DNA from: Bolinopsis microptera
Lineage: Eukaryota > Ctenophora > Tentaculata > Lobata > Bolinopsidae
Assembly: GCF_026151205.1 (NCBI RefSeq)
Contig: NC_087084.1
Span: forward strand, 6,009,538 to 6,069,537
Direction of reading: 5' to 3'
Length of the DNA: 60,000 nt
Both the position numbers and the translations under genes were made by a program. Within the stretch, counting starts at the first letter, position 1. Every line of letters starts with the position of its first letter. This document shows positions 1 through 60,000 of the stretch, piece by piece. The notes under the pieces are model-generated. The model did no database searches and was not told the origin of the DNA. It saw only the letters and a list, made by a program, of their open reading frames with translations.

Positions 1-200
1 TGATTTCTACCGTTAAATAAATTCCAATTTTAATCCGTACAAAATTACCTTCACACCATGTTTCCAGGGAGTTGCACCGACCCTCACGACCGCAGGAAAA
101 AGAGACGCTTCACACTTACTTTTGTGAGGGTACTGTGGGGACACCTTACGTCTGGTCCCTTGTAACTAGTGGCCTCACCACCTGGAGCAACAAGAAATGG

Positions 201-780
201 TGTTTTAGGTAGGAATGTGGTGTTTTAGGTAGGAATGTGGTGTTTTAGGTAGGAATGTGGTGTTTTAGGTAGGAATGTGGTGTTTTAGGTAGGAATGTGG
301 TGTTTTAGGTAGGAATGTGGTGTTTTAGGTAGGAATGTGGTGTTTTAGATAGGAATGTGGTGTTTTAGGTAGGAATGTGGTGTTTTAGGTAGGAATGTGG
401 TGTTTTAGGTAGGAATGTGGTGTTTTAGGTAGGAATGTGGTGTTTTAGGTAGGAATGTGGTGTTTTAGGTAGGAATGTGGTGTTTTAGGTAGGAATGTGG
501 TGTTTTAGGTAGGAATGTGGTGTTTTAGGTAGGAATGTGGTGTTTTAGGTAGGAATGTGGTGTTTTAGGTAGGAATGTGGTGTTTTAGGTAGGAATGTGG
601 TGTTTTAGGTAGGAATGTGGTGTTTTAGGTAGGAATGTGGTGTTTTAGGTAGGAATGTGGTGTTTTAGGTAGGAATGTGGTGTTTTAGGTAGGAATGTGG
701 TGTTTTAGGTAGGAATGTGGTGTTTTAGGTAGGAATGTGGTGTTTTAGATAGGAATGTGTTGTTTTAGATAGGAATGGGT
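201..780. repeat. 20-bp minisatellite, about 29 copies
   Basis: Perfectly phased tandem array of TGTTTTAGGTAGGAATGTGG, with only a few G-to-A changes (near 349) and divergence in the last two units. The homogeneity suggests recent expansion or active homogenisation. It lies upstream of the first exon I can support for the plus-strand gene and is probably intronic or 5' flanking. The 1-200 segment before it has no exon I can tie to the gene. Confidence 0.97.
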
Positions 781-971
781 TTACGAGGGACTGTGTTTAA
801 TTCAGTCAAAATAAACACATTATATGTTTACAAATTATAAACTAGAAAGCAAATTAAATGGTCTGAAAATTAAACAATAAAGCTCAAATGTACATGATAA
901 TAATGTAACTGATTTATGATCTTAATTAATTAATTGAATAATTAATCAATTAATCAAACCATATGTCCCAG

Positions 972-3900
972 CAAGGAGAACAAGCACGAATTACGTGTAA
1001 AACACAACATGGTTATAAGCGTGTCTGCTTTCAACTCTGCTCTCAAACATGCTATCCACAACTTTAACCTGGAGCCGGAAGTTGTATATCAAGAGGAGTT
1101 CATGGTTAGTTGAAGATTAAACTTAGCTTTAATCTGAGGAGATTGTTGAAACTTCTTAAAATATTCTCAAAGTTTCAAAGTTCATAAATGAAATTACAAA
1201 AATATCAACACCCGAAATTTCACTTTTATTCAGGACCACCTTCTCGTTTTTACAATTAAATAAATAATGAAATTATGGCAGGATGATATAATTAGTGTGG
1301 ACATCACAACTACAAGCGACCTTGCCTTTAACAAATTGTCTGATAAGCTGAAGACTTTGTTCAAAGAGGTCCACGCCAATTACAAACCTTATGCTCCATC
1401 AGGTGACTTGTTATCTTAAAATTGATGATTTCGTTTTTGTTGCAAGTGTTCGGCTAGAAAACAGCTAGGAGTATGAATTTTTAATGTAAAAATTGAATTA
1501 TTTTACAGCATTTTCTTGTCTTGATTCCTATTTTGTTATCAGACACATAGAATATAGATAAGAGTTTTGCAATATTATTTACTTAACAAGACGTGTATAA
1601 TCAAATCAACAACAAAAAACATAATGATGTAATCATTATGTATAGTAAGATCATCACAAATATTCATAAAAATATCTGAATAATTTAAATTGCACCCCAG
1701 ATAAGTTTCAACTACAGATGGAGGAGGTGGTAATGGCATTTGAGAACTTCAAGTGTCGAACCTACGACTACAGGGACTGCTTGAAAATACTGAAACTTTA
1801 CCAAGAGGTTTAATTAGTATCCCAATTTAGTACCGTAATTTATTATCCTAATATATAATTATCCTAATCATCACGTCCTCCCACATATCCTTTTATGATT
1901 GACTCTTTTCCACTATACTATTGCTGATTAGTGTATGCTTCAAGTGCAGGATTTTGGTTGATATTTCAAATTATTACAATGTCTCTTAAAATTACATCAT
2001 AATCATATTATATTTAAGAATTTTACAAAGTTCTCAAATTTTAATAGTGCTGGATTAACCCGTTTATTCCCCATTCTCAAAATGTGCACTGTTCCCCTCC
2101 CACTAACAACTAATTTTCAGGGATCAGCCCCGAAAACTCTATTCCATCTTTCTGCCGATCTACAAGGTAACTCCTAATTTACATTTTTCAGTCACATAAA
2201 AATGGTTATTATCTTATGACTCGTAATCAAAAATGTGTGCTGCTGTAAAATATGATGTGATGATAACTGATTAACTACAGACAAATTGGGTCTAATTAAC
2301 AATTATTATGTTATCAGATTTATTCATGACAGTAACTAGCACACCTGCTGTTCTGCTCGTCTACACTCCCAGTCACTACGATGAAACTCAGGTATAGTAT
2401 ATACACTGGTTACCATGACAACTACATTGGTTACCATGACAACTACACTGATTACCACGACAACTACACTGGTTACCATGACAACTACACTGGTTACCAT
2501 GACAACTACATTGGTTACCACGACAACTACATTGGTAACTACCATGACAACTACACTCGTTACCATGGCAACTACACTGGTTACCTTGACAACTACCCTG
2601 GTAACCAATACCATGACAACTACTCTAGTTACCATGGAAACTACACTGGTTACCTTGACAACTACCCTGGTAACCAATACCACGACAACTACTCTGGTTA
2701 CCATGACAACTTCACCCAGGAATTGTGTGTTTATCTGGATTCCTCCCTTGGACAAAGCACAATAGGAGAGTACTCAGTGGCTATGATGAGTGAAACTAAG
2801 CAATATAAAGCTGGGGTTTACTACATTCTCTATCCTAACAGTATAAAGGTTAGTTTTACTTAGTTTCAGTTATATTACATCAGAAATAAGTAGATTATTT
2901 TGTGTAAACCATCTCAGAAGTCTGATCATGTGAATAGTAAGTTTGGGTATAATTGAACATATTATTGAAATTTCAAATAATTTTGTAGCAATGGACCATT
3001 TTCGTTACCTGTGTATTGTGCTCTGCCAATTGCATAACTTGTTTTGATTGAATGTATCATTTTATAATTTATAAAACTGTAAATCATGCATGCATGTCTG
3101 ATATCAATAAATTATTAAAAAAAAACGTATGTCCTAAAAATCAAAATACCGATTTTTTTCTGCACGCCCCTTTACTTTCAACTAAGTACACGGTAAATTG
3201 GGGTTTCTCTATGCATTGTAAACTTACCTTGGCCTTTGTCTCAAATATGTAACCTCTATGCAACATTTGGTTTGTATTTACTATTACACACTGTATCATC
3301 TTGGGCGCAATTCTTGTGTAATCTTTGTAGTTTTCCTACATGTGCTATCGATTATAACTTTTACGGTCTAATCGCACCGCCTGTACCAGACTATGATAAG
3401 CCCGCTATCGTGACCTCTGCACCGTTTAGGTACCCTAATATATGTTAGATTGTTCGTTACTGCCATGTTAATTTTGTGTGGTAACATGGTTTCTGCGGTC
3501 TGCCGGATGATTGATATTGAAGGCTTAATAATAGGAAACTAATCGATTCCATTAATCGGTCACAGTTGTTCGAATAAATAACGGTAACGCGCGGTAACAA
3601 ATGTTTGAACAAAGTCAAATTTGTTATCCAATAAACCGCGCCGCGCGCACGGTACGCATTATTGTTCGTACAATTGACTGTCACCTCGTCCCTTATCCGA
3701 CGATCATATGAAATTTATAATTTGCTTTTCCTTGTTACACGAATTTCTAATACACATTTCTAATTTCTAATACTTATCAGAAAATTTGGGCATTTCCATC
3801 GCTGCTTGCTATAACAAATAGGTATGTGCCACACAATGCAACATACTTACTTAATTTCTCTGGCATTGTGCCATGTAAATTGAATATCTGACTACTTTCA

Positions 3901-4794
3901 GTTTCATTATTATTACCTAGTTACATACCAGGAATGCAAGGAGGAAGTGTATCGATGTCTGAGTAAGAAATTTGGCGTCTATCTCCCTCCGGCAGCAGAG
4001 AATGCGCACAGAGCTGTTCCTGTTGTTTTTGGGGAGCAGTTCATCGATGAAGAAAACCATCATAGAGGTAACTTGTTGTTGCGCTGGTGTGTTTTCAGCT
4101 TTTCGACAGTCTGGATCTTGTGTGGAGACGGGAGTGTAACAATGAAATATACTAATGAGAGCTTTTCAGGTAATTTGAACAAAGCCTGGTTTTTCGAGCC
4201 ACCAAAAGAGCTGAAGATGATCTACGACATCAAGGTTTTTATTGTACTTTCATCTGAATCTGTTCCTGGAGAAAAATGACTATAAAAATGTTTGCCCAAA
4301 AGTTTCAGCTGGACGGTTTTTTTAATGGTTCCTGGGACTATGAACAACACATTCCTGTAGACAAACCTTTGTTACGAATTTGTTCACAGATTGACCCATA
4401 AACAGCAATTCTTGCCCTAACTATTAAATGACATTCTAAATTACGAATAACGCCTATTTGGTTTTAAATAAAAATTGAATTTAACAATTCTCTTCATTTT
4501 TAGACGTTACTACAAGCGTCAGATTATGAACCAGTCCTGAAAAGTGACACAACATCATTACGGGTGTTAGACGAATCGGGGTATTACTCCTCAATCAGTG
4601 ACAAACGCGGTCATTTCATTTTGTTCGTCTTCAGATGTAAGTCCCAATTTTACTTTTTTTAAACTTGTTTATTTCATTTTTAACCAGCGTTACATGTAAT
4701 TGGAAACTATTTGCTAATATTTTAGAATTGGAAATTGAATTTATTTTCAGATGATAGAAATATCATTTATAACTTACCAACACGAATAATGTAA
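972..4794 (+). CDS. Spliced gene of unknown function, 10 exons seen, 5' end not resolved
   Basis: Ten exons join with consistent phase at every junction: 972-1104, 1282-1402, 1701-1807, 2121-2166, 2333-2391, 2720-2848, 3932-4067, 4170-4234, 4504-4636 and 4751-4794 (TAA). All have AG acceptors and GT donors; together they give about 320 codons. The first exon starts in phase 2, so at least one exon lies upstream. The product is mostly soluble-looking, with few cysteines and no obvious transmembrane helix. Readable stretches include HNMVISVSAFNSALKHAIHN, GVYYILYPNSIK and WFFEPPKELKMIYDIK. I do not recognise a family. The gene converges on the minus-strand receptor, with only 83 bp between the two stop codons, so their 3' UTRs probably overlap. 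Exon structure is well supported; function is unknown. Confidence 0.75.
2400..2719. repeat. 21-bp minisatellite filling a whole intron
   Basis: Units of about 21 bp built on GGTTACCATGACAACTACA, with variants, occupy nearly all of the 328-bp intron between exons 2333-2391 and 2720-2848. The array runs up to the acceptor, where a degenerate unit supplies the CAG. Because 21 is a multiple of three and the unit lacks stops, several frames on both strands stay open across it. These are repeat artefacts, although one frame runs on into the downstream exon. Confidence 0.93.
2849..3931. other. Intron of 1.08 kb without recognisable content
   Basis: This is the largest intron of the upstream plus-strand gene. 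It contains a short GC-rich patch near 3580-3660 (alternating GCGC and GGTAAC) in otherwise AT-rich sequence. Short ORFs here look non-coding. Confidence 0.6.
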
Positions 4795-4877
4795 TCTTTA
4801 AAACCTGTTTAAAATTGACAACTTCCAAAGCAACGTTGTCTGTGCACTTCTTTGAGAAATAAGATCAGAATGTTCCA

Positions 4878-7800
4878 TTAGAGCATTTTTGAGTCCTCTT
4901 CGTCGCCACTATGAAGCATGAAACTTTTCCTATTTGAAATAGAGGGTCTTTTATCCCTTGTTTCCAACTCAGTGGTTTCAACATTCCTTGTTAGAAATGA
5001 AGTCCTTGTTAGAAATGAAAGTCTATTAGTTCTTGCTTCAGTCACTATGTTGACATATCCTGAATTCCTTAGAAATACAGTTATATCTTTTATCTTTCTT
5101 TGGAAAAATTTTCTGAAAAAGTCATCGTAAATGAGAGGATTGGAGACGGAGTTAAAGGGTAGGACTGTCATTGCGAAGTAAACATACCATTTAGAAGCAT
5201 CGATAGCCTTCAGGTTGTGGAGGCCACTGATAACAATAAATGGTACCCAACACAGAAAATCTGTCACAATAATCATTGAAATTCTCTGCTGGAGCTTTTG
5301 GTTTTGTTTTAAAGTGTTTCGGTTGCGACCTTGCCCAACCTTCTTGGAGTATTTCCTCCGAGAGACGTTTAAGACTATATATGAAACTGTTATGATGATG
5401 AAACATATAAGGTTAACCGCAAGCATTAGCCACACTACCACATCTCCTTTACGATCTGTGATTCCAGCTCCAGTATCTGAATCCTGCCTGCTTCTCCGAG
5501 CATCGTCACTCCGAACAAAGTACTTGAACAAACAGACCCCGTCATTACCGTAAAAATGGACTGGGTATCTACTGAGAAGTCCATACTGATTGCTGAACAT
5601 TCCGTTCACTTTCTCTCCTATTTCCTTCCACGTTATTTCTGTAGTAATATTGCTTGTATTGTAGTAAGCCTGAAGAACCTTGACATGTTTCACTTTATTT
5701 GGAAAACCCAAGAACAGTTTATACTCTGGATCATAAAACATGGCCTGAACAAAGTAGTCCTCAAGGGAATGTATCAGAGGTGTTACAGCCACAGCTAGTG
5801 AAGCTAACGAGATCCCCAACACTAAAATACCAGCGTAAATACTTGGTTTCCTATCAAGGTGACTGTTAGGCAGAGTCATGGACCTCCGGAATATCCCAGC
5901 CATTCTGACCACACTCAAGGTAGTCATAGCGAACAGAGATACTTGTGAACCCACAGTACTTATAATCCCTAACACGGAGCAAGCGGTCCCGGTTAACCAC
6001 TCAGCTTGCTTCCCACAGTACTCATTTCCGAATATAATGCTGTCGTAGATAGACAACCCTATCAAGTATACACCGATAAGGAAATCACCACAACCTATCA
6101 GACCAACAAGTGCTTTATTGTACATAACGAGTGTACTGCTGGTTTTAGTTCTTAGCTCCAGAAGTGAGAGTATCTCCTTGTACACTGTCACTCCGTTCAG
6201 GAGAGCTGCTAAAATCCCCATAAACCAGCAAATAAACTTCAGTATCCAGTGATCAAGGATTTGCTTTCCACAAGTTAGATTACACTCGTCAGATAAATCA
6301 AAGCAGTCGTAGATACCATCACATTTCTGAGATAAAGATATGAGGTGTTCCTTGATACCGGGCTTATTCTCCGTGTTCTGGCACACCATATGGTTGGAAC
6401 AGTTCCGCTCGTCTGACATGTCCCCACAATCATCAACCAGGTCACAGACCTTGCTGTACTGAACACATCTGCTGTTCTCACATTGGAAGTAGTTGTTGTC
6501 GTATTGCCCGGTCTGATCCATTGTGACAAAGGTTAAGTACGTGTTGTTAGCGAGTGTGTAGATCCGGTCAGGGAACTGACCCGGACATGAAGCAGAGTTT
6601 AGGGGGGTATTTGGGAGAGGACAGGTTGAGTTTAAGCACAGGTCCATACAACTCAAGAACACGTAATACTCGCCAAACAGGCGGCTACAGTCAACTTTGG
6701 AGGTTGGGATTTTGAGTTTCGTGGTAACACCAAAAACATCACCAGATTTGAATTCCTTAATGTGGCACACCGCATCATCGGGTACTTCTTCTGATTTGCA
6801 TAAATCTCTCACTGAATTATTCCCCATCACCACCGTTGTGTTGATGTTTGGAAAATCTCGTGATGTGGTACACACCACATTTTCATTAGCGCAGGAATTC
6901 AGTCCGTCACACAAGTGATCAAACTCTACAAACCTCCCCTCCCCAGAACACATAAACACGTCCTGACACGTGTTATTTCCCAGTAAAACTCTATAAGTTC
7001 CCAGATCTCCTCTTCCACAGAACCTCCAGTGATCACTGTTCAGTTCATCTTCACCATTCGTACAATCAGTCTGATTATCCAATATCCACGAGACAGGTAT
7101 TTCTAGATGCTTCTCCAAATTGAAAGTCCGGGTACACTGAAAATACCCAGCTGTGGTCCGGCTACAAATATCACGTGACTCATCACTGCCATCAGTGCAG
7201 TCCCTCACCCCATCACACAGTTTGTGTTTGTGGACCACACATTCTGTTGTCTCTGACGGTGAGACACACTCACTGTCCAACCCATCATCACACAGATTAA
7301 CTGGACCGGTTATCAGGGCGCTGTCACAAACCACGTATTTAGATACAGTAGACATGAAACCGTTTATAAAGCAAAACCCACCCACTCTGGTGGGGTCCGT
7401 GCAGTTTGTTTGATCCTCAAAATGATAACAGTAAGGATACTGGTTAGTGTTAGTCAGATCAAATACACCGCACCTGGTGTAGTTTAGAATGGGAACGCTC
7501 CTGTTCATTCCAGCCATAGCTTTACGCCAGTAATGCAGACAAGTGGGTTGAATGGTGTTAGTGGTGTTGTTAGTGGTGTTGTTAGTGGTGTTGTTAATAA
7601 TACCACAGTCCCTTTCATCCTCATTGTAATAACAAGTCTCATTGTCACCCCACCCGTCGCATATCCAGGGTAGGGGCACATACCCTCCGGAGCAGTTCAC
7701 TCCGTACGAGTATCCGTTACAGTGACTCTCGTCTTCGCAGTGTGGTGAATCACACTTGTCGTCACACTCGGTGGATGTGTTACTGCCGGTAGTGATCCCG

Positions 7801-9788
7801 GCGACGCACTCCTGGTCACACTCCACGAAACGCACTTCTTCATTTGTGGTGCTGAAATATCCCCCACAGAGAAAAGTGGAGTTTGTTGTTATTTTGGTGG
7901 TGAACCCACATGCCTGGTAAACGTGTGGGTCACTGTTACACACAGTGGATACTGTGGAGAGCACGTGACTTTGAGTGGAACTGTCAAATACATCATCTTG
8001 TTCATAATAAACATTAGAATGAGCACACTTGTGATAGTACTGTCCAGTACTTTCATTGTAACACAAGTGCTTCAAGAATCCCCCAACATTAGTGATGGTA
8101 CAAGTTTTACTGTAGTCCCGACATTCCGGACAGGAACAATGGTCGGGGGTGTGCCCGCACATTCCATCAGCGCTACAACACGGATTATCTCCATCAGGGT
8201 CACACCCCAGAGACTTGAAGCCGGAGGTTGGATTGGGGTTCTGGACAGAAGTTTCCCCTGCGCACTTTTTGTCTTCTTTCCAATCTTTTGAGTTTTCCCC
8301 TGGTCAATAACATATGTATGAGGGAGAACAAAAAATGTCCGAACTAAAGTTGCACGAGACAATGATTTAAAGTAAAGCCAACAAGAGTTTCACTTCAAAA
8401 CATAATTGAGCAAAAACTTAATAAGCTTAATTAACTTAATTAACTCATACCTGTCTGATTGTAGCAACGGAGCCAAACACTATCCTTGTACTGACAGTTG
8501 TGTCGTGTGATCCTAGTGTCACACATAGATATGTCCGTGTCATTCTTCTTACAGCTTACAGCATCCATGATAAGTTGATTATAGAACCATGATCTGAGAA
8601 ATACTATGTATTTAAACCGTGGAATCTTGTGTTAAACCGTTTAAAAACAAATGTATGAATGTTCCAACACCAAAGTGATAAAAAGCAAGTTAAATTCACA
8701 TTGATATGCAACTTACTCGGGAACATATTCAATGTTTTTCGGAGAACTTCCCCATTTGGCAAAGAATTGTCCGAGAGAGCGACAAAACAGTTGAGCTGAA
8801 AGCCAGCTAAACCCGTCCTTACAAACAGTTCCATTCTTCTGCTCTCCGCTTCGCTTGTCAACAACCGTTACAATTAGAAGACCATCGCTTTTATTTTCTA
8901 TTTCCTTTCCGCTCACCATGTTGACAAGAGTTGCTCCATGGAATTTCCAAACATGCTCTGAAATAAATAGTCGTGTTATAAATTTGTAGTGGAAAATTCA
9001 CCATTCCAACATCAATGTGTAGTTTTCTCCTCCCATTTAACTGCAATGAATGACCAAGATTTTTCAAACTTACCGATGTAAAAGGAATCAGACGCTGTGT
9101 CATACTCATGTAAAAACGCTATCTTCGTAACATCTCGTGCCCAAAAAGTGTTCCAGTTATCAGTGTAGTCAGGATCATCACACGTTTCCAAGGAAACTGT
9201 CATATCCACAACCTGCTCGCCGTTACAATACAAAATGGTCCTATATCCTCGTTTTTCTATTGCCCATTTCTTATCTACTTCCACAGGTAGACCTATCAGA
9301 TTCGTGTAGCTTCCACAGCCTAACAGTGAATACTGTATAGTTGATGTGAACCAGATGCCAATACCTCCTGCCATCCTGCCTTCCTCGTTAAAATAGACAA
9401 TAAGGGTTTTCTCATCACTATCTGCAGTGCTGTTGGTTCTAAGGTGCAGGTAAGAAGTCTCCAGGTCAACATAGACGTCGTTGTCACGGACAACAGGATT
9501 CCACAACCCTGTTGATGCGTTTTTCAATAATCTTAATGAAGTATACATTTATAATTATCAGTAAGTTCTAAGTATGATTAGAAAGGTCAAGGAGTGTGTT
9601 GCAAAGAACGCCAAGTCTCTCATCCCTCCTAAAAAAGCAAAAACGAATAAAATGTTCAACAAACCTAATTGTGTTTCACTTTCATTGTCGGCAGTAATAT
9701 TTCCAGATTTTGACTGCTTTGAAGTCTGACTGTTTCCTTGTGGGCAAACAATCAGGAGAATAAGGAATGCTCCAGTCTGCAACTTCAT
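4878..9788 (-). CDS. FA-domain / SRCR / LDLa / LGR-type 7TM receptor
   Basis: Five exons join in phase: 9788-9665, 9508-9074, 8957-8717, 8593-8451 and 8299-4878, giving 1454 residues. Domains in order: signal peptide (starts MKLQTGAFLILLIVC); FA-methyltransferase-like domain at about 42-186 (ends DTASDSFYIG, an all-beta fold, not expected to be catalytic); SRCR domain at about 187-313 split over two exons (NGTVCKDGFSWLSAQLFCRS then WLRCYN); a Cys-rich linker; about six LDLa-like modules with CDGxxDCxDxSDE motifs; and a 7TM at about 998-1375. The 7TM has LGR/relaxin-receptor hallmarks: GCGDFLIGVYL in TM2, TDFLCWVPF in TM6 and NSVSNPLIYDDF in TM7. The DRY-equivalent is SVVRM, keeping only Arg. 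A short repeat near 7560-7600 encodes N-glycosylation sequons (NNTTNNTT). Relaxin receptors and GRL101 pair LDLa with leucine-rich repeats; none is visible here. The exon 2 acceptor is the least certain boundary. A signalling receptor is likely; the ligand is unknown. Confidence 0.85.
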
Positions 9789-10040
9789 TTTCTGATGCTC
9801 CTCCTTTTAGTTCCACTTTTTTAGTCGAGAGCGTTATTAGATGAATTCCTACTAAAGAAATCGTAATGGTTATATTACAGCACAAATTTCACAAATTATA
9901 CCGCCAATACCGCAAAGCAAATCAAACAAAACAAATAAATTGCCACATTTGCCTCAATGTTTCTTCCTACTTGTGCCTCTGTAATTACATCATACAAATC
10001 TCATACTTGAGCTTCGAAGCAGCATTGCCATGTTAGTGGC

Positions 10041-10860
10041 TATAAAACAACTCTTTGTATTGTTCCCGGTGCAATTCAACTAGTGAGAACTGAAATCTCT
10101 CGTCATATGAGCCGAAAGCTTGTTAATGCTTCAGTAACGCCAGTATTCAAACAACAATTGCTGGCAGCATAAAATACAGCATGACTACCATTAGCAAGGT
10201 ACAAAATTCACAAAAATTATGAAGTCGATATCGCTCACAAACTCAAATTAATCTTTATCAGCTGTGCTCCTCTGAGTATATTAACGACTATAATTTATGC
10301 ACTGAAAAAAAGAAGCTTTGAATGTTGTATGAGGGCTACAAAAGAAGCCACATTACAGTTACAGAAGGTGTCCTATGAGGCTTAAATGACGATGTGTGAA
10401 CTATTGTTTTAATATTGAGATAAAGGACAAATGTTTGCTATCGTTATCTTTTCAGGATTTAGAGGACATGATGTTCGATTGTACTTTCATTGGCTTATAT
10501 ATCGTAGCACGCGAGCTTGTTATCCCAACCATATAATGCTTATGCGATCCGATATCGTATAGCAACACTCAACAGTTATATGAGTATAACCAGTGCGTGA
10601 GTGCGTGCCATGGGATCACGAAAGTTCCCGTATTGATCCCGGTACAATTCAACCAGCGAGAACTAAAATCTCCTGTCATATATGAACCGAAAGCTTGTTA
10701 ACGCTTCAGTGACTTCAGTATTCAAACAACAGATAGTTACCAGCATAAAATACAGCATGACTACCATTAGCAAGATACTGATACAAAATTCACAACAATT
10801 ATGAAGTCGATATCACTCACAAATTCAAATTAACTAGATCAGGCGATCAGCTGTGCTCCT
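10041..10860. repeat. Direct duplication of about 230 bp (two diverged copies)
   Basis: The segment at about 10050-10268 recurs at about 10628-10858 in the same orientation. Shared landmarks are CCGAAAGCTTGTTAA, ACAGCATGACTACCATTAGC and CAGCTGTGCTCCTC. The copies differ by substitutions and small indels. There is no coding signal. Position upstream of the receptor start (9788) makes a duplicated promoter or dispersed repeat possible, but nothing decides between them. Confidence 0.85.
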
Positions 10861-11293
10861 CCCGGTATTTTATATAAATACCTCCCGGTATTTTAACGAC
10901 CATTATTTATGCTCACCTGCTCCTCCTCCGTCACGACACAACAGACCAATTTGTAGTCATATTTGGATATATTAGGTGACGCAAAAACAGCATAACAATA
11001 GTTTTCACTTATGCTAAAGTTTCACGTCATCAGGTTTGATTTTAATTGGGATGCGAGGTGGTCTCCAGTGCGAGACAATATGTGTTCAGCTTGTTGGAGC
11101 CCACTTTCAGTGAAAACCGCCCCAATCATTGCCATGTTTTCTGGTATAAAAGGAATCATGTCAATTATTTTGACGGAGTCTTTAGAAATTCTGTAGAATG
11201 TAGACATATTAGGATGCAGTGAAACTATCGGACTACGATGCTACCCCATGTAATCCTAAATTTAGCCACAATGCTTACCACCTCTCAGAGTAA

Positions 11294-11372
11294 GGGGTCG
11301 TTCACAAATTACATAATCACTTTTCGACCCCGCCCCCTCCCCTCAGTCATTAAGTTATATGTGAACGACCCC
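11294..11372. mobile_element. 79-bp MITE, Harbinger-like, TSD TAA
   Basis: Terminal inverted repeats GGGGTCGTTCACA...TGTGAACGACCCC are flanked by TAA on both sides (11291-11293 and 11373-11375). A 3-bp TAA/TTA duplication with G-rich ends fits PIF/Harbinger-type MITEs. A larger relative with the same ends lies at 39278-39725. Confidence 0.85.
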
Positions 11373-11375
11373 TAA

Positions 11376-12490
11376 GGAGTTAGGAGTAAGATAACAGTTC
11401 TAGGGCGGGATCAAACAAATTAGCAAACTATCGTAATAATAAATCTCTCATTAGTTCATTTCACTTGCGACACTCGACGGTCGTGATATGTTAGCCGAAC
11501 TCAAGATAATATTATAATATGAAAGTAAATCTAGCTAGACAAATCTAGAAACTATTTCCATAATTTTAGGTATTCCATCCAGCATCACAGCGTGAAACAC
11601 TGATCTTTGTAAAGCTCTACAAATCAATAACTATTATTATCAAGAATTCGTACATAAACTGTATGGTATTCGAGCTTTTCATCTAGAAGTGAAACACATT
11701 CTTCTTAATATTAGAGTATTAAGATATCATGGAGCCACGGTATGGATGGGTATGATAAATGATTCAGAATGCATTTAATTCACAACTTTTAACTCGATTA
11801 TATCAAACTGATCTGTGCATTATAAAACCTACTACTAACTCTAAATTCAGTGACATTCAGTCTCGGAGCATGCCAAAAAGCTATGATCAGGGGTCGGTAG
11901 TCTTAGGGAGTCTATTAATTCTACTATACCTCAACCACATGTTCATTATTTAGTCTATGATCTTATGATATTTTAAATTAGCATCATTTGCACATCAGGC
12001 ACGGTTTACAGTTTGCAGAGCGACACAAGTATAATGATACAGTATTATGTTCATTCTTTTATACAAAGTAACACTGTAGAATTATTAACCAACCGTATGC
12101 ATATCATTAAATGTATTTAGATTTAAACCCTTTGAACAGTTTGAATGAATTAAATCTATAGTTTAAAATATTCTGCTTTATTAAACCATGAATAGCGTCG
12201 TATTATATTAAAACATATATCATGGAATGTTTTATATCGAAGATATAAAACATCTTTTATAATATAAACTTTTATAATATAAAGCTGATATATAAAAGCT
12301 ACTGGTGCTCGGTAGTCGGTAGGCGGAGAGGTAAAGTCTGGTAAATGTTTCTAAGCCCATTTAGTGGGCCGATTATCTGAACATTTTCAGGCGTTCCTGC
12401 ATCATGATAAAGAATATTTTTCAAATTGTATACAGTAAATCAGAGTAATGTTAAACAGTAAATAAGAGTAATGGTATAGGAGTAAAACTG
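11376..12490. other. No gene seen
   Basis: AT-rich sequence with small AT palindromes (for example around 12236-12295) and scattered short ORFs without splice or domain support. Confidence 0.6.
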
Positions 12491-12728
12491 GATTACTGAG
12501 AACCAAGCCAAAACCCAGATTTAGTTGACCCTGGATCACACATGGTCTGCAAGGCGTTCAGGGCCCAGATGATGACCAGATGATGACCAGAAGTGAGAAG
12601 ATCATGGCTCGAACAATAAGTCCAACCGCAGTCATATCTAAGTGGAACCGCTGCAGAAATATCCGATAACAAGTTAGCATTTCCATCACCTGGCATGTAT
12701 AATTGCTTCTATAATCTTTCAACAATAA

Positions 12729-12950
12729 CTAGTAACCTAGTAACCAGCTAGTTTCAGGCACTACCATACAGTTAGTTGTGGTTGACAGGGTATAGTCAGG
12801 CGGGTAACAGGGTCTAGCACACTGCACAGATGGTGTCTCCATAAACTGTTGCACATATTTACCGTTCTTTGATGTGATGGACTGTCCATGTTGGAACTCA
12901 TAAATAATGAGAATGATTGGTGACAGGAGCCATGTGTTCCTTTGTTTCAT
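12729..12950 (-). CDS. Possible small secreted peptide exon
   Basis: An ATG-started 73-codon frame opens with a hydrophobic signal-like segment (WLLSPIILIIYEF) followed by a polar part with three cysteines. The frame ends right after an 8-bp tandem duplication (GGTTACTA twice near 12730-12745), and another open frame continues at 12696-12493. Either the frame was broken by the duplication or an intron lies here. No family recognised; low confidence. Confidence 0.22.
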   Translation of the reverse strand: MKQRNTWLLSPIILIIYEFQHGQSITSKNGKYVQQFMETPSVQCARPCYPPDYTLSTTTNCMVVPETSWLLGY

Positions 12951-13018
12951 GTGTTCGTGTTATATCCCCTGTACTATAGCCTCATGTCACATCATGGAAT
13001 GCGAGGGCTGGTCCACGT

Positions 13019-13087
13019 TTGGTCACGTGATATGATGCAATGCTCTCTGTATTGGTCACGTGATATGATGAAATGCTCTCTGTATTG
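13019..13087. repeat. 33-bp unit in two copies with CACGTG
   Basis: Two head-to-tail copies beginning TGGTCACGTGATATGATG and continuing to CTCTGTAT, one mismatch apart. Each carries the palindrome TCACGTGA. A short local duplication, lying outside any recognised gene. Confidence 0.85.
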
Positions 13088-14667
13088 GACTGCCGGTATC
13101 TAATAACTTGATAGTTGAAACTGACACGATGCTATCGGAGCATGCCCCTTAGCTTAAGTATACCTCTTAAATCCTGATACTCTACTACGGATGTCAGGTA
13201 TCGTGAGACTTAAGTCTGAATCTAGGAAAGTACAAATTGGTGGCATGGAATCGTCTCCGCAATACAAAAATCAGAGAAAAGCAGTTAAATAAATAGATAA
13301 AGTTATCCAGGAATCTAAATGAGGGTTGAAAACTCTGATGAATTTCTCACGACAACAGAAACCGCGCAAATAATACATACCTTACTTTGAGTGAGGAGGT
13401 ATAGTGATATAATAAATAATTGTTCATTATTTGTCAATTAAAACAGCCAGGTTGTTGCCTCCAGCCTCCGCTAATTGCTCCACTGATTGGAGCAAGTCTG
13501 GCTTTGTCACTAAAATTCAGGACTTTTGTTTTTGTCTAATTTGTCCGTGGGTGAAGGGTAGAGGTGCTATAATTTCATGGCAGAAAGACAGACGCATCGC
13601 CAATAACGCGTGATAATGACATGACTTTCAAAACGTGATGTGACTTTTAAGACCGCAGGCACTTAACACTACACATTTACGTAATTAGTTTTTAAATTAT
13701 TACAACACTACAAATCTGTTATATTTATTGAGTCAAAATCATTGAAAAGATGATCTGCTAATAACTGTCTGAAGCCCGTTAGATAGTCAAACTTTTATTG
13801 TTCATTCTGGATTCTTAGTCTAGCTCCAGGGATGAAGAGATTCATTTTGAGAACCAAAAGTCAAACTTATCTTTTAAACTTTCATAAATTGTTAATTTTG
13901 GAGATGATTACATAATAAATAGTGATAGTCAGCAAATCTTATGTATCGACAGCTGCGGAGGTCAGTTTGGTATTAACTAACAGGTAGTTAGAATATTGTA
14001 ATAATACTTAATAGTAATAAATTATGTTTATGACACTATAGTTAAGTGAAACTTATGGGGGGGGGGGGGGGGGGGGGGGGCCGGGGGGGGGGGGGGGGGG
14101 GGGGGGGGTCCAACCCGATGTCCGATATGAGGGTTGATGAGGCCAAAATCGGAATCGGAAAAATCGGAAAAATCGGAAAATTGAGAAATTTACTGAATCA
14201 ATCTCTAAAAGCTCTCAGAAGTGATATAATTTAACCAGAACCCCTACATATGCTATGTATGCTGTATGAAAACGAACCAATTGGACATTCCAATAGTATG
14301 TTTTATGTGTATTTCCACTGCAGGGGCTAGTATGCTCACTACTAGTTGGAGTTGTCATGTACTCCCAGACCCGAGTGCTTTGGCCTCTTGACGTGAGATA
14401 GATTGTTTCTGCTCATTAATTTATCCCTGTTACTTGTTATTATGTATTAGTACAACACTAGGTACCGGGTTATATTTTGTGGTCCGGTCTTTAAACATAC
14501 CATAATATCACTAGTACACTGCACCTTAAATGTATAGTCAAGTACATTTGTATCGTAACACATGCTTGGCTGGGGATCATGTTTTGTGTCTGTTCGGTAC
14601 CCTGTAATTTCAAAACGGACTAAAAGTAGGGCGGACAAAAACGGACAAAAACAGACAAAACATTTAG

Positions 14668-15883
14668 ATGTCCTCCTCCCCCTCCCTAGTCTTCCTCCTC
14701 CTTCTCATCAGTCCTCCTCCTTCTCCTCCTAAGTCTTCCTCCTCCTGAGTCCTTCTCTTCCTGAGTCCTCTTCAGTCCTCTTCCTGACTCCTCGTCCTCC
14801 TCCTCCTCCTCCTCATCAGTCCTCATCCTCAGTCCTCCACTAGTCGTCCTCGTCCTTAGTCCTCTTCCTCTTCCTCCTCCTGAGTCCTCCTCCTCTGGAG
14901 TCCTCCTCCTCCTCCTCATCAGTCCTCCTCCTCCTCTTCAGTCCTCCTCCTGAGTTCTCCTCCTCATCCTCCTCCACCTCCTTAGTCCTCCTCCTGAGTC
15001 ATCCTCCTCTTCCTCCTCCTCAATCCCCCCTTATCCTCCTCCTCCTCCTTCTCCTCTTCCTTCTCCTCTTCCTTCTCCTCTTCCTTCTCCTCTTCCTTGT
15101 CCTCCTGATCAGTCCTCTTCCTTAGTCGTCCTCCTAGTCCTCGTCCTTAGTCCTCGTCCTCATCCTCCTCAGTCTTCCTCCTCAGTCCTTATCCTCCTCA
15201 TCAGTCTCCTAGCCTCCTCCTCGTCCTCCTCCCCAAGTCCTCCTCTTCCTCAGTCCTCCCCCAGTCCTCCTTCTCCTCCTCCTCATCCTCTTCAGTCCTC
15301 TTCCTCAGTCCTCATCTTCTTCCTCCTCAGTCCTCCTCCTCCTTCTCCTCCTCGTCAGTCCTCCTCCTCGTCAGTCCTCCTCCTCAGCCTCCTCCTCCTC
15401 CTCCTCCTTAGTCCTCATCCTCAGTCCTCCTCCTCCTCATCCTCCTCATCCTCCTCAGTCCTCTTCCTCAGTCCTCATCCTCTTCTTCCTCAGTCCTCCT
15501 CCTCCTCAGTCCCCAGTCCTCCTCCTACTCGTCAGTCCTCCTCCTCCTCATCCTCCTCCTCCTCCTCAGTCCTTCTCTTCCTCGTCAGTCCTCCTCCTCC
15601 TCCTCCTCAGTCCTCCTTCTCCTTCTCCTCCTACTCCTAAGTCCTCCTTCTCCTTCTCCTCCTTCTCCTCCTTTTCCTTCTTCTCCTCCTACTCCTCAGT
15701 CCTCCTCCTCCTCAGTCCTCCCCCAGTCCTCCTCCTCATCAGTCCTCCCCCAGTCCTCCTCCTCATCGGTCCTATCCCAGTCCTCCTTCTCCTCCTCCTC
15801 ATCCTCGGTCCTCCTCCTCCTCGTCCTTAGTCCTCCTCCTCCTCCTCCTCCCCGTCCTCAGTCCTCCTCCTCCTCCTCCTGAG
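14668..15883. repeat. CT-rich (polypyrimidine) degenerate tandem repeat
   Basis: Imperfect TCCTCC and CAGTCC units over about 1.2 kb, strictly pyrimidine-biased on the plus strand with interspersed AG. The Glu/Arg/Asp-rich ORFs on the minus strand are by-products of the repeat. It fills the left arm of the outer element. Such tracts can form triplex (H-DNA). Confidence 0.95.
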
Positions 15884-15979
15884 GGGGGGGGGGCCAATGG
15901 CATAAATGGAGAAAATGGAGAATTACTCATAGGTTTTTCCATTTTCTCCATAGAAATAGTCTCCATTTTATGCCATTTT

Positions 15980-18093
15980 ATGCCATTTTATGCCATTGAA
16001 AACCTGAAAAATTTAGAATTTCGAGAAAAATTATTTAAAAAAAAGAAAGACACCACAGCCAAAACAGTGATCAACCTCTCTGGACAGACCCTCTCCACAG
16101 CTGAAACTGACGTCCTCTCCCTTGGACTGAAGTTCGTCCCGACACCCACCTCAGATCCCACCCCCGACCTGGCTCCCCTCATACAGAATATCACTAAACA
16201 ACTAGGAGAAGGCATGGAAGCCTCAGCCACATATTAGGTCACCTCTGTATTATCTAAATTTGACAATAAACGTGACATGACCACCGACAATTTGACTCCA
16301 CAACAACGTACCGCTCTTAAATCTTTAAAATCTAAGAAATCTGAATTGAAATTTCTTCCTGCTGATAAGGGCAACGCCACTGTTGTACTGACTCACGATC
16401 AATACATAACCAAAGTTACCGACCACTTATCCTCAGGTAGTTACACCCTCTTAACGAAAGACCCCACTCAATCCGTTACCACTAAACTACAGAAAGTCCT
16501 CAAGAAACTACACACCGACAAGAAGATCACGACCGACCTATACCACAAGATGCGCAACCTACATCCTAGATGGCCTCAACTTTACGGACAACCTAAGATA
16601 CACAAACCCGGCGCACCTATCCGTCCCGTAGTCAGCTTCTACAACACCCCCCTCCAAGCCCTCCACAAAGTCCTCGCATCTTTCCTCAAACCCCTAGCCC
16701 AGAACCCCTTACGCCTCAAAGACTCTTCCGACTTCAAACATCGCTTCGACTCCTCTCTCAATCCCTCCTTCCACTACCACGCCTCCTTAGACGTCCAATC
16801 CTTGTACACCTCCTGTGACATGCGCCTAGCCCTCAAAACTGTCATCTCCTCCTTTGAACAGAACCCCTCTCGTCTTCCCTCCAATGTCACCACCACCACC
16901 ATAGGCTCCCTTATCAACTTTTGCCTTGACAACTCATACCTTGAATTCAACGGCTCCTTCTACTCCCAAGACGAAGGTGGTACAATGGGATCCCCCTCAT
17001 TGTTGAACTAGCTGAAATCCGCCTTGCTGAAATCGAGACCTTAGCTTTATCCTCATGTCCTGACCCTCCGAACACTTACTCCCATTTCGTTGACGACGGC
17101 CTTGGATCTTTCAGAGACAGAAACCACGCAGAATCCTTCCTTACATTCCTTAACTCCCTTACTGAAGACCTCAACTTTACCCAAGAACATCCCTCTACAG
17201 ACGGAACTATACCCTTCCTTGACGTTCTCATCCACCCTGACAAATCCACATCAGTCTACAGAAAACCCACCCACACCAACCTCTACACCAAGTACTCCTC
17301 CTGCACCACCAACTCATCTAAGAACGCAGTCATCCGATCACTGACCAGAAGAGCCCACAACATCTGCTCACCCCAACACCTTGACGACGAACTCCAGACA
17401 GTACGACACGTTTGCCTCCAGAACGGCTTCCCTCCTCACCGCATCACCACCATCATGGACGAAGTACAACGGAAATTCACCAACCCCTCTCGCCACCAAT
17501 CCCTAGCCTCATTCAACCGACAGACCCGTGAACATGCCCTTAGTGTTTCTCATCCTTTCCATCCCTCCCTATCCAAACCCATCTCCAAGATACTCGGACA
17601 ACACGACATCAAAGTCACCCACTCCTCTGCTACCTCCCTCCGCAACCTCCTCACCAAAACGAAGACCACACCCCCTACTCACCTCACTCCCAACACCATC
17701 TACGAAATTTCCTGCTCACAGTGCCCCTCCAAATACGCCGGACAGACCTACAGACCCTTGGTCCACCGCATGAAAGAACACGAACGATGTTACAGACTCA
17801 ACAACGCCATCGACGAATCCACAGACAGAATCAAATCAGCCCCTGCACATCATGCCCTGACCACCGGCCACACTATCTCCTGGAACAGTATCGAAGTCCT
17901 CAAATCCCTCACCTCACGCTCCCAACTTGACCTCACAGAACACGCAGCTATACAAATACGACAACCAGCTATGAACAGAACAGACCGCGCACCCAAATGT
18001 AGTTCGCTCTGGGACCCCATTCTTCCTAAAATTGCCAAATCCTTAAAGTCCAGACCATCTGGCATTTCCTTCTCAACCTCAACAGAAGACTAA
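15980..18093 (+). pseudogene. Penelope-like retroelement: reverse transcriptase plus GIY-YIG, broken
   Basis: The N-terminal block NLSGQTLSTAETDVLSLGLK (before 16237) is typical of Penelope-like elements. An in-frame TAG at 16235-16237 interrupts it, and the same frame resumes to 17011 with the PADKG motif, YGQPKIHKPGAPIRPVVS and the MGSP block. At about 16990-17000 a small deletion in the MGSP block shifts the frame. The rest reads to 18093 and includes the catalytic HFVDDG and a C-terminal GIY-YIG endonuclease (YEISCSQCPSKYAGQTYRPL). Two inactivating lesions make this a dead copy of a canonical RT-then-GIY-YIG element. GC content is higher than in flanking DNA. Confidence 0.9.
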
Positions 18094-18305
18094 ATTTTTA
18101 TTGACATTGTACTGTAATTTTCACTTTCCCACCCACACCTCCCCCACCCTCCATCCCTGACACCACTCAATCACATATAAGCATTGTCCACCACATCACA
18201 TTCAGCTGACGACGATTAACACATGTTTATTGAAAGCTTCTACAAGTTAAATCATCGTATCTCTTATATGTTTTTAACCCAACTCCACTCAGATTTAAAA
18301 AAAAG

Positions 18306-19560
18306 ATATTTTCGGCCAATAATGAACAGAGTATCATGAAACATGGAGAAAAGTGGTTTTCAGAAAAACTTTGAAAAATGTTGACTTAGAAAATGTTCGG
18401 TCCGAGTCATTTACGATACGTACCTCCCGTATCGAGAGCTCCCGATTCCCAGCTCGTGTTGCAAAGGGGAGGCCTGCCTTCCGAGATCGCATTACCTCGA
18501 GTCCAAAATTGTGTATCGAGGGGAAGGTGTGGGCTTCGAAAAACCGAAAAAATATTTTCGGCAAATTATGAACAGGGTAGCATGAAACGTGGAGAAAAGC
18601 GGTTTTCAGAAAAAATTTGAAAAATGCTGACTTAGAAAATGTTCGGTCCGAGTCATTTTCGATACGTACCTCCCGTATCGAGAGCTCCCAATTCCGAGCT
18701 CGTGTTGCAAAGGGGAGGCCTGCCTTCCGAGATCGCATTACCTCGAGTCCAAAATTGTGTATCGAGGGGAAGGTGTGGACTTCGAAAAACCGATAAAATA
18801 TTTTCGGCCAATAATGAACAGAGTATCATGAAACATGGAGAAAAGTGGTTTTCAGAAAAACTTTGAAAAATTTTGACTTAGAAAATGTTCGGTCCGAGTC
18901 ATTTTCGATACGTACCTCCCGTATCGAGAGCTCCCGATTCCGAGCTCGTGTTGCAAAGGGGAGGCCTGCCTTCCGAGATCGCATTACCTCGAGTCCAAAA
19001 TTGTGTATCGAGGGGAAGGTGTGGACTTCGAAAAACCGAACAAATGTTTTCGGCAAATAATGAACAGAGTAGCATGAAACGTGGAGAAAAAATTTGAAAA
19101 ATTTTGACCGAAAAAATATTTTCGGCTTAAAATGAAGAAGGTAGCATGAAACGTGGAGAAAAGTGTTTTTCAGAAAAACTTTGAAAAATTTTGACTTAGA
19201 AATTACCCCTCGGTACACAATTTTGGACTCGAGGCTTCCCCCTGGTAATGCGATCTCGGAAGGCAGGCCTCCCCTTTGCAACACGAGCTCGGAATCGGGA
19301 GCTCTCGATACGAGAGGTACGTATCGAGAATGACTCGGGCCGAAAATTTTCTAAGTCAACATTTTTCAAAGTTTTTCTAAAAACCACTTTTCTCCACGTT
19401 TCATGCTACCCTCTTCATTATAAGCCGAAAATATTTTGTTGGTTTTTCGGTTTATCGAAGTCTGCACCTACCCCTCGATACACAAATTTGGACTCGAGGC
19501 TTCCCCCTGGTAATGTGATCTCGGAAGGCAGGCCTCCCATTTGCAGTGCGAGCTTGTTTC
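18306..19560. repeat. Tandem repeat of about 246 bp, with an inverted partial copy
   Basis: Roughly three direct copies (starting near 18310, 18556 and 18800) are followed by a truncated unit and then inverted copies at about 19190-19400 and 19470-19560. Landmarks are TTTTCGGC(C/A)AATAATGAAC, CCCGTATCGAGAGCTCCC and GGGGAGGCCTGCCTTCCGAG. The inverted segments can pair with the direct ones to form long hairpins. ORFs of 60-150 codons here recur only because the unit recurs. Confidence 0.92.
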
Positions 19561-19947
19561 GACTGTCGAGGATGTAGGTCTCACTTCTCAGTGCCTATTA
19601 CTCTCCCCTATTACTCACTCCTGCTGTAGCCTAGCCTGTAGAAATAACTTTACACTAGGCTTCAGTAATTATGAGTTTGCCTGAAGTGTGCCTCTACTAA
19701 CCTAGTATAAGCATCTAGTAGCCTACTATGAGCTTTCATAAGCTTGTTACGCCCCTAGTAAGCGTAAATAAACATGTTAGGATGTCCAATTTAGGTGTTA
19801 AATGGTGTTAAAGATGAAATTTCGAAGACAAAATTCATGGCATAAAATGGAGAAAATGGAGAATTACTCATGGGTTTTTCCATTTTCTCCATAGAAAAAG
19901 TCTCCATTTTATGCCATTTTATGCCATTGGCCCCCCCCCCTCCTGAG

Positions 19948-22672
19948 TCCTCCTCCTCCTCATCAGTCCTCCTCCTCCTCTTCAGTCCTCCTCCTGAGTC
20001 CTCCTCCTCATCCTCCTCCACCTCCTGAGTCCTCCTCCTGAGTCATCCTCCTCCTCCTCCTGAGTCCTCCTCCTCCTCATCAGTCCTCCTCCTCCTCTTC
20101 AGTCCTCCTCCTGAGTCCTCCTCCTCATCCTCCTTCACCTCCTGAGTCCTCCTCCTGAGTCATCCTCCTCCTCCTCCTCCTCATTCTCCTCCTTATCCTC
20201 CTCCTCAGTCCTCCTTCTCCTCTTCATTAGCCCTTGTCCCCATCCTCCTAGTCCTCGTCCTTAGTCCTCGTTCTCATCCTCCTCAGTCTTCCTCCTCAGT
20301 CCTTATCCTCCTCATCAGTCTCCTAGCCTCCTCCTCGTCCTCCTCCCCAAGTCCTCCTCTTCCTCAGTCCTCCCCCAGTCCTTCTTCTCCTCCTTCTCAT
20401 CCTCTTCAGTCCTCTTCCTCAGTCCTCATCTTCTTCCTCCTCAGTCCTCCTCCTCCTCAGTCCCCAGTCCTCCTCCTACTCGTCAGTCTTCCTCCTCCTC
20501 CTTATCCTCAGTCATCCTCCTCCTCCTCGGTCCTTCTCCTCCTCGTCAGTCCTCCTCCTCCTCCTCGTCAGTCTTCTTTCTCCTTCTCCTTCTTCTCCTC
20601 CTACTCCTAAGTCATCCTCCTCCTCCTCAGTCCTCCCCCAGTCCTCCTCCTCATCAGTCCTCCCCCAGTCCTCCTTCTCCTCCTCCTCATCCTCAGTCCT
20701 CCTTCTCCTCCTCCTCATCCTCAGTCCTCCTCCTCCTCAGTCCTCCCCAAGTCCTCCTCTTCCTCAGTCCTCCCCCAGTCCTCCTTCTCCTCCTGATCCT
20801 CAGTCCTCCTCCTCAGTCCTCGTCCTCGTCCTCCTTCTCGTTTTCTTCCTCCTCCTCACCAATCCTGCTCCTCTTCCTCAGTCCTCCCTCTCCTCTTCAG
20901 TCCTCCTTCTCCTCCTCCTCATCCTCTTCAGTCCTCTTCCTCAGTCCTCATCTTCTTCCTCCTCAGTCCTCCTCCTCCTCAGTCCCCAGTCCTCCTCCTA
21001 CTCGTCAGTCTTCCTCCTCCTCCTACTCGTCAGTCTTCCTCCTCCTCCTTCTCCTCAGTCATCCTCCTCCTCCTCGGTCCTTCTCCTCCTCGTCAGTCCT
21101 CCTCCTCCTCCTCGTCAGTCTTCTTTCTCCTTCTCCTTCTTCTCCTCCTACTCCTAAGTCATCCTCCTCCTCCTCAGTCCTCCCCCAGTCCTCCTCCTCA
21201 TCAGTCCTCCCCCAGTCCTCCTTCTCCTCCTCCTCATCCTCAGTCCTCCTTCTCCTCCTCCTCATCCTCAGTCCTCCTCCTCCTCAGTCCTCCCCAAGTC
21301 CTCCTCTTCCTCAGTCCTCCCCCAGTCCTCCTTCTCCTCCTGATCCTCAGTCCTCCTCCTCAGTCCTCGTCCTCGTCCTCCTTCTCGTTTTCTTCCTCCT
21401 CCTCACCAATCCTGCTCCTCTTCCTCAGTCCTCCCTCTCCTCTTCAGTCCTCCTTCTCCTCCTCCTCATCCTCTTCAGTCCTCTTCCTCAGTCCTCATCT
21501 TCTTCCTCCTCAGTCCTCCTCCTCCTCAGTCCCCAGTCCTCCTCCTACTCGTCAGTCTTCCTCCTCCTCCTTCTCCTCAGTCATCCTCCTCCTCCTCGGT
21601 CCTTCTCCTCCTCGTCAGTCCTCCTCCTCCTCCTCGTCAGTCTTCTTTCTCCTTCTCCTTCTTCTCCTCCTACTCCTAAGTCATCCTCCTCCTCCTCAGT
21701 CCTCCCCCAGTCCTCCTCCTCATCAGTCCTCCCCCAGTCCTCCTTCTCCTCCTCCTCATCCTCAGTCCTCCTTCTCCTCCTCCTCATCCTCAGTCCTCCT
21801 CCTCCTCAGTCCTCCCCAAGTCCTCCTCTTCCTCAGTCCTCCCCCAGTCCTCCTTCTCCTCCTGATCCTCAGTCCTCCTCCTCAGTCCTCGTCCTCGTCC
21901 TCCTTCTCGTTTTCTTCCTCCTCCTCACCAATCCTGCTCCTCTTCCTCAGTCCTCCCTCTCCTCTTCAGTCCTCCTCCTCCTCAGTCCTCCTCGGTCCTT
22001 CTCCTCCTCCTCAGTCCTCCCCAGTCCTCCTCTTTCTCATCAGTCTTCCTCCTTCTCCTTCTCCTCCTCAGTTCTCCTCCTCATCCTCCTCCTCCTTCTC
22101 CTCTTCCTTCTGCTCCTAATCAGTCCTCCTCCTCAGTCGTCCTCCTCCTCGTCCTTAGTCCTCGTCCTCATCCTCATCGTCCTTAGTCTTCGTCCTCATC
22201 CTCTTAGTCCTCGTCCTCATCCTCCTAGTCCTCGTCCTGGTCCTCCTCAGTCTTCCTCCCCTGTCCTCCTCAGTCCTCCCCCAGTCCTCCTTCTCCTCAT
22301 CTTCAGTCTTCCTTCTCCTCCTCCTTCTCCTCCTAATCAGTCCTCCTCCTCAGTCCTCGTCCTCGCTCTCGTCTTCGTCCTTAGTCGTCCTCGTCCTTAG
22401 CCCTCGCGTCCTCTTAGTCCTCCTCCTCCCCGTCCTCAGTACTCCTCTTCCTCCTCCTCCTCACCAATCCTGCTCCTCTTCGTCAGTCCTCCCTCTCCTC
22501 TTCAGTCCTCCTCCTCCTCAGTCCTCCTCGTCCTCCTCAGTCCTCTTCGGTCCTTCTCCTCCTCGTCAATCCTCCCCAGTCCTCCTCCTCATCAGTCTTC
22601 CTCCTCCTCCTCCTCCTCCTCCTCCTCCTCAATCCTCCTCGTCTTCAGTCCTCCTCCTCCTCCTCATCAGTT
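19948..22672. repeat. CT-rich array with a 522-547-bp higher-order unit
   Basis: The same polypyrimidine composition as 14668-15883. Within it, a long block recurs at 20512, 21059 and 21581 (offsets 547 and 522; the difference is an extra 25-bp subunit). This shows higher-order amplification. It is the right arm of the outer G-run-terminated element. Confidence 0.95.
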
Positions 22673-22965
22673 TACACAATTTATTGTTACTAAAATGTTT
22701 TTAAACGCATTTGAGTCCAGGTAACATATTGACATGTTACTGTTACTGACTCAAAATGTGCTCGAGAATTTTTTTGTTTAACAGAGTTTTACTCTCCAGT
22801 ACTATGGAAAAGTTGTTACATGATAAATAAAGATTTTGATAAATAAAGTGATTTTCATCCCTTTTTATGTTATTAAAAATTGTGTAGACTATTCTTTGTA
22901 TCTAACTGAGGATTGGAAGTTTGAGAAAGGACCATGGTCATTAACCGTGCTACCCATTTCTGCAG

Positions 22966-23232
22966 ATAGCCTGTTACAAATTGTGGAGACAATTTGAATC
23001 AAAAGTTACTAAAGCGTTCGCTATTTGTTACGATTGTTATTACCAACCGTACCTCTTTCAATTGTGGACCGGGGTGGATGTTTCTGTCAAACAAGAGTTG
23101 ATACGACAGTGTGTTGATTTTCGGACGAAACGATTCTTGTTTGGAACAAGAAACCATTTTGGGGTTCTGGGACCACCACCAATCGATTTCTTGTCATATT
23201 TAAGTACAGAAATAGCTAACTATATCGCCTAG
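22966..23232 (+). CDS. Possible terminal exon, unknown product
   Basis: A clean acceptor (TTTCTGCAG) precedes an open frame of about 88 codons ending in TAG, with non-repetitive, protein-like composition (CYDCYYQPYLFQLW, GTRNHFGVLGPPPIDF). It sits just inside the right end of the outer inverted-repeat element, so it may be element cargo or a remnant of its transposase gene. No family recognised. Confidence 0.35.
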   Translation: MACYKLWRQFESKVTKAFAICYDCYYQPYLFQLWTGVDVSVKQELIRQCVDFRTKRFLFGTRNHFGVLGPPPIDFLSYLSTEIANYIA

Positions 23233-23463
23233 AAACCTCAGAGGAAAGATTTAAATTTTCCCGATTTTTCCGATATGAGGGTTGATGAGGCCAAAATCGG
23301 GATCGGAATGATCGGAAAAATCGGGTTGGACCCCCCCCCCAACTTATACTCAGAAAGGAGATTCGAATAAAACTTTAGACCGAAAAAACAGAATTACCAG
23401 TTTTGACTCTCAAAATTGCACTGTACTCTACATCAGTATAATATATAATACCCATTAAACTAT

Positions 23464-23661
23464 TCATATCCTAGGAGTAGAGTTTCTCAAAATTACATTG
23501 TGACAAATGGAATAAGTATGTCTTTCAACCAATTTTAAACATATCCACTGTATTTTTACTGGAAGTGGTAGATTGTTGTAATTTTTGGGTCCAATAAAAC
23601 TAAAAGATTTCTGCCCAGCATGTGATGCTGCATGAGGAACAATATATTTTACAGTGTTCAT
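23464..23661 (-). pseudogene. LINE reverse-transcriptase C-terminal fragment
   Basis: The 65-residue frame contains HAGQKSFSFIGPKNYNNLPL, resembling the SFxxxGPKLWNSLP motif downstream of the RT domain in many non-LTR retrotransposons. Nothing else of the element is visible. An old fragment; identification rests on this short motif only. Confidence 0.4.
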
Positions 23662-24049
23662 GGTAACTGTACGAACTAATTTCCTGTAGATAGTCAGGGA
23701 TCATTCTAATAATTATGCGCGAAAAGTGCAATCTTGACAGCAATCCTCTATTTGACTTAATAATATTGTATTAAAAACTGAATCTTTACGATAACTTAAC
23801 AATAAACTTACATTAACAAAACAAATTAACAACGCATAGCACAATTGACAAAGCGTAATGCAATTTAAATAAGTTCCGCACTCAGTAAAATAACAAGTTA
23901 CTTGTTACTTTTCATGGCAAGTTTCATTAGGTTAACATTTCTTGAACTTGTGTTTACGGGATTGTGTCATGTCAGATATCAATAGGCTACTTTGATGACG
24001 TCCTTTCCTCTTCTTAAGGTGAGCCTAAACTGTACATTCTCTGAGATAT

Positions 24050-24430
24050 ATAGCTTAATATTTATAGAAATTTGGAAATTAAGGCCAAAAGACCACTAAA
24101 AATGAAGAAAACTGCCCATATCTCAGTTCGCGATTTTCGCGAAAGTGACTTCATCAAAAAGCCTATTTAAGGCTTTTTCATTTTTCAAAATTTTCCCATG
24201 AAATTTTTAGGTTAGGTTTAAAATCGTCTCAGTACCTTATCGTTTGCCCCGGATTTTAGATTTAGGCCTTTTAAAAAAATTTGGCGGCCAAAAATAAAAC
24301 TATTTTTCATATAAAGTTGGTTTCATTCAAAAATATTGATATTTGACCAATTTATGGGCCAAAATATATCATATTTAGTGTGTATGCCCAAAAAGGGGCA
24401 TATGGTTTTTTGCTCATAACTCAGTAATTT
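24050..24430. repeat. Dispersed repeat, related copy at 30680-31010
   Basis: CCCATATCTCAGTTCGCGAT at about 24116 and TATAAAGTTGGTTTCATTCA at about 24310 both recur, in the same order, near 30693 and 30888. The later part (TTTATGGGCCAAAAT, ATGCCCAAA, GCTCATAACTCA) is also shared. An interspersed repeat without coding capacity. Confidence 0.8.
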
Positions 24431-24559
24431 TTTGTTTAATCTGGATGAAAATTTATATTCAAGTTCTAGTTTGTTGTTTAACTGCTGTGTCAGAATCAAG
24501 TTTCACACATTTTAGGCTGAACAATTGCAATCAAATCGTCGCTAAAACGTAGCGTTAAG

Positions 24560-25440
24560 CTGAGAAAGGTGCAACTTAATTGATACTTAATCGGTACTTA
24601 ATCGATACTTAATCGGGCACAGGAAACATCAAAGAATACAGCGCTTCAGTTACTACTTACCTAGGGAATCCAAATTAGAGCACATGTTCCCCAGATTCTA
24701 ATTCTGGACCACTAAACTGATCTTTCTGTGAAGTAGTAAACTTGCCAAGAAAGCAGGACGAGCACTTATCACCCCATATAATGCGCTGGTTTGATCATAC
24801 TTTGTTAAAGAAATGTTGAGGTTGTACTAATCTATATTTAGGGTACCCTTGTAGTTTTGCAGCCAAGCTCCCATTTTACGGTTGACGATATTGTTGACAG
24901 CTATTGTTACGCAGGGAAAGCAAAACAAAGGATAGGTCGTAGGTTTCTTCCTCTGGTTGGTATGTCGAGCTGTTTCATTTCAACAATGCGAGCAGCGCAT
25001 CTGCTACTGTTTTAGAGCGTCACTGTGAGGATATTATAGCCAGTCCACTCCCTGGCTCCATAATATGAAGGACTTGTTTTAATTCTTAATGAAAAGCTCA
25101 AACACAACTTAATTTTGGTCTGACATTGTCCTTTTAGACCTGCAGCCACCATTCTATAAATAAAAAGTCCCGTCAAAAGTCCGCTACTAAACACCGCATC
25201 ACGGCTATGGGCTATAAACTTGAGTATTATTAATTAATTTATTACATTAATTAATATTATTTGCTTTTATGGTACCACATCGTGGTTTCATTTGAACCGC
25301 ATTTTGGGATCAAGGTATAACTGTCAAGGCCGTTAATTTACCGGTACCCCCCTCCCCCCCTTCAATGATTGCTATCCTGTGTCAACCGAAAATAATTCAC
25401 CGTATTATAATTTCTGAACGTTATTTGTGACTGATCATCT
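24560..25440. other. No gene seen
   Basis: Low-complexity and AT-rich intergenic or intronic sequence. A small triplet of ATCGATACTTAATCGG-like units occurs near 24580-24615. It precedes the first thioredoxin-like exon, so missing upstream exons of that gene could be in or before it, but none was found. Confidence 0.5.
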
Positions 25441-25452
25441 CGTACTATGCAG

Positions 25453-26401
25453 CGGACGTATCAAGTCTGTACACGATAAAACAGCTGTTGGAGACCAGAT
25501 TACCCGGTATACTGATAGTGGAGTGCTTCAACCTGAATCTAGTGTGTGACAAGCTCGACATTAAATCCTACCCCGTCGTATTCTTCGCCAGGTTTGTACC
25601 TCGTCGTATTCTTCGCCAGGTTTGTACCCCGTCGTATTCTTCGCCAGGTTTGGTCGTCTTCTTCGCCAGGTTTGGTTGTTTCTGTCATTTTGTGCTGGGT
25701 TGGTTTGGTTCTAGGTGAGGTTCGCTTGCGCGGGTCAATTTTATGTGTATTTTAACTTGGAGCCGCGCAAGCAATTCGAACCTATACAAACGTTAACACA
25801 GTTAGACATATTTCTCAGAGAATTTTCATTATTTGGATTCGACCTGGATCATTATCATTAGATTTAATACCAAATGGCTTTAATATAATACCAATTCGGT
25901 AAAATACTTGTTGTTATGACTTAACAATATCTTAAAACTAAATAAAGTAAACCGCACAGGAACAACGAGACCCTCCACTACGCTGGTCCTATGGAGGAGG
26001 TTGCTCTGAACACCTTCAGAGAGCTGATAGAACACCCTGTAGTTACCAGAGCGCACCGGATACAAGTTGATCTCGTTCTCAAAGGTAAGTAGGTAACAGG
26101 AAATGAGTTGATTCATGATTTGATATTGTGATTCTAACTTATAATTTGACGCTGATTATAACGTCACTCAACCCCCTGATGACGTCACTTTTCCTGATTA
26201 CATCACTTAAACCTTGATGACGTCATGTTTTCCTGATGACGTCATGCTTCCCTGATGACGTCACCACTCTCCTACAGGAGCGGACAACAAGGCGGTTGTG
26301 ATGATCAGTTCGGGTAAGAGTGAACTGGAAGACATGTTCCACTTAGCTTGTGATGAGGTGTATGGCTTTATTCGGTGTTATCTCCTCGACTCCAAGAACC
26401 C
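25453..26401 (+). CDS. Thioredoxin-fold protein, three 5' exons
   Basis: Exons 25453-25591, 25960-26084 and 26278-26401 join in phase. The first encodes a thioredoxin-like beta-alpha-beta segment (GILIVECFNLNLVCDKLDIK, then SYPVVFFAR, resembling the cis-Pro strand of PDI domains). The second continues with YAGPMEEVALNTFRELIEHP, the usual C-terminal helix region. The third starts another such unit (ADNKAVVMISSGKSELEDMF). No CxxC was seen, so a redox-inactive, chaperone-like ER protein (TXNDC16 or calsequestrin style) is a reasonable guess. The gene is open at both sides: more exons lie upstream, and the third exon ends in phase 2, which matches the exon at 57162. Confidence 0.6.
25564..25672 (+). 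repeat. Exon/donor boundary tandemly repeated three times
   Basis: The last bases of the first thioredoxin-like exon with its donor (CGTCGTATTCTTCGCCAG then GTTTG) are repeated as a 28-bp unit and then a shorter third copy. There are three potential donors; using the second or third would shift the reading frame. Confidence 0.88.
26155..26268. promoter_or_regulatory. Cluster of CRE-like TGACGTCA sites in an intron
   Basis: Units resembling TTCCTGATGACGTCA recur about five times directly upstream of the exon at 26278. The palindromic CREB/ATF core TGACGTCA is intact in four, with a degenerate ACATCA copy among them. This could be an intronic enhancer or simply a short tandem duplication; the sequence cannot decide. 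Confidence 0.5.
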
Positions 26402-26843
26402 GTGAGTACCAGATTTCGTTGAGCTCCGTAGTAAGTAATGTTTGTGATGCTTTGGGTATATTATACGGGATAGAAATAATCTTGATATTGAATGATAAAT
26501 TTGAAATATGAGGTGTTAGCAGCAGCAGTAACCGCAGACACCGCGGTAATTCATCTTTAGTTTTAGTGTAGGTCTGATTAATTGAGATCTAAAAAGTTTT
26601 AGATATTCTTCCTTTCCGATGAAAACTTCACGGTCTAAAGATAATCTTTGTTTAATCAGACTTGGTAAGACGTATTCTGCCCTCTTATCTAGTGCTAATA
26701 AAAACTGGAAAGCCATCTGCCTTGTCCAATATCCAAGATTTTACATAGCTTCAAGAGGAGTTTCAGATTAAATAATCACTGCCAGCTGATGGCTTGAGCG
26801 CTAAACTACAAATTGATTTAAAGAAAATAACGATACTTTACAA

Positions 26844-27223
26844 TTGTTATACAGAAACTATCTCCTATCTTTTGGTGGTAGCAGATTCACCGTTTGTCGG
26901 GGACACCATAATTCTAACGCTATTAAACTCAACAGGTTTATAGTTGTTGTAATGCACAACATATCAGTGTGTGATTTGATCCAGACTATAATATTGCTTT
27001 TGTTACCGATTTTAATATATTTGATGGCTGATGAGTGGGTTCTAGGGACTGTCCTTGGGTACACTATTTTTATCTGAACTCAGTTTATAGCTTCTCTGCC
27101 AGCAGTGCAGCGTCTGCTTTAGTATTTTTTAAATGTACAATAAAATTCAATGAAATAAGGGGAAAAATTGCTTACAAAAATCTATCGAGGTATTTTAGAA
27201 TAGATATTACAAATTTTGTATAG
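26844..27223 (+). pseudogene. Possible class-A GPCR fragment (TM2-TM3), frameshifted
   Basis: The frame contains IVVVMHNISVCDLIQTIILL followed by PILIYLMADEWVLGTVLGY, which looks like TM2 (xxNISVxDLI) and the first extracellular loop with its conserved Trp. It then stops, and a second frame (27035-27223) continues with a hydrophobic TM3-like segment. No DRY, TM6 or TM7 motif follows. A decayed receptor fragment is the best guess. Confidence 0.35.
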
Positions 27224-27490
27224 ATTCTATTCTTTATTAGTTTAGTTGCTTCGTTAATCCCAGAGGCTATGCAATTAAAAACTAAGATCCCCTATCCATA
27301 TTTGGGATCAGGCAGAATTTTCGGAATTTTATTGAAATATCTTCCTGTTATCTCATATCTGGTGATAATTCATAATTAGTGCTTTTCTGGAAAACTATTT
27401 AGTCTTTAAGTTTGTATATATAATAGTGATCTAAAAACATGTATGATGCAAACAATCTATGGGAAATAGCCGTCGCTCAACAACAAATGT

Positions 27491-27573
27491 AAGCGGCTAC
27501 TAACCAGCTATAAGCCGGCTTATAGCCGGCTATAAAAATTGTAGCCGGCTATAAGCCGGTTAGTAGCCGGCTT
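27491..27573. repeat. Inverted repeat of AGCCGGCTATA units
   Basis: Short units (TATAAGCCGGCTTATAGCCG) are arranged so that the left half (27491-27530) pairs imperfectly with the right half (27541-27573) around an AAAAATT loop. A strong hairpin or cruciform candidate just 3' of the lectin-like gene on the minus strand. Confidence 0.8.
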
Positions 27574-27660
27574 ATAGCCGGTCGGTGATCTACCAACTGG
27601 CCCAATCTATAAACAAAATATAGTTTTAATAAGTCTTATCTGAAGCTTACATCATGAGTT

Positions 27661-29534
27661 CTATTTTTTCAAATTAACTTCACCACTTTTGGTGACATCA
27701 TCGTAATTTGGTGGTGGGATGTTTGCTCCTCCAGTCGCCGAGTTGTCGTATACAGTAGATATCCCAGTGCCAACGTTTGCGTTGGGTGGGTAGGTATCAC
27801 CGGTTGCAGGTGGTGGGTAGATACCATCGGTTGCTGGTGGTGGGAAGGTACTTCCGGTAGTGGGTGTGACATCATCGTAACTTGGTGGTGGGAGGTTTGC
27901 TCCTCCAGCTGCTGAGTGCAAGTGGTCATATGGGATAGATATCCCAGCTCTAACGGTTGCGTGTGGAGGGTAGGTACCACCGGTTGCAGGTGATGGGTAG
28001 TTACCACCGGTTGCAGGTGGTGGGTAGGTACCATCGGTTGCTGGTGGTGGGTAGTTACCACCGGTTGCAGGTGGTGGGTAGTTACCTCCGGTTGCAGGTG
28101 ATGGGTAGGTACCACCGGTTGCAGGTGGTGGGTAGGTACCTTCGGTAGCGGGTGTGGGGTAAATCATGTCATCACTCTGACTGTTCTTTCGACAATGTTT
28201 GCAACGCCAGACATATATATATACACATATGCTCATGATCACACAAAAGATAAACGCGCATAGTAATCCAATAGGGTCGTCTTCACCATCATAATTATTT
28301 TCAGTATATCTAGATCTGGTTAATCTGGTTAATTTGAATAATCTGTCGTACATGCAACCAAAAGTAATATTCATCCTTTCGTAAATACAACCATCTGCAA
28401 CATTGTAGTCTGCTTCAATAAGGTCGTATATTTGACACTGTTCCGCAGCGGAACACATGTTGTAAATTGACGTTGTAACGTTTTCAATGACTTTACCTGA
28501 ATTGATAATTGATTGAGCTCGGAGTACGATTATAATTTTAGGTATAAAGATTATAAAGACCTGCACATTAAACAACAAGAATTGCGCCCGTTGTTTCGTT
28601 TTGGCGGACGCTAGATTTCCATTCACTATAACTATAAGAATAAGCTCTAATGAGTTCACTTCATAATAATAATATTGATAGATTATGCTTTAAATACAGG
28701 AAAAACTTGGAGTTCAATTCAATTGTCTTAGAACTTAAACTTGTATCTGTAATTCAAGAAATTGTAAGGAAAAATAAACTATACTCATGTTTTATACACA
28801 TCAGTATACTACGCGTGCCACGTACAAATTGGGCTTATTACCTTAGAATACTATACATTACATGTAGTATATACAATATACAATAAAATACACTCGCGCC
28901 GCGCATTCATTGACCACAGGCTAGCTATGGTCAATGAATGGCTAAAAATCACACACAGGATTTCGTAACTCGGTAACATTAATTTAAAAAATGTTAATAT
29001 TAACTTACCAGAGCATTCGGGAGTAAGATCAAAGAGCAGAGCTTCAAATATGTGGATCTTGGTTTCAGGTTTGCACCTGATCGATAATTGTTGATTTTTG
29101 TCGAACTCAAACTGAGCTAGGTGGAGTTCTGAAACAGGTCGAAATTCATCAATCGGGCAGAGATGCTCCAAAAACGAGTTCTTAAGGATGCCGTGGGTCT
29201 AATATTATCTAATCAAAAATTATTAGATAATTACGTATCTACAGGGTAATAAAAACACATTATTTAACGAAAAAAGGGAATAAAGTTATAAATACAAAAA
29301 GAAATAAGTGTAAAAGTTTTCAGACGAACCTTGTCCTCTTGCTTTGCTTTGACATTCCCGATACACATCAGTTGAAAAGTTAACATTATTCACGACGCTT
29401 GAATTCTCCCATCCAAACGTTGTGCTGTTATGTTTGTAGCATCCGGTGTATTCTGTCGTACTCTTCTTCGGATCAGCTGATTCTGATAGTATCATGTGAC
29501 ATATCACAGATAAGGTCGCTATTCTGATTTCCAT
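27661..29534 (-). CDS. Lectin-like type I membrane protein with Pro-rich PPxY tail (copy 1)
   Basis: Exons 29534-29330, 29128-29009 and 28496-27661 join in phase (386 residues). Layout: signal peptide (MEIRIATLSVICHMILSESA); a short Cys-containing region starting TGCYKHNSTTFGW that resembles the first half of a WSC domain; a SUEL/galactose-lectin-like domain at about 90-155 (LSIRCKPETKIHIFEALLFD then AAEQCQIY...VADGC...MNITFGC); a transmembrane helix at about 184-204; and a cytoplasmic tail with about nine YPPPATGG-type 9-residue repeats. The tail ends in two PPxY motifs (PPPSYDDV and PPPNYDDV), which are WW-domain ligands. A cell-surface carbohydrate-recognition receptor coupled to WW proteins such as NEDD4-type ligases is inferred. 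The lectin call rests on Cys spacing and is tentative. A second copy is at 31336-37732. Confidence 0.7.
28904..28940. repeat. 13-bp-arm hairpin in the lectin intron
   Basis: CATTCATTGACCA at 28904-28916 pairs perfectly with TGGTCAATGAATG at 28928-28940. The same hairpin is present in copy 2 of the duplication near 37105-37141, so it predates the duplication. Confidence 0.85.
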
Positions 29535-30144
29535 GAAATCCCTACAGACGTTCTTAAATTTATGTTTGCGAAACTAAATTGTGCATTACTAATACACAAT
29601 AGCTCGGAAGACGGGCATACTACTATCGTTGAATGTAAAAATAAACATCTCAAAGATTTAAATTTATGTGTAAAATTTCATAACTATAGTTTTAACTCTG
29701 CCTTCACATAATCAATAGTTCTTAAGAATATCAGGTTTTATTTCCTTTCAGAACCATATAGAGACGAAATTGCAACTCATCGGAAAGTTGCCAAGAACAA
29801 ACTTTATTAAAGTTAGGATCAAATGAGAAAAAACGTAATTCATTTGATAGGAAACTATCTAACTATGTTTCAAAATTTGCTCCTTCATAAAAATGATTAG
29901 ATACTTTTAAAAAATCCCAACATTGTTTTTTGCATCGACCTATATGTTCAGTGTTCTAAAGTTACAATAACCGACAAGCTATCATTATAAATATCAAGAG
30001 CAGTTTCGACGGGTGCAACCCTTTCTGACTGATGTTGCTATCAAAACTGAAAACCGGGATTCTTGCTGTTTTAAAATCTATATTTCGACAGTCCATAATA
30101 TCGCAAATTCTAATGTACACATTTAGAATAGATCTATCGTTCAC

Positions 30145-30255
30145 ATATTATTACGTAATCAATATTTTAGCAATGTTCACCCCCCCCCCCCCCCGTAATC
30201 AACCGTTAGCACTTAGAAACCCCCCCCCCCTCTCGGCTGATAACGTAATATATAA
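30145..30255. repeat. C-run-rich remnant of the MITE at 39278-39725
   Basis: Homologous to part of 39278-39725 (shared CGTAATCAAC, two C runs and CTCTCGGCTGATAACGTAAT) but lacking the GGGGTCG ends. In this copy of the segmental duplication the element is eroded. Confidence 0.6.
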
Positions 30256-30569
30256 ATAAATAAACTACGATTTCTACTGTTTCCAATGAATATTATTTCA
30301 ATTTGTAATTGCAGATGCAACGTACATCGAGTATGTGCAAAATGTTGTGAAACAGAAGTAATCCGATATTCACCACTCGTCAAGTATAGGCATAGCGCAC
30401 TACAGTCTAATGGATTTTCAGGATGAGAGTTTGTGAATATAGTGAGATCGACAAATAAAACACGTGGCATTCAATGTATAATGTTTGTCTTTGAACACCT
30501 TACTTCACAAATTCGAACGATAATTGTAAACACACAAAAAAATGTTTCAGAAATGTTTGTAAATGTAAG

Positions 30570-30678
30570 TGAAGGTGTCCTAGAGGGCTGAAATCCTCAG
30601 TCCTAGTCTCCTTTGTGGTGGTGGTGACACCTGTGGTGGCGTCTCCACTCTCCTGGCATGAACTTTCCTAGCGTGTGC
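30570..30678 (-). pseudogene. 3' remnant of the Arg/Lys-repeat secreted protein gene
   Basis: Sequence from 30480 to 30678 is collinear with 40262-40510, the 3' end of the repeat-protein gene, including the stretch GCATGAACTTTCCTAGC. It stops where the 30-bp repeat array would begin and is joined to the dispersed repeat at 30680. It lacks the repeat, the acidic region and the signal exon, so it is a truncated duplicate. Confidence 0.8.
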
Positions 30679-30692
30679 CAAAACAATATCGC

Positions 30693-30779
30693 CCATATCT
30701 CAGTTCGCGATATTTGCGAAACTGATTTCTATTGTTTTGAGCGAAATCAGTTTCGCAAATATCGCGAACTGAGATATGG
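30693..30779. repeat. Perfect 37-bp inverted repeat with 13-base loop
   Basis: Arm 30693-30729 (starts CCATATCTCAGTTCGCGATA) is exactly complementary to 30743-30779; the loop is TATTGTTTTGAGC. The related repeat at 24116 has only one arm. The perfection implies recent origin or function as a hairpin. Confidence 0.95.
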
Positions 30780-33643
30780 ACGATTTTGTTACAATTAATT
30801 TTTTACAATTATTTGAACACAGAATACACAGTTAGATAGATATTGAGCTTATAATCGTAGAGAATGTGTAGTTTAGGCTTACCCTTTATATAAAGTTGGT
30901 TTCATTCAAAAATATTGATATTTAACCAATTTATGGGCCAAAATCGATCGAATTTGGTGCGTATGCCCAAATATGGTCATATAGTTTTTAGCTCATAACT
31001 CAATAGGTTTTGGGCATGTTCAGGGTATTTGGCTAAATTGGGCCTAATTTGGACCAAATATGGGCGTGGCTGCCCCGCGAACACTGTTTGGCGGTTGGGG
31101 TTCGGGACCCCCTCAAAAGTTCGGTCACCGGTCCTAGTTTGTTGGTCACAATTTGGGATCAAGCAGAATCTCGGGAATTTTATTGTAACATCTTCCTGTT
31201 ATCTGGTGATAATTCATAATTAGTGCTCTTCTGGAAAACTATTTAGTCTTTAAGTTTGTATATATAATAGTGATAAAAACATATACACGCAAACAATTTA
31301 TTAACAAAATATAGTTAATCAGTCTTATCTGAAGCTTACATCATGAATTCTTTTTTCAAATTAACTTCACCACTTTTGGTGACATCATCGTAATTTGGTG
31401 GTGGGAGGTTTGCTCCTCCAGTCGCCGAGTTGTCATATGCAGTAGATATCCCAGCTCCAACGTTTGCGTTGGGTGGGTAGGTACCACCGGTTGCAGGTGA
31501 TGGGTTGGTACCTCCGGCAGTGGGTGTGACATCATCGTAACTTGGTGGTGGAAGGTTTGTTCCTCCAGTCGCTGAGTGGTCATATGGGATTTTAGATATC
31601 CCAGCTCCAACAGTTGCAAGTGATGAGTAGGTACCTTCGGTTGCAGGTGGTGGGTTGGTACCTCCGGTTGCAGGTGGTGGGTAGTTACCACCGGTTGCAG
31701 GTGGTGGGTAGTTACCTCCGGTTGCAGGTGATGAGTAGGTGCGTCCGGTTGCAGGTGGTGGGTTGGTACGTCCGGTTGTAGGTGGTGGGTTGGAACCGTC
31801 CGGTTGCAGCTGGTGGGTTAAAACGTCCGATTGCAGGTGATGGGTAAGTACCACCGGTTGCATGTGGTGGGTAGGTACCACCGAATGAAGGTTGTGGGTA
31901 GGTACTTCCTCTTTCAGGTGGTGGGTAGTTACTACCGGTTGCAGGTGGTGGGTAATTACCACCGGTTGCAGGTGGTGGGTAATTACCACCGGTTGCAGGT
32001 GGTGGGTAGGTACCACCGGTTGCAGGTGGTGGGTAGGTACCACCGGTTGCAGGTAGTGGGTAGGTACCACCGGTTGCAGGTGGTGGGTAGGTACCTCCGG
32101 TTGCAGGTGGTGGGGAAATCATTCTACCACTCTGACTGTATTTTCCACAACGTTTGTAACAACAGCAGCAGCAGATACATAAGAAGATGACCAGTGGCAC
32201 ACCAAAGAAAGTCCCGAAAACGATTATCCCTTCAATGTTAACGCATGATTTATAACTGCATGAACCATCATCATTAAACTCATTATATCTGGTTAATCTG
32301 GTTAATTTGAACAATCTGTCGTACATGCATCCAAAAGTAATATTCATCCTTTCGTAAATACAACCATCTGCAACATTGTACTCTGCTTCAATAAGGTCGT
32401 ATATTTGACACTGTTCTGCAGCGGAACACATGTTGTAAATTGACGTTGTAACGTTTTTAATGTCTTTACCTGAATTGATAATTGATTGAGCTCGGAGTAT
32501 GATTCTAATTTTAGGGAAAGATTATAAAGATTTGCACATTAAACAACAAGAATTGCGCCCGTTGTTTTGTTTTGGCGGACGCTAGATTTCCATTCACTAT
32601 AACTATAAGTATAAGCTCTAATCAGCTCACTTTATAGTAATAATGTTGATAGATTATGCTTTAAATACGGGAAACACTTGAAATTCAATTCAATTGCCGT
32701 AGAACTTAACTTGCATCTGTGATTTAAAAAAATTGTATGCAAAAGTAAACTATACTCATGTTTTTATACAACACCAGCCATTGAAAAGTTTGATGATGTC
32801 TTATAATAACACTAGGGTTAAAGTCCCTACCACTGATTTAGATGTCGGAGGGGACCGGATTGATGACTCTCTCACCCTAAAACTCCCTAGGAGAGGGGTG
32901 ACAGATGATATGCCGGCTCCTTCACCCGGCACAAAAAATAACATAAAACAACAAAAAAAGGATGGGGATGCATTGGTTTCTTGTAGTGAGGTAGCTCTAG
33001 TAGGGACATTTAATGTCCGAACTGCTAGAGAAGGTTACAAGCGCCTTGTACTCGTGACTCAGTTTCTGGAGAGTGGCATGGAGATCCTTGGGATCCAAGA
33101 ACATAGGATTGTCCACCAGGAGCCGATCAAGATCGAAAAGTTCAAAGAGGGGGTTAGCTTGGTAACTGTTTCAGCATGGAGGAATGGAGCAGGAGCAGCC
33201 ACTGGTGGAGTGGGCTTTCTGCTGACTAGAAGAGCATACAGCGCAATCAGCCTCATTAAACCCTATGGCTCAAGGGTGCTGACTATCTCTTTCAACGGAA
33301 ATCCCAGACTCACAACTATAACTGCCTATAGTCCTACCGAGGCAGCACTAGTTGAAGAAGCGGAGGATTTTCATAACACCCTTAGACAGGCTATGAATGA
33401 TGTGCCAGCGCACCACCTGCTGATCACAGAGGGAGATATGAACGCCCGGCTTGGAAAGGAGAGTGAAGAAGATTCCCGTTGGTACTTTCATACTCGTACC
33501 AATCGGAATGGAGAGCTACTGAGAGACACTGCCCTGGAGTGCGATATGGAAATTACCAATATCCGCTTCAGAAAGAAGGTCAACAAGAGGTGGACCTTCT
33601 TATCTGATGGGACACTTAACAAAGGTCAGATTGACTATATCCT

Positions 33644-34733
33644 GGTTCACGTACTGTAGTGCGACACGTACTCTAGTGCGACACGTACCCTAGTGCGAAA
33701 CCTCCAAGATCGACACTGTCGCACTAGAGTACGCTACCTGGATCGTAGTGCGACACGTACCCTAGTGCGACAGAAAATTTTCAAGGCCGACACTGTCGCA
33801 CTACAGTGCGCTACTTGGACTGTAGTGCGACACGAACTAAAGTGCGATATTTTAAAGTTTTAATGACAAGAGTGTCATCTGAAAGTACTTCCGTACTGCT
33901 GAGGTCTCTGCGTTGTATTCCGGGACTAGGTCATGTTGCTGCATCTTCCTCAAAAATGCTTGCTTGTGGTGGAAGAAGCATCCTCTCTTGGTGGTAGTGG
34001 GCCAGGTTGTCTCCACAGCGTTTATCAGGGCTCTCTCGCAGTCACTCATGACAGATTGAGGGTCGACTCCAAATGCAAGAGGCTCATCCAAGAGGGCTTC
34101 ATAATGAGCCTGTGTCTTTCCGGGGAGTAAGCCGAATGCAAGGGGAATTCAGTGCATCGCCAGTAGGTCTTGTCGTCGCGCTTCTTATTCAGGCAGTAGC
34201 GGTATCCGTCGTGGATAACGTTTCTTGAACCAGTAGTTTGTCGAGAAATGAAGATGATTGAAGAAGACATGTTGATGTTGTTCGATGCTTTGGTAGAATC
34301 ATCGTGACCTTATATATGGCCCAAGCATATGAACTTGTTATCCCAATCGGAGATATACGATGCGTGTAATAGGAAAGAGGATCATTATATGCTGCTTACG
34401 AGTTACCCGGTGGATCACACACTGCATACGTGGCTTGAACTGACCCGAAGGAATTATGATCAGTGGATCACTTCGAAACACGTGATGTGAACCGACGAAT
34501 CGTATTCGCAAGATCACTTCAAAATAAGTGACGTGAACCGACCCGACAAATCCATAAAAAGGATAGGATGTGACCTGAACTTGGAAATAAGTCAGGATAT
34601 TTTGTCGCACTAGAGTACGCTACCTGGATCGTAGTGCGACACGTACTGTAGTGCGACAGAGGGTGTTTTTGTCGGACTTCGCACTAGAGTACGTGTCGCA
34701 CTAGAGTACGTGTCGCACTACAGTACGATTACC
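33644..34733 (-). mobile_element. MULE deletion derivative, 1090 bp, 9-bp TSD
   Basis: CTATATCCT flanks it exactly (33635-33643 and 34734-34742), the 9-bp duplication typical of Mutator-like elements. Ends are inverted (GGTTCACGTACTGTAGTGCG against GGTAATCGTACTGTAGTGCG) and the match continues about 50 bp. Both subterminal regions are packed with GTGCGACACGTAC-type units in both orientations. The interior encodes a FLYWCH-like domain and part of a MULE transposase on the minus strand. It lies inside the LINE reading frame; removing it leaves that frame open. Confidence 0.93.
33852..34270 (-). pseudogene. FLYWCH-plus-MULE transposase remnant
   Basis: From 34270 leftward: a FLYWCH-type start (NVIHDGYRYCLNKKRDDKTY then WRCTEF) is followed, in another frame from about 34140, by the MULE core GLLPGKTQAHYEALLDEPLA and DPQSVMSDCERALINAVETT with GCFFHHKQAFLRKMQ. 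The intervening transposase region with the first catalytic Asp is missing, so an internal deletion fused the two ends out of frame. Not functional. Confidence 0.85.
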
Positions 34734-37700
34734 CTATATCCTCATACGGCGGAAGTGGAAAAACTCATTAAAGAACACTGAAGTTTACAACACTTTTCAG
34801 TCGTTGGGATCTGATCACAGAGTTGTAGTGTGTAAGATCAAAGTTAGCTTTAGGAAAGGACACAGGCCTCCGAAAAAAGTTAACTATGATTATAGTGCCC
34901 TGAAATCGGATGGTGAGCTTCAAAAAAAGTATGCAATTGAAGTTCGGAATAGATTCTCTTGCCTGGTAGAGGAGGATGATGGGGCCACTGAAAGCTACGG
35001 GAAGCTTATGGTTGCTATTGAGGCGGCAAACAAGAGCCTTCTGCCAAAGAAGACTCGACAAAAGCAGATTGACCCCTCAAGTGACCCAAGAGTGGATAGT
35101 GCAAGGAGGGGACTGTTCTTGGCCAAGGACCAATACCATCAGGAGCCTTGTGAGGAGAAGAGAGAGGAAGTCGCCACTAAAAAGGATTTGTTAAAGGCCT
35201 GCTACAAAGAGGTAGAGGAGGAGATCCTGAAAGGAAAGATCAGGAAAGTTGAGGATACTGCTGATCGTTGTAAGAACAAGGAAAGCTGGAAGCTTGTCAA
35301 CGATATTTCAGGGAGGACAAATCCCAGCTGTGGACTCGTGGAAGGGGGCAGCTCAACAGAACGTCTTGAGAACTGGAGGAAGCACTTCTCTGGGTTACTT
35401 GGACAGCCACCCACAGTCCCTGACAATAGTATTCCGATCAGGAATATACACCCTCCACTGAATATAGAGGATGGCCCGTTCACCATTGAGGAACTACGTC
35501 TTGCCAAAAAGCAGATAGTAGAAGGCAAAGCTTATGGTGATGATGGTATCTCACCTGAAGTGATGAAGAGGGTGGACATCGATGACGTCATCCTGAAGTT
35601 CTGCAACGATGCATTATGTGATGGTCTCATGCCCGATCAATGGAAGCTCAGTAATATTGTTCCTGTGCCAAAGAAAGGGGACCTCACTAAGACCGACAAC
35701 TACAGAGGAATATCTCTGACATCGATAGTCAGTAAAACTCTGAACAAAATGTTGCTGAACAGGATGAAGCCAAGTCTTGAGGAAGTTTTAAGGGACAACC
35801 AGAATGGCTTTAGACCTGGGCGCTCTACAACATCACACATCCTTGCTCTACGAAGAATTATGGAGGGTGCTAGAGCCAAAAATCTTAAGGCCACCATGGT
35901 CTTCATTGATTTCAAAAAGGCGTTCGATAGTGTGCATAGAGGTTTGCTCATGAAGATATTGAAAGCATATGGCATACCAGAAGCCATAGTGCGGCTCATT
36001 GAGGGTATCTATACGAGCACAAAGGCTAAAGTAGTTACAGCCGATGGTATAACAGAAATTTTTGATATCCTGGCTGGAGTACTGCAAGGAGACACTCTTG
36101 CCCCGTACTTGTTCATTATCGTGATTGACTATATCATGACAGTATCTATAGACGATGATGACTCGGACTCTGGGTTTACTCTCAGGCCTGCACGGAGTAG
36201 AAGGATTGGTGCCGAGAAGATCGCAGACGTCGAGTTTGCAGATGATGTTGCCCTTATCACTGATACCATTGAAGGGGCAAAACTACTCCTGGACAGGCTT
36301 GAGAAAGCTGCACTGAGTGTTGGGCTAGCCATGAACGGCTCTAAAACTAAGTTCATGACTCTGCACATGACAGAGGAGGCGAGTAGTCTTAATAGCTGTT
36401 CTGGAAACCAGCTGGAAAAGGTGACAGACTTTGTTTACCTTGGAGCTTGGATAGCAACAACAGAGAGGGACCTGCGGGTCAGAAAAGCTAAGGCTTGGGC
36501 AGCCTGCCACAAGCTAAAGAAGATGTGGAAGTCTGACCTTAGAAGAGGACTAAAGATCCGTCTATTTGTTGCTACTGTGGAGTCAATACTTCTTTATGGT
36601 TCTGAAACGTGGACGTTGACAGAGCAATTGAAGAAACGCATTGATGGCTGCTACACTATAATGCTAAGGATGGCACTTAATGTGGATTGGAAGCAGCGAA
36701 AAACCAACAAAGAAGTCTATGGCAACCTACCGAGAGCAACCATGAAGATCCAAGAGCGCAGGATGCGATTAGCAGGCCATATCCACCGGCACCCAGATCT
36801 AGTCGTAAACCGCTTGCTACTCTGGGAACCAACTCATGGGGTGCGGAGTAGGGGGAGACCAGCCATGACCTATGTTGATAGCCTACGAGCTGACACGGGT
36901 CTCAACGACACTGGAGAAATGGGCGGACTTATGGCGGATAGAGTTTTATGGAGACAGCGCATCAATACTCGGACGCTGAAGCCGCCTTAAGTCAAGTCAG
37001 TAAGTCAAGTACATTACGCGTGCCACGTACAAATTGGGCTTATTACCTTAGAATACTATACATTACATAGTATATACAATATACATTAAAATACACTGGC
37101 GCCGCGCATTCATTGACCACAGGCTAGCTATGGTCAATGAATGGCTAAAAAATCACACACAGGATTTCGTAACTCGGTTACATTAATTTAAAAATGTTAA
37201 TATTAACTTACCAGAGCATTCGGGAGTAAGATCGAAGAGCAGAGCTTCAAATATGTGGATCTTCGTTTCAGGTTTGCACCTGATCGATAATTGTTCATTT
37301 TTGTCGAACTCAAACTGAGCCAGGTGGAGTTCTGAAACAGGTTGAAATTCATCAATCGGGCAGAGATGCTCCAAAAACGAGTTCTTAAGGATGCCGTGGG
37401 TCTAATATTATCTAATCAAAAATTATTAGATAATTACGTATCTGCAGGGTAATCAAAACACATGATTGAACGAAACAACGAATAATTTATAAATACAATA
37501 AGAAATAAATGTAAAGGTTTTCAGACGAACCTTGTCCTCTTGCTTTGCTTTGACATTCCCGATACACATCAGTTGAAAAGTTAACATTAATCAGGACGCT
37601 TGAATTCTCCCATCCAAACGTTGTGCTGTTCTGTTTGTAGCATCCGGTGTATGTCGTACTCTTCTTCGGATCAGCTGATTCTGATAGTATCATGTGACAT

Positions 37701-38042
37701 ATCACAGATAAGGTCGCAATTCTGATTTCCATGAAATCCCTACAGATGTTCTAAAATTTATGTTTGCGGAACTAATTTGTGCATTACTAATACACAATAG
37801 CCCGGAAGACTGGCATACTACTATCATCGAATGTAAAAATAAACATCTGAAAGATTTAAATTTATATTATTATATATATGTAAAATTTCACAACTATAGT
37901 TTTAACACTGCCTTCACATAATCAATAGTTCTTAAGAATATCAGGTTTTATTTCCTTTCAGAACCATATAGAGACGAAATTGCAACTCATCGGAAAGTTG
38001 CCAAGAACAAACTTTATTAAAGTTAGGATCAAATGAGAAAAA

Positions 38043-38921
38043 TTTATTTTTAATTGTAGTTGACGAAATGAGAGTCTCCACTCAGTGTGTTAGAACATAA
38101 TTCTTTGTCGACGTTTCGGCTACATGCCTTTGTCATAAACAGGACGTACTGAAAACTTACATAGCTGCAAAGATACAATGTTAAAATAATCTATTAAAAT
38201 AATCTATTAATACTACGAAATATAACAACAACAAATAACATCTTGAAACACAACAACAATCACAAATTTATCCAAAAGAAACATAAAATATAACGGCTAA
38301 AAGAATCCAAACCGCAACAAGCCGTGAACAATTCTTCATAATACTACAAACATTTTACCAAGATAGCTCCTTCATAAAACTGATTAATCAAAAATTATCT
38401 AGGTTTATAAGTTCAATATTACATTAACTTCCAAGTATATTTTATCCAATCACCTTCATTTACGGACTCAGACAATTGAGTATTTATTTCTGGGTTTTCA
38501 CGTTTTATTAGAACCGACTGCCACAATTGACGGTCCACATAGTCTTTACATCTTTTTCGAACTATAAACCGAAACGGTATGTTTGGCATTGAAATGTCTG
38601 CATGCTCCTCTAGGTAGTGCTTCCCCATGGCCGTAGATTTGTTGCCATCCCTTACTGATTTGTAGTGTTCCCAGGCTCTACTTCTTTTAAACCTACCAGT
38701 TTCCCCAATGTAGGACTTATTACATATTTGGCATATTAATTGGTAGCAAATGTTTTTGATCATGCAGGATTTATCGCACTGGTAACACGTTCTCCAGGCA
38801 GTGAAAGCCGCAGTTATATTGGATTATGACCAGGCCCTAGGAAAGAAACAACACCACACCACTCTGAAAACTATTGACCAACAACAGAAGATAGTTAAAG
38901 AGCTGAGAGCTAGGGACGACA
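38043..38921 (-). mobile_element. Truncated Penelope-like insertion with 45-bp TSD, chimeric 5' end
   Basis: A 45-bp target duplication (37998-38042 and 38922-38966, two mismatches) flanks an 879-bp insert that is absent from copy 1 of the segmental duplication (29797-29841). The 3' part (left) carries TCGACGTTTCGGCTACATGC, a motif seen near Penelope-like ends. The middle encodes a GIY-YIG domain on the minus strand. The last about 123 bp (38799-38921) are unrelated and coding-like in the opposite orientation. Confidence 0.82.
38419..38798 (-). pseudogene. GIY-YIG endonuclease fragment of a Penelope-like element
   Basis: The ORF from 38763 (ICYQLICQICNKSYIGETGR ... WEHYKSVRDGNKSTAMGKHY) is a GIY-YIG nuclease with the conserved Cys pair before YIG and the Arg helix. 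Upstream codons (TCYQCDKSC) extend the usual Cys cluster to about 38797. The RT is missing, so this is a 5'-truncated copy. Different subfamily from the element at 15980. Confidence 0.85.
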
Positions 38922-39277
38922 TTGCCAAGAATAAAGTTTATTAAAGTTAGGATCAAATGAGAAAAAACGTAATTCATTTGATAGGAAACTATCTAACTAT
39001 GTTTCAAAATTTGCTCCTTCATAAAAATTATTGTATACTTTAAAAAATCCCAACATTGTTTCTTCCATCAACCTGTATTTTCAGTGTTCTAAAGTTACAA
39101 TAACCGACTAGCTATCATTATAAATATCAAGAGCAGTTTCGACGGGTGCAACCCTTTCTGACTGATGTTGCTATAAAAACTGAAAACAGGGATTCTTGCC
39201 CTTTTAAAATCTATGATTCGACTGTGCATAATATCACAAATTCTAATTTACACATTGAGATTAGATCCACGATGTTA

Positions 39278-39725
39278 GGGGTCGTTCACATCTTACTATA
39301 TATAAAGCGAGACGATATATATATATATCCGTACCATTTTACTGACACCACGACATCAACTTTAACACGACTTTCCGCAAAAACCGTAAAAGATATACAA
39401 CTTAAACTTTTTTGACTGGTTCAAATGCTCTAATGATCTTCAAATCAGCATGAAAAAATAAAAAAATGGCCAAGGAATAATAATTTTAGTGCCCAAAATG
39501 TGGACCCCCAAGTGGTGTCAAAAACGCGAATTAAATAGGTAATAATTATTTTAGTCTCTTGAGTCTTGACACCACTTTAGACGGGTTCCTGCTAGTATTT
39601 ATAGTATGTGAATCAATAGTAGTAATCAATATTTTAACAATTTTTACCACCCGCCCCGTAATCAACAGTAAGCATTTGGAAACCCCCCCCCCTCTCGGCT
39701 GATAACGTAATATGTAAACGACCCC
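39278..39725. mobile_element. Harbinger-like MITE, 448 bp, TSD TTA
   Basis: Ends GGGGTCGTTCAC and GTAAACGACCCC are inverted repeats, flanked by TTA on both sides (39275-39277 and 39726-39728). Same ends as the 79-bp MITE at 11294. Interior contains C runs and the TCGGCTGATAACG block. No transposase frame. Confidence 0.8.
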
Positions 39726-39840
39726 TTAAGGTTTGAAGGTGATGAACTAACATTTGTACTGTTTCTAATGAATATTACTTCAATTTGTAATTGCAGATGC
39801 AACACATCGAGTATGTGCAAAATGTTGTGAAACAGAAGTA

Positions 39841-40168
39841 AACAACTTTAATAAGTAATTCTGTTTCCTCCGAAGATAACTGTGTACATTAAGTTCTCAA
39901 AGATGTAATATAGAATTGACCAACCGATTAATCAACATTTTTGATTAAATCTTTGTTATTATTATTAGTCAAAATATCTCTGTTGTGTTTTTTAGTCTTT
40001 GTCTGTGTTCGAGCATGTACTAAGTAAATTAGGTAAGCTATTTCCTGATATTATTTTATAATGAAATTACTTAATTTTTATTTTGTAACTGCATAATTGT
40101 ATTATTACTGAGTGTTTCATTATTTAATTTAAGAAGATTACGAATATTTATGAAGATTTGTTTGCTAA
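39841..40168. other. 328-bp segment present only in copy 2 of the duplication
   Basis: In copy 1 (around 30358) AACAGAAGTA runs directly into ATCCGATATTCACC; here about 330 bp of AT-rich sequence separate them. Either an insertion here or a deletion in copy 1. No TSD or coding frame is evident. Confidence 0.7.
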
Positions 40169-40424
40169 TATCCGATATTCACCACTCGTCAAGTATAGCG
40201 CACTACAGTCTGATGTATTTTCAGGATGAGAGTTGTTGAAGATCGACAAATAAAACACGTGACATTCAATGCATAATGTTTGACTTTGAACGACTTATTT
40301 CACAAATTCGAACGATAATAATTGTAAACACACAAAAAATGTTACGGAAATGTTTGTATATGTAAGTGTAGGTGTCCTTTCATTCCAAGTACGGTGCAGC
40401 ACTAGAGGGCTGAAATCCTCAGTC

Positions 40425-41431
40425 CTAGTCTCCTTTGTGATGGGGGTGACGCCTATGGTGGTGACGCCTGTGGTGGCGTCTCTTGGCATGAACTTTCCTA
40501 GCACGTGCCCTCTTGGCACGGAGTCTCTTAGCACGTGCCCTCTTGGCACGAAGTATCTTAGCACGTGCCCTCTTGGCACGGAGTCTCTTAGCACGTGCCC
40601 TCTTGGCACGGAGTCTCTTAGCACGTGCCCTCTTGGCACGGAGTCTCTTAGCACGTGCCCTCTTGGCACGGAGTCTCTTAGCACGTGCCCTCTTGGCACG
40701 GAGTCTCTTAGCACGTGCCCTCTTGGCACGGAGTCTCTTAGCACGTGCCCTCTTGGCACGGAGTCTCTTAGCACGTGCCCTCTTGGCACGGAGTCTCTTA
40801 GCACGTGCCCTCTTGGCACGGAGTCTCTTAGCACGTGCCCTCTTGGCACGGAGTCTCTTAGCACGTGCCCTCTTGGCACGGAGTCTCTTAGCACGTGCCC
40901 TCTTGGCACGGAGTCTCTTAGCACGTGCCCTCTTGGCACGGAGTCTCTTAGCACGTGCCCTCTTGGCACGGAGTCTCTTAGCACGTGCCCTCTTGGCACG
41001 GAGTCTCTTAGCACGTGCCCTCTTGGCACGGAGTTTCTTAGCACGTGCCCTCTTGGCACGGAGTCTCTCAGCACGTGCTCTCTTGGCCCGGCCATGATTG
41101 TGGCGGAGACGGGGACGGCGATGGCGGTGGTGATGATGGTGGCCACGACGGTCAGCTTCAGAACTATCTTCAGAACTAGCTATCGTCCCAACTTCAGTAT
41201 CTGTCTCAGCTTTTTCTTCTGAAATTGAGCGTGAATTTTGAAATAATTTGCATCGTACAATGATCATTATCGATGACAGAAAAGTTATCGTAGCACGCAG
41301 CTGATCCGATTTGATTCATAATAATTTGCAATGGAGTTAGAAAAATCTATGATTGGTATTTTATTACCTTCGGCTGCAGCAGTGCAGTAGAGAACAGCGG
41401 TGATGACCAAGAAAAGCAAGAACACCTTCAT
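40425..41431 (-). CDS. Secreted Arg/Lys/Ala-rich repeat protein with acidic pro-region
   Basis: Exon 1 (41431-41368) encodes a classic signal peptide, MKVFLLFLVITAVLYCTAAA, and ends in phase 1 at GTAATA. Exon 2 (41218-40425) starts after TTTCAG in the matching phase (285 residues in all). After the signal comes an acidic stretch (EEKAETDTEVGTIASSEDSS), then His-rich GHHHHHRHRR, about 20 tandem 10-residue units (KRARAKRLRA), and a His/Arg-rich end (HHRRHHHRRHPHHKGD). Frame choice is fixed by the signal exon, since the 30-bp repeat is open in several frames. An acidic N-part with a strongly cationic C-part recalls cnidarian arminin-type antimicrobial precursors or biomineral-associated repeat proteins, but no homology is claimed. 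Dense KR dibasic sites could be processed by furin-like proteases. Confidence 0.75.
40500..41090. repeat. 30-bp coding minisatellite, about 20 copies
   Basis: Unit starts GCACGTGCCCTCTTGGCACG and ends GAGTCTCTTA. Nearly identical units, with changes only at the edges, indicating recent homogenisation. Each holds CACGTG. It encodes the basic decapeptide repeat on the minus strand. The truncated duplicate at 30570-30678 breaks off exactly where this array starts. Confidence 0.97.
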
Positions 41432-42171
41432 CTTCAAAGTTTGAACCGGTGACTAAACAAGTTTAATCTCTCTTCCTGTAAAACACAAGGAGAACAATTA
41501 CAATGTTATAATGAAATTATGCGGTTATGCTCACCCTTTTATAGTTCCTTTTAATCCCATAAATTGATGCAAGGGGAGCCTTTTTTCCTACCGGGTATTG
41601 CGCAAACCTATATTTAGCCTGTATTAAAGTTGTTATATTAGCATAATATTACTAGCTTTAAGAATTATTTGTGAAATGTGCAAGGAAATGCCAAGCTAGG
41701 ACGATGCATTGTATTGTATTTGTATAATTTTGTTCGAAAATATTACATTTTTAGAATAAGCTTGTTTTGGATCCTTGGGTGCGCCAGATACTATACAGAA
41801 TACCATGATTTAGGATATGCAATCTGGATGCCCGATGATCATCAGAACAGAAACGTAACTATTGGGGGTAGCCGCCTCATAAAGGCGGCTTACAAATATA
41901 TTTTGAGATTTAACCAAAATAGGTTGACGTGAGAAACGTTATCCTCCTATAGATATATCTCGCTGAAGTATTTCCTTGTGTTTGACATGAACTGTAATAC
42001 GGTCTTATTATTATTTCATAACTACTCAAATTTTGCGGTAATTGGATCAATATGAAAAACCGAAAGTTTACAATATTGATACGATATAACGCTACAGGCA
42101 TTTCAGAATCATAAGTATTGTAACTAAACAATAAAACACCTACTCCTGTGCATACTAATATCCCCCTGATT

Positions 42172-42431
42172 CTAATGAGTGTATGTAATGAGTGTATGTA
42201 ATGAGTGTATGTAATGAGTGTATGTAATGAGTGTATGTAATGCGTGTATGTAATGAGTGTATGTAATGAGTGTATGTAATGAGTGTATGTAATGAGTGTA
42301 TGTAATGAGTGTATGTAATGAGTGTATGTAATGAGTGTATGTAATGAGTGTATGTAATGAGTGTATGTAATGAGTGTATGTAATGAGTGTATGTAATGAG
42401 TGTATGTAATGAGTGTACGTAATGAGTGTAT
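42172..42431. repeat. 13-bp minisatellite GAGTGTATGTAAT (array 1, left part)
   Basis: About 20 near-perfect units. The array is cut by the 2.2-kb element and resumes at 44660-44722. Since 13 x 3 = 39, the repeat reads as a 13-residue periodic peptide (SLHTLITYTHYIH) on the minus strand; not a real protein. Confidence 0.97.
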
Positions 42432-44659
42432 GGACACGTTTTTTTTAAGTGTGGTGAGTTGCTGATTTCACCTTTTTCAAAGTAGAGTGCACAAAATGAG
42501 GAAAAAGTCGCAATGCTTTTTAAAGTGCAACCATACATTTGTACATAGGATGAAGTGAAAATATTCAGCAGTTGTGATTTGAAAAAACGAAGTGCCAGGC
42601 TCAAGCAGAATATGACTTATGAGCAATTAAACTGAGTGCCAAAAATCAGCAAACCATTTTAACCTCCAATTGACTAATTCCATTGATTTCGCCATATTTT
42701 GCTCAAATATTGTTCACATAACACTAGTAGATTGGAGCGAGTAACTGTTTTCAGCATTTTAGTCATTATTAGCAATTCCAGTAAGTGACAGAATCCAGCA
42801 AAAAGTCATTTTTATATCTGAATACGACTGCTCTATTGATGGTTCTTGTCAAAATATTAAAAAGATCAAGGCGTGACTGTGCTATTTTCTGGATAAGATA
42901 ATGTTTGGTTGTGTCTTTAAACTTATTCTTACATGTCTATGTGCGAGCCATCAGCAAAAAGTCACACATGTATCAGCTTGAAATTTATCTTTTTTTAATT
43001 GATGAAATAAGTATCGAAATTTTAGTTCTCTTTTTCAGTCACCTTATTGACTTTTAGATTGAAGGTGCCATTAATCAGTTAAAAGACGGCTTGAACTCTG
43101 TACTGCTTACACTCAATTATGTCCCGAGTGCCCAAATTCAGCATATCAGTCATATAGATAAATGATGTAAAAAGACAAAAATTGTCTATTTCTTGATCCA
43201 TGGGTGTACAAGTGTTAGTTTAAGCATCTATTTCGAAAAGTAATGTGTTCATAAAGGGGTCAAAAACAGATAATAATATTAGAGTGCCACTAATCAGCTG
43301 TAGTGACTGCTGCAGCCAGCGTGGGAATTACCAACTATTGTAAGTCAATATCAGCATTATCAATCATCTCAAACCACCAAATTGTTTATGTTGCAGATAC
43401 GAATCTTAGTTTAGTTATATCCTGAAAATTTAAACAACAAATGTGTCCTGAAAATCAGTAAAAAGTGACTTATTTGACAGAAATAGTCATTCTTACTGCT
43501 ATATGGCACTCCTTTTAGTTCAGAATATTGTTTGAGGGAGCGGTGTGCCTTTTTTGTTTAATGTGGCACAATTTTGTTGCACTGTGTGCCATTATTCAGC
43601 TTAAAATGACTTCTTTTTCTAGGCATATACCAATGGTAAATCACATAAAATTTGTGCTTTGTAAGCAGTGTTGTGATAACCTGCTATAACTAACTTAAAA
43701 CTGGCACAATGAACTTCAAACATCAATAGTATGTCCCAAATTTCCATGATGAACATGATATTGTTGTCAGAAATCTACTTTATCGTGCCAATAATCAGCA
43801 AAAAGTCATTTCTATGAAGATTTTAAGCTAAAAATATTATTTATAAAATGACTTTTTGCTGAATTAGAACACACAATATCGTTAGATTTCGTAAAGAATC
43901 ATCTTGATGAACCTGCTTATGCTGTCAGACATCAATTGTATAGTGCCAATATTCAGCAAAGAGTCATTTCTTTCGAATTTTTAATCGTGATGAATTTGAC
44001 CTAAAAATGACTTTTTACTGAAAACTGACACACTCTTAAGTTGATTTTCGAACAGAATGCTGTTGAGCATACTTAATCTCGACAGTACGATTGAAAAACG
44101 TTCTAATTTGTTGCTGTCTAGCTACTGCAATGTAAAAAAAACTCAATTGTAATTTTGTGAGTGAATTTTTACTGAATACAGGCACACAATAGGTTTTTCC
44201 TAGGTTACATTATTACAGACCAACGTTTCTTGAAAGTTGTTACAGTTCATTCACAAGCTGATCGAAAGTATGGGCCTTGTACAACCCCTTCAACCAAACT
44301 AGAAATTTTACCAAACAAATGACTTTTTGCTTATTTTGAGCACAGTTCGAGTATTCCTACCCCAATCCAAATATTCTTTGAATAATTCTGAGACATAATC
44401 TGAATTTTGAACAGAAAAGTCGCAAAATTCAGTTTTTTACGGGCGTTTTAAACATTATAGTCCAAAATGCTGAAAACTGGCACTACCTTGGTACTATATT
44501 ATGACATATTAACTAACTAATGGATTTTCCTTACAGGGGCAGTAAAGATTGAAGGCATTTCTGTGCAACACTTTCAAGTTACTAGTCATTTTACTTTCAT
44601 TGTCAAAAGTGTCATGGCACTCAAAGTCATTTTCACCACACTTAAAAAAAAAAGTGTCC
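42432..44659. mobile_element. 2.2-kb inverted-repeat element with many internal CAGCAAAAAGTCA motifs, TSD GTAT
   Basis: Ends are GGACACGTTTTTTTTAAGTG (left) and its near-perfect inverse (CACTTAAAA...GTGTCC) on the right. GTAT flanks both sides (42428-42431 and 44660-44663), and removing the element with one GTAT restores the 13-bp register exactly. Inside, a motif like GTGCCAATAATCAGCAAAAA followed by GTCATTT occurs about 15 times, mostly forward in the left half (for example 42634, 42794, 43069, 43284, 43585, 43788) and inverted in the right half (43848, 44005, 44319). No ORF of note. A non-autonomous DNA transposon; the 4-bp TSD would fit Sola or Chapaev-like families. Confidence 0.85.
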
Positions 44660-45656
44660 GTATGTAATGAGTGTATGTAATGAGTGTATGTAATGAGTGT
44701 ATGTAATGAGTGTATGAGTGATTATTACTTGTATCCCGAATCACAAATTAAACATTTGAGTGTTGAGAAAAGATAATTTTTGTTTAATGTTGGACGTTGG
44801 TATATTATTTTTTGCGATTTTCTAAAAGTGGATAATCTTCACTGTAACAATTTTTGCGAATTTGAATGATTCAATGGCAGAAAAGTTACAAGCAGTTCAT
44901 TTCACAACACCGATTTTCGCGAATTTTGGTGTTTCGCGAACATTATAGTAAATTCCTCGCACAAATTAATTAATTTATTACAATAAAAGTTGCACCCATC
45001 TAACAGAAACTGCTGCTTCATCACAAAGTTGTTTTCTGAGATACAATATAGCAATAATATGCTAGCCTGAGAGGGAACTAACTGCGTTGCTGATAATAGC
45101 GAATATCTGAAGTTAAGGAATTACTAGTTCATATTCAAGGAATGTCCTTATATTACCGAAATTGGTTGATATAATCTAATTACCACCAATTAACTATCAA
45201 TTAACCATCAATTAACCAATAAACCTAACCACCAGCCACCTCGTTATGAGTTCATAGATACAATACAGAGTATCATGAATTAGGATGTGCAACCTGGATG
45301 CCCGAAGATCATCAGAGCAGTAACGTAACTATCGGGGGTAACCGCTCATAAAGGCGGCTTACAAATATATTTGTCAGATTTTGGTTGACAAAATTGGGTG
45401 ATGCATGAAAACGTTATCCTTCTATACATATATCTCGCTGAAGTATTTCCTTGTGTTTGACATGAACTGTAATACGGTCTTATTATTATTTCATAACTAT
45501 TCCAAATTTTGCGGTAATTGGATCAATATGAAAAACCGAAAGTTTACAATATTGATACGATATAACGCTACATGCTTAGGTGGCATTTCAGAATCATAAG
45601 TATTGTAACTAAACAATAAAACACGTATTACTGTGCATACTAATATCCCCCTGATT

Positions 45657-46217
45657 CTAATGAGTGTATATAATGAGTGTATGTAATGAGTGTATGTAAT
45701 GAGTGTATGTAATGAGTGTATGTAATGAGTGTATGTAATGAGTGTATGTAATGAGTGTATGTAATGGGTGTATGTAATGAGTGTATGTAATGAGTGTATG
45801 TAATGGGTGTATGTAATGGGTGTATGTAATGAGTGTATGTAATGAGTGTATGTAATGAATGTATGTAATGGGTGTATGTAATGGGTGTATGTAATGAGTG
45901 TATGTAATGAGTGTATGTAATGAGTGTATGTAATGAGTGTATGTAATGAGTGTATGTAATGAGTGTATGTAATGAGTGTATGTAATGAGTATATGTAATG
46001 AGTGTATGTAATGAGTGTATGTAATGAGTGTATGTAATGAGTGTATGTAATGAGTGTATGTAATGAGTGTATGTAATGAGTTTATGTAATGAGTGTATGT
46101 AATGAGTGTATGTAATGAGTGTATGTAATGAGTGTATGTAATGAGTGTATGTAATGGGTTTATGTAATGGGTGTATGTAATGGGTGTATGTAATGGGTGT
46201 ATGTAATGAGTGTATTA
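45657..46217. repeat. 13-bp minisatellite (array 2, left part)
   Basis: About 43 units of GAGTGTATGTAAT and the variant GGGTGTATGTAAT. Interrupted at 46218 by a reverse-transcriptase element and continuing at 48960. Confidence 0.97.
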
Positions 46218-48958
46218 GTGCTTTTCATGCAACAAGTAAAACAAATCCTTTATGTCATGTTTCCAGGGTTTGGACTGGAATTGCCTGCTTAAAGAACCTC
46301 CATCACATTACATTACATAATTTTCTGAAACATATATTACATTTACAATAAATTATGCAATATCACAACATTACAATCAACAAAATAAATTTAATCGCAG
46401 AATCTCAAATGCAAATAATCGTAAATTAAACACAAAAAACAAATTAAACATGCAATAAATGAATATACGAATGCGCATCTTTTGTCAACTTACTCCTTCA
46501 TAAAATTAATTTTTGACAAAAAAATTTTTTTAGACGTACGGTAAAATAATGGTTACTAATTTATAAGTCACAAATAATAAATCAATACAAATTAATCACA
46601 AATACTAGAATAATTAATAGATATTAGGTAACTAATATAACTGAAAAACGATATATGTCGATACAAATTACAAAATAATATTAGGTGATTGAAACATTTC
46701 AATAAATTCATCATAAATATCACTACCATATTTACCCCAAATATTTAATCTTGATTTATAAAACTTGACAAACTTGTTGCGCAAAGCAGCTAACTTAAAT
46801 CCTTGCGCAACCAATTTACCTAAAAGTTCGGTAACACAATTTTTGAAACCCTTAAGTGTCGAATTAATTCTGGCTAATCGTACTAATTGAGAAATAAATA
46901 TTCCATAAGACAAATTATTTGGAACGTTTCCATCCAAAAAAGGATAAGATATAACTTTAAAATTATAATCTTTTCTTTTATCATATAACGTCACTCTAAA
47001 CTTTCCTTGATAAATACTAATGTTTAAGTCTAGATAGCAACATTTACGAGCCGAAATATTAGTATTATTTACTATCATTTCCTTAGGATAAATATCTTCT
47101 AATACATTCTGTAATAAATTGAAATCATTAAAAACTATCAAATCATCTTGATAACGAAATGTGTCTTTTAATCTTTTTAGATTTTCTGTATCCCCTTGTT
47201 CTATCAAAAGTTTAATATATTTATATTCGTAAACATGTAAATAAACATTAGCTATTTGTGGTGCTGCATTGGTACCCATTGGTATTCCAATAACTTGTCT
47301 ATAAATTTGACCCTGATAAGTAACATAAGAATTATCAATCAAATAATTAAGACATTCCAAAAGTGTATCTTTAGAAAAATGAACTTTATTTTTACTAACA
47401 TTATCAGAGAAATAGGCCTTCTTAGTATAAAGATTAGGAATAATATAAGACTTATCTTTAAAATCAAATACTCTTTCTACAAACATACGAAGATTATCCT
47501 TCAATTGAATATGAGGAATAGATGTATATAAAGTTGAAAAATCATAAGTACTGACAGACTTTAAACCTTTCTGGGTATTATCATAACTAAGAAAATCTAA
47601 GATAGGCTCATTATTATCAATAACAAAATAATCATTTCTAACGTGAAATTTATTATCATATATAGATTTATTTTTAGCTGAGTGAAGCATAGATTTAATA
47701 CAAATGCTAAGATAGACTGATAATTGTTGTAAACTACTTCCACTACCAGACGTTATATATCTAACTCCGACTGGCTTTTTATGCTGTTTTGGTGTAATAT
47801 ATAAATAAGGTAATTTGCTATTATCTTCATCAAATTTAATACGATGTTTAAGTAAGAATGCTTTATGCTCATTAATTATATCATCTTCTGAACGATTAAC
47901 TTTAGTAAATGTATTCGATGATAATTCCTTTTCAATCATACTAATATAGAACTTTTTACAAACAATAGTAATATTATTTTTGGCTTTATCGGTAGGAACC
48001 AATACAAAATCTTTATGAAGCTCATCTAAATCTGCTAAGACTTCAACATCTGATAATACTGAATAATAGGGATATGGTTTAGCTCCTTGCAGTTGAATTT
48101 TCACTTGCTCTATGATTAGTGTTTTCCACTCTTGAAACTCTTCTATAGGTTTATGCCATAAATTAGACAATTTATCGCAATAGCTTTTGAGTGCCGTCTT
48201 TACTGATTTTAAAGCTTTTTCAGTACATGGTTTAGCTTGGTCTCTATAATTTAATCCCTTCATTAGGAGATTACGAAGTTTATCATTACTGATCATTGAT
48301 AGCTCTCCTGTAATGACATGTTTATGAGTAGGGTCTGTATAACGACTTGATGCACAATTACATTTCAATGTTTCTGAGTCAATGTTAGCTTCATTATATA
48401 CTTTTTTGTAGTTAAGTACTTTAGATCTGATTGTTGGAGGGTATTTGTAGGACAATGTAGGTTGCTGATGATACTTTGACTTGAATGGTGCAGCTTTAGT
48501 AACTTGTTCCATTTTAAATATCTTTCGAAAATCAATATACTCGACAAATTTATTAACATAATTAACTACAATAAAAGAATTTGATTTACTATTATTATTA
48601 CACGCTAAACCCATTCTTGTAAGGTAAAACCATGATAAATCTTTAACTAAGAGAATTTTATGAAATCTATATGTCGTTATACTACTATTAAAATTATTAA
48701 TATAAGATATAGCTTTAATATATACTAACTTAAGTTGTTTCTTTTTAAGATTACATAGATTAGTACGAATATCATGCATATCAATCATATTATCATCATC
48801 CAGCAAATCTTCATAAAATACATCGATATCAAATTCTTGTCTTTCACTTACTATATTACTAATGAATCTACCTCCACGTGAACGTCTATTTATTTTAACT
48901 ATATCGAACTGACTATAAATCGTTGTTTTAGAGTTCATCACAATATTGCAGGCATCTT
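46218..48958 (-). mobile_element. Reverse-transcriptase retroelement inserted in the 13-bp array
   Basis: The segment has no repeat units, while 13-bp units abut both ends. Its 3' end is at 46218 (after a stretch of about 450 bp without ORF) and its 5' end is only about 18 bp upstream of the coding ATG. The target duplication cannot be resolved in a repeat (at most AT). Element ends are therefore approximate. Confidence 0.82.
46668..48941 (-). CDS. Intact Penelope-related reverse transcriptase, 757 aa
   Basis: A single open frame from an ATG at 48941. N-terminal part has a Cys/His cluster (CNCASSRYTDPTHKHVITGE). RT motifs follow: VPTDKAKNNITIVCKKFYI, YITPKQHKKPVGVRYITSGS, STYDFSTLYTSIPH, GIPMGTNAAPQIANVYL and FRYQDDLIVFND (catalytic Asp pair), then KCCYLDLNIS and SYGIFISQLVRLARINS. 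This belongs to a widespread animal RT group with the GIPMGTN signature, related to Penelope-like RTs; no GIY-YIG endonuclease was seen at either end. Very AT-rich codon use compared with the other retroelement here at 15980. No stop or frameshift, so the copy is potentially active or recently inserted. Confidence 0.9.
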   Translation of the reverse strand: MMNSKTTIYSQFDIVKINRRSRGGRFISNIVSERQEFDIDVFYEDLLDDDNMIDMHDIRTNLCNLKKKQLKLVYIKAISYINNFNSSITTYRFHKILLVKDLSWFYLTRMGLACNNNSKSNSFIVVNYVNKFVEYIDFRKIFKMEQVTKAAPFKSKYHQQPTLSYKYPPTIRSKVLNYKKVYNEANIDSETLKCNCASSRYTDPTHKHVITGELSMISNDKLRNLLMKGLNYRDQAKPCTEKALKSVKTALKSYCDKLSNLWHKPIEEFQEWKTLIIEQVKIQLQGAKPYPYYSVLSDVEVLADLDELHKDFVLVPTDKAKNNITIVCKKFYISMIEKELSSNTFTKVNRSEDDIINEHKAFLLKHRIKFDEDNSKLPYLYITPKQHKKPVGVRYITSGSGSSLQQLSVYLSICIKSMLHSAKNKSIYDNKFHVRNDYFVIDNNEPILDFLSYDNTQKGLKSVSTYDFSTLYTSIPHIQLKDNLRMFVERVFDFKDKSYIIPNLYTKKAYFSDNVSKNKVHFSKDTLLECLNYLIDNSYVTYQGQIYRQVIGIPMGTNAAPQIANVYLHVYEYKYIKLLIEQGDTENLKRLKDTFRYQDDLIVFNDFNLLQNVLEDIYPKEMIVNNTNISARKCCYLDLNISIYQGKFRVTLYDKRKDYNFKVISYPFLDGNVPNNLSYGIFISQLVRLARINSTLKGFKNCVTELLGKLVAQGFKLAALRNKFVKFYKSRLNIWGKYGSDIYDEFIEMFQSPNIIL

Positions 48959-48959
48959 A

Positions 48960-50732
48960 CATGTAATGAGTGTATGTAATGGGTGTATGTAATGGGTGTA
49001 TGTAATGGGTGTATGTAATGGGTGTATGTAATGAGTGTATGTAATGAGTGTATGTAATGGGTGTATGTAATGAGTGTATGTAATGAGTGTATGTAATGAG
49101 TGTATGTAATGAGTGTATGTAATGAGTGTATGTAATGAGTGTATGTAATGAGTGTATGTAATGAGTTTATGTAATGAGTGTATGTAATGAGTGTATGTAA
49201 TGAGTGTATGTAATGAGTGTATGTAATGGGTTTATGTAATGGGTGTATGTAATGGGTGTATGTAATGGGTGTATGTAATGAGTGTATGTAATGAGTGTAT
49301 GTAATGGGTGTATGTAATGGGTGTATGTAATGGGTGTATGTAATGAGTGTATGTAATGAGTGTATTTAATGAGTGTATGTAATGAGTGTATGTAATGGGT
49401 GTATGTAATGGGTGTATGTAATGGGTGTATGTAATGAGTGTATGTAATGAGTGTATGTAATGAGTGTATGTAATGTGTGTATGTAATGGGTGTATGTAAT
49501 GAGTGTATGTAATGAGTGTATGTAATGAGTGTATGTAATGTGTGTATGTAATGGGTGTATGTAATGAGTGTATGTAATGAGTGTATGTAATGAGTGTATG
49601 TAATGAGTGTATGTAATGAGTGTGTGTAATGGGTGTATGTAATGGGTGTATGTAATGAGTGTATGTAATGAGTGTATGTAATGGGTGTATGTAATGGGTG
49701 TATGTAATGAGTGTATGTAATGAGTGTATGTAATGAGTGTATGTAATGGGTGTATGTAATGAGTGTATGTAATGAGTGTATGTAATGAGTGTATGTAATG
49801 AGTGTATGTAATGAGTGTATGTAATGGGTGTATGTAATGAGTGTATGTAATGAGTGTATGTAATGGGTTTATGTAATGGGTGTATTTAATGAGTGTATGT
49901 AATGAGTGTATGTAATGGGTGTATGTAATGATTGTATGTAACGAGTGTATGTAATGAGTGTATGTAATGAGTGTATGTAATGAGTGTATGTAATGGGTGT
50001 ATGTAATGGGTGTATGTAATGAGTGTATGTAATGGGTGTATGTAATGGGTGTATGTAATGGGTGTATGTAACGAGTGTATGTAATGAGTGTATGTAATGA
50101 GTGTATGTAATGAGTGTATGTAATGAGTGTATGTAATGAGTGTATGTAATGAGTGTATGTAATGAGTTTATGTAATGGGTGTATGTAATGGGTGTATGTA
50201 ATGGGTGTATGTAATGAGTGTATGTAATGAGTGTATGTAATGAGTGTATGTAATGGGTGTATGTAATGGGTGTATGTAATGGGTGTATGTAATGAGTGTA
50301 TGTAATGAGTGTATGTAATGAGTGTATGTAATGAGTGTATGTAATGAGTGTATGTAATGGGTGTATGTAATGAGTGTATGTAATGAGTGTATGTAATGAG
50401 TGTATGTAATGGGTGTATGTAATGGGTGTATGTAATGGGTGTATGTAATGAGTGTATGTAATGGGTGTATGTAATGGGTGTATGTAATGGGTGTATGTAA
50501 TGAGTGTATGTAATGAGTGTATGTAATGAGTGTATGTAATGGGTGTATGTAATGGGTGTATGTAATGGGTGTATGTAATGAGTGTATGTAATGAGTGTAT
50601 GTAATGAGTGTATGTAATGAGTGTATGTAATGAGTGTATGTAATGAGTGTATGTAATGAGTGTATGTAATGAGTGTATGTAATGAGTGTATGTAATGAGT
50701 GTATGTAATGAGTGTATGTAATGAGTGTATGA
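48960..50732. repeat. 13-bp minisatellite (array 2, main part, 1.77 kb)
   Basis: About 136 units of GAGTGTATGTAAT with GGGTGTATGTAAT variants forming higher-order blocks. Long periodic ORFs on the minus strand are artefacts. Confidence 0.97.
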
Positions 50733-51361
50733 GTGATTATTATTTGTATCCCGAATCACAAATTAAACATTTGAGTGTTGAGAAAAGACAATTTTTTTGA
50801 AAAAAGATAATTTTTGTTTAATGTTGGACGTTGGTATATTATTTTTTGCGAATTTTCTAAAATTGGATTATCTTCACTGTAACAATTTTGGCGAATTTGA
50901 ATGATTCAATGGCAGAAAAGTTACAAGCAGTTCATTTCACAACACCGATTTTGGTGTTTTGCGAACATTTTAGTAAATTTCTCGCACAAATTTATTTATT
51001 TATTACAATAAAAAGTTGCACCCATCTAACAGAAAGTGCTGCTTCATCACAAAGTTGTTTTCTGAGATACAATATAGCAATAATATGCTAGCCTTAGAGG
51101 GAACTAATTGTGTTGCTGATAATATCGAATATCTGAAGTTAAGGAATTACTAGTTCCTATTGGAATGTCCTTACCGAAATTGGTTGATATAATCTAATTA
51201 CCACCAATTAACTATCTATTAACCATCAATTAACCAATAAACCTCCCACATTCCCAGCTGCTAACCACCTCTTTATGCACACGCTGATATATTAGTTTTA
51301 GGATTTCTAGAGATAATGGAATATCCTGAATATCCTGAATATCCCACTCCATCTCCCTTAC

Positions 51362-54300
51362 CTTCACATTTGCCAGTACTCGACCACTCCCCACTAGCTT
51401 CACACGTGACCTTCTCCCGACCAATCAGCGTGAAGTCTGAAGTGCACGTGACCGTTATAACTGTGTTCTCTGTAGCGTGTCCGGGGGTGATTGTTGGGAG
51501 TGGGAGGTTGTTATCTCCGAGCATTGTACCTCTGAAGTGGATCAACCCTACTTTATTGATATTGTTGGAATTATAATATGATTCATTTAATATTAATTGA
51601 CGTATCTACCCTATTGAGGCACATGCCACCCCATCGCAGGTTTACTACTAGTACTACTACTATCACATTATCAGTGTAGAGTGTAACATTATGTGGAGTT
51701 TGTCTCATTACCATGAAATAGTATTTCTTAGTTTGATGCTCATTGTGTGTTAAACTGTTTTTAGCTGTTTACTGACGGTTCGACAATCAACAATTATTAC
51801 TAATCACTAATAACTAATAACTAATCACTAATTACTAATTAGTAATAACTAATAAGTATGAGGTACGCTTCAAACGTGTTTCTCAGTATCCCCGACTATT
51901 CTGGAAACGTGAACAAGGGATAAATTGTGAAACTTCTACCGTTTAAGAAACATAAGAGTCAAGAGAACCACTCTGAGCACTTACCACACATAGTTTTAAG
52001 ACTGTTTGCCACTTTTCCAGCTCCGCACAATTCACATGTTGTCATGCTGATTGTTCTGTACTTTCCAGCTGGGCATGAATCTGAAATTAAAGATCGTGTT
52101 AAATGTGGTATATTTCACTCTGTCAAGAATTTCAACCCAAATCGTAGAAATTTGTTCATTCCTTAGTTGTTAAATTTCCGCCTAGCTAGTAAGAACCTTA
52201 TAAGGTCATTGAACTGAGCACTTACCACAAACAGTTTTAAGAGTGTTTGCCGCTCTTCCAGGAACGCACGGTGTACAGGAAGTAGCTCCCTCAGAACTGA
52301 TGTTGTTCCCTTCACATGGTTCACATGTTGTATTGTTAGTTGCTCTGTAAGTGCCGGCTGAACATGCAGCTGAAATGAAATATTTCAGAAATTGTATAGA
52401 ATTAACCTTTTTTTCCAGTAACATAATCAAATATAAGAATAAAATATAAGAATTTTACAATATCTTGAAGGCCTTCTTTAGCAATTAAAAATATTAGGAT
52501 CAGGGGTACCACATGCTGTTTTCTCGCTGTTTGCTACTTCTCCTGTTCCACAAGGTGTACAAAGAGAATCTCCAGATCTGACAGAATTACCACCACAAAT
52601 TTCTGAAATTAAATCGAAAATCAATACACAAATTTATAGACGCTCTAGAACCAAACATGGGGGTAATCGTTCATGTAAAATTTACTTCGAATACATTCTT
52701 AATAGGCTTATTTAAAAAGTTGTTGTATCAATACTCATTATATCATACGGGGATTCCTCAAATCAGTCAAGATTATAAAAACATAAACCACTAAATACCT
52801 GCACAGAGTGGCTCATCAGTGAAACTAAACTCGGTATCCTTCTCACACGTGACCTCCTTATCCCCCACAAGTTCGTACCCTTCCTCACAACTGAGAGACA
52901 GCACTGTTGATTTAACCACTGGAAACTGCTTATCTGCTGACATTTTGATCCATGTTGTCTTCAGGCTGTCGCACTCTTCTGTCGGTGGAATCTTTAGTGT
53001 TACAGTAAACCGGAATTAAAATTGATTTTTTGTCTATTTCACTGGTTATGGATCGTACTTATATCATTGAAATTCTAGCTTTGCACAAACAGGCTACATA
53101 CTACAAGTACAAAGTAAAATTCCACCAATATACGACTGTATATGATATAAACATATTATCTAAGTTCGATTAAAATTTAAAATTTTGTGGTAAAAGATTC
53201 AATTAATCCTCGGAGCAAATCACATACAGTTTAAATGACTGTATACCTGGTTGAGGAGGAGGAGGCTGATATCCACGGAAGTAATCAGAAGCAGTGTCTC
53301 CAGCAGCAAACTTGAACATCACAGTCTCCTTGCTCCAAACTGAGTTCCAGGAGGTCACGTGACACAGGGACGAGTCTACTAAGACACTCAGCACCAACAC
53401 CTCGTTACAGTGTTAACGAGGACCTGTTTCGATGCGAGGTTAGTACCACGTGGCTATCATTTGATCACGTGGCTATCATCAGATCACGTGGCTATCATTT
53501 GATCACGTGGCTATCATCAGATCACGTGGCTATCATTTGATCACGTGGCTATCACCTAATCACGTGGCTAGCATCAGATCACGTGGCTATCATCAGACCA
53601 CGTGGCTATCATTTGATCACGTGGCTATCATCAGACCACGTGGCTATCATTTGACCACGTGGCTATCACCTAATCACGTGGCTATCATTTGAACACGTGG
53701 CTATCATCTAATCACGTGGCTATCATTTGACCACGTGGCTATCATTTGATCACGTGGCTATCATCAGATCACGTGGCTATCATTTGATCACGTGGCTATC
53801 ATCAGATCACGTGGCTATCATTTGATCACGTGGCTATCACCTGATCACGTGGCTATCATTTGATCACGTGGCTATCATCAGATCACGTGGCTATCATTTG
53901 ATCACGTGGCTATCACCAGATCACGTGGCTATCATCAGATCACGTGAATATCACCTGATCACGTGGCTATCACCAGATCACGTGGCTATCATCAGATCAC
54001 GTGGCTATCATCAGATCATGTGGCTTTCAATTGATCACATGGCTATCATTTGATCACGTGGCTATCATCTGATCAAGTGATTAAAACGCAGCTCAGGTGT
54101 CCCTTTTTTGTGGAAGTTCTGAGCTGTTATTTCTGCGTGTATGTATCTAACTTATCGAATTTATTGGATGTGACAGCTTTAAATATTACAAAGTCAAATT
54201 TAATTTGAATAAACAAACTATAACCTGGTGTTTTGGATATTCTCCATACTCTTCCCGAAACTTCTGGAAGACTGATAGGTAGGTTCACGGGGTTCTCCGT

Positions 54301-56363
54301 GCAGAAAGAGATAGAATACTGGGGAGTAGAACCAAGGAAAATTCCGATACCCCCAGAAAACATGTTGTACTGGTCGTAGAACCACAGTTCGATTGAATCC
54401 ACGCTGCCGACAGTGCTGTCAGTTTTTATCTCGAGAGGGGTTATCTGGATGTTGTGGGTCACGCGGTGGAGGGAACTTACTGCTACCCAATCTGATTGGT
54501 GTATAGTGTGTTATTTTGTTGTTGTCTTAGTTATTTATAGTTTTTATATTGACGGCGACAGTCATTTAACAGTGGTACAGAAAGATTTTGCAGTTCCTTA
54601 GGTAAAATCAAGTTATCGTCGGACTCCAAAACGTTTTTTAATTTTTATTATGTAGAGTATATTATGAGAGTCCATTTTTGTATCAGCTGCCCTACCCCTA
54701 AAGAGCAATACAATTCAAAATCACTTATTCGTTTGGTTTACACATATTATATATTTAATGATCCATTTTAAATCTCTATATCAACCTTTATCTGAGTTAG
54801 TTATAGGGTAAACTTCAACTACTAACAGTACTAAAACGTAGTGATATACTAAAATGATCTTGCTGATCATTGGTTCAAAGATACTGTTATTTCCCAAGAG
54901 AACCGTTTTAAATGCTTTCAAATATTCAAACTAGTCACGAGATGCAAGAAACTAACTCCCCCTTACCTCTCATCGAACCCCTCCCTCTCCTTTCCCCCTC
55001 ACCCCTCAAAATGGATCCACTAAAGACTGGTACAAACTTTGGCACTTGTCCAGAAATATCCTCCAAGCAACTCTAATTATTATACCTATTGGGATGCCCA
55101 ACCAATGAGAATTTATCGTTTGTGTCGCGTGTTATGTTTCTAGCCAATGAAATTGAAATTCTTAAGATTGCAACTTAATAATGTTCTTGTTCTATAGTTT
55201 TTAATGAGTATCATTAAATACTTAAAGCTAGTTAGTAGATAAGTTTATTGGAAGTGTAGGGATTGGTTGGCCTGCTTCTAAAGTAACATTATTACCGATC
55301 GCGAATTCAACACCACAAGTACTACCTAGTAATATACCGTTATCAATATCATCAAGAAGAATCACATTTAGACCAGCAAAATTACCAAGATTCGCGGCAA
55401 AAATTAAGAAACCTACCCCAACCTACAGTTATATTTGCAGTGCAATGTTGCAAATTATTTGAATTATCAAGTTCAGAAATCATACAATTATTGCTATCTG
55501 GTTAGCCTGCATATTTGTCTTTAACATCTTTAACAACATTAATACTTCCATACTTAACGTTGAAACATTTGAGATAATATTGTTGACGCAATATATCCAA
55601 TAAGCTAATAAACCTGATAAAAGATCTTGGCAGCATCCACAGTTTCCACATCCTGGTGTATTTTCATTGCTTCCTCCTGTCCATCGTCCACCCACCAGCC
55701 TAAATTATATTCATCCCATCAACTATTTTATTTATTTAAACGGGAATCGTTAATTATATTCTCTATTCACAGATTAGAGATACTGTTGGACGCTCAGAGA
55801 ATAAGGACTTCATTAAATAAATTAAATATACATATTTATATTTAATATGTACATTAAATACATTCCTTCTGTAACATCCCCAATATTTGCATTCATTTTC
55901 AGTTGTGAAATCATTATTGCTATACGTCTGATCTTCAATCTAGGTTCAAGAACTTAAGAAGGAATGTTTGGCTTGTTGCCACGTGACCTGTACATGACCT
56001 GTACGTGACCTGTACGTGACCTGTACGTGACCTGAATGTCTGACCTGTTGCACGCTGCAGCTTTGTCAGCGCCATTATCTGTCCGCCATTTATTGTCCGC
56101 ATCAGTCCAGCCGTGACAAACCCATTCTTCTGATTCCTCACTGCCTTCTTCTGAAATACGGTGCTGATGGTCATGAAATTCGTGTCGGCTGAATATATTT
56201 GCTCAGACGAATACGGATGTGGTTTACTGATTTTAATGAATACTGTTAAAACGCATCGTACGAAATAAATATTAGTTGAGTACTTTGCGGTAAAAAGTCA
56301 CTTACCACAGAGAGCTAGCGAAGGGACAATTATCGAAAAGAACGCTAGCCGAAGCATTGACAT
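51362..56363 (-). CDS. Secreted/surface protein with FA-like, sushi and ephrin-receptor-like Cys modules
   Basis: Exons seen: 56363-56306 (signal peptide MSMLRLAFFSIIVPSLALC), 56150-56045, 55699-55614, 54491 to about 54160, about 53415-53247, 52991-52801, 52602-52510, 52369-52226, 52080-51985 and 51529-51362. The first four junctions agree in phase. The FA-like domain is at 54491-53247 (FYDQYNMFSGGIGIFLGSTP, ending DTASDYFRG), as in the receptor gene at 4878. Then come a sushi/CCP domain (CEEGYELVGDKEVTCEKDTE), three ephrin-receptor-like Cys modules each on a phase 1-1 exon (ACSAGTYRATNNTTCEPCEG; CPAGKYR...CELCGAGK), and a second sushi domain (VTCTSDFTLIGREKVTCEAS). A further phase-compatible exon may lie at 55412-55296. 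The FA-to-sushi junction is not resolved in phase. No transmembrane or stop exon was found leftward, so the 3' end is missing or lost near the 13-bp array. Confidence 0.72.
53450..54075. repeat. 19-bp intronic minisatellite with CACGTG, about 32 copies
   Basis: Unit CACGTGGCTATCATTTGAT with CATCAGAT and CACCTGAT variants. Each carries the E-box palindrome CACGTG. It sits in the intron between the two FA-domain exons of the minus-strand gene. 19-residue periodic ORFs are artefacts. Confidence 0.95.
55985..56035. repeat. Short 11-bp tandem repeat
   Basis: Four units of CGTGACCTGTA directly inside the intron donor side of exon 56150-56045. Confidence 0.85.
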
Positions 56364-57161
56364 TCTCTGATTTTCTGCTTGAATGTAGGGTCAAGACATT
56401 CAGAATAAAATAATCAATAATCATAATGTGCCACAAACCACAGCCATAATCAAGTAGTTTTCTGTTCTATCTTTTTCAAGCGCTAGGAACTTGTCACAGG
56501 TCCCTGGTCCATGAGATTCAGAGCAGGTCTAAATACGAACCATTAAAACTACGAAAATTAATACGGAACAAGTTAATATGGCCGCCAAAATTTGATATCA
56601 AAGAGCATTCTTATTTAGCAATCAGTTGCTTAAACGAATCTTATCATTCGAATGGTAGACCTCAGTTGTTTGATGGTTTTATGGGGATTAAGAGGGAGAA
56701 ACTAAAGGAAATTGGAAATACTTGGAGAGGAGTAGGTCCCCCTAATTTGATAATTAGGGGAACGTTGACGCTTCTTTTGTTGTTTATAGTCTGGACCATC
56801 AACAATTACAAAAGAAGCAGGATCAATTACTTAATTTAGCAATTAAAACTAGTTAAATAACTAATACATCGTACAGTAACAATGGTTGTGATTACCATGC
56901 CTTAGTTCAGTAACAATGGGCGTGAGTTCAGTGTAACAATGGCGATTAGAGAAACTTTGATTTCTAACAATTCCATTGTAGAGCCTTCAGCCTCTGGTGG
57001 AAATAAAATTAATAAAACATCGACACAGGAAATCAAGCAAACCCACGTTCCTATCCCCCAAGAACTGATAACAGTGACGAATGTTCCTAATTGCCCATAA
57101 AATTAAAACTTTTGTGCTAAAATTACCCTAATTTTACAATGACGTCACGTGTGTGTTTCAG
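56364..57161. other. No gene seen (upstream region of the minus-strand gene)
   Basis: Would contain the promoter of the minus-strand secreted protein gene (starts 56363) if the first exon call is right. A short inverted pair flanks 56735-56820 (CTTCTTTTGTTG against CAAAAGAAGC). No TATA element stands out. Confidence 0.45.
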
Positions 57162-57943
57162 GAACGAGAACATGCTGATTGTACACGTTCCAGACGACCC
57201 AGTCATGATCAACAAGAAGTATCCGCTGAAAAAGGAGAAGTCTGTTGACGGCTTGGTTAAAAAGATCAAGAAGCTATCTACTTCATCCGTCATATCAGGT
57301 ATACAGTGTCACGTGACTTTACACGTTACTTCACACGTTACTTTACATTTAGGTGATGATCTACGCAGCGCCATGAATTTAAAAAAGAATCTAATGGCAT
57401 TTTTATGAATGTTCGATACGATTAATTTTGATTGATTTATTGATTTATTTAGCCACTCCACGGTTCTATCCTTGTACTATTTCAGAAAGTGAGCTGCTGC
57501 TGGTCTACAAAGATCTGACAGACATTGTCCTGTTTGACCAAGTGTTGGACGATGAGCTAGCCAAGGTGGTGAACACCTTCCCTTTTGTGCAGTTTGTCCA
57601 GGTCTCCTCTCCCGAGTTCAAACACAAACTCCTCCGGGAACTCGTAGGTTCGTTCCATTATACATTATATATTTTACATTGTATATTGTATATTGTACAT
57701 TGTACATTGTACATTATACATTGTACATTGTATATTTTACACTGTATATTGTACATTGTACATTGTACATTGTACATTGTTCATTGTACATTGTACATTG
57801 TTCATTGTACATTGTACATTGTACATTGTAATGAGATATAATTACTTCTTTAAACTTATATTACAGTTTTTTGTTTATTTGAAATACATAGTTTGTATGT
57901 TTGGTGTGGATACAAAAATTGTGGACCTGATCTTTGATAAAGG
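57162..57943 (+). CDS. Thioredoxin-fold protein, three later exons
   Basis: Exons 57162-57298, 57453-57643 and 57867 to about 57943 join in phase. The first starts in phase 2 and encodes NENMLIVHVPDDPVMINKKY followed by a Lys-rich helix; the second has LLLVYKDLTDIVLFDQVLDD and FPFVQFVQVSSPEFKHKLLR; the third has YLKYIVCMFGVDTKIVDLIF. The alternating beta and amphipathic segments resemble redox-inactive thioredoxin repeats. Phase and style fit the exon ending at 26401, so this may be the same gene. The donor at 57643 (CTC then GTAGGT) was chosen because the next exon needs phase 0. The gene probably continues beyond 57943; no further exon was found. Confidence 0.5.
57655..57832. repeat. TACATTGTA-type microsatellite in an intron
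   Basis: Irregular 9-bp units of TACATTGTA with TATATTGTA and TTCATTGTA variants, strongly palindromic (TGTACA). The same motif reappears at about 59250-59288. Confidence 0.93.
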
Positions 57944-58169
57944 GTATGTAATCGTACTTATTTGTCATCATGGATTAAAGGTCGACATGGAGGCGGTATT
58001 TTTAAAGTACCAGCAATAAGCCTAGACTCTCGTGATATGGAGCTTGTCGCATAAACCTTTTGTTATCAAATTAAGATGAGTTCATTGTAAATATTTGGAT
58101 AAGATATGTACAATAAGATCTTGTAGTTGATAAATATCATGCACTCCATAAAATCATCTCCCGTGTCAC

Positions 58170-58398
58170 CCATAGTATTTGATTTGAGGTGCATTGTGAA
58201 AATATGCAGCGAGGAAATATGTGTCCATAGTACTTCATTTGAGGTGCATTATGAAAATATGCAGCGAGGAAATATGTGTCCATAGTACGTCATTTGAGGT
58301 ACATTGTGAGAATATGCAGCGAGGAAATATGTGTTCATAGTACGTCATTTGAGGTGCATTGTGAGAATATGCAGCGAGGAAATATGTGTTCATAAAAT
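58170..58398. repeat. Repeat of about 62 bp, four copies
   Basis: Units built on CATTTGAGGTGCATTGTGA and ATATGCAGCGAGGAAATATG, with a few substitutions between copies. No coding signal. Confidence 0.92.
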
Positions 58399-59090
58399 GT
58401 GTCTCAACTCTCAAGACGAAGAATAAATTTGTATATTTGTTTCTGTGATTACACTTGGAAGATTACAAAGATCGAATACTGATCATTCTTTCCTCAAACA
58501 TTCTTATACTGATCAAGAGAAGTGCTGATTTGTCAATAAAAAGAAGTTAAATAAAAAAGAATGAGAAACACACATAAAATTATTTTCACCAATTTTCACC
58601 AGATACCTCACTATTATCAATATTGTCTTGTGATGAGCTGAGGGCAACTAACATAACAACTACAAACAGGAGAGGCCGGGTGAATCGTGGCTGCAAACTT
58701 TTCAATGTTGACCACACGTCACTGATCCGCAACACATTCAAATCGAGTCACTTTAGTCATAATTAAAGATAATATTGTAGTTGGCAACAATTTAAGCTTG
58801 GGCCTGAGCCCTAATGTGACAGTGGTACTGGAACGCAAGTTGTTGTAAGATTACAGTAATTCTGGGAAATATCTTGAATTTTCAGGAAACTATAATTATA
58901 TAGATCTAGTAATGTGGAACATTGTCCTACGATGTTCTTTGTTGTTTTAAATTGAACAATCGTGTGATGTAACGGTGTATACAGATTAGCCTGACTAAAA
59001 TTCCCCATATTTTGCGACAAAAATTCAAGCTCCAATATCTGTGACTTGTTGCTGCCTTTATATGTTGGACATGTGACTGTTATTCTGGGT
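58399..59090. other. No gene seen
   Basis: Non-repetitive AT-rich sequence. An open minus-strand frame (58811-59302) exists but runs into the 21-bp repeat and has no supporting features. Confidence 0.5.
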
Positions 59091-59092
59091 TT

Positions 59093-59320
59093 TGATTGGT
59101 CAATAGTGGAAGCTGATCGGTCAATAGTGGAAGCTGATTGGTCAATAGTGGAAGCTGATCGGTCAATAGTGGAAGCTGATTGGTCAATAGTGGAAGCTGA
59201 TTGGTTTCCAAGTTTATAAGATTGTCTTTGACTGATCACGCTGCTGGTGTACATTATACATTGTACATTATACATTGTACATTGTACAAGCTGATTGGTC
59301 AATATTGGAGGCTGATTGGT
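59093..59320. repeat. 21-bp repeat carrying ATTGG (CCAAT) cores
   Basis: About six units of GATTGGTCAATAGTGGAAGC (with GATCGG variants), then a TGTACATTATACA patch and one more unit. Half of the units carry an inverted CCAAT box plus a second ATTG. Could act as a binding array, or be neutral. Confidence 0.88.
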
Positions 59321-59399
59321 TAATCGCTGTCACGTGTTATATTTAGATCATCTCTCCGCTATTATCTAGATCTATTACAGACCGGGGCAGTATCCAACT

Positions 59400-59452
59400 A
59401 TCCAAGTAACCCTACAGGTGTTCGGGAACACATATCGGGTTACTTGGATACT
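59400..59452. repeat. Small inverted repeat
   Basis: TCCAAGTAACCC pairs with GGGTTACTTGGA around a loop of about 28 bases. No further context. Confidence 0.7.
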
Positions 59453-59709
59453 TCCCAGACCGGTATATAGTAGCTATTGTTCCTTACTTACTCACACTGA
59501 TATATTGTTTCTCGTCTAAGAGAGTGAGTGAGAGTCCACCGACAAGTTTATAAGATTGTCTTTGACTAATCACGCTGCTGTCCGAAAGAAGTATATACTG
59601 TAATACTGTAATAGTCTCTGTAGAGAAAAATTCTTTTCTTTTAACATCAAAACAGTTTTGTTACAGACCATTTACCCGAAGAGGGGCACAAAACACCTCA
59701 CCAAAATGT

Positions 59710-60000
59710 TTACTTAATATCAAGGAGGTTTCCACTTGACACAGCATTGCTGAGCAGTAAGAGGGCATTACTTGTGGACTGGCTGGGAAGCGGTAACTTG
59801 CCCCCCTCAAGACTACCATCGTCCCCTGATGCGCCCTTGTTGGCCAAACTGAACCGCATCATTATCTTATATTCCGTCTTTTCTGACTGACCTACATTTC
59901 TTCCTTCTTGGTGCATTATGTAACCGGAGACCAGGACAAAAACCACGATGATCACCCCAACTGTGAAGTAACAAGTGAAGTAGACTGTTTTGAAACATTT
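59710..60000 (-). CDS. C-terminal exon of a single-pass membrane protein (continues past the window)
   Basis: The frame is open from the window edge to TAA at 59710. It encodes a transmembrane helix (CYFTVGVIIVVFVLVSGYIM) and a cytoplasmic tail of about 66 residues (HQEGRNVGQSEKTEYKIMMR ... SGNLLDIK). No kinase or other domain in this exon. Identity unknown; only the end of the gene is visible. Confidence 0.55.
   Translation of the reverse strand, partial: KCFKTVYFTCYFTVGVIIVVFVLVSGYIMHQEGRNVGQSEKTEYKIMMRFSLANKGASGDDGSLEGGKLPLPSQSTSNALLLLSNAVSSGNLLDIK

Follow-up and report, generated by a model that had tools for sequence, protein, structure and literature searches.

A Bolinopsis microptera receptor gene joining SRCR, hevein-like and LDLa modules to an LGR-type 7TM core without leucine-rich repeats

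Several described proteins resemble parts of the gene reported here; statements taken from cited papers, here and below, refer to the parts of those papers that were available. RXFP1 and RXFP2 (type C LGRs) likewise have an LGR-type 7TM, LDLa module(s) and a long ectodomain, and their LDLa has been considered a possible tethered ligand (PMC4561518). GRL101, a type C2 LGR, also attaches several LDLa modules to an LGR-type 7TM; it keeps its leucine-rich repeats and is represented by one ortholog per ambulacrarian species studied (PMC8286064). The cnidarian Nvec-LGR4 and placozoan Tadh-LGR-5 receptors combine a type-C core with an LDL domain and further modules (CUB, fibronectin II) and are described with leucine-rich repeats, SRCR and hevein-like modules not being mentioned in the available portion of that study (PMC9545775). 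An SRCR domain ahead of a 7TM occurs in adhesion GPCRs of amphioxus and sponge (PMC2246102, PMC4302439), and Mnemiopsis has a large set of SRCR proteins with unusual domain combinations, LDL included, the available text of that report, figures aside, making no mention of an SRCR-7TM protein (PMC11797021). In the literature searched, which was mostly without subscription papers, figures and supplements, we found no ctenophore family of LDLa-bearing LGRs lacking leucine-rich repeats, or of SRCR-bearing LGRs.

The window analysed in this study is a 60,000 nucleotide stretch of B. microptera contig NC_087084.1 (positions 6,009,538 to 6,069,537). On its minus strand, from 9788 to 4878, five predicted exons join into a single frame of 1454 residues, whose one stop codon is terminal (Table 1). 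All introns are GT..AG and every junction is in phase, in agreement with the five phase-consistent exons of the initial annotation; exons 1–4 are stop-free and the last intron is 151 bases long. The weakest point of the model is the exon-1/2 junction, for which seven splice options are in frame and the exon-1 donor deviates from consensus; the option retained (9665/9508) gives the 1454 aa product. By eye, no signal peptide is visible in exon 5 taken alone.

Table 1. Features of the receptor gene, in coordinates of the window.
Feature	Position	Strand	Basis
Exon 1: carries the start codon and a segment resembling a signal peptide	9665..9788	-	Gene model; signal peptide by eye
Exon 2: unnamed extracellular domain, about 145 aa, not PF12248	9074..9508	-	Pfam, alignment with paralogues
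Exon 3: SRCR domain, first part	8717..8957	-	Pfam PF00530, residues 226-310
Exon 4: SRCR domain, second part	8451..8593	-	Pfam
Exon 5: one large exon encoding the hevein-like module, the LDLa array and the 7TM, with TAA as stop codon	4878..8299	-	Model, alignments
Hevein-like (chitin-binding type 1) module	8121..8270	-	Pfam, PGRP3 match
LDLa and LDLa-like modules, separated by novel cysteine-rich stretches	6282..7766	-	Pfam; limits by eye
Two membrane-proximal LDLa modules, rich in invariant residues	6282..6491	-	Ectodomain alignment
LGR-type 7TM core	5094..6284	-	7TM alignment, structure matches
Extracellular loop 2, conserved part, containing the cysteine presumed to bond with TM3	5502..5561	-	Alignment

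A Pfam scan of the full 1454-aa model at E≤1 returned SRCR (PF00530; 36.7 bits, cut-off 26.1), LDLa (38.2 bits, cut-off 24.1) and 7tm_1 (37.6 bits, cut-off 30.5) and nothing besides; thus SRCR, LDLa and 7tm_1 were upheld as named in the initial annotation, the SRCR domain scoring above its curated cut-off, and the FA-methyltransferase-like domain placed at the N-terminus was not. This label for exon 2 was ruled out by Pfam, PF12248 (Methyltransf_FA) having no match at E≤1 in the model, in exon 2 alone or in any of 13 exon-2 sequences (window and 12 paralogues). A genome search for PF12248 was also without a match, as were its controls, and therefore cannot count as absence. Comparison of an exon-2 profile with solved structures gave nothing (best E 0.87), and a single-sequence AlphaFold model of exon 2 was poor (pLDDT 37.4), with strands only and no helix. 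The LDLa domain was found by Pfam in all 16 ectodomains (window and 15 paralogues), and the absence of leucine-rich repeats claimed in the initial annotation held both for the model (none at E≤1) and for these 16 ectodomains (none at E≤0.1). The adhesion-GPCR features GPS/GAIN and 7tm_2 had no Pfam match in the model at E≤1, nor did the PGRP domain.

Near the start of exon 5 lies a hevein-like module that the initial annotation had overlooked. It matched Pfam Chitin_bind_1 (PF00187) with an E value of 0.0016 and 19.1 bits, under the cut-off of 27.8, and peptidoglycan recognition protein 3 (PGRP3) with an E value of 0.0024 as a single sequence and 6.2e-16 as a seven-row profile. Despite the Chitin_bind_1 score, homology to the PGRP3 module is clear from the profile comparison. 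PGRP3 (PDB 4zxm, 4z8i), which we take to be an amphioxus protein, is a PGRP-domain protein without a receptor 7TM, whereas the window model is without a PGRP domain.

The best solved-structure matches of the 7TM were TSHR, RXFP1, LHCGR and FSHR, with relaxin receptor 1 (RXFP1) first for the window sequence and the thyrotropin receptor (TSHR) first for the family profile. On these matches we classify the 7TM as LGR-type, rhodopsin class, and the placing of SRCR and LDLa modules on an LGR-like 7TM is borne out by Pfam and structure matches; in this, and in having no GPS domain at E≤1, the gene is unlike the adhesion GPCRs with SRCR. Pfam 7tm_1 was found in all 18 aligned 7TMs (window and 17 paralogues), and all 18 keep R3.50, the TM2 Asp, the TM6 Asp and Trp, NPxxY and both disulphide cysteines, position names being our own assignments. 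The acidic residue preceding R3.50 is lost in every one of them (I in 15, V in 2, T in 1), and therefore canonical coupling cannot be assumed. An AlphaFold model of the 7TM was poor (pLDDT 47.2). Unlike RXFP1 and RXFP2, the window gene thus has no leucine-rich repeats and no acidic residue before R3.50, and it has several LDLa modules, two of them adjoining the membrane, together with SRCR, hevein-like and unnamed domains.

The TM1-TM3 region recurs at at least 222 distinct places in the 264.65-Mb genome (three TM1-TM3 searches, best 150 places each), spread across all 13 large contigs, in contrast to the one GRL101 ortholog per ambulacrarian species studied (PMC8286064). Among the 41 best exon-5 places, window included, a match to exon 2 lay upstream on the same strand within 5 kb in 13 and within 12 kb in 18, and more than half had none within 12 kb, in each case among the best 150 exon-2 matches listed; the distance count used part of these 150 places, the remainder lying far from the 41 by eye. 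Exons 2-3-4-5 were found in order at 14 of 20 paralogous loci examined, which is not a frequency because most of these loci were chosen for an adjoining exon-2 match; nine further loci were chosen for distance. Intron phases agreed in 13 of the 14 loci at the exon 2/3 junction, in all 14 at exon 3/4 and in 11 at exon 4/5, the last being a junction that the script used for phases scored poorly. Alignments were drawn from the 20 loci plus the window (12 loci for exon 2, 15 for the ectodomain and 17 for the 7TM). The window gene falls, in a tree of the 7TMs, together with the paralogous loci L011, L012, L014 and L020, none of which has a detected exon 2, and a search of approximately 14 kb upstream of L011, L016 and L020 for exon 2 or SRCR gave chance-level matches only (best iE 0.5). 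On a deeper branch, L015 has SRCR exons upstream of an exon with the hevein-like module and array, joined by a phase-1 donor and a phase-1 acceptor as in the window. Repeated modules upstream of this SRCR appear Ig-like by eye, and the three of five that were scanned had no Pfam match at E≤0.01. An apparent giant gene at C4:9409174 (2802-aa open frame) was rejected, its frame running into an N stretch.

Among seven young paralogues, a set that does not include the window gene, diversifying selection acts on the outermost domain and on a single distal segment of the array, while the 7TM and the proximal part of the array evolve under constraint. Pairwise dN/dS for exon 2 was 1.05–3.16 and exceeded 1 in every one of the 15 pairs formed by 6 loci, compared with 0.37–0.86 for the ectodomain array and 0.08–0.41 for the 7TM (21 of 21 pairs each). 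Exon-2 dN was also higher than the divergence of intron 2/3 (10/10 pairs), intron 3/4 (10/10) and intron 4/5 (6/6 comparable pairs). With codon models implemented in our own code, values for the seven paralogues went from -1513.28 (M1a) to -1476.79 (M2a) for exon 2 and from -2230.82 to -2230.76 for the 7TM, and the exon-2 signal persisted with gap-free columns and with exon 2's own tree; the SRCR exon showed no clear positive selection (M1a -520.80, M2a -519.23). L004, whose exon 2 matches as two overlapping pieces, was omitted from the exon-2 pairs, L004 and L007 from the intron-2/3 comparison, and L007, whose exon 3 matches in two frames, from the SRCR pairs. L007 may be damaged, and without it all 10 exon-2 pairs had dN/dS above 1. 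Sequence exchange between copies is likely, since exon 2 and the array prefer different trees. Beyond these seven paralogues, dN/dS above 1 was found neither in the C4 pair (exon 2 0.53 and 0.40, array 0.43, 7TM 0.18), nor in the C7 cluster, which is without exon 2 (N-terminus 0.79; along the array 0.39, 0.33 and 0.14; 7TM 0.26; L034 omitted for incomplete sequence), nor in exon 2 of four older relatives (0.48–0.84).

We consider it reasonably probable that the window gene encodes an LGR-type GPCR without leucine-rich repeats whose outer modules recognise external surfaces and whose G-protein-coupling core is driven by LDLa. The distal modules would bind variable external ligands, such as glycans or proteins carried by microbes, by prey or by members of the same species, and binding would reposition the membrane-proximal LDLa modules, which would then activate the 7TM, as is thought for the LDLa module of RXFP1, the activated core signalling via a G protein. 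Recognition of surface ligands had been suggested in the initial annotation, and this idea is strengthened because the hevein-like module is related to one in an immune recognition protein and the outer domain is under diversifying selection in the seven paralogues.

One alternative is that the model is an artefact: the receptor would start within exon 5 or close to it, as its nearest 7TM relatives do, and exons 1–4 would be part of an adjacent gene or a dead fragment. The lack of a detected exon 2 or SRCR in those relatives and the off-consensus exon-1 donor would fit such an error. However, all junctions are in phase, the last intron is only 151 bases, exons 1–4 contain no stop and exon 5 alone has no signal peptide by eye, while 14 paralogues share the exon order with conserved phases and the SRCR of L015 precedes a hevein-containing exon with the same junction phase; we therefore regard an artefact as very improbable. 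Shuffling may have brought exons 1–4 to the window gene, since its 7TM relatives are without a detected exon 2; a wrong joining of these exons to exon 5 is the less likely option.

Diversifying selection on an outer domain is unusual among hormone receptors, and its presence in one paralogue set argues against a second alternative, a relaxin-like or GRL101-like receptor whose LDLa array would take an internal hormone, peptide or protein, as its ligand and whose N-terminal modules would be accessory. The absence of leucine-rich repeats, the ligand-binding part of LGRs, and a family of at least 222 places, exceeding expectation for hormone receptors, point the same way, and we judge a hormone receptor unlikely even though the 7TM ranks nearest to RXFP1 and the glycoprotein-hormone receptors, GRL101 joins many LDLa modules to this core (PMC8286064) and a large lineage-specific set of 46 LGRs is known in Trichoplax (PMC9545775). 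A narrower form of the surface-recognition reading, overlapping it, is that of a comb-jelly counterpart to odorant receptors, with copies tuned to prey, predator or conspecific cues and not immune in role, which we hold to be quite possible without favouring it. Consistent with this are the size and genome-wide spread of the family and, in one paralogue set, a variable outer domain on a conserved core; comb jellies react to chemical cues, about which little is known at the cell level (PMC5868061), ctenophore-specific GPCR radiations change in copy number between Mnemiopsis species (PMC13231562), and the hevein-like module could bind crustacean chitin. Set against it are the frequent ties of SRCR to immunity (PMC4302439), the connection between the hevein-like module and a peptidoglycan recognition protein, and the change of 12 SRCR genes, 8 of them upwards, in Mnemiopsis re-exposed to Vibrio, a 7TM not being stated for these genes in the available text (PMC11797021). 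Prey or mate chemoreception fits these data as well as microbial recognition does.

Extending surface recognition to the family, we tentatively suggest that in comb jellies at least 222 loci, perhaps several hundred, form a recognition repertoire on an LGR core without leucine-rich repeats, in which outer modules (unnamed, SRCR, hevein/PGRP3-type and others) are swapped on a fixed LDLa-7TM engine and the outermost domain is positively selected, making it a GPCR counterpart of odorant or Toll-like receptors. A GPCR family this large, combining modules known from immunity with a hormone-receptor-type core and with its outer domain positively selected in one paralogue set, supplies specific genes whose expression and ligands could be tested. 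It would further suggest that in relaxin-type receptors the LDLa-7TM part can operate in the absence of leucine-rich repeats, a point relevant to how they are activated. Ctenophores are among the candidates for the sister group of the remaining animals, and the family is a candidate for the means by which comb jellies sense microbes, prey or one another.

The window receptor gene (listed below) splices through intron phases 1, 1, 2 and 1 to one frame with a single stop, giving the 1454-residue product of the initial annotation; its least certain junction is that of exons 1 and 2, for which there are seven in-frame options. Pfam searches of this protein (E≤1) returned only LDLa, 7tm_1 and SRCR, each above its cut-off. 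The LDLa modules, the 7tm_1 match and the SRCR half of the proposed N-terminus were thus confirmed, but its FA-methyltransferase-like half (PF12248) was not, and PF12248 was likewise unmatched by all 13 exon-2 sequences compared (window gene and 12 paralogues). Laminin_G_3 was weakly matched by three of the 13 (best E 0.025). Because PF12248 was absent and an exon-2 profile found no solved structure (best E 0.87), exon 2 is treated, on its sequence, as an unnamed domain.

Features of the window receptor gene and of a second gene with an exon-2-type domain
Feature	Position	Strand	Remark
Exon 1	9788-9665	minus	window gene model
Exon 2	9508-9074	minus	window gene model
Exon 3	8957-8717	minus	window gene model
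Exon 4	8593-8451	minus	window gene model
Exon 5	8299-4878	minus	holds hevein-like module, LDLa array and entire 7TM
Hevein-like module	8270-8121 (residues 325-374)	minus	Chitin_bind_1 and PGRP3 matches
Second gene with exon-2-type domain	51276-54510	minus	profile matches

The exon-2 domain is common in the genome searched (264,652,675 bases in 232 contigs, of which C1-C13 hold 258,070,895 bases, or 97.5%; the contigs past C13 total 6.6 Mb, with C14-C16 each below 0.2 Mb), with at least 151 matches from the best 150 of 325 candidates. At two loci with no receptor nearby (L039 and L040) it stands in tandem beside what by eye are Sushi-like and cysteine-rich repeats, and no 7TM was seen by eye in the 6-7.5 kb read. 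It seems, from these sequences, to be an extracellular module without a name that is in wide use in Bolinopsis microptera. The second window gene has exon-2-type matches at 54492-54133 (iE 2.5e-16) and 53412-53275 (iE 2e-06), near a Sushi repeat above cut-off within 51605-51276; that these belong to one gene is a guess. Elsewhere the window holds long, imperfect low-complexity arrays of TCC type that are strongly skewed between the strands (14671-15880 and 19939-22666), three separate long tandem arrays (42173-42432, 45658-46215 and 48961-50731), apparently of one 13-base unit (TAATGAGTGTATG or a rotation), and long open frames resembling mobile-element pieces by eye (32703-36987 and 16238-18090, plus strand; 46671-48956, minus strand).

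The hevein-like module of exon 5, absent from the initial annotation, matched Chitin_bind_1 below cut-off (E 0.0016; 19.1 bits against 27.8). Stretches from four paralogues gave E 0.0049 (L014, three stretches), 0.32 (L016), 4.2 (L012) and no match (L011). In the PDB the module matched the N-terminal region of PGRP3 (peptidoglycan recognition protein 3), which we take to be the chitin-binding domain of the amphioxus protein, with E 0.0024 for the window module alone, 2.6e-10 for L014 and 6.2e-16 for a seven-row profile (window and six paralogues), whose one further match was a small toxin peptide (E 0.056).

The LGR-type assignment of the 7TM was upheld: the profile built from 18 7TMs of the family (window and 17 others) ranked TSHR, RXFP1, LHCGR and FSHR top, followed by the family-1 GPCR 8w1z at 4e-10, with further class A receptors starting at 2.5e-8, and the window 7TM alone ranked RXFP1 first. 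Positions were named by aligning the rows with known class A motifs. All 18 rows preserve NPxxY, R3.50, the Asp of TM2, the Asp and Trp of TM6 and the cysteines of TM3 and loop 2, and the position before R3.50 was acidic in none (Ile in 15, Val in two, Thr in one). In class A receptors, losing the acidic side chain at 3.49 points to activity that is altered or constitutive, and the same may hold for this family.

An exon-5 query found at least 46 matches at no fewer than 41 loci (best 41 of 782 candidates). With a TM1-TM3 query the best 150 of 429 candidates all matched (weakest 44% identity, E 2.7e-27), and queries from two distant copies gave at least 150 matches each. Together the three hit at least 222 distinct places on C1-C16. 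This is a lower bound on matching places and no tally of intact genes: stops or short frames occur in some of them, and L034 (C7:9729300-9733150) is truncated, so the family likely includes pseudogenes. The open frame of another copy, L013, ends in assembly Ns. A same-strand upstream exon-2 match was listed for 13, 18 and 19 of the 41 exon-5 loci within 5, 12 and 16 kb, respectively (window counted); 18 of 41 is an unchosen count, and the 14 of 20 fetched loci with exons 2-3-4-5 in order are a chosen sample. Intron phases agreed in 13 (exon 2/3), 14 (exon 3/4) and 11 (exon 4/5) of those 14. Some near loci carry a further-out second SRCR (and exon-4-like) unit. Among nine distant loci exon 5 matched in all (31-41% identity; partially in L023, from residue 344 onward, and in L025, in two pieces), an SRCR profile in two and exon 2 in none.

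A 7TM tree of 30 rows places the window gene in a pair with L011 (100/99), next to L012, L014 and L020 (99/95), and apart from the 14 exon-2-bearing rows; on it exon-2 presence requires two changes. Exon 2 was looked for and not found in L011, L012, L014, L015, L016 and L020, and in L011, L016 and L020 the approximately 14 kb of upstream sequence matched exon 2 or SRCR no better than by chance. L015, the first branch of a 21-row clade as drawn (midpoint root; fork above supported at only 82/77), carries SRCR exons, matched at iE 7.4e-06 in the first part and weakly (0.013) in the second, ahead of its hevein-containing exon, joined as in the window gene by a phase-1 donor and a phase-1 acceptor (the latter placed by eye). 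For this reason the order SRCR-hevein-array-7TM, the array being the LDLa/cysteine-rich part of exon 5, is plausibly ancestral, and would have been lost in several rows or regained in the window gene. Exons 1-4 could instead have been wrongly joined to the window receptor, though this is less likely. Upstream of its SRCR, L015 carries five repeated modules of approximately 115-140 residues (L015:185-3022), Ig-like by eye; Pfam scans of three of the five gave nothing at E≤0.01.

Selection was analysed in seven young paralogues (L003, L004, L005 and L010 on C10, L006 on C5, L007 on C12 and L009 on C16) using our own code for pairwise dN/dS (Nei-Gojobori) and codon models. Exon 2 gave 1.05-3.16, above 1 in 15/15 pairs of six loci and in 10/10 without L007; SRCR exon 3 gave 0.50-2.33 (14 pairs, the ratio of the fifteenth being undefined), the ectodomain array 0.37-0.86 and the 7TM 0.08-0.41 (21/21 pairs each). 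Divergence was below exon-2 dN in the adjoining intron (0.019-0.158; 10/10 pairs) and in introns 3/4 and 4/5 (10/10 and 6/6 shared pairs). For exon 2 of six loci a single ratio of 2.12 (lnL -1525.51) compared with -1531.74 at ratio 1, and M2a (-1476.79; M1a, -1513.28) placed 22.6% of codons at ratio 7.7. This signal survived restriction to 124 gap-free columns and the use of either an arbitrary alternative tree or the tree of exon 2 itself (-1325.50 to -1293.33). Positive signal was also present in distal array columns 150-300 (-1285.89 to -1255.62) and weakly in columns 0-150 (-1200.12 to -1192.64); three proximal array stretches showed none, SRCR exon 3 showed no clear signal, and the 7TM (six loci) had a ratio of 0.226 with M1a -2230.82 and M2a -2230.76. 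Ratios in a C4 pair were 0.53 and 0.40 for its two exon-2 copies, 0.43 for the array and 0.18 for the 7TM; in four older relatives, 0.48-0.84 for exon 2 and 0.13-0.25 for the 7TM; and in a C7 cluster without exon 2, 0.79 for the N-terminus, 0.14 for the proximal array and 0.26 for the 7TM. From these four sets, outer parts change faster than the 7TM in every set, with exon 2 near the array in the C4 pair, and positive selection was demonstrated in a single paralogue set, outside which the window gene lies.

LDLa modules on LGRs are already known, as, from the text consulted, are the numerous LGRs of Trichoplax (PMC9545775) and SRCR domains on adhesion GPCRs (PMC2246102, PMC4302439). In the literature as searched, in part, we found no report of LDLa-LGRs without leucine-rich repeats that carry SRCR and hevein-like modules, nor a description of a ctenophore family of such LDLa-LGRs lacking the repeats. 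Ctenophore-specific GPCR radiations, their domains unnamed in the text consulted, are mentioned in PMC13231562 and may be the same genes. In RXFP1/2, according to the part consulted, the LDLa module is required for signalling and may serve as a tethered ligand (PMC4561518). The membrane-proximal LDLa modules of the present family adjoin TM1 and have many invariant residues, and the distal parts are variable. The window receptor, which from its receptor family would couple to G proteins, may thus be a two-part device, with a variable sensor outside and an LDLa-7TM switch as its inner half.
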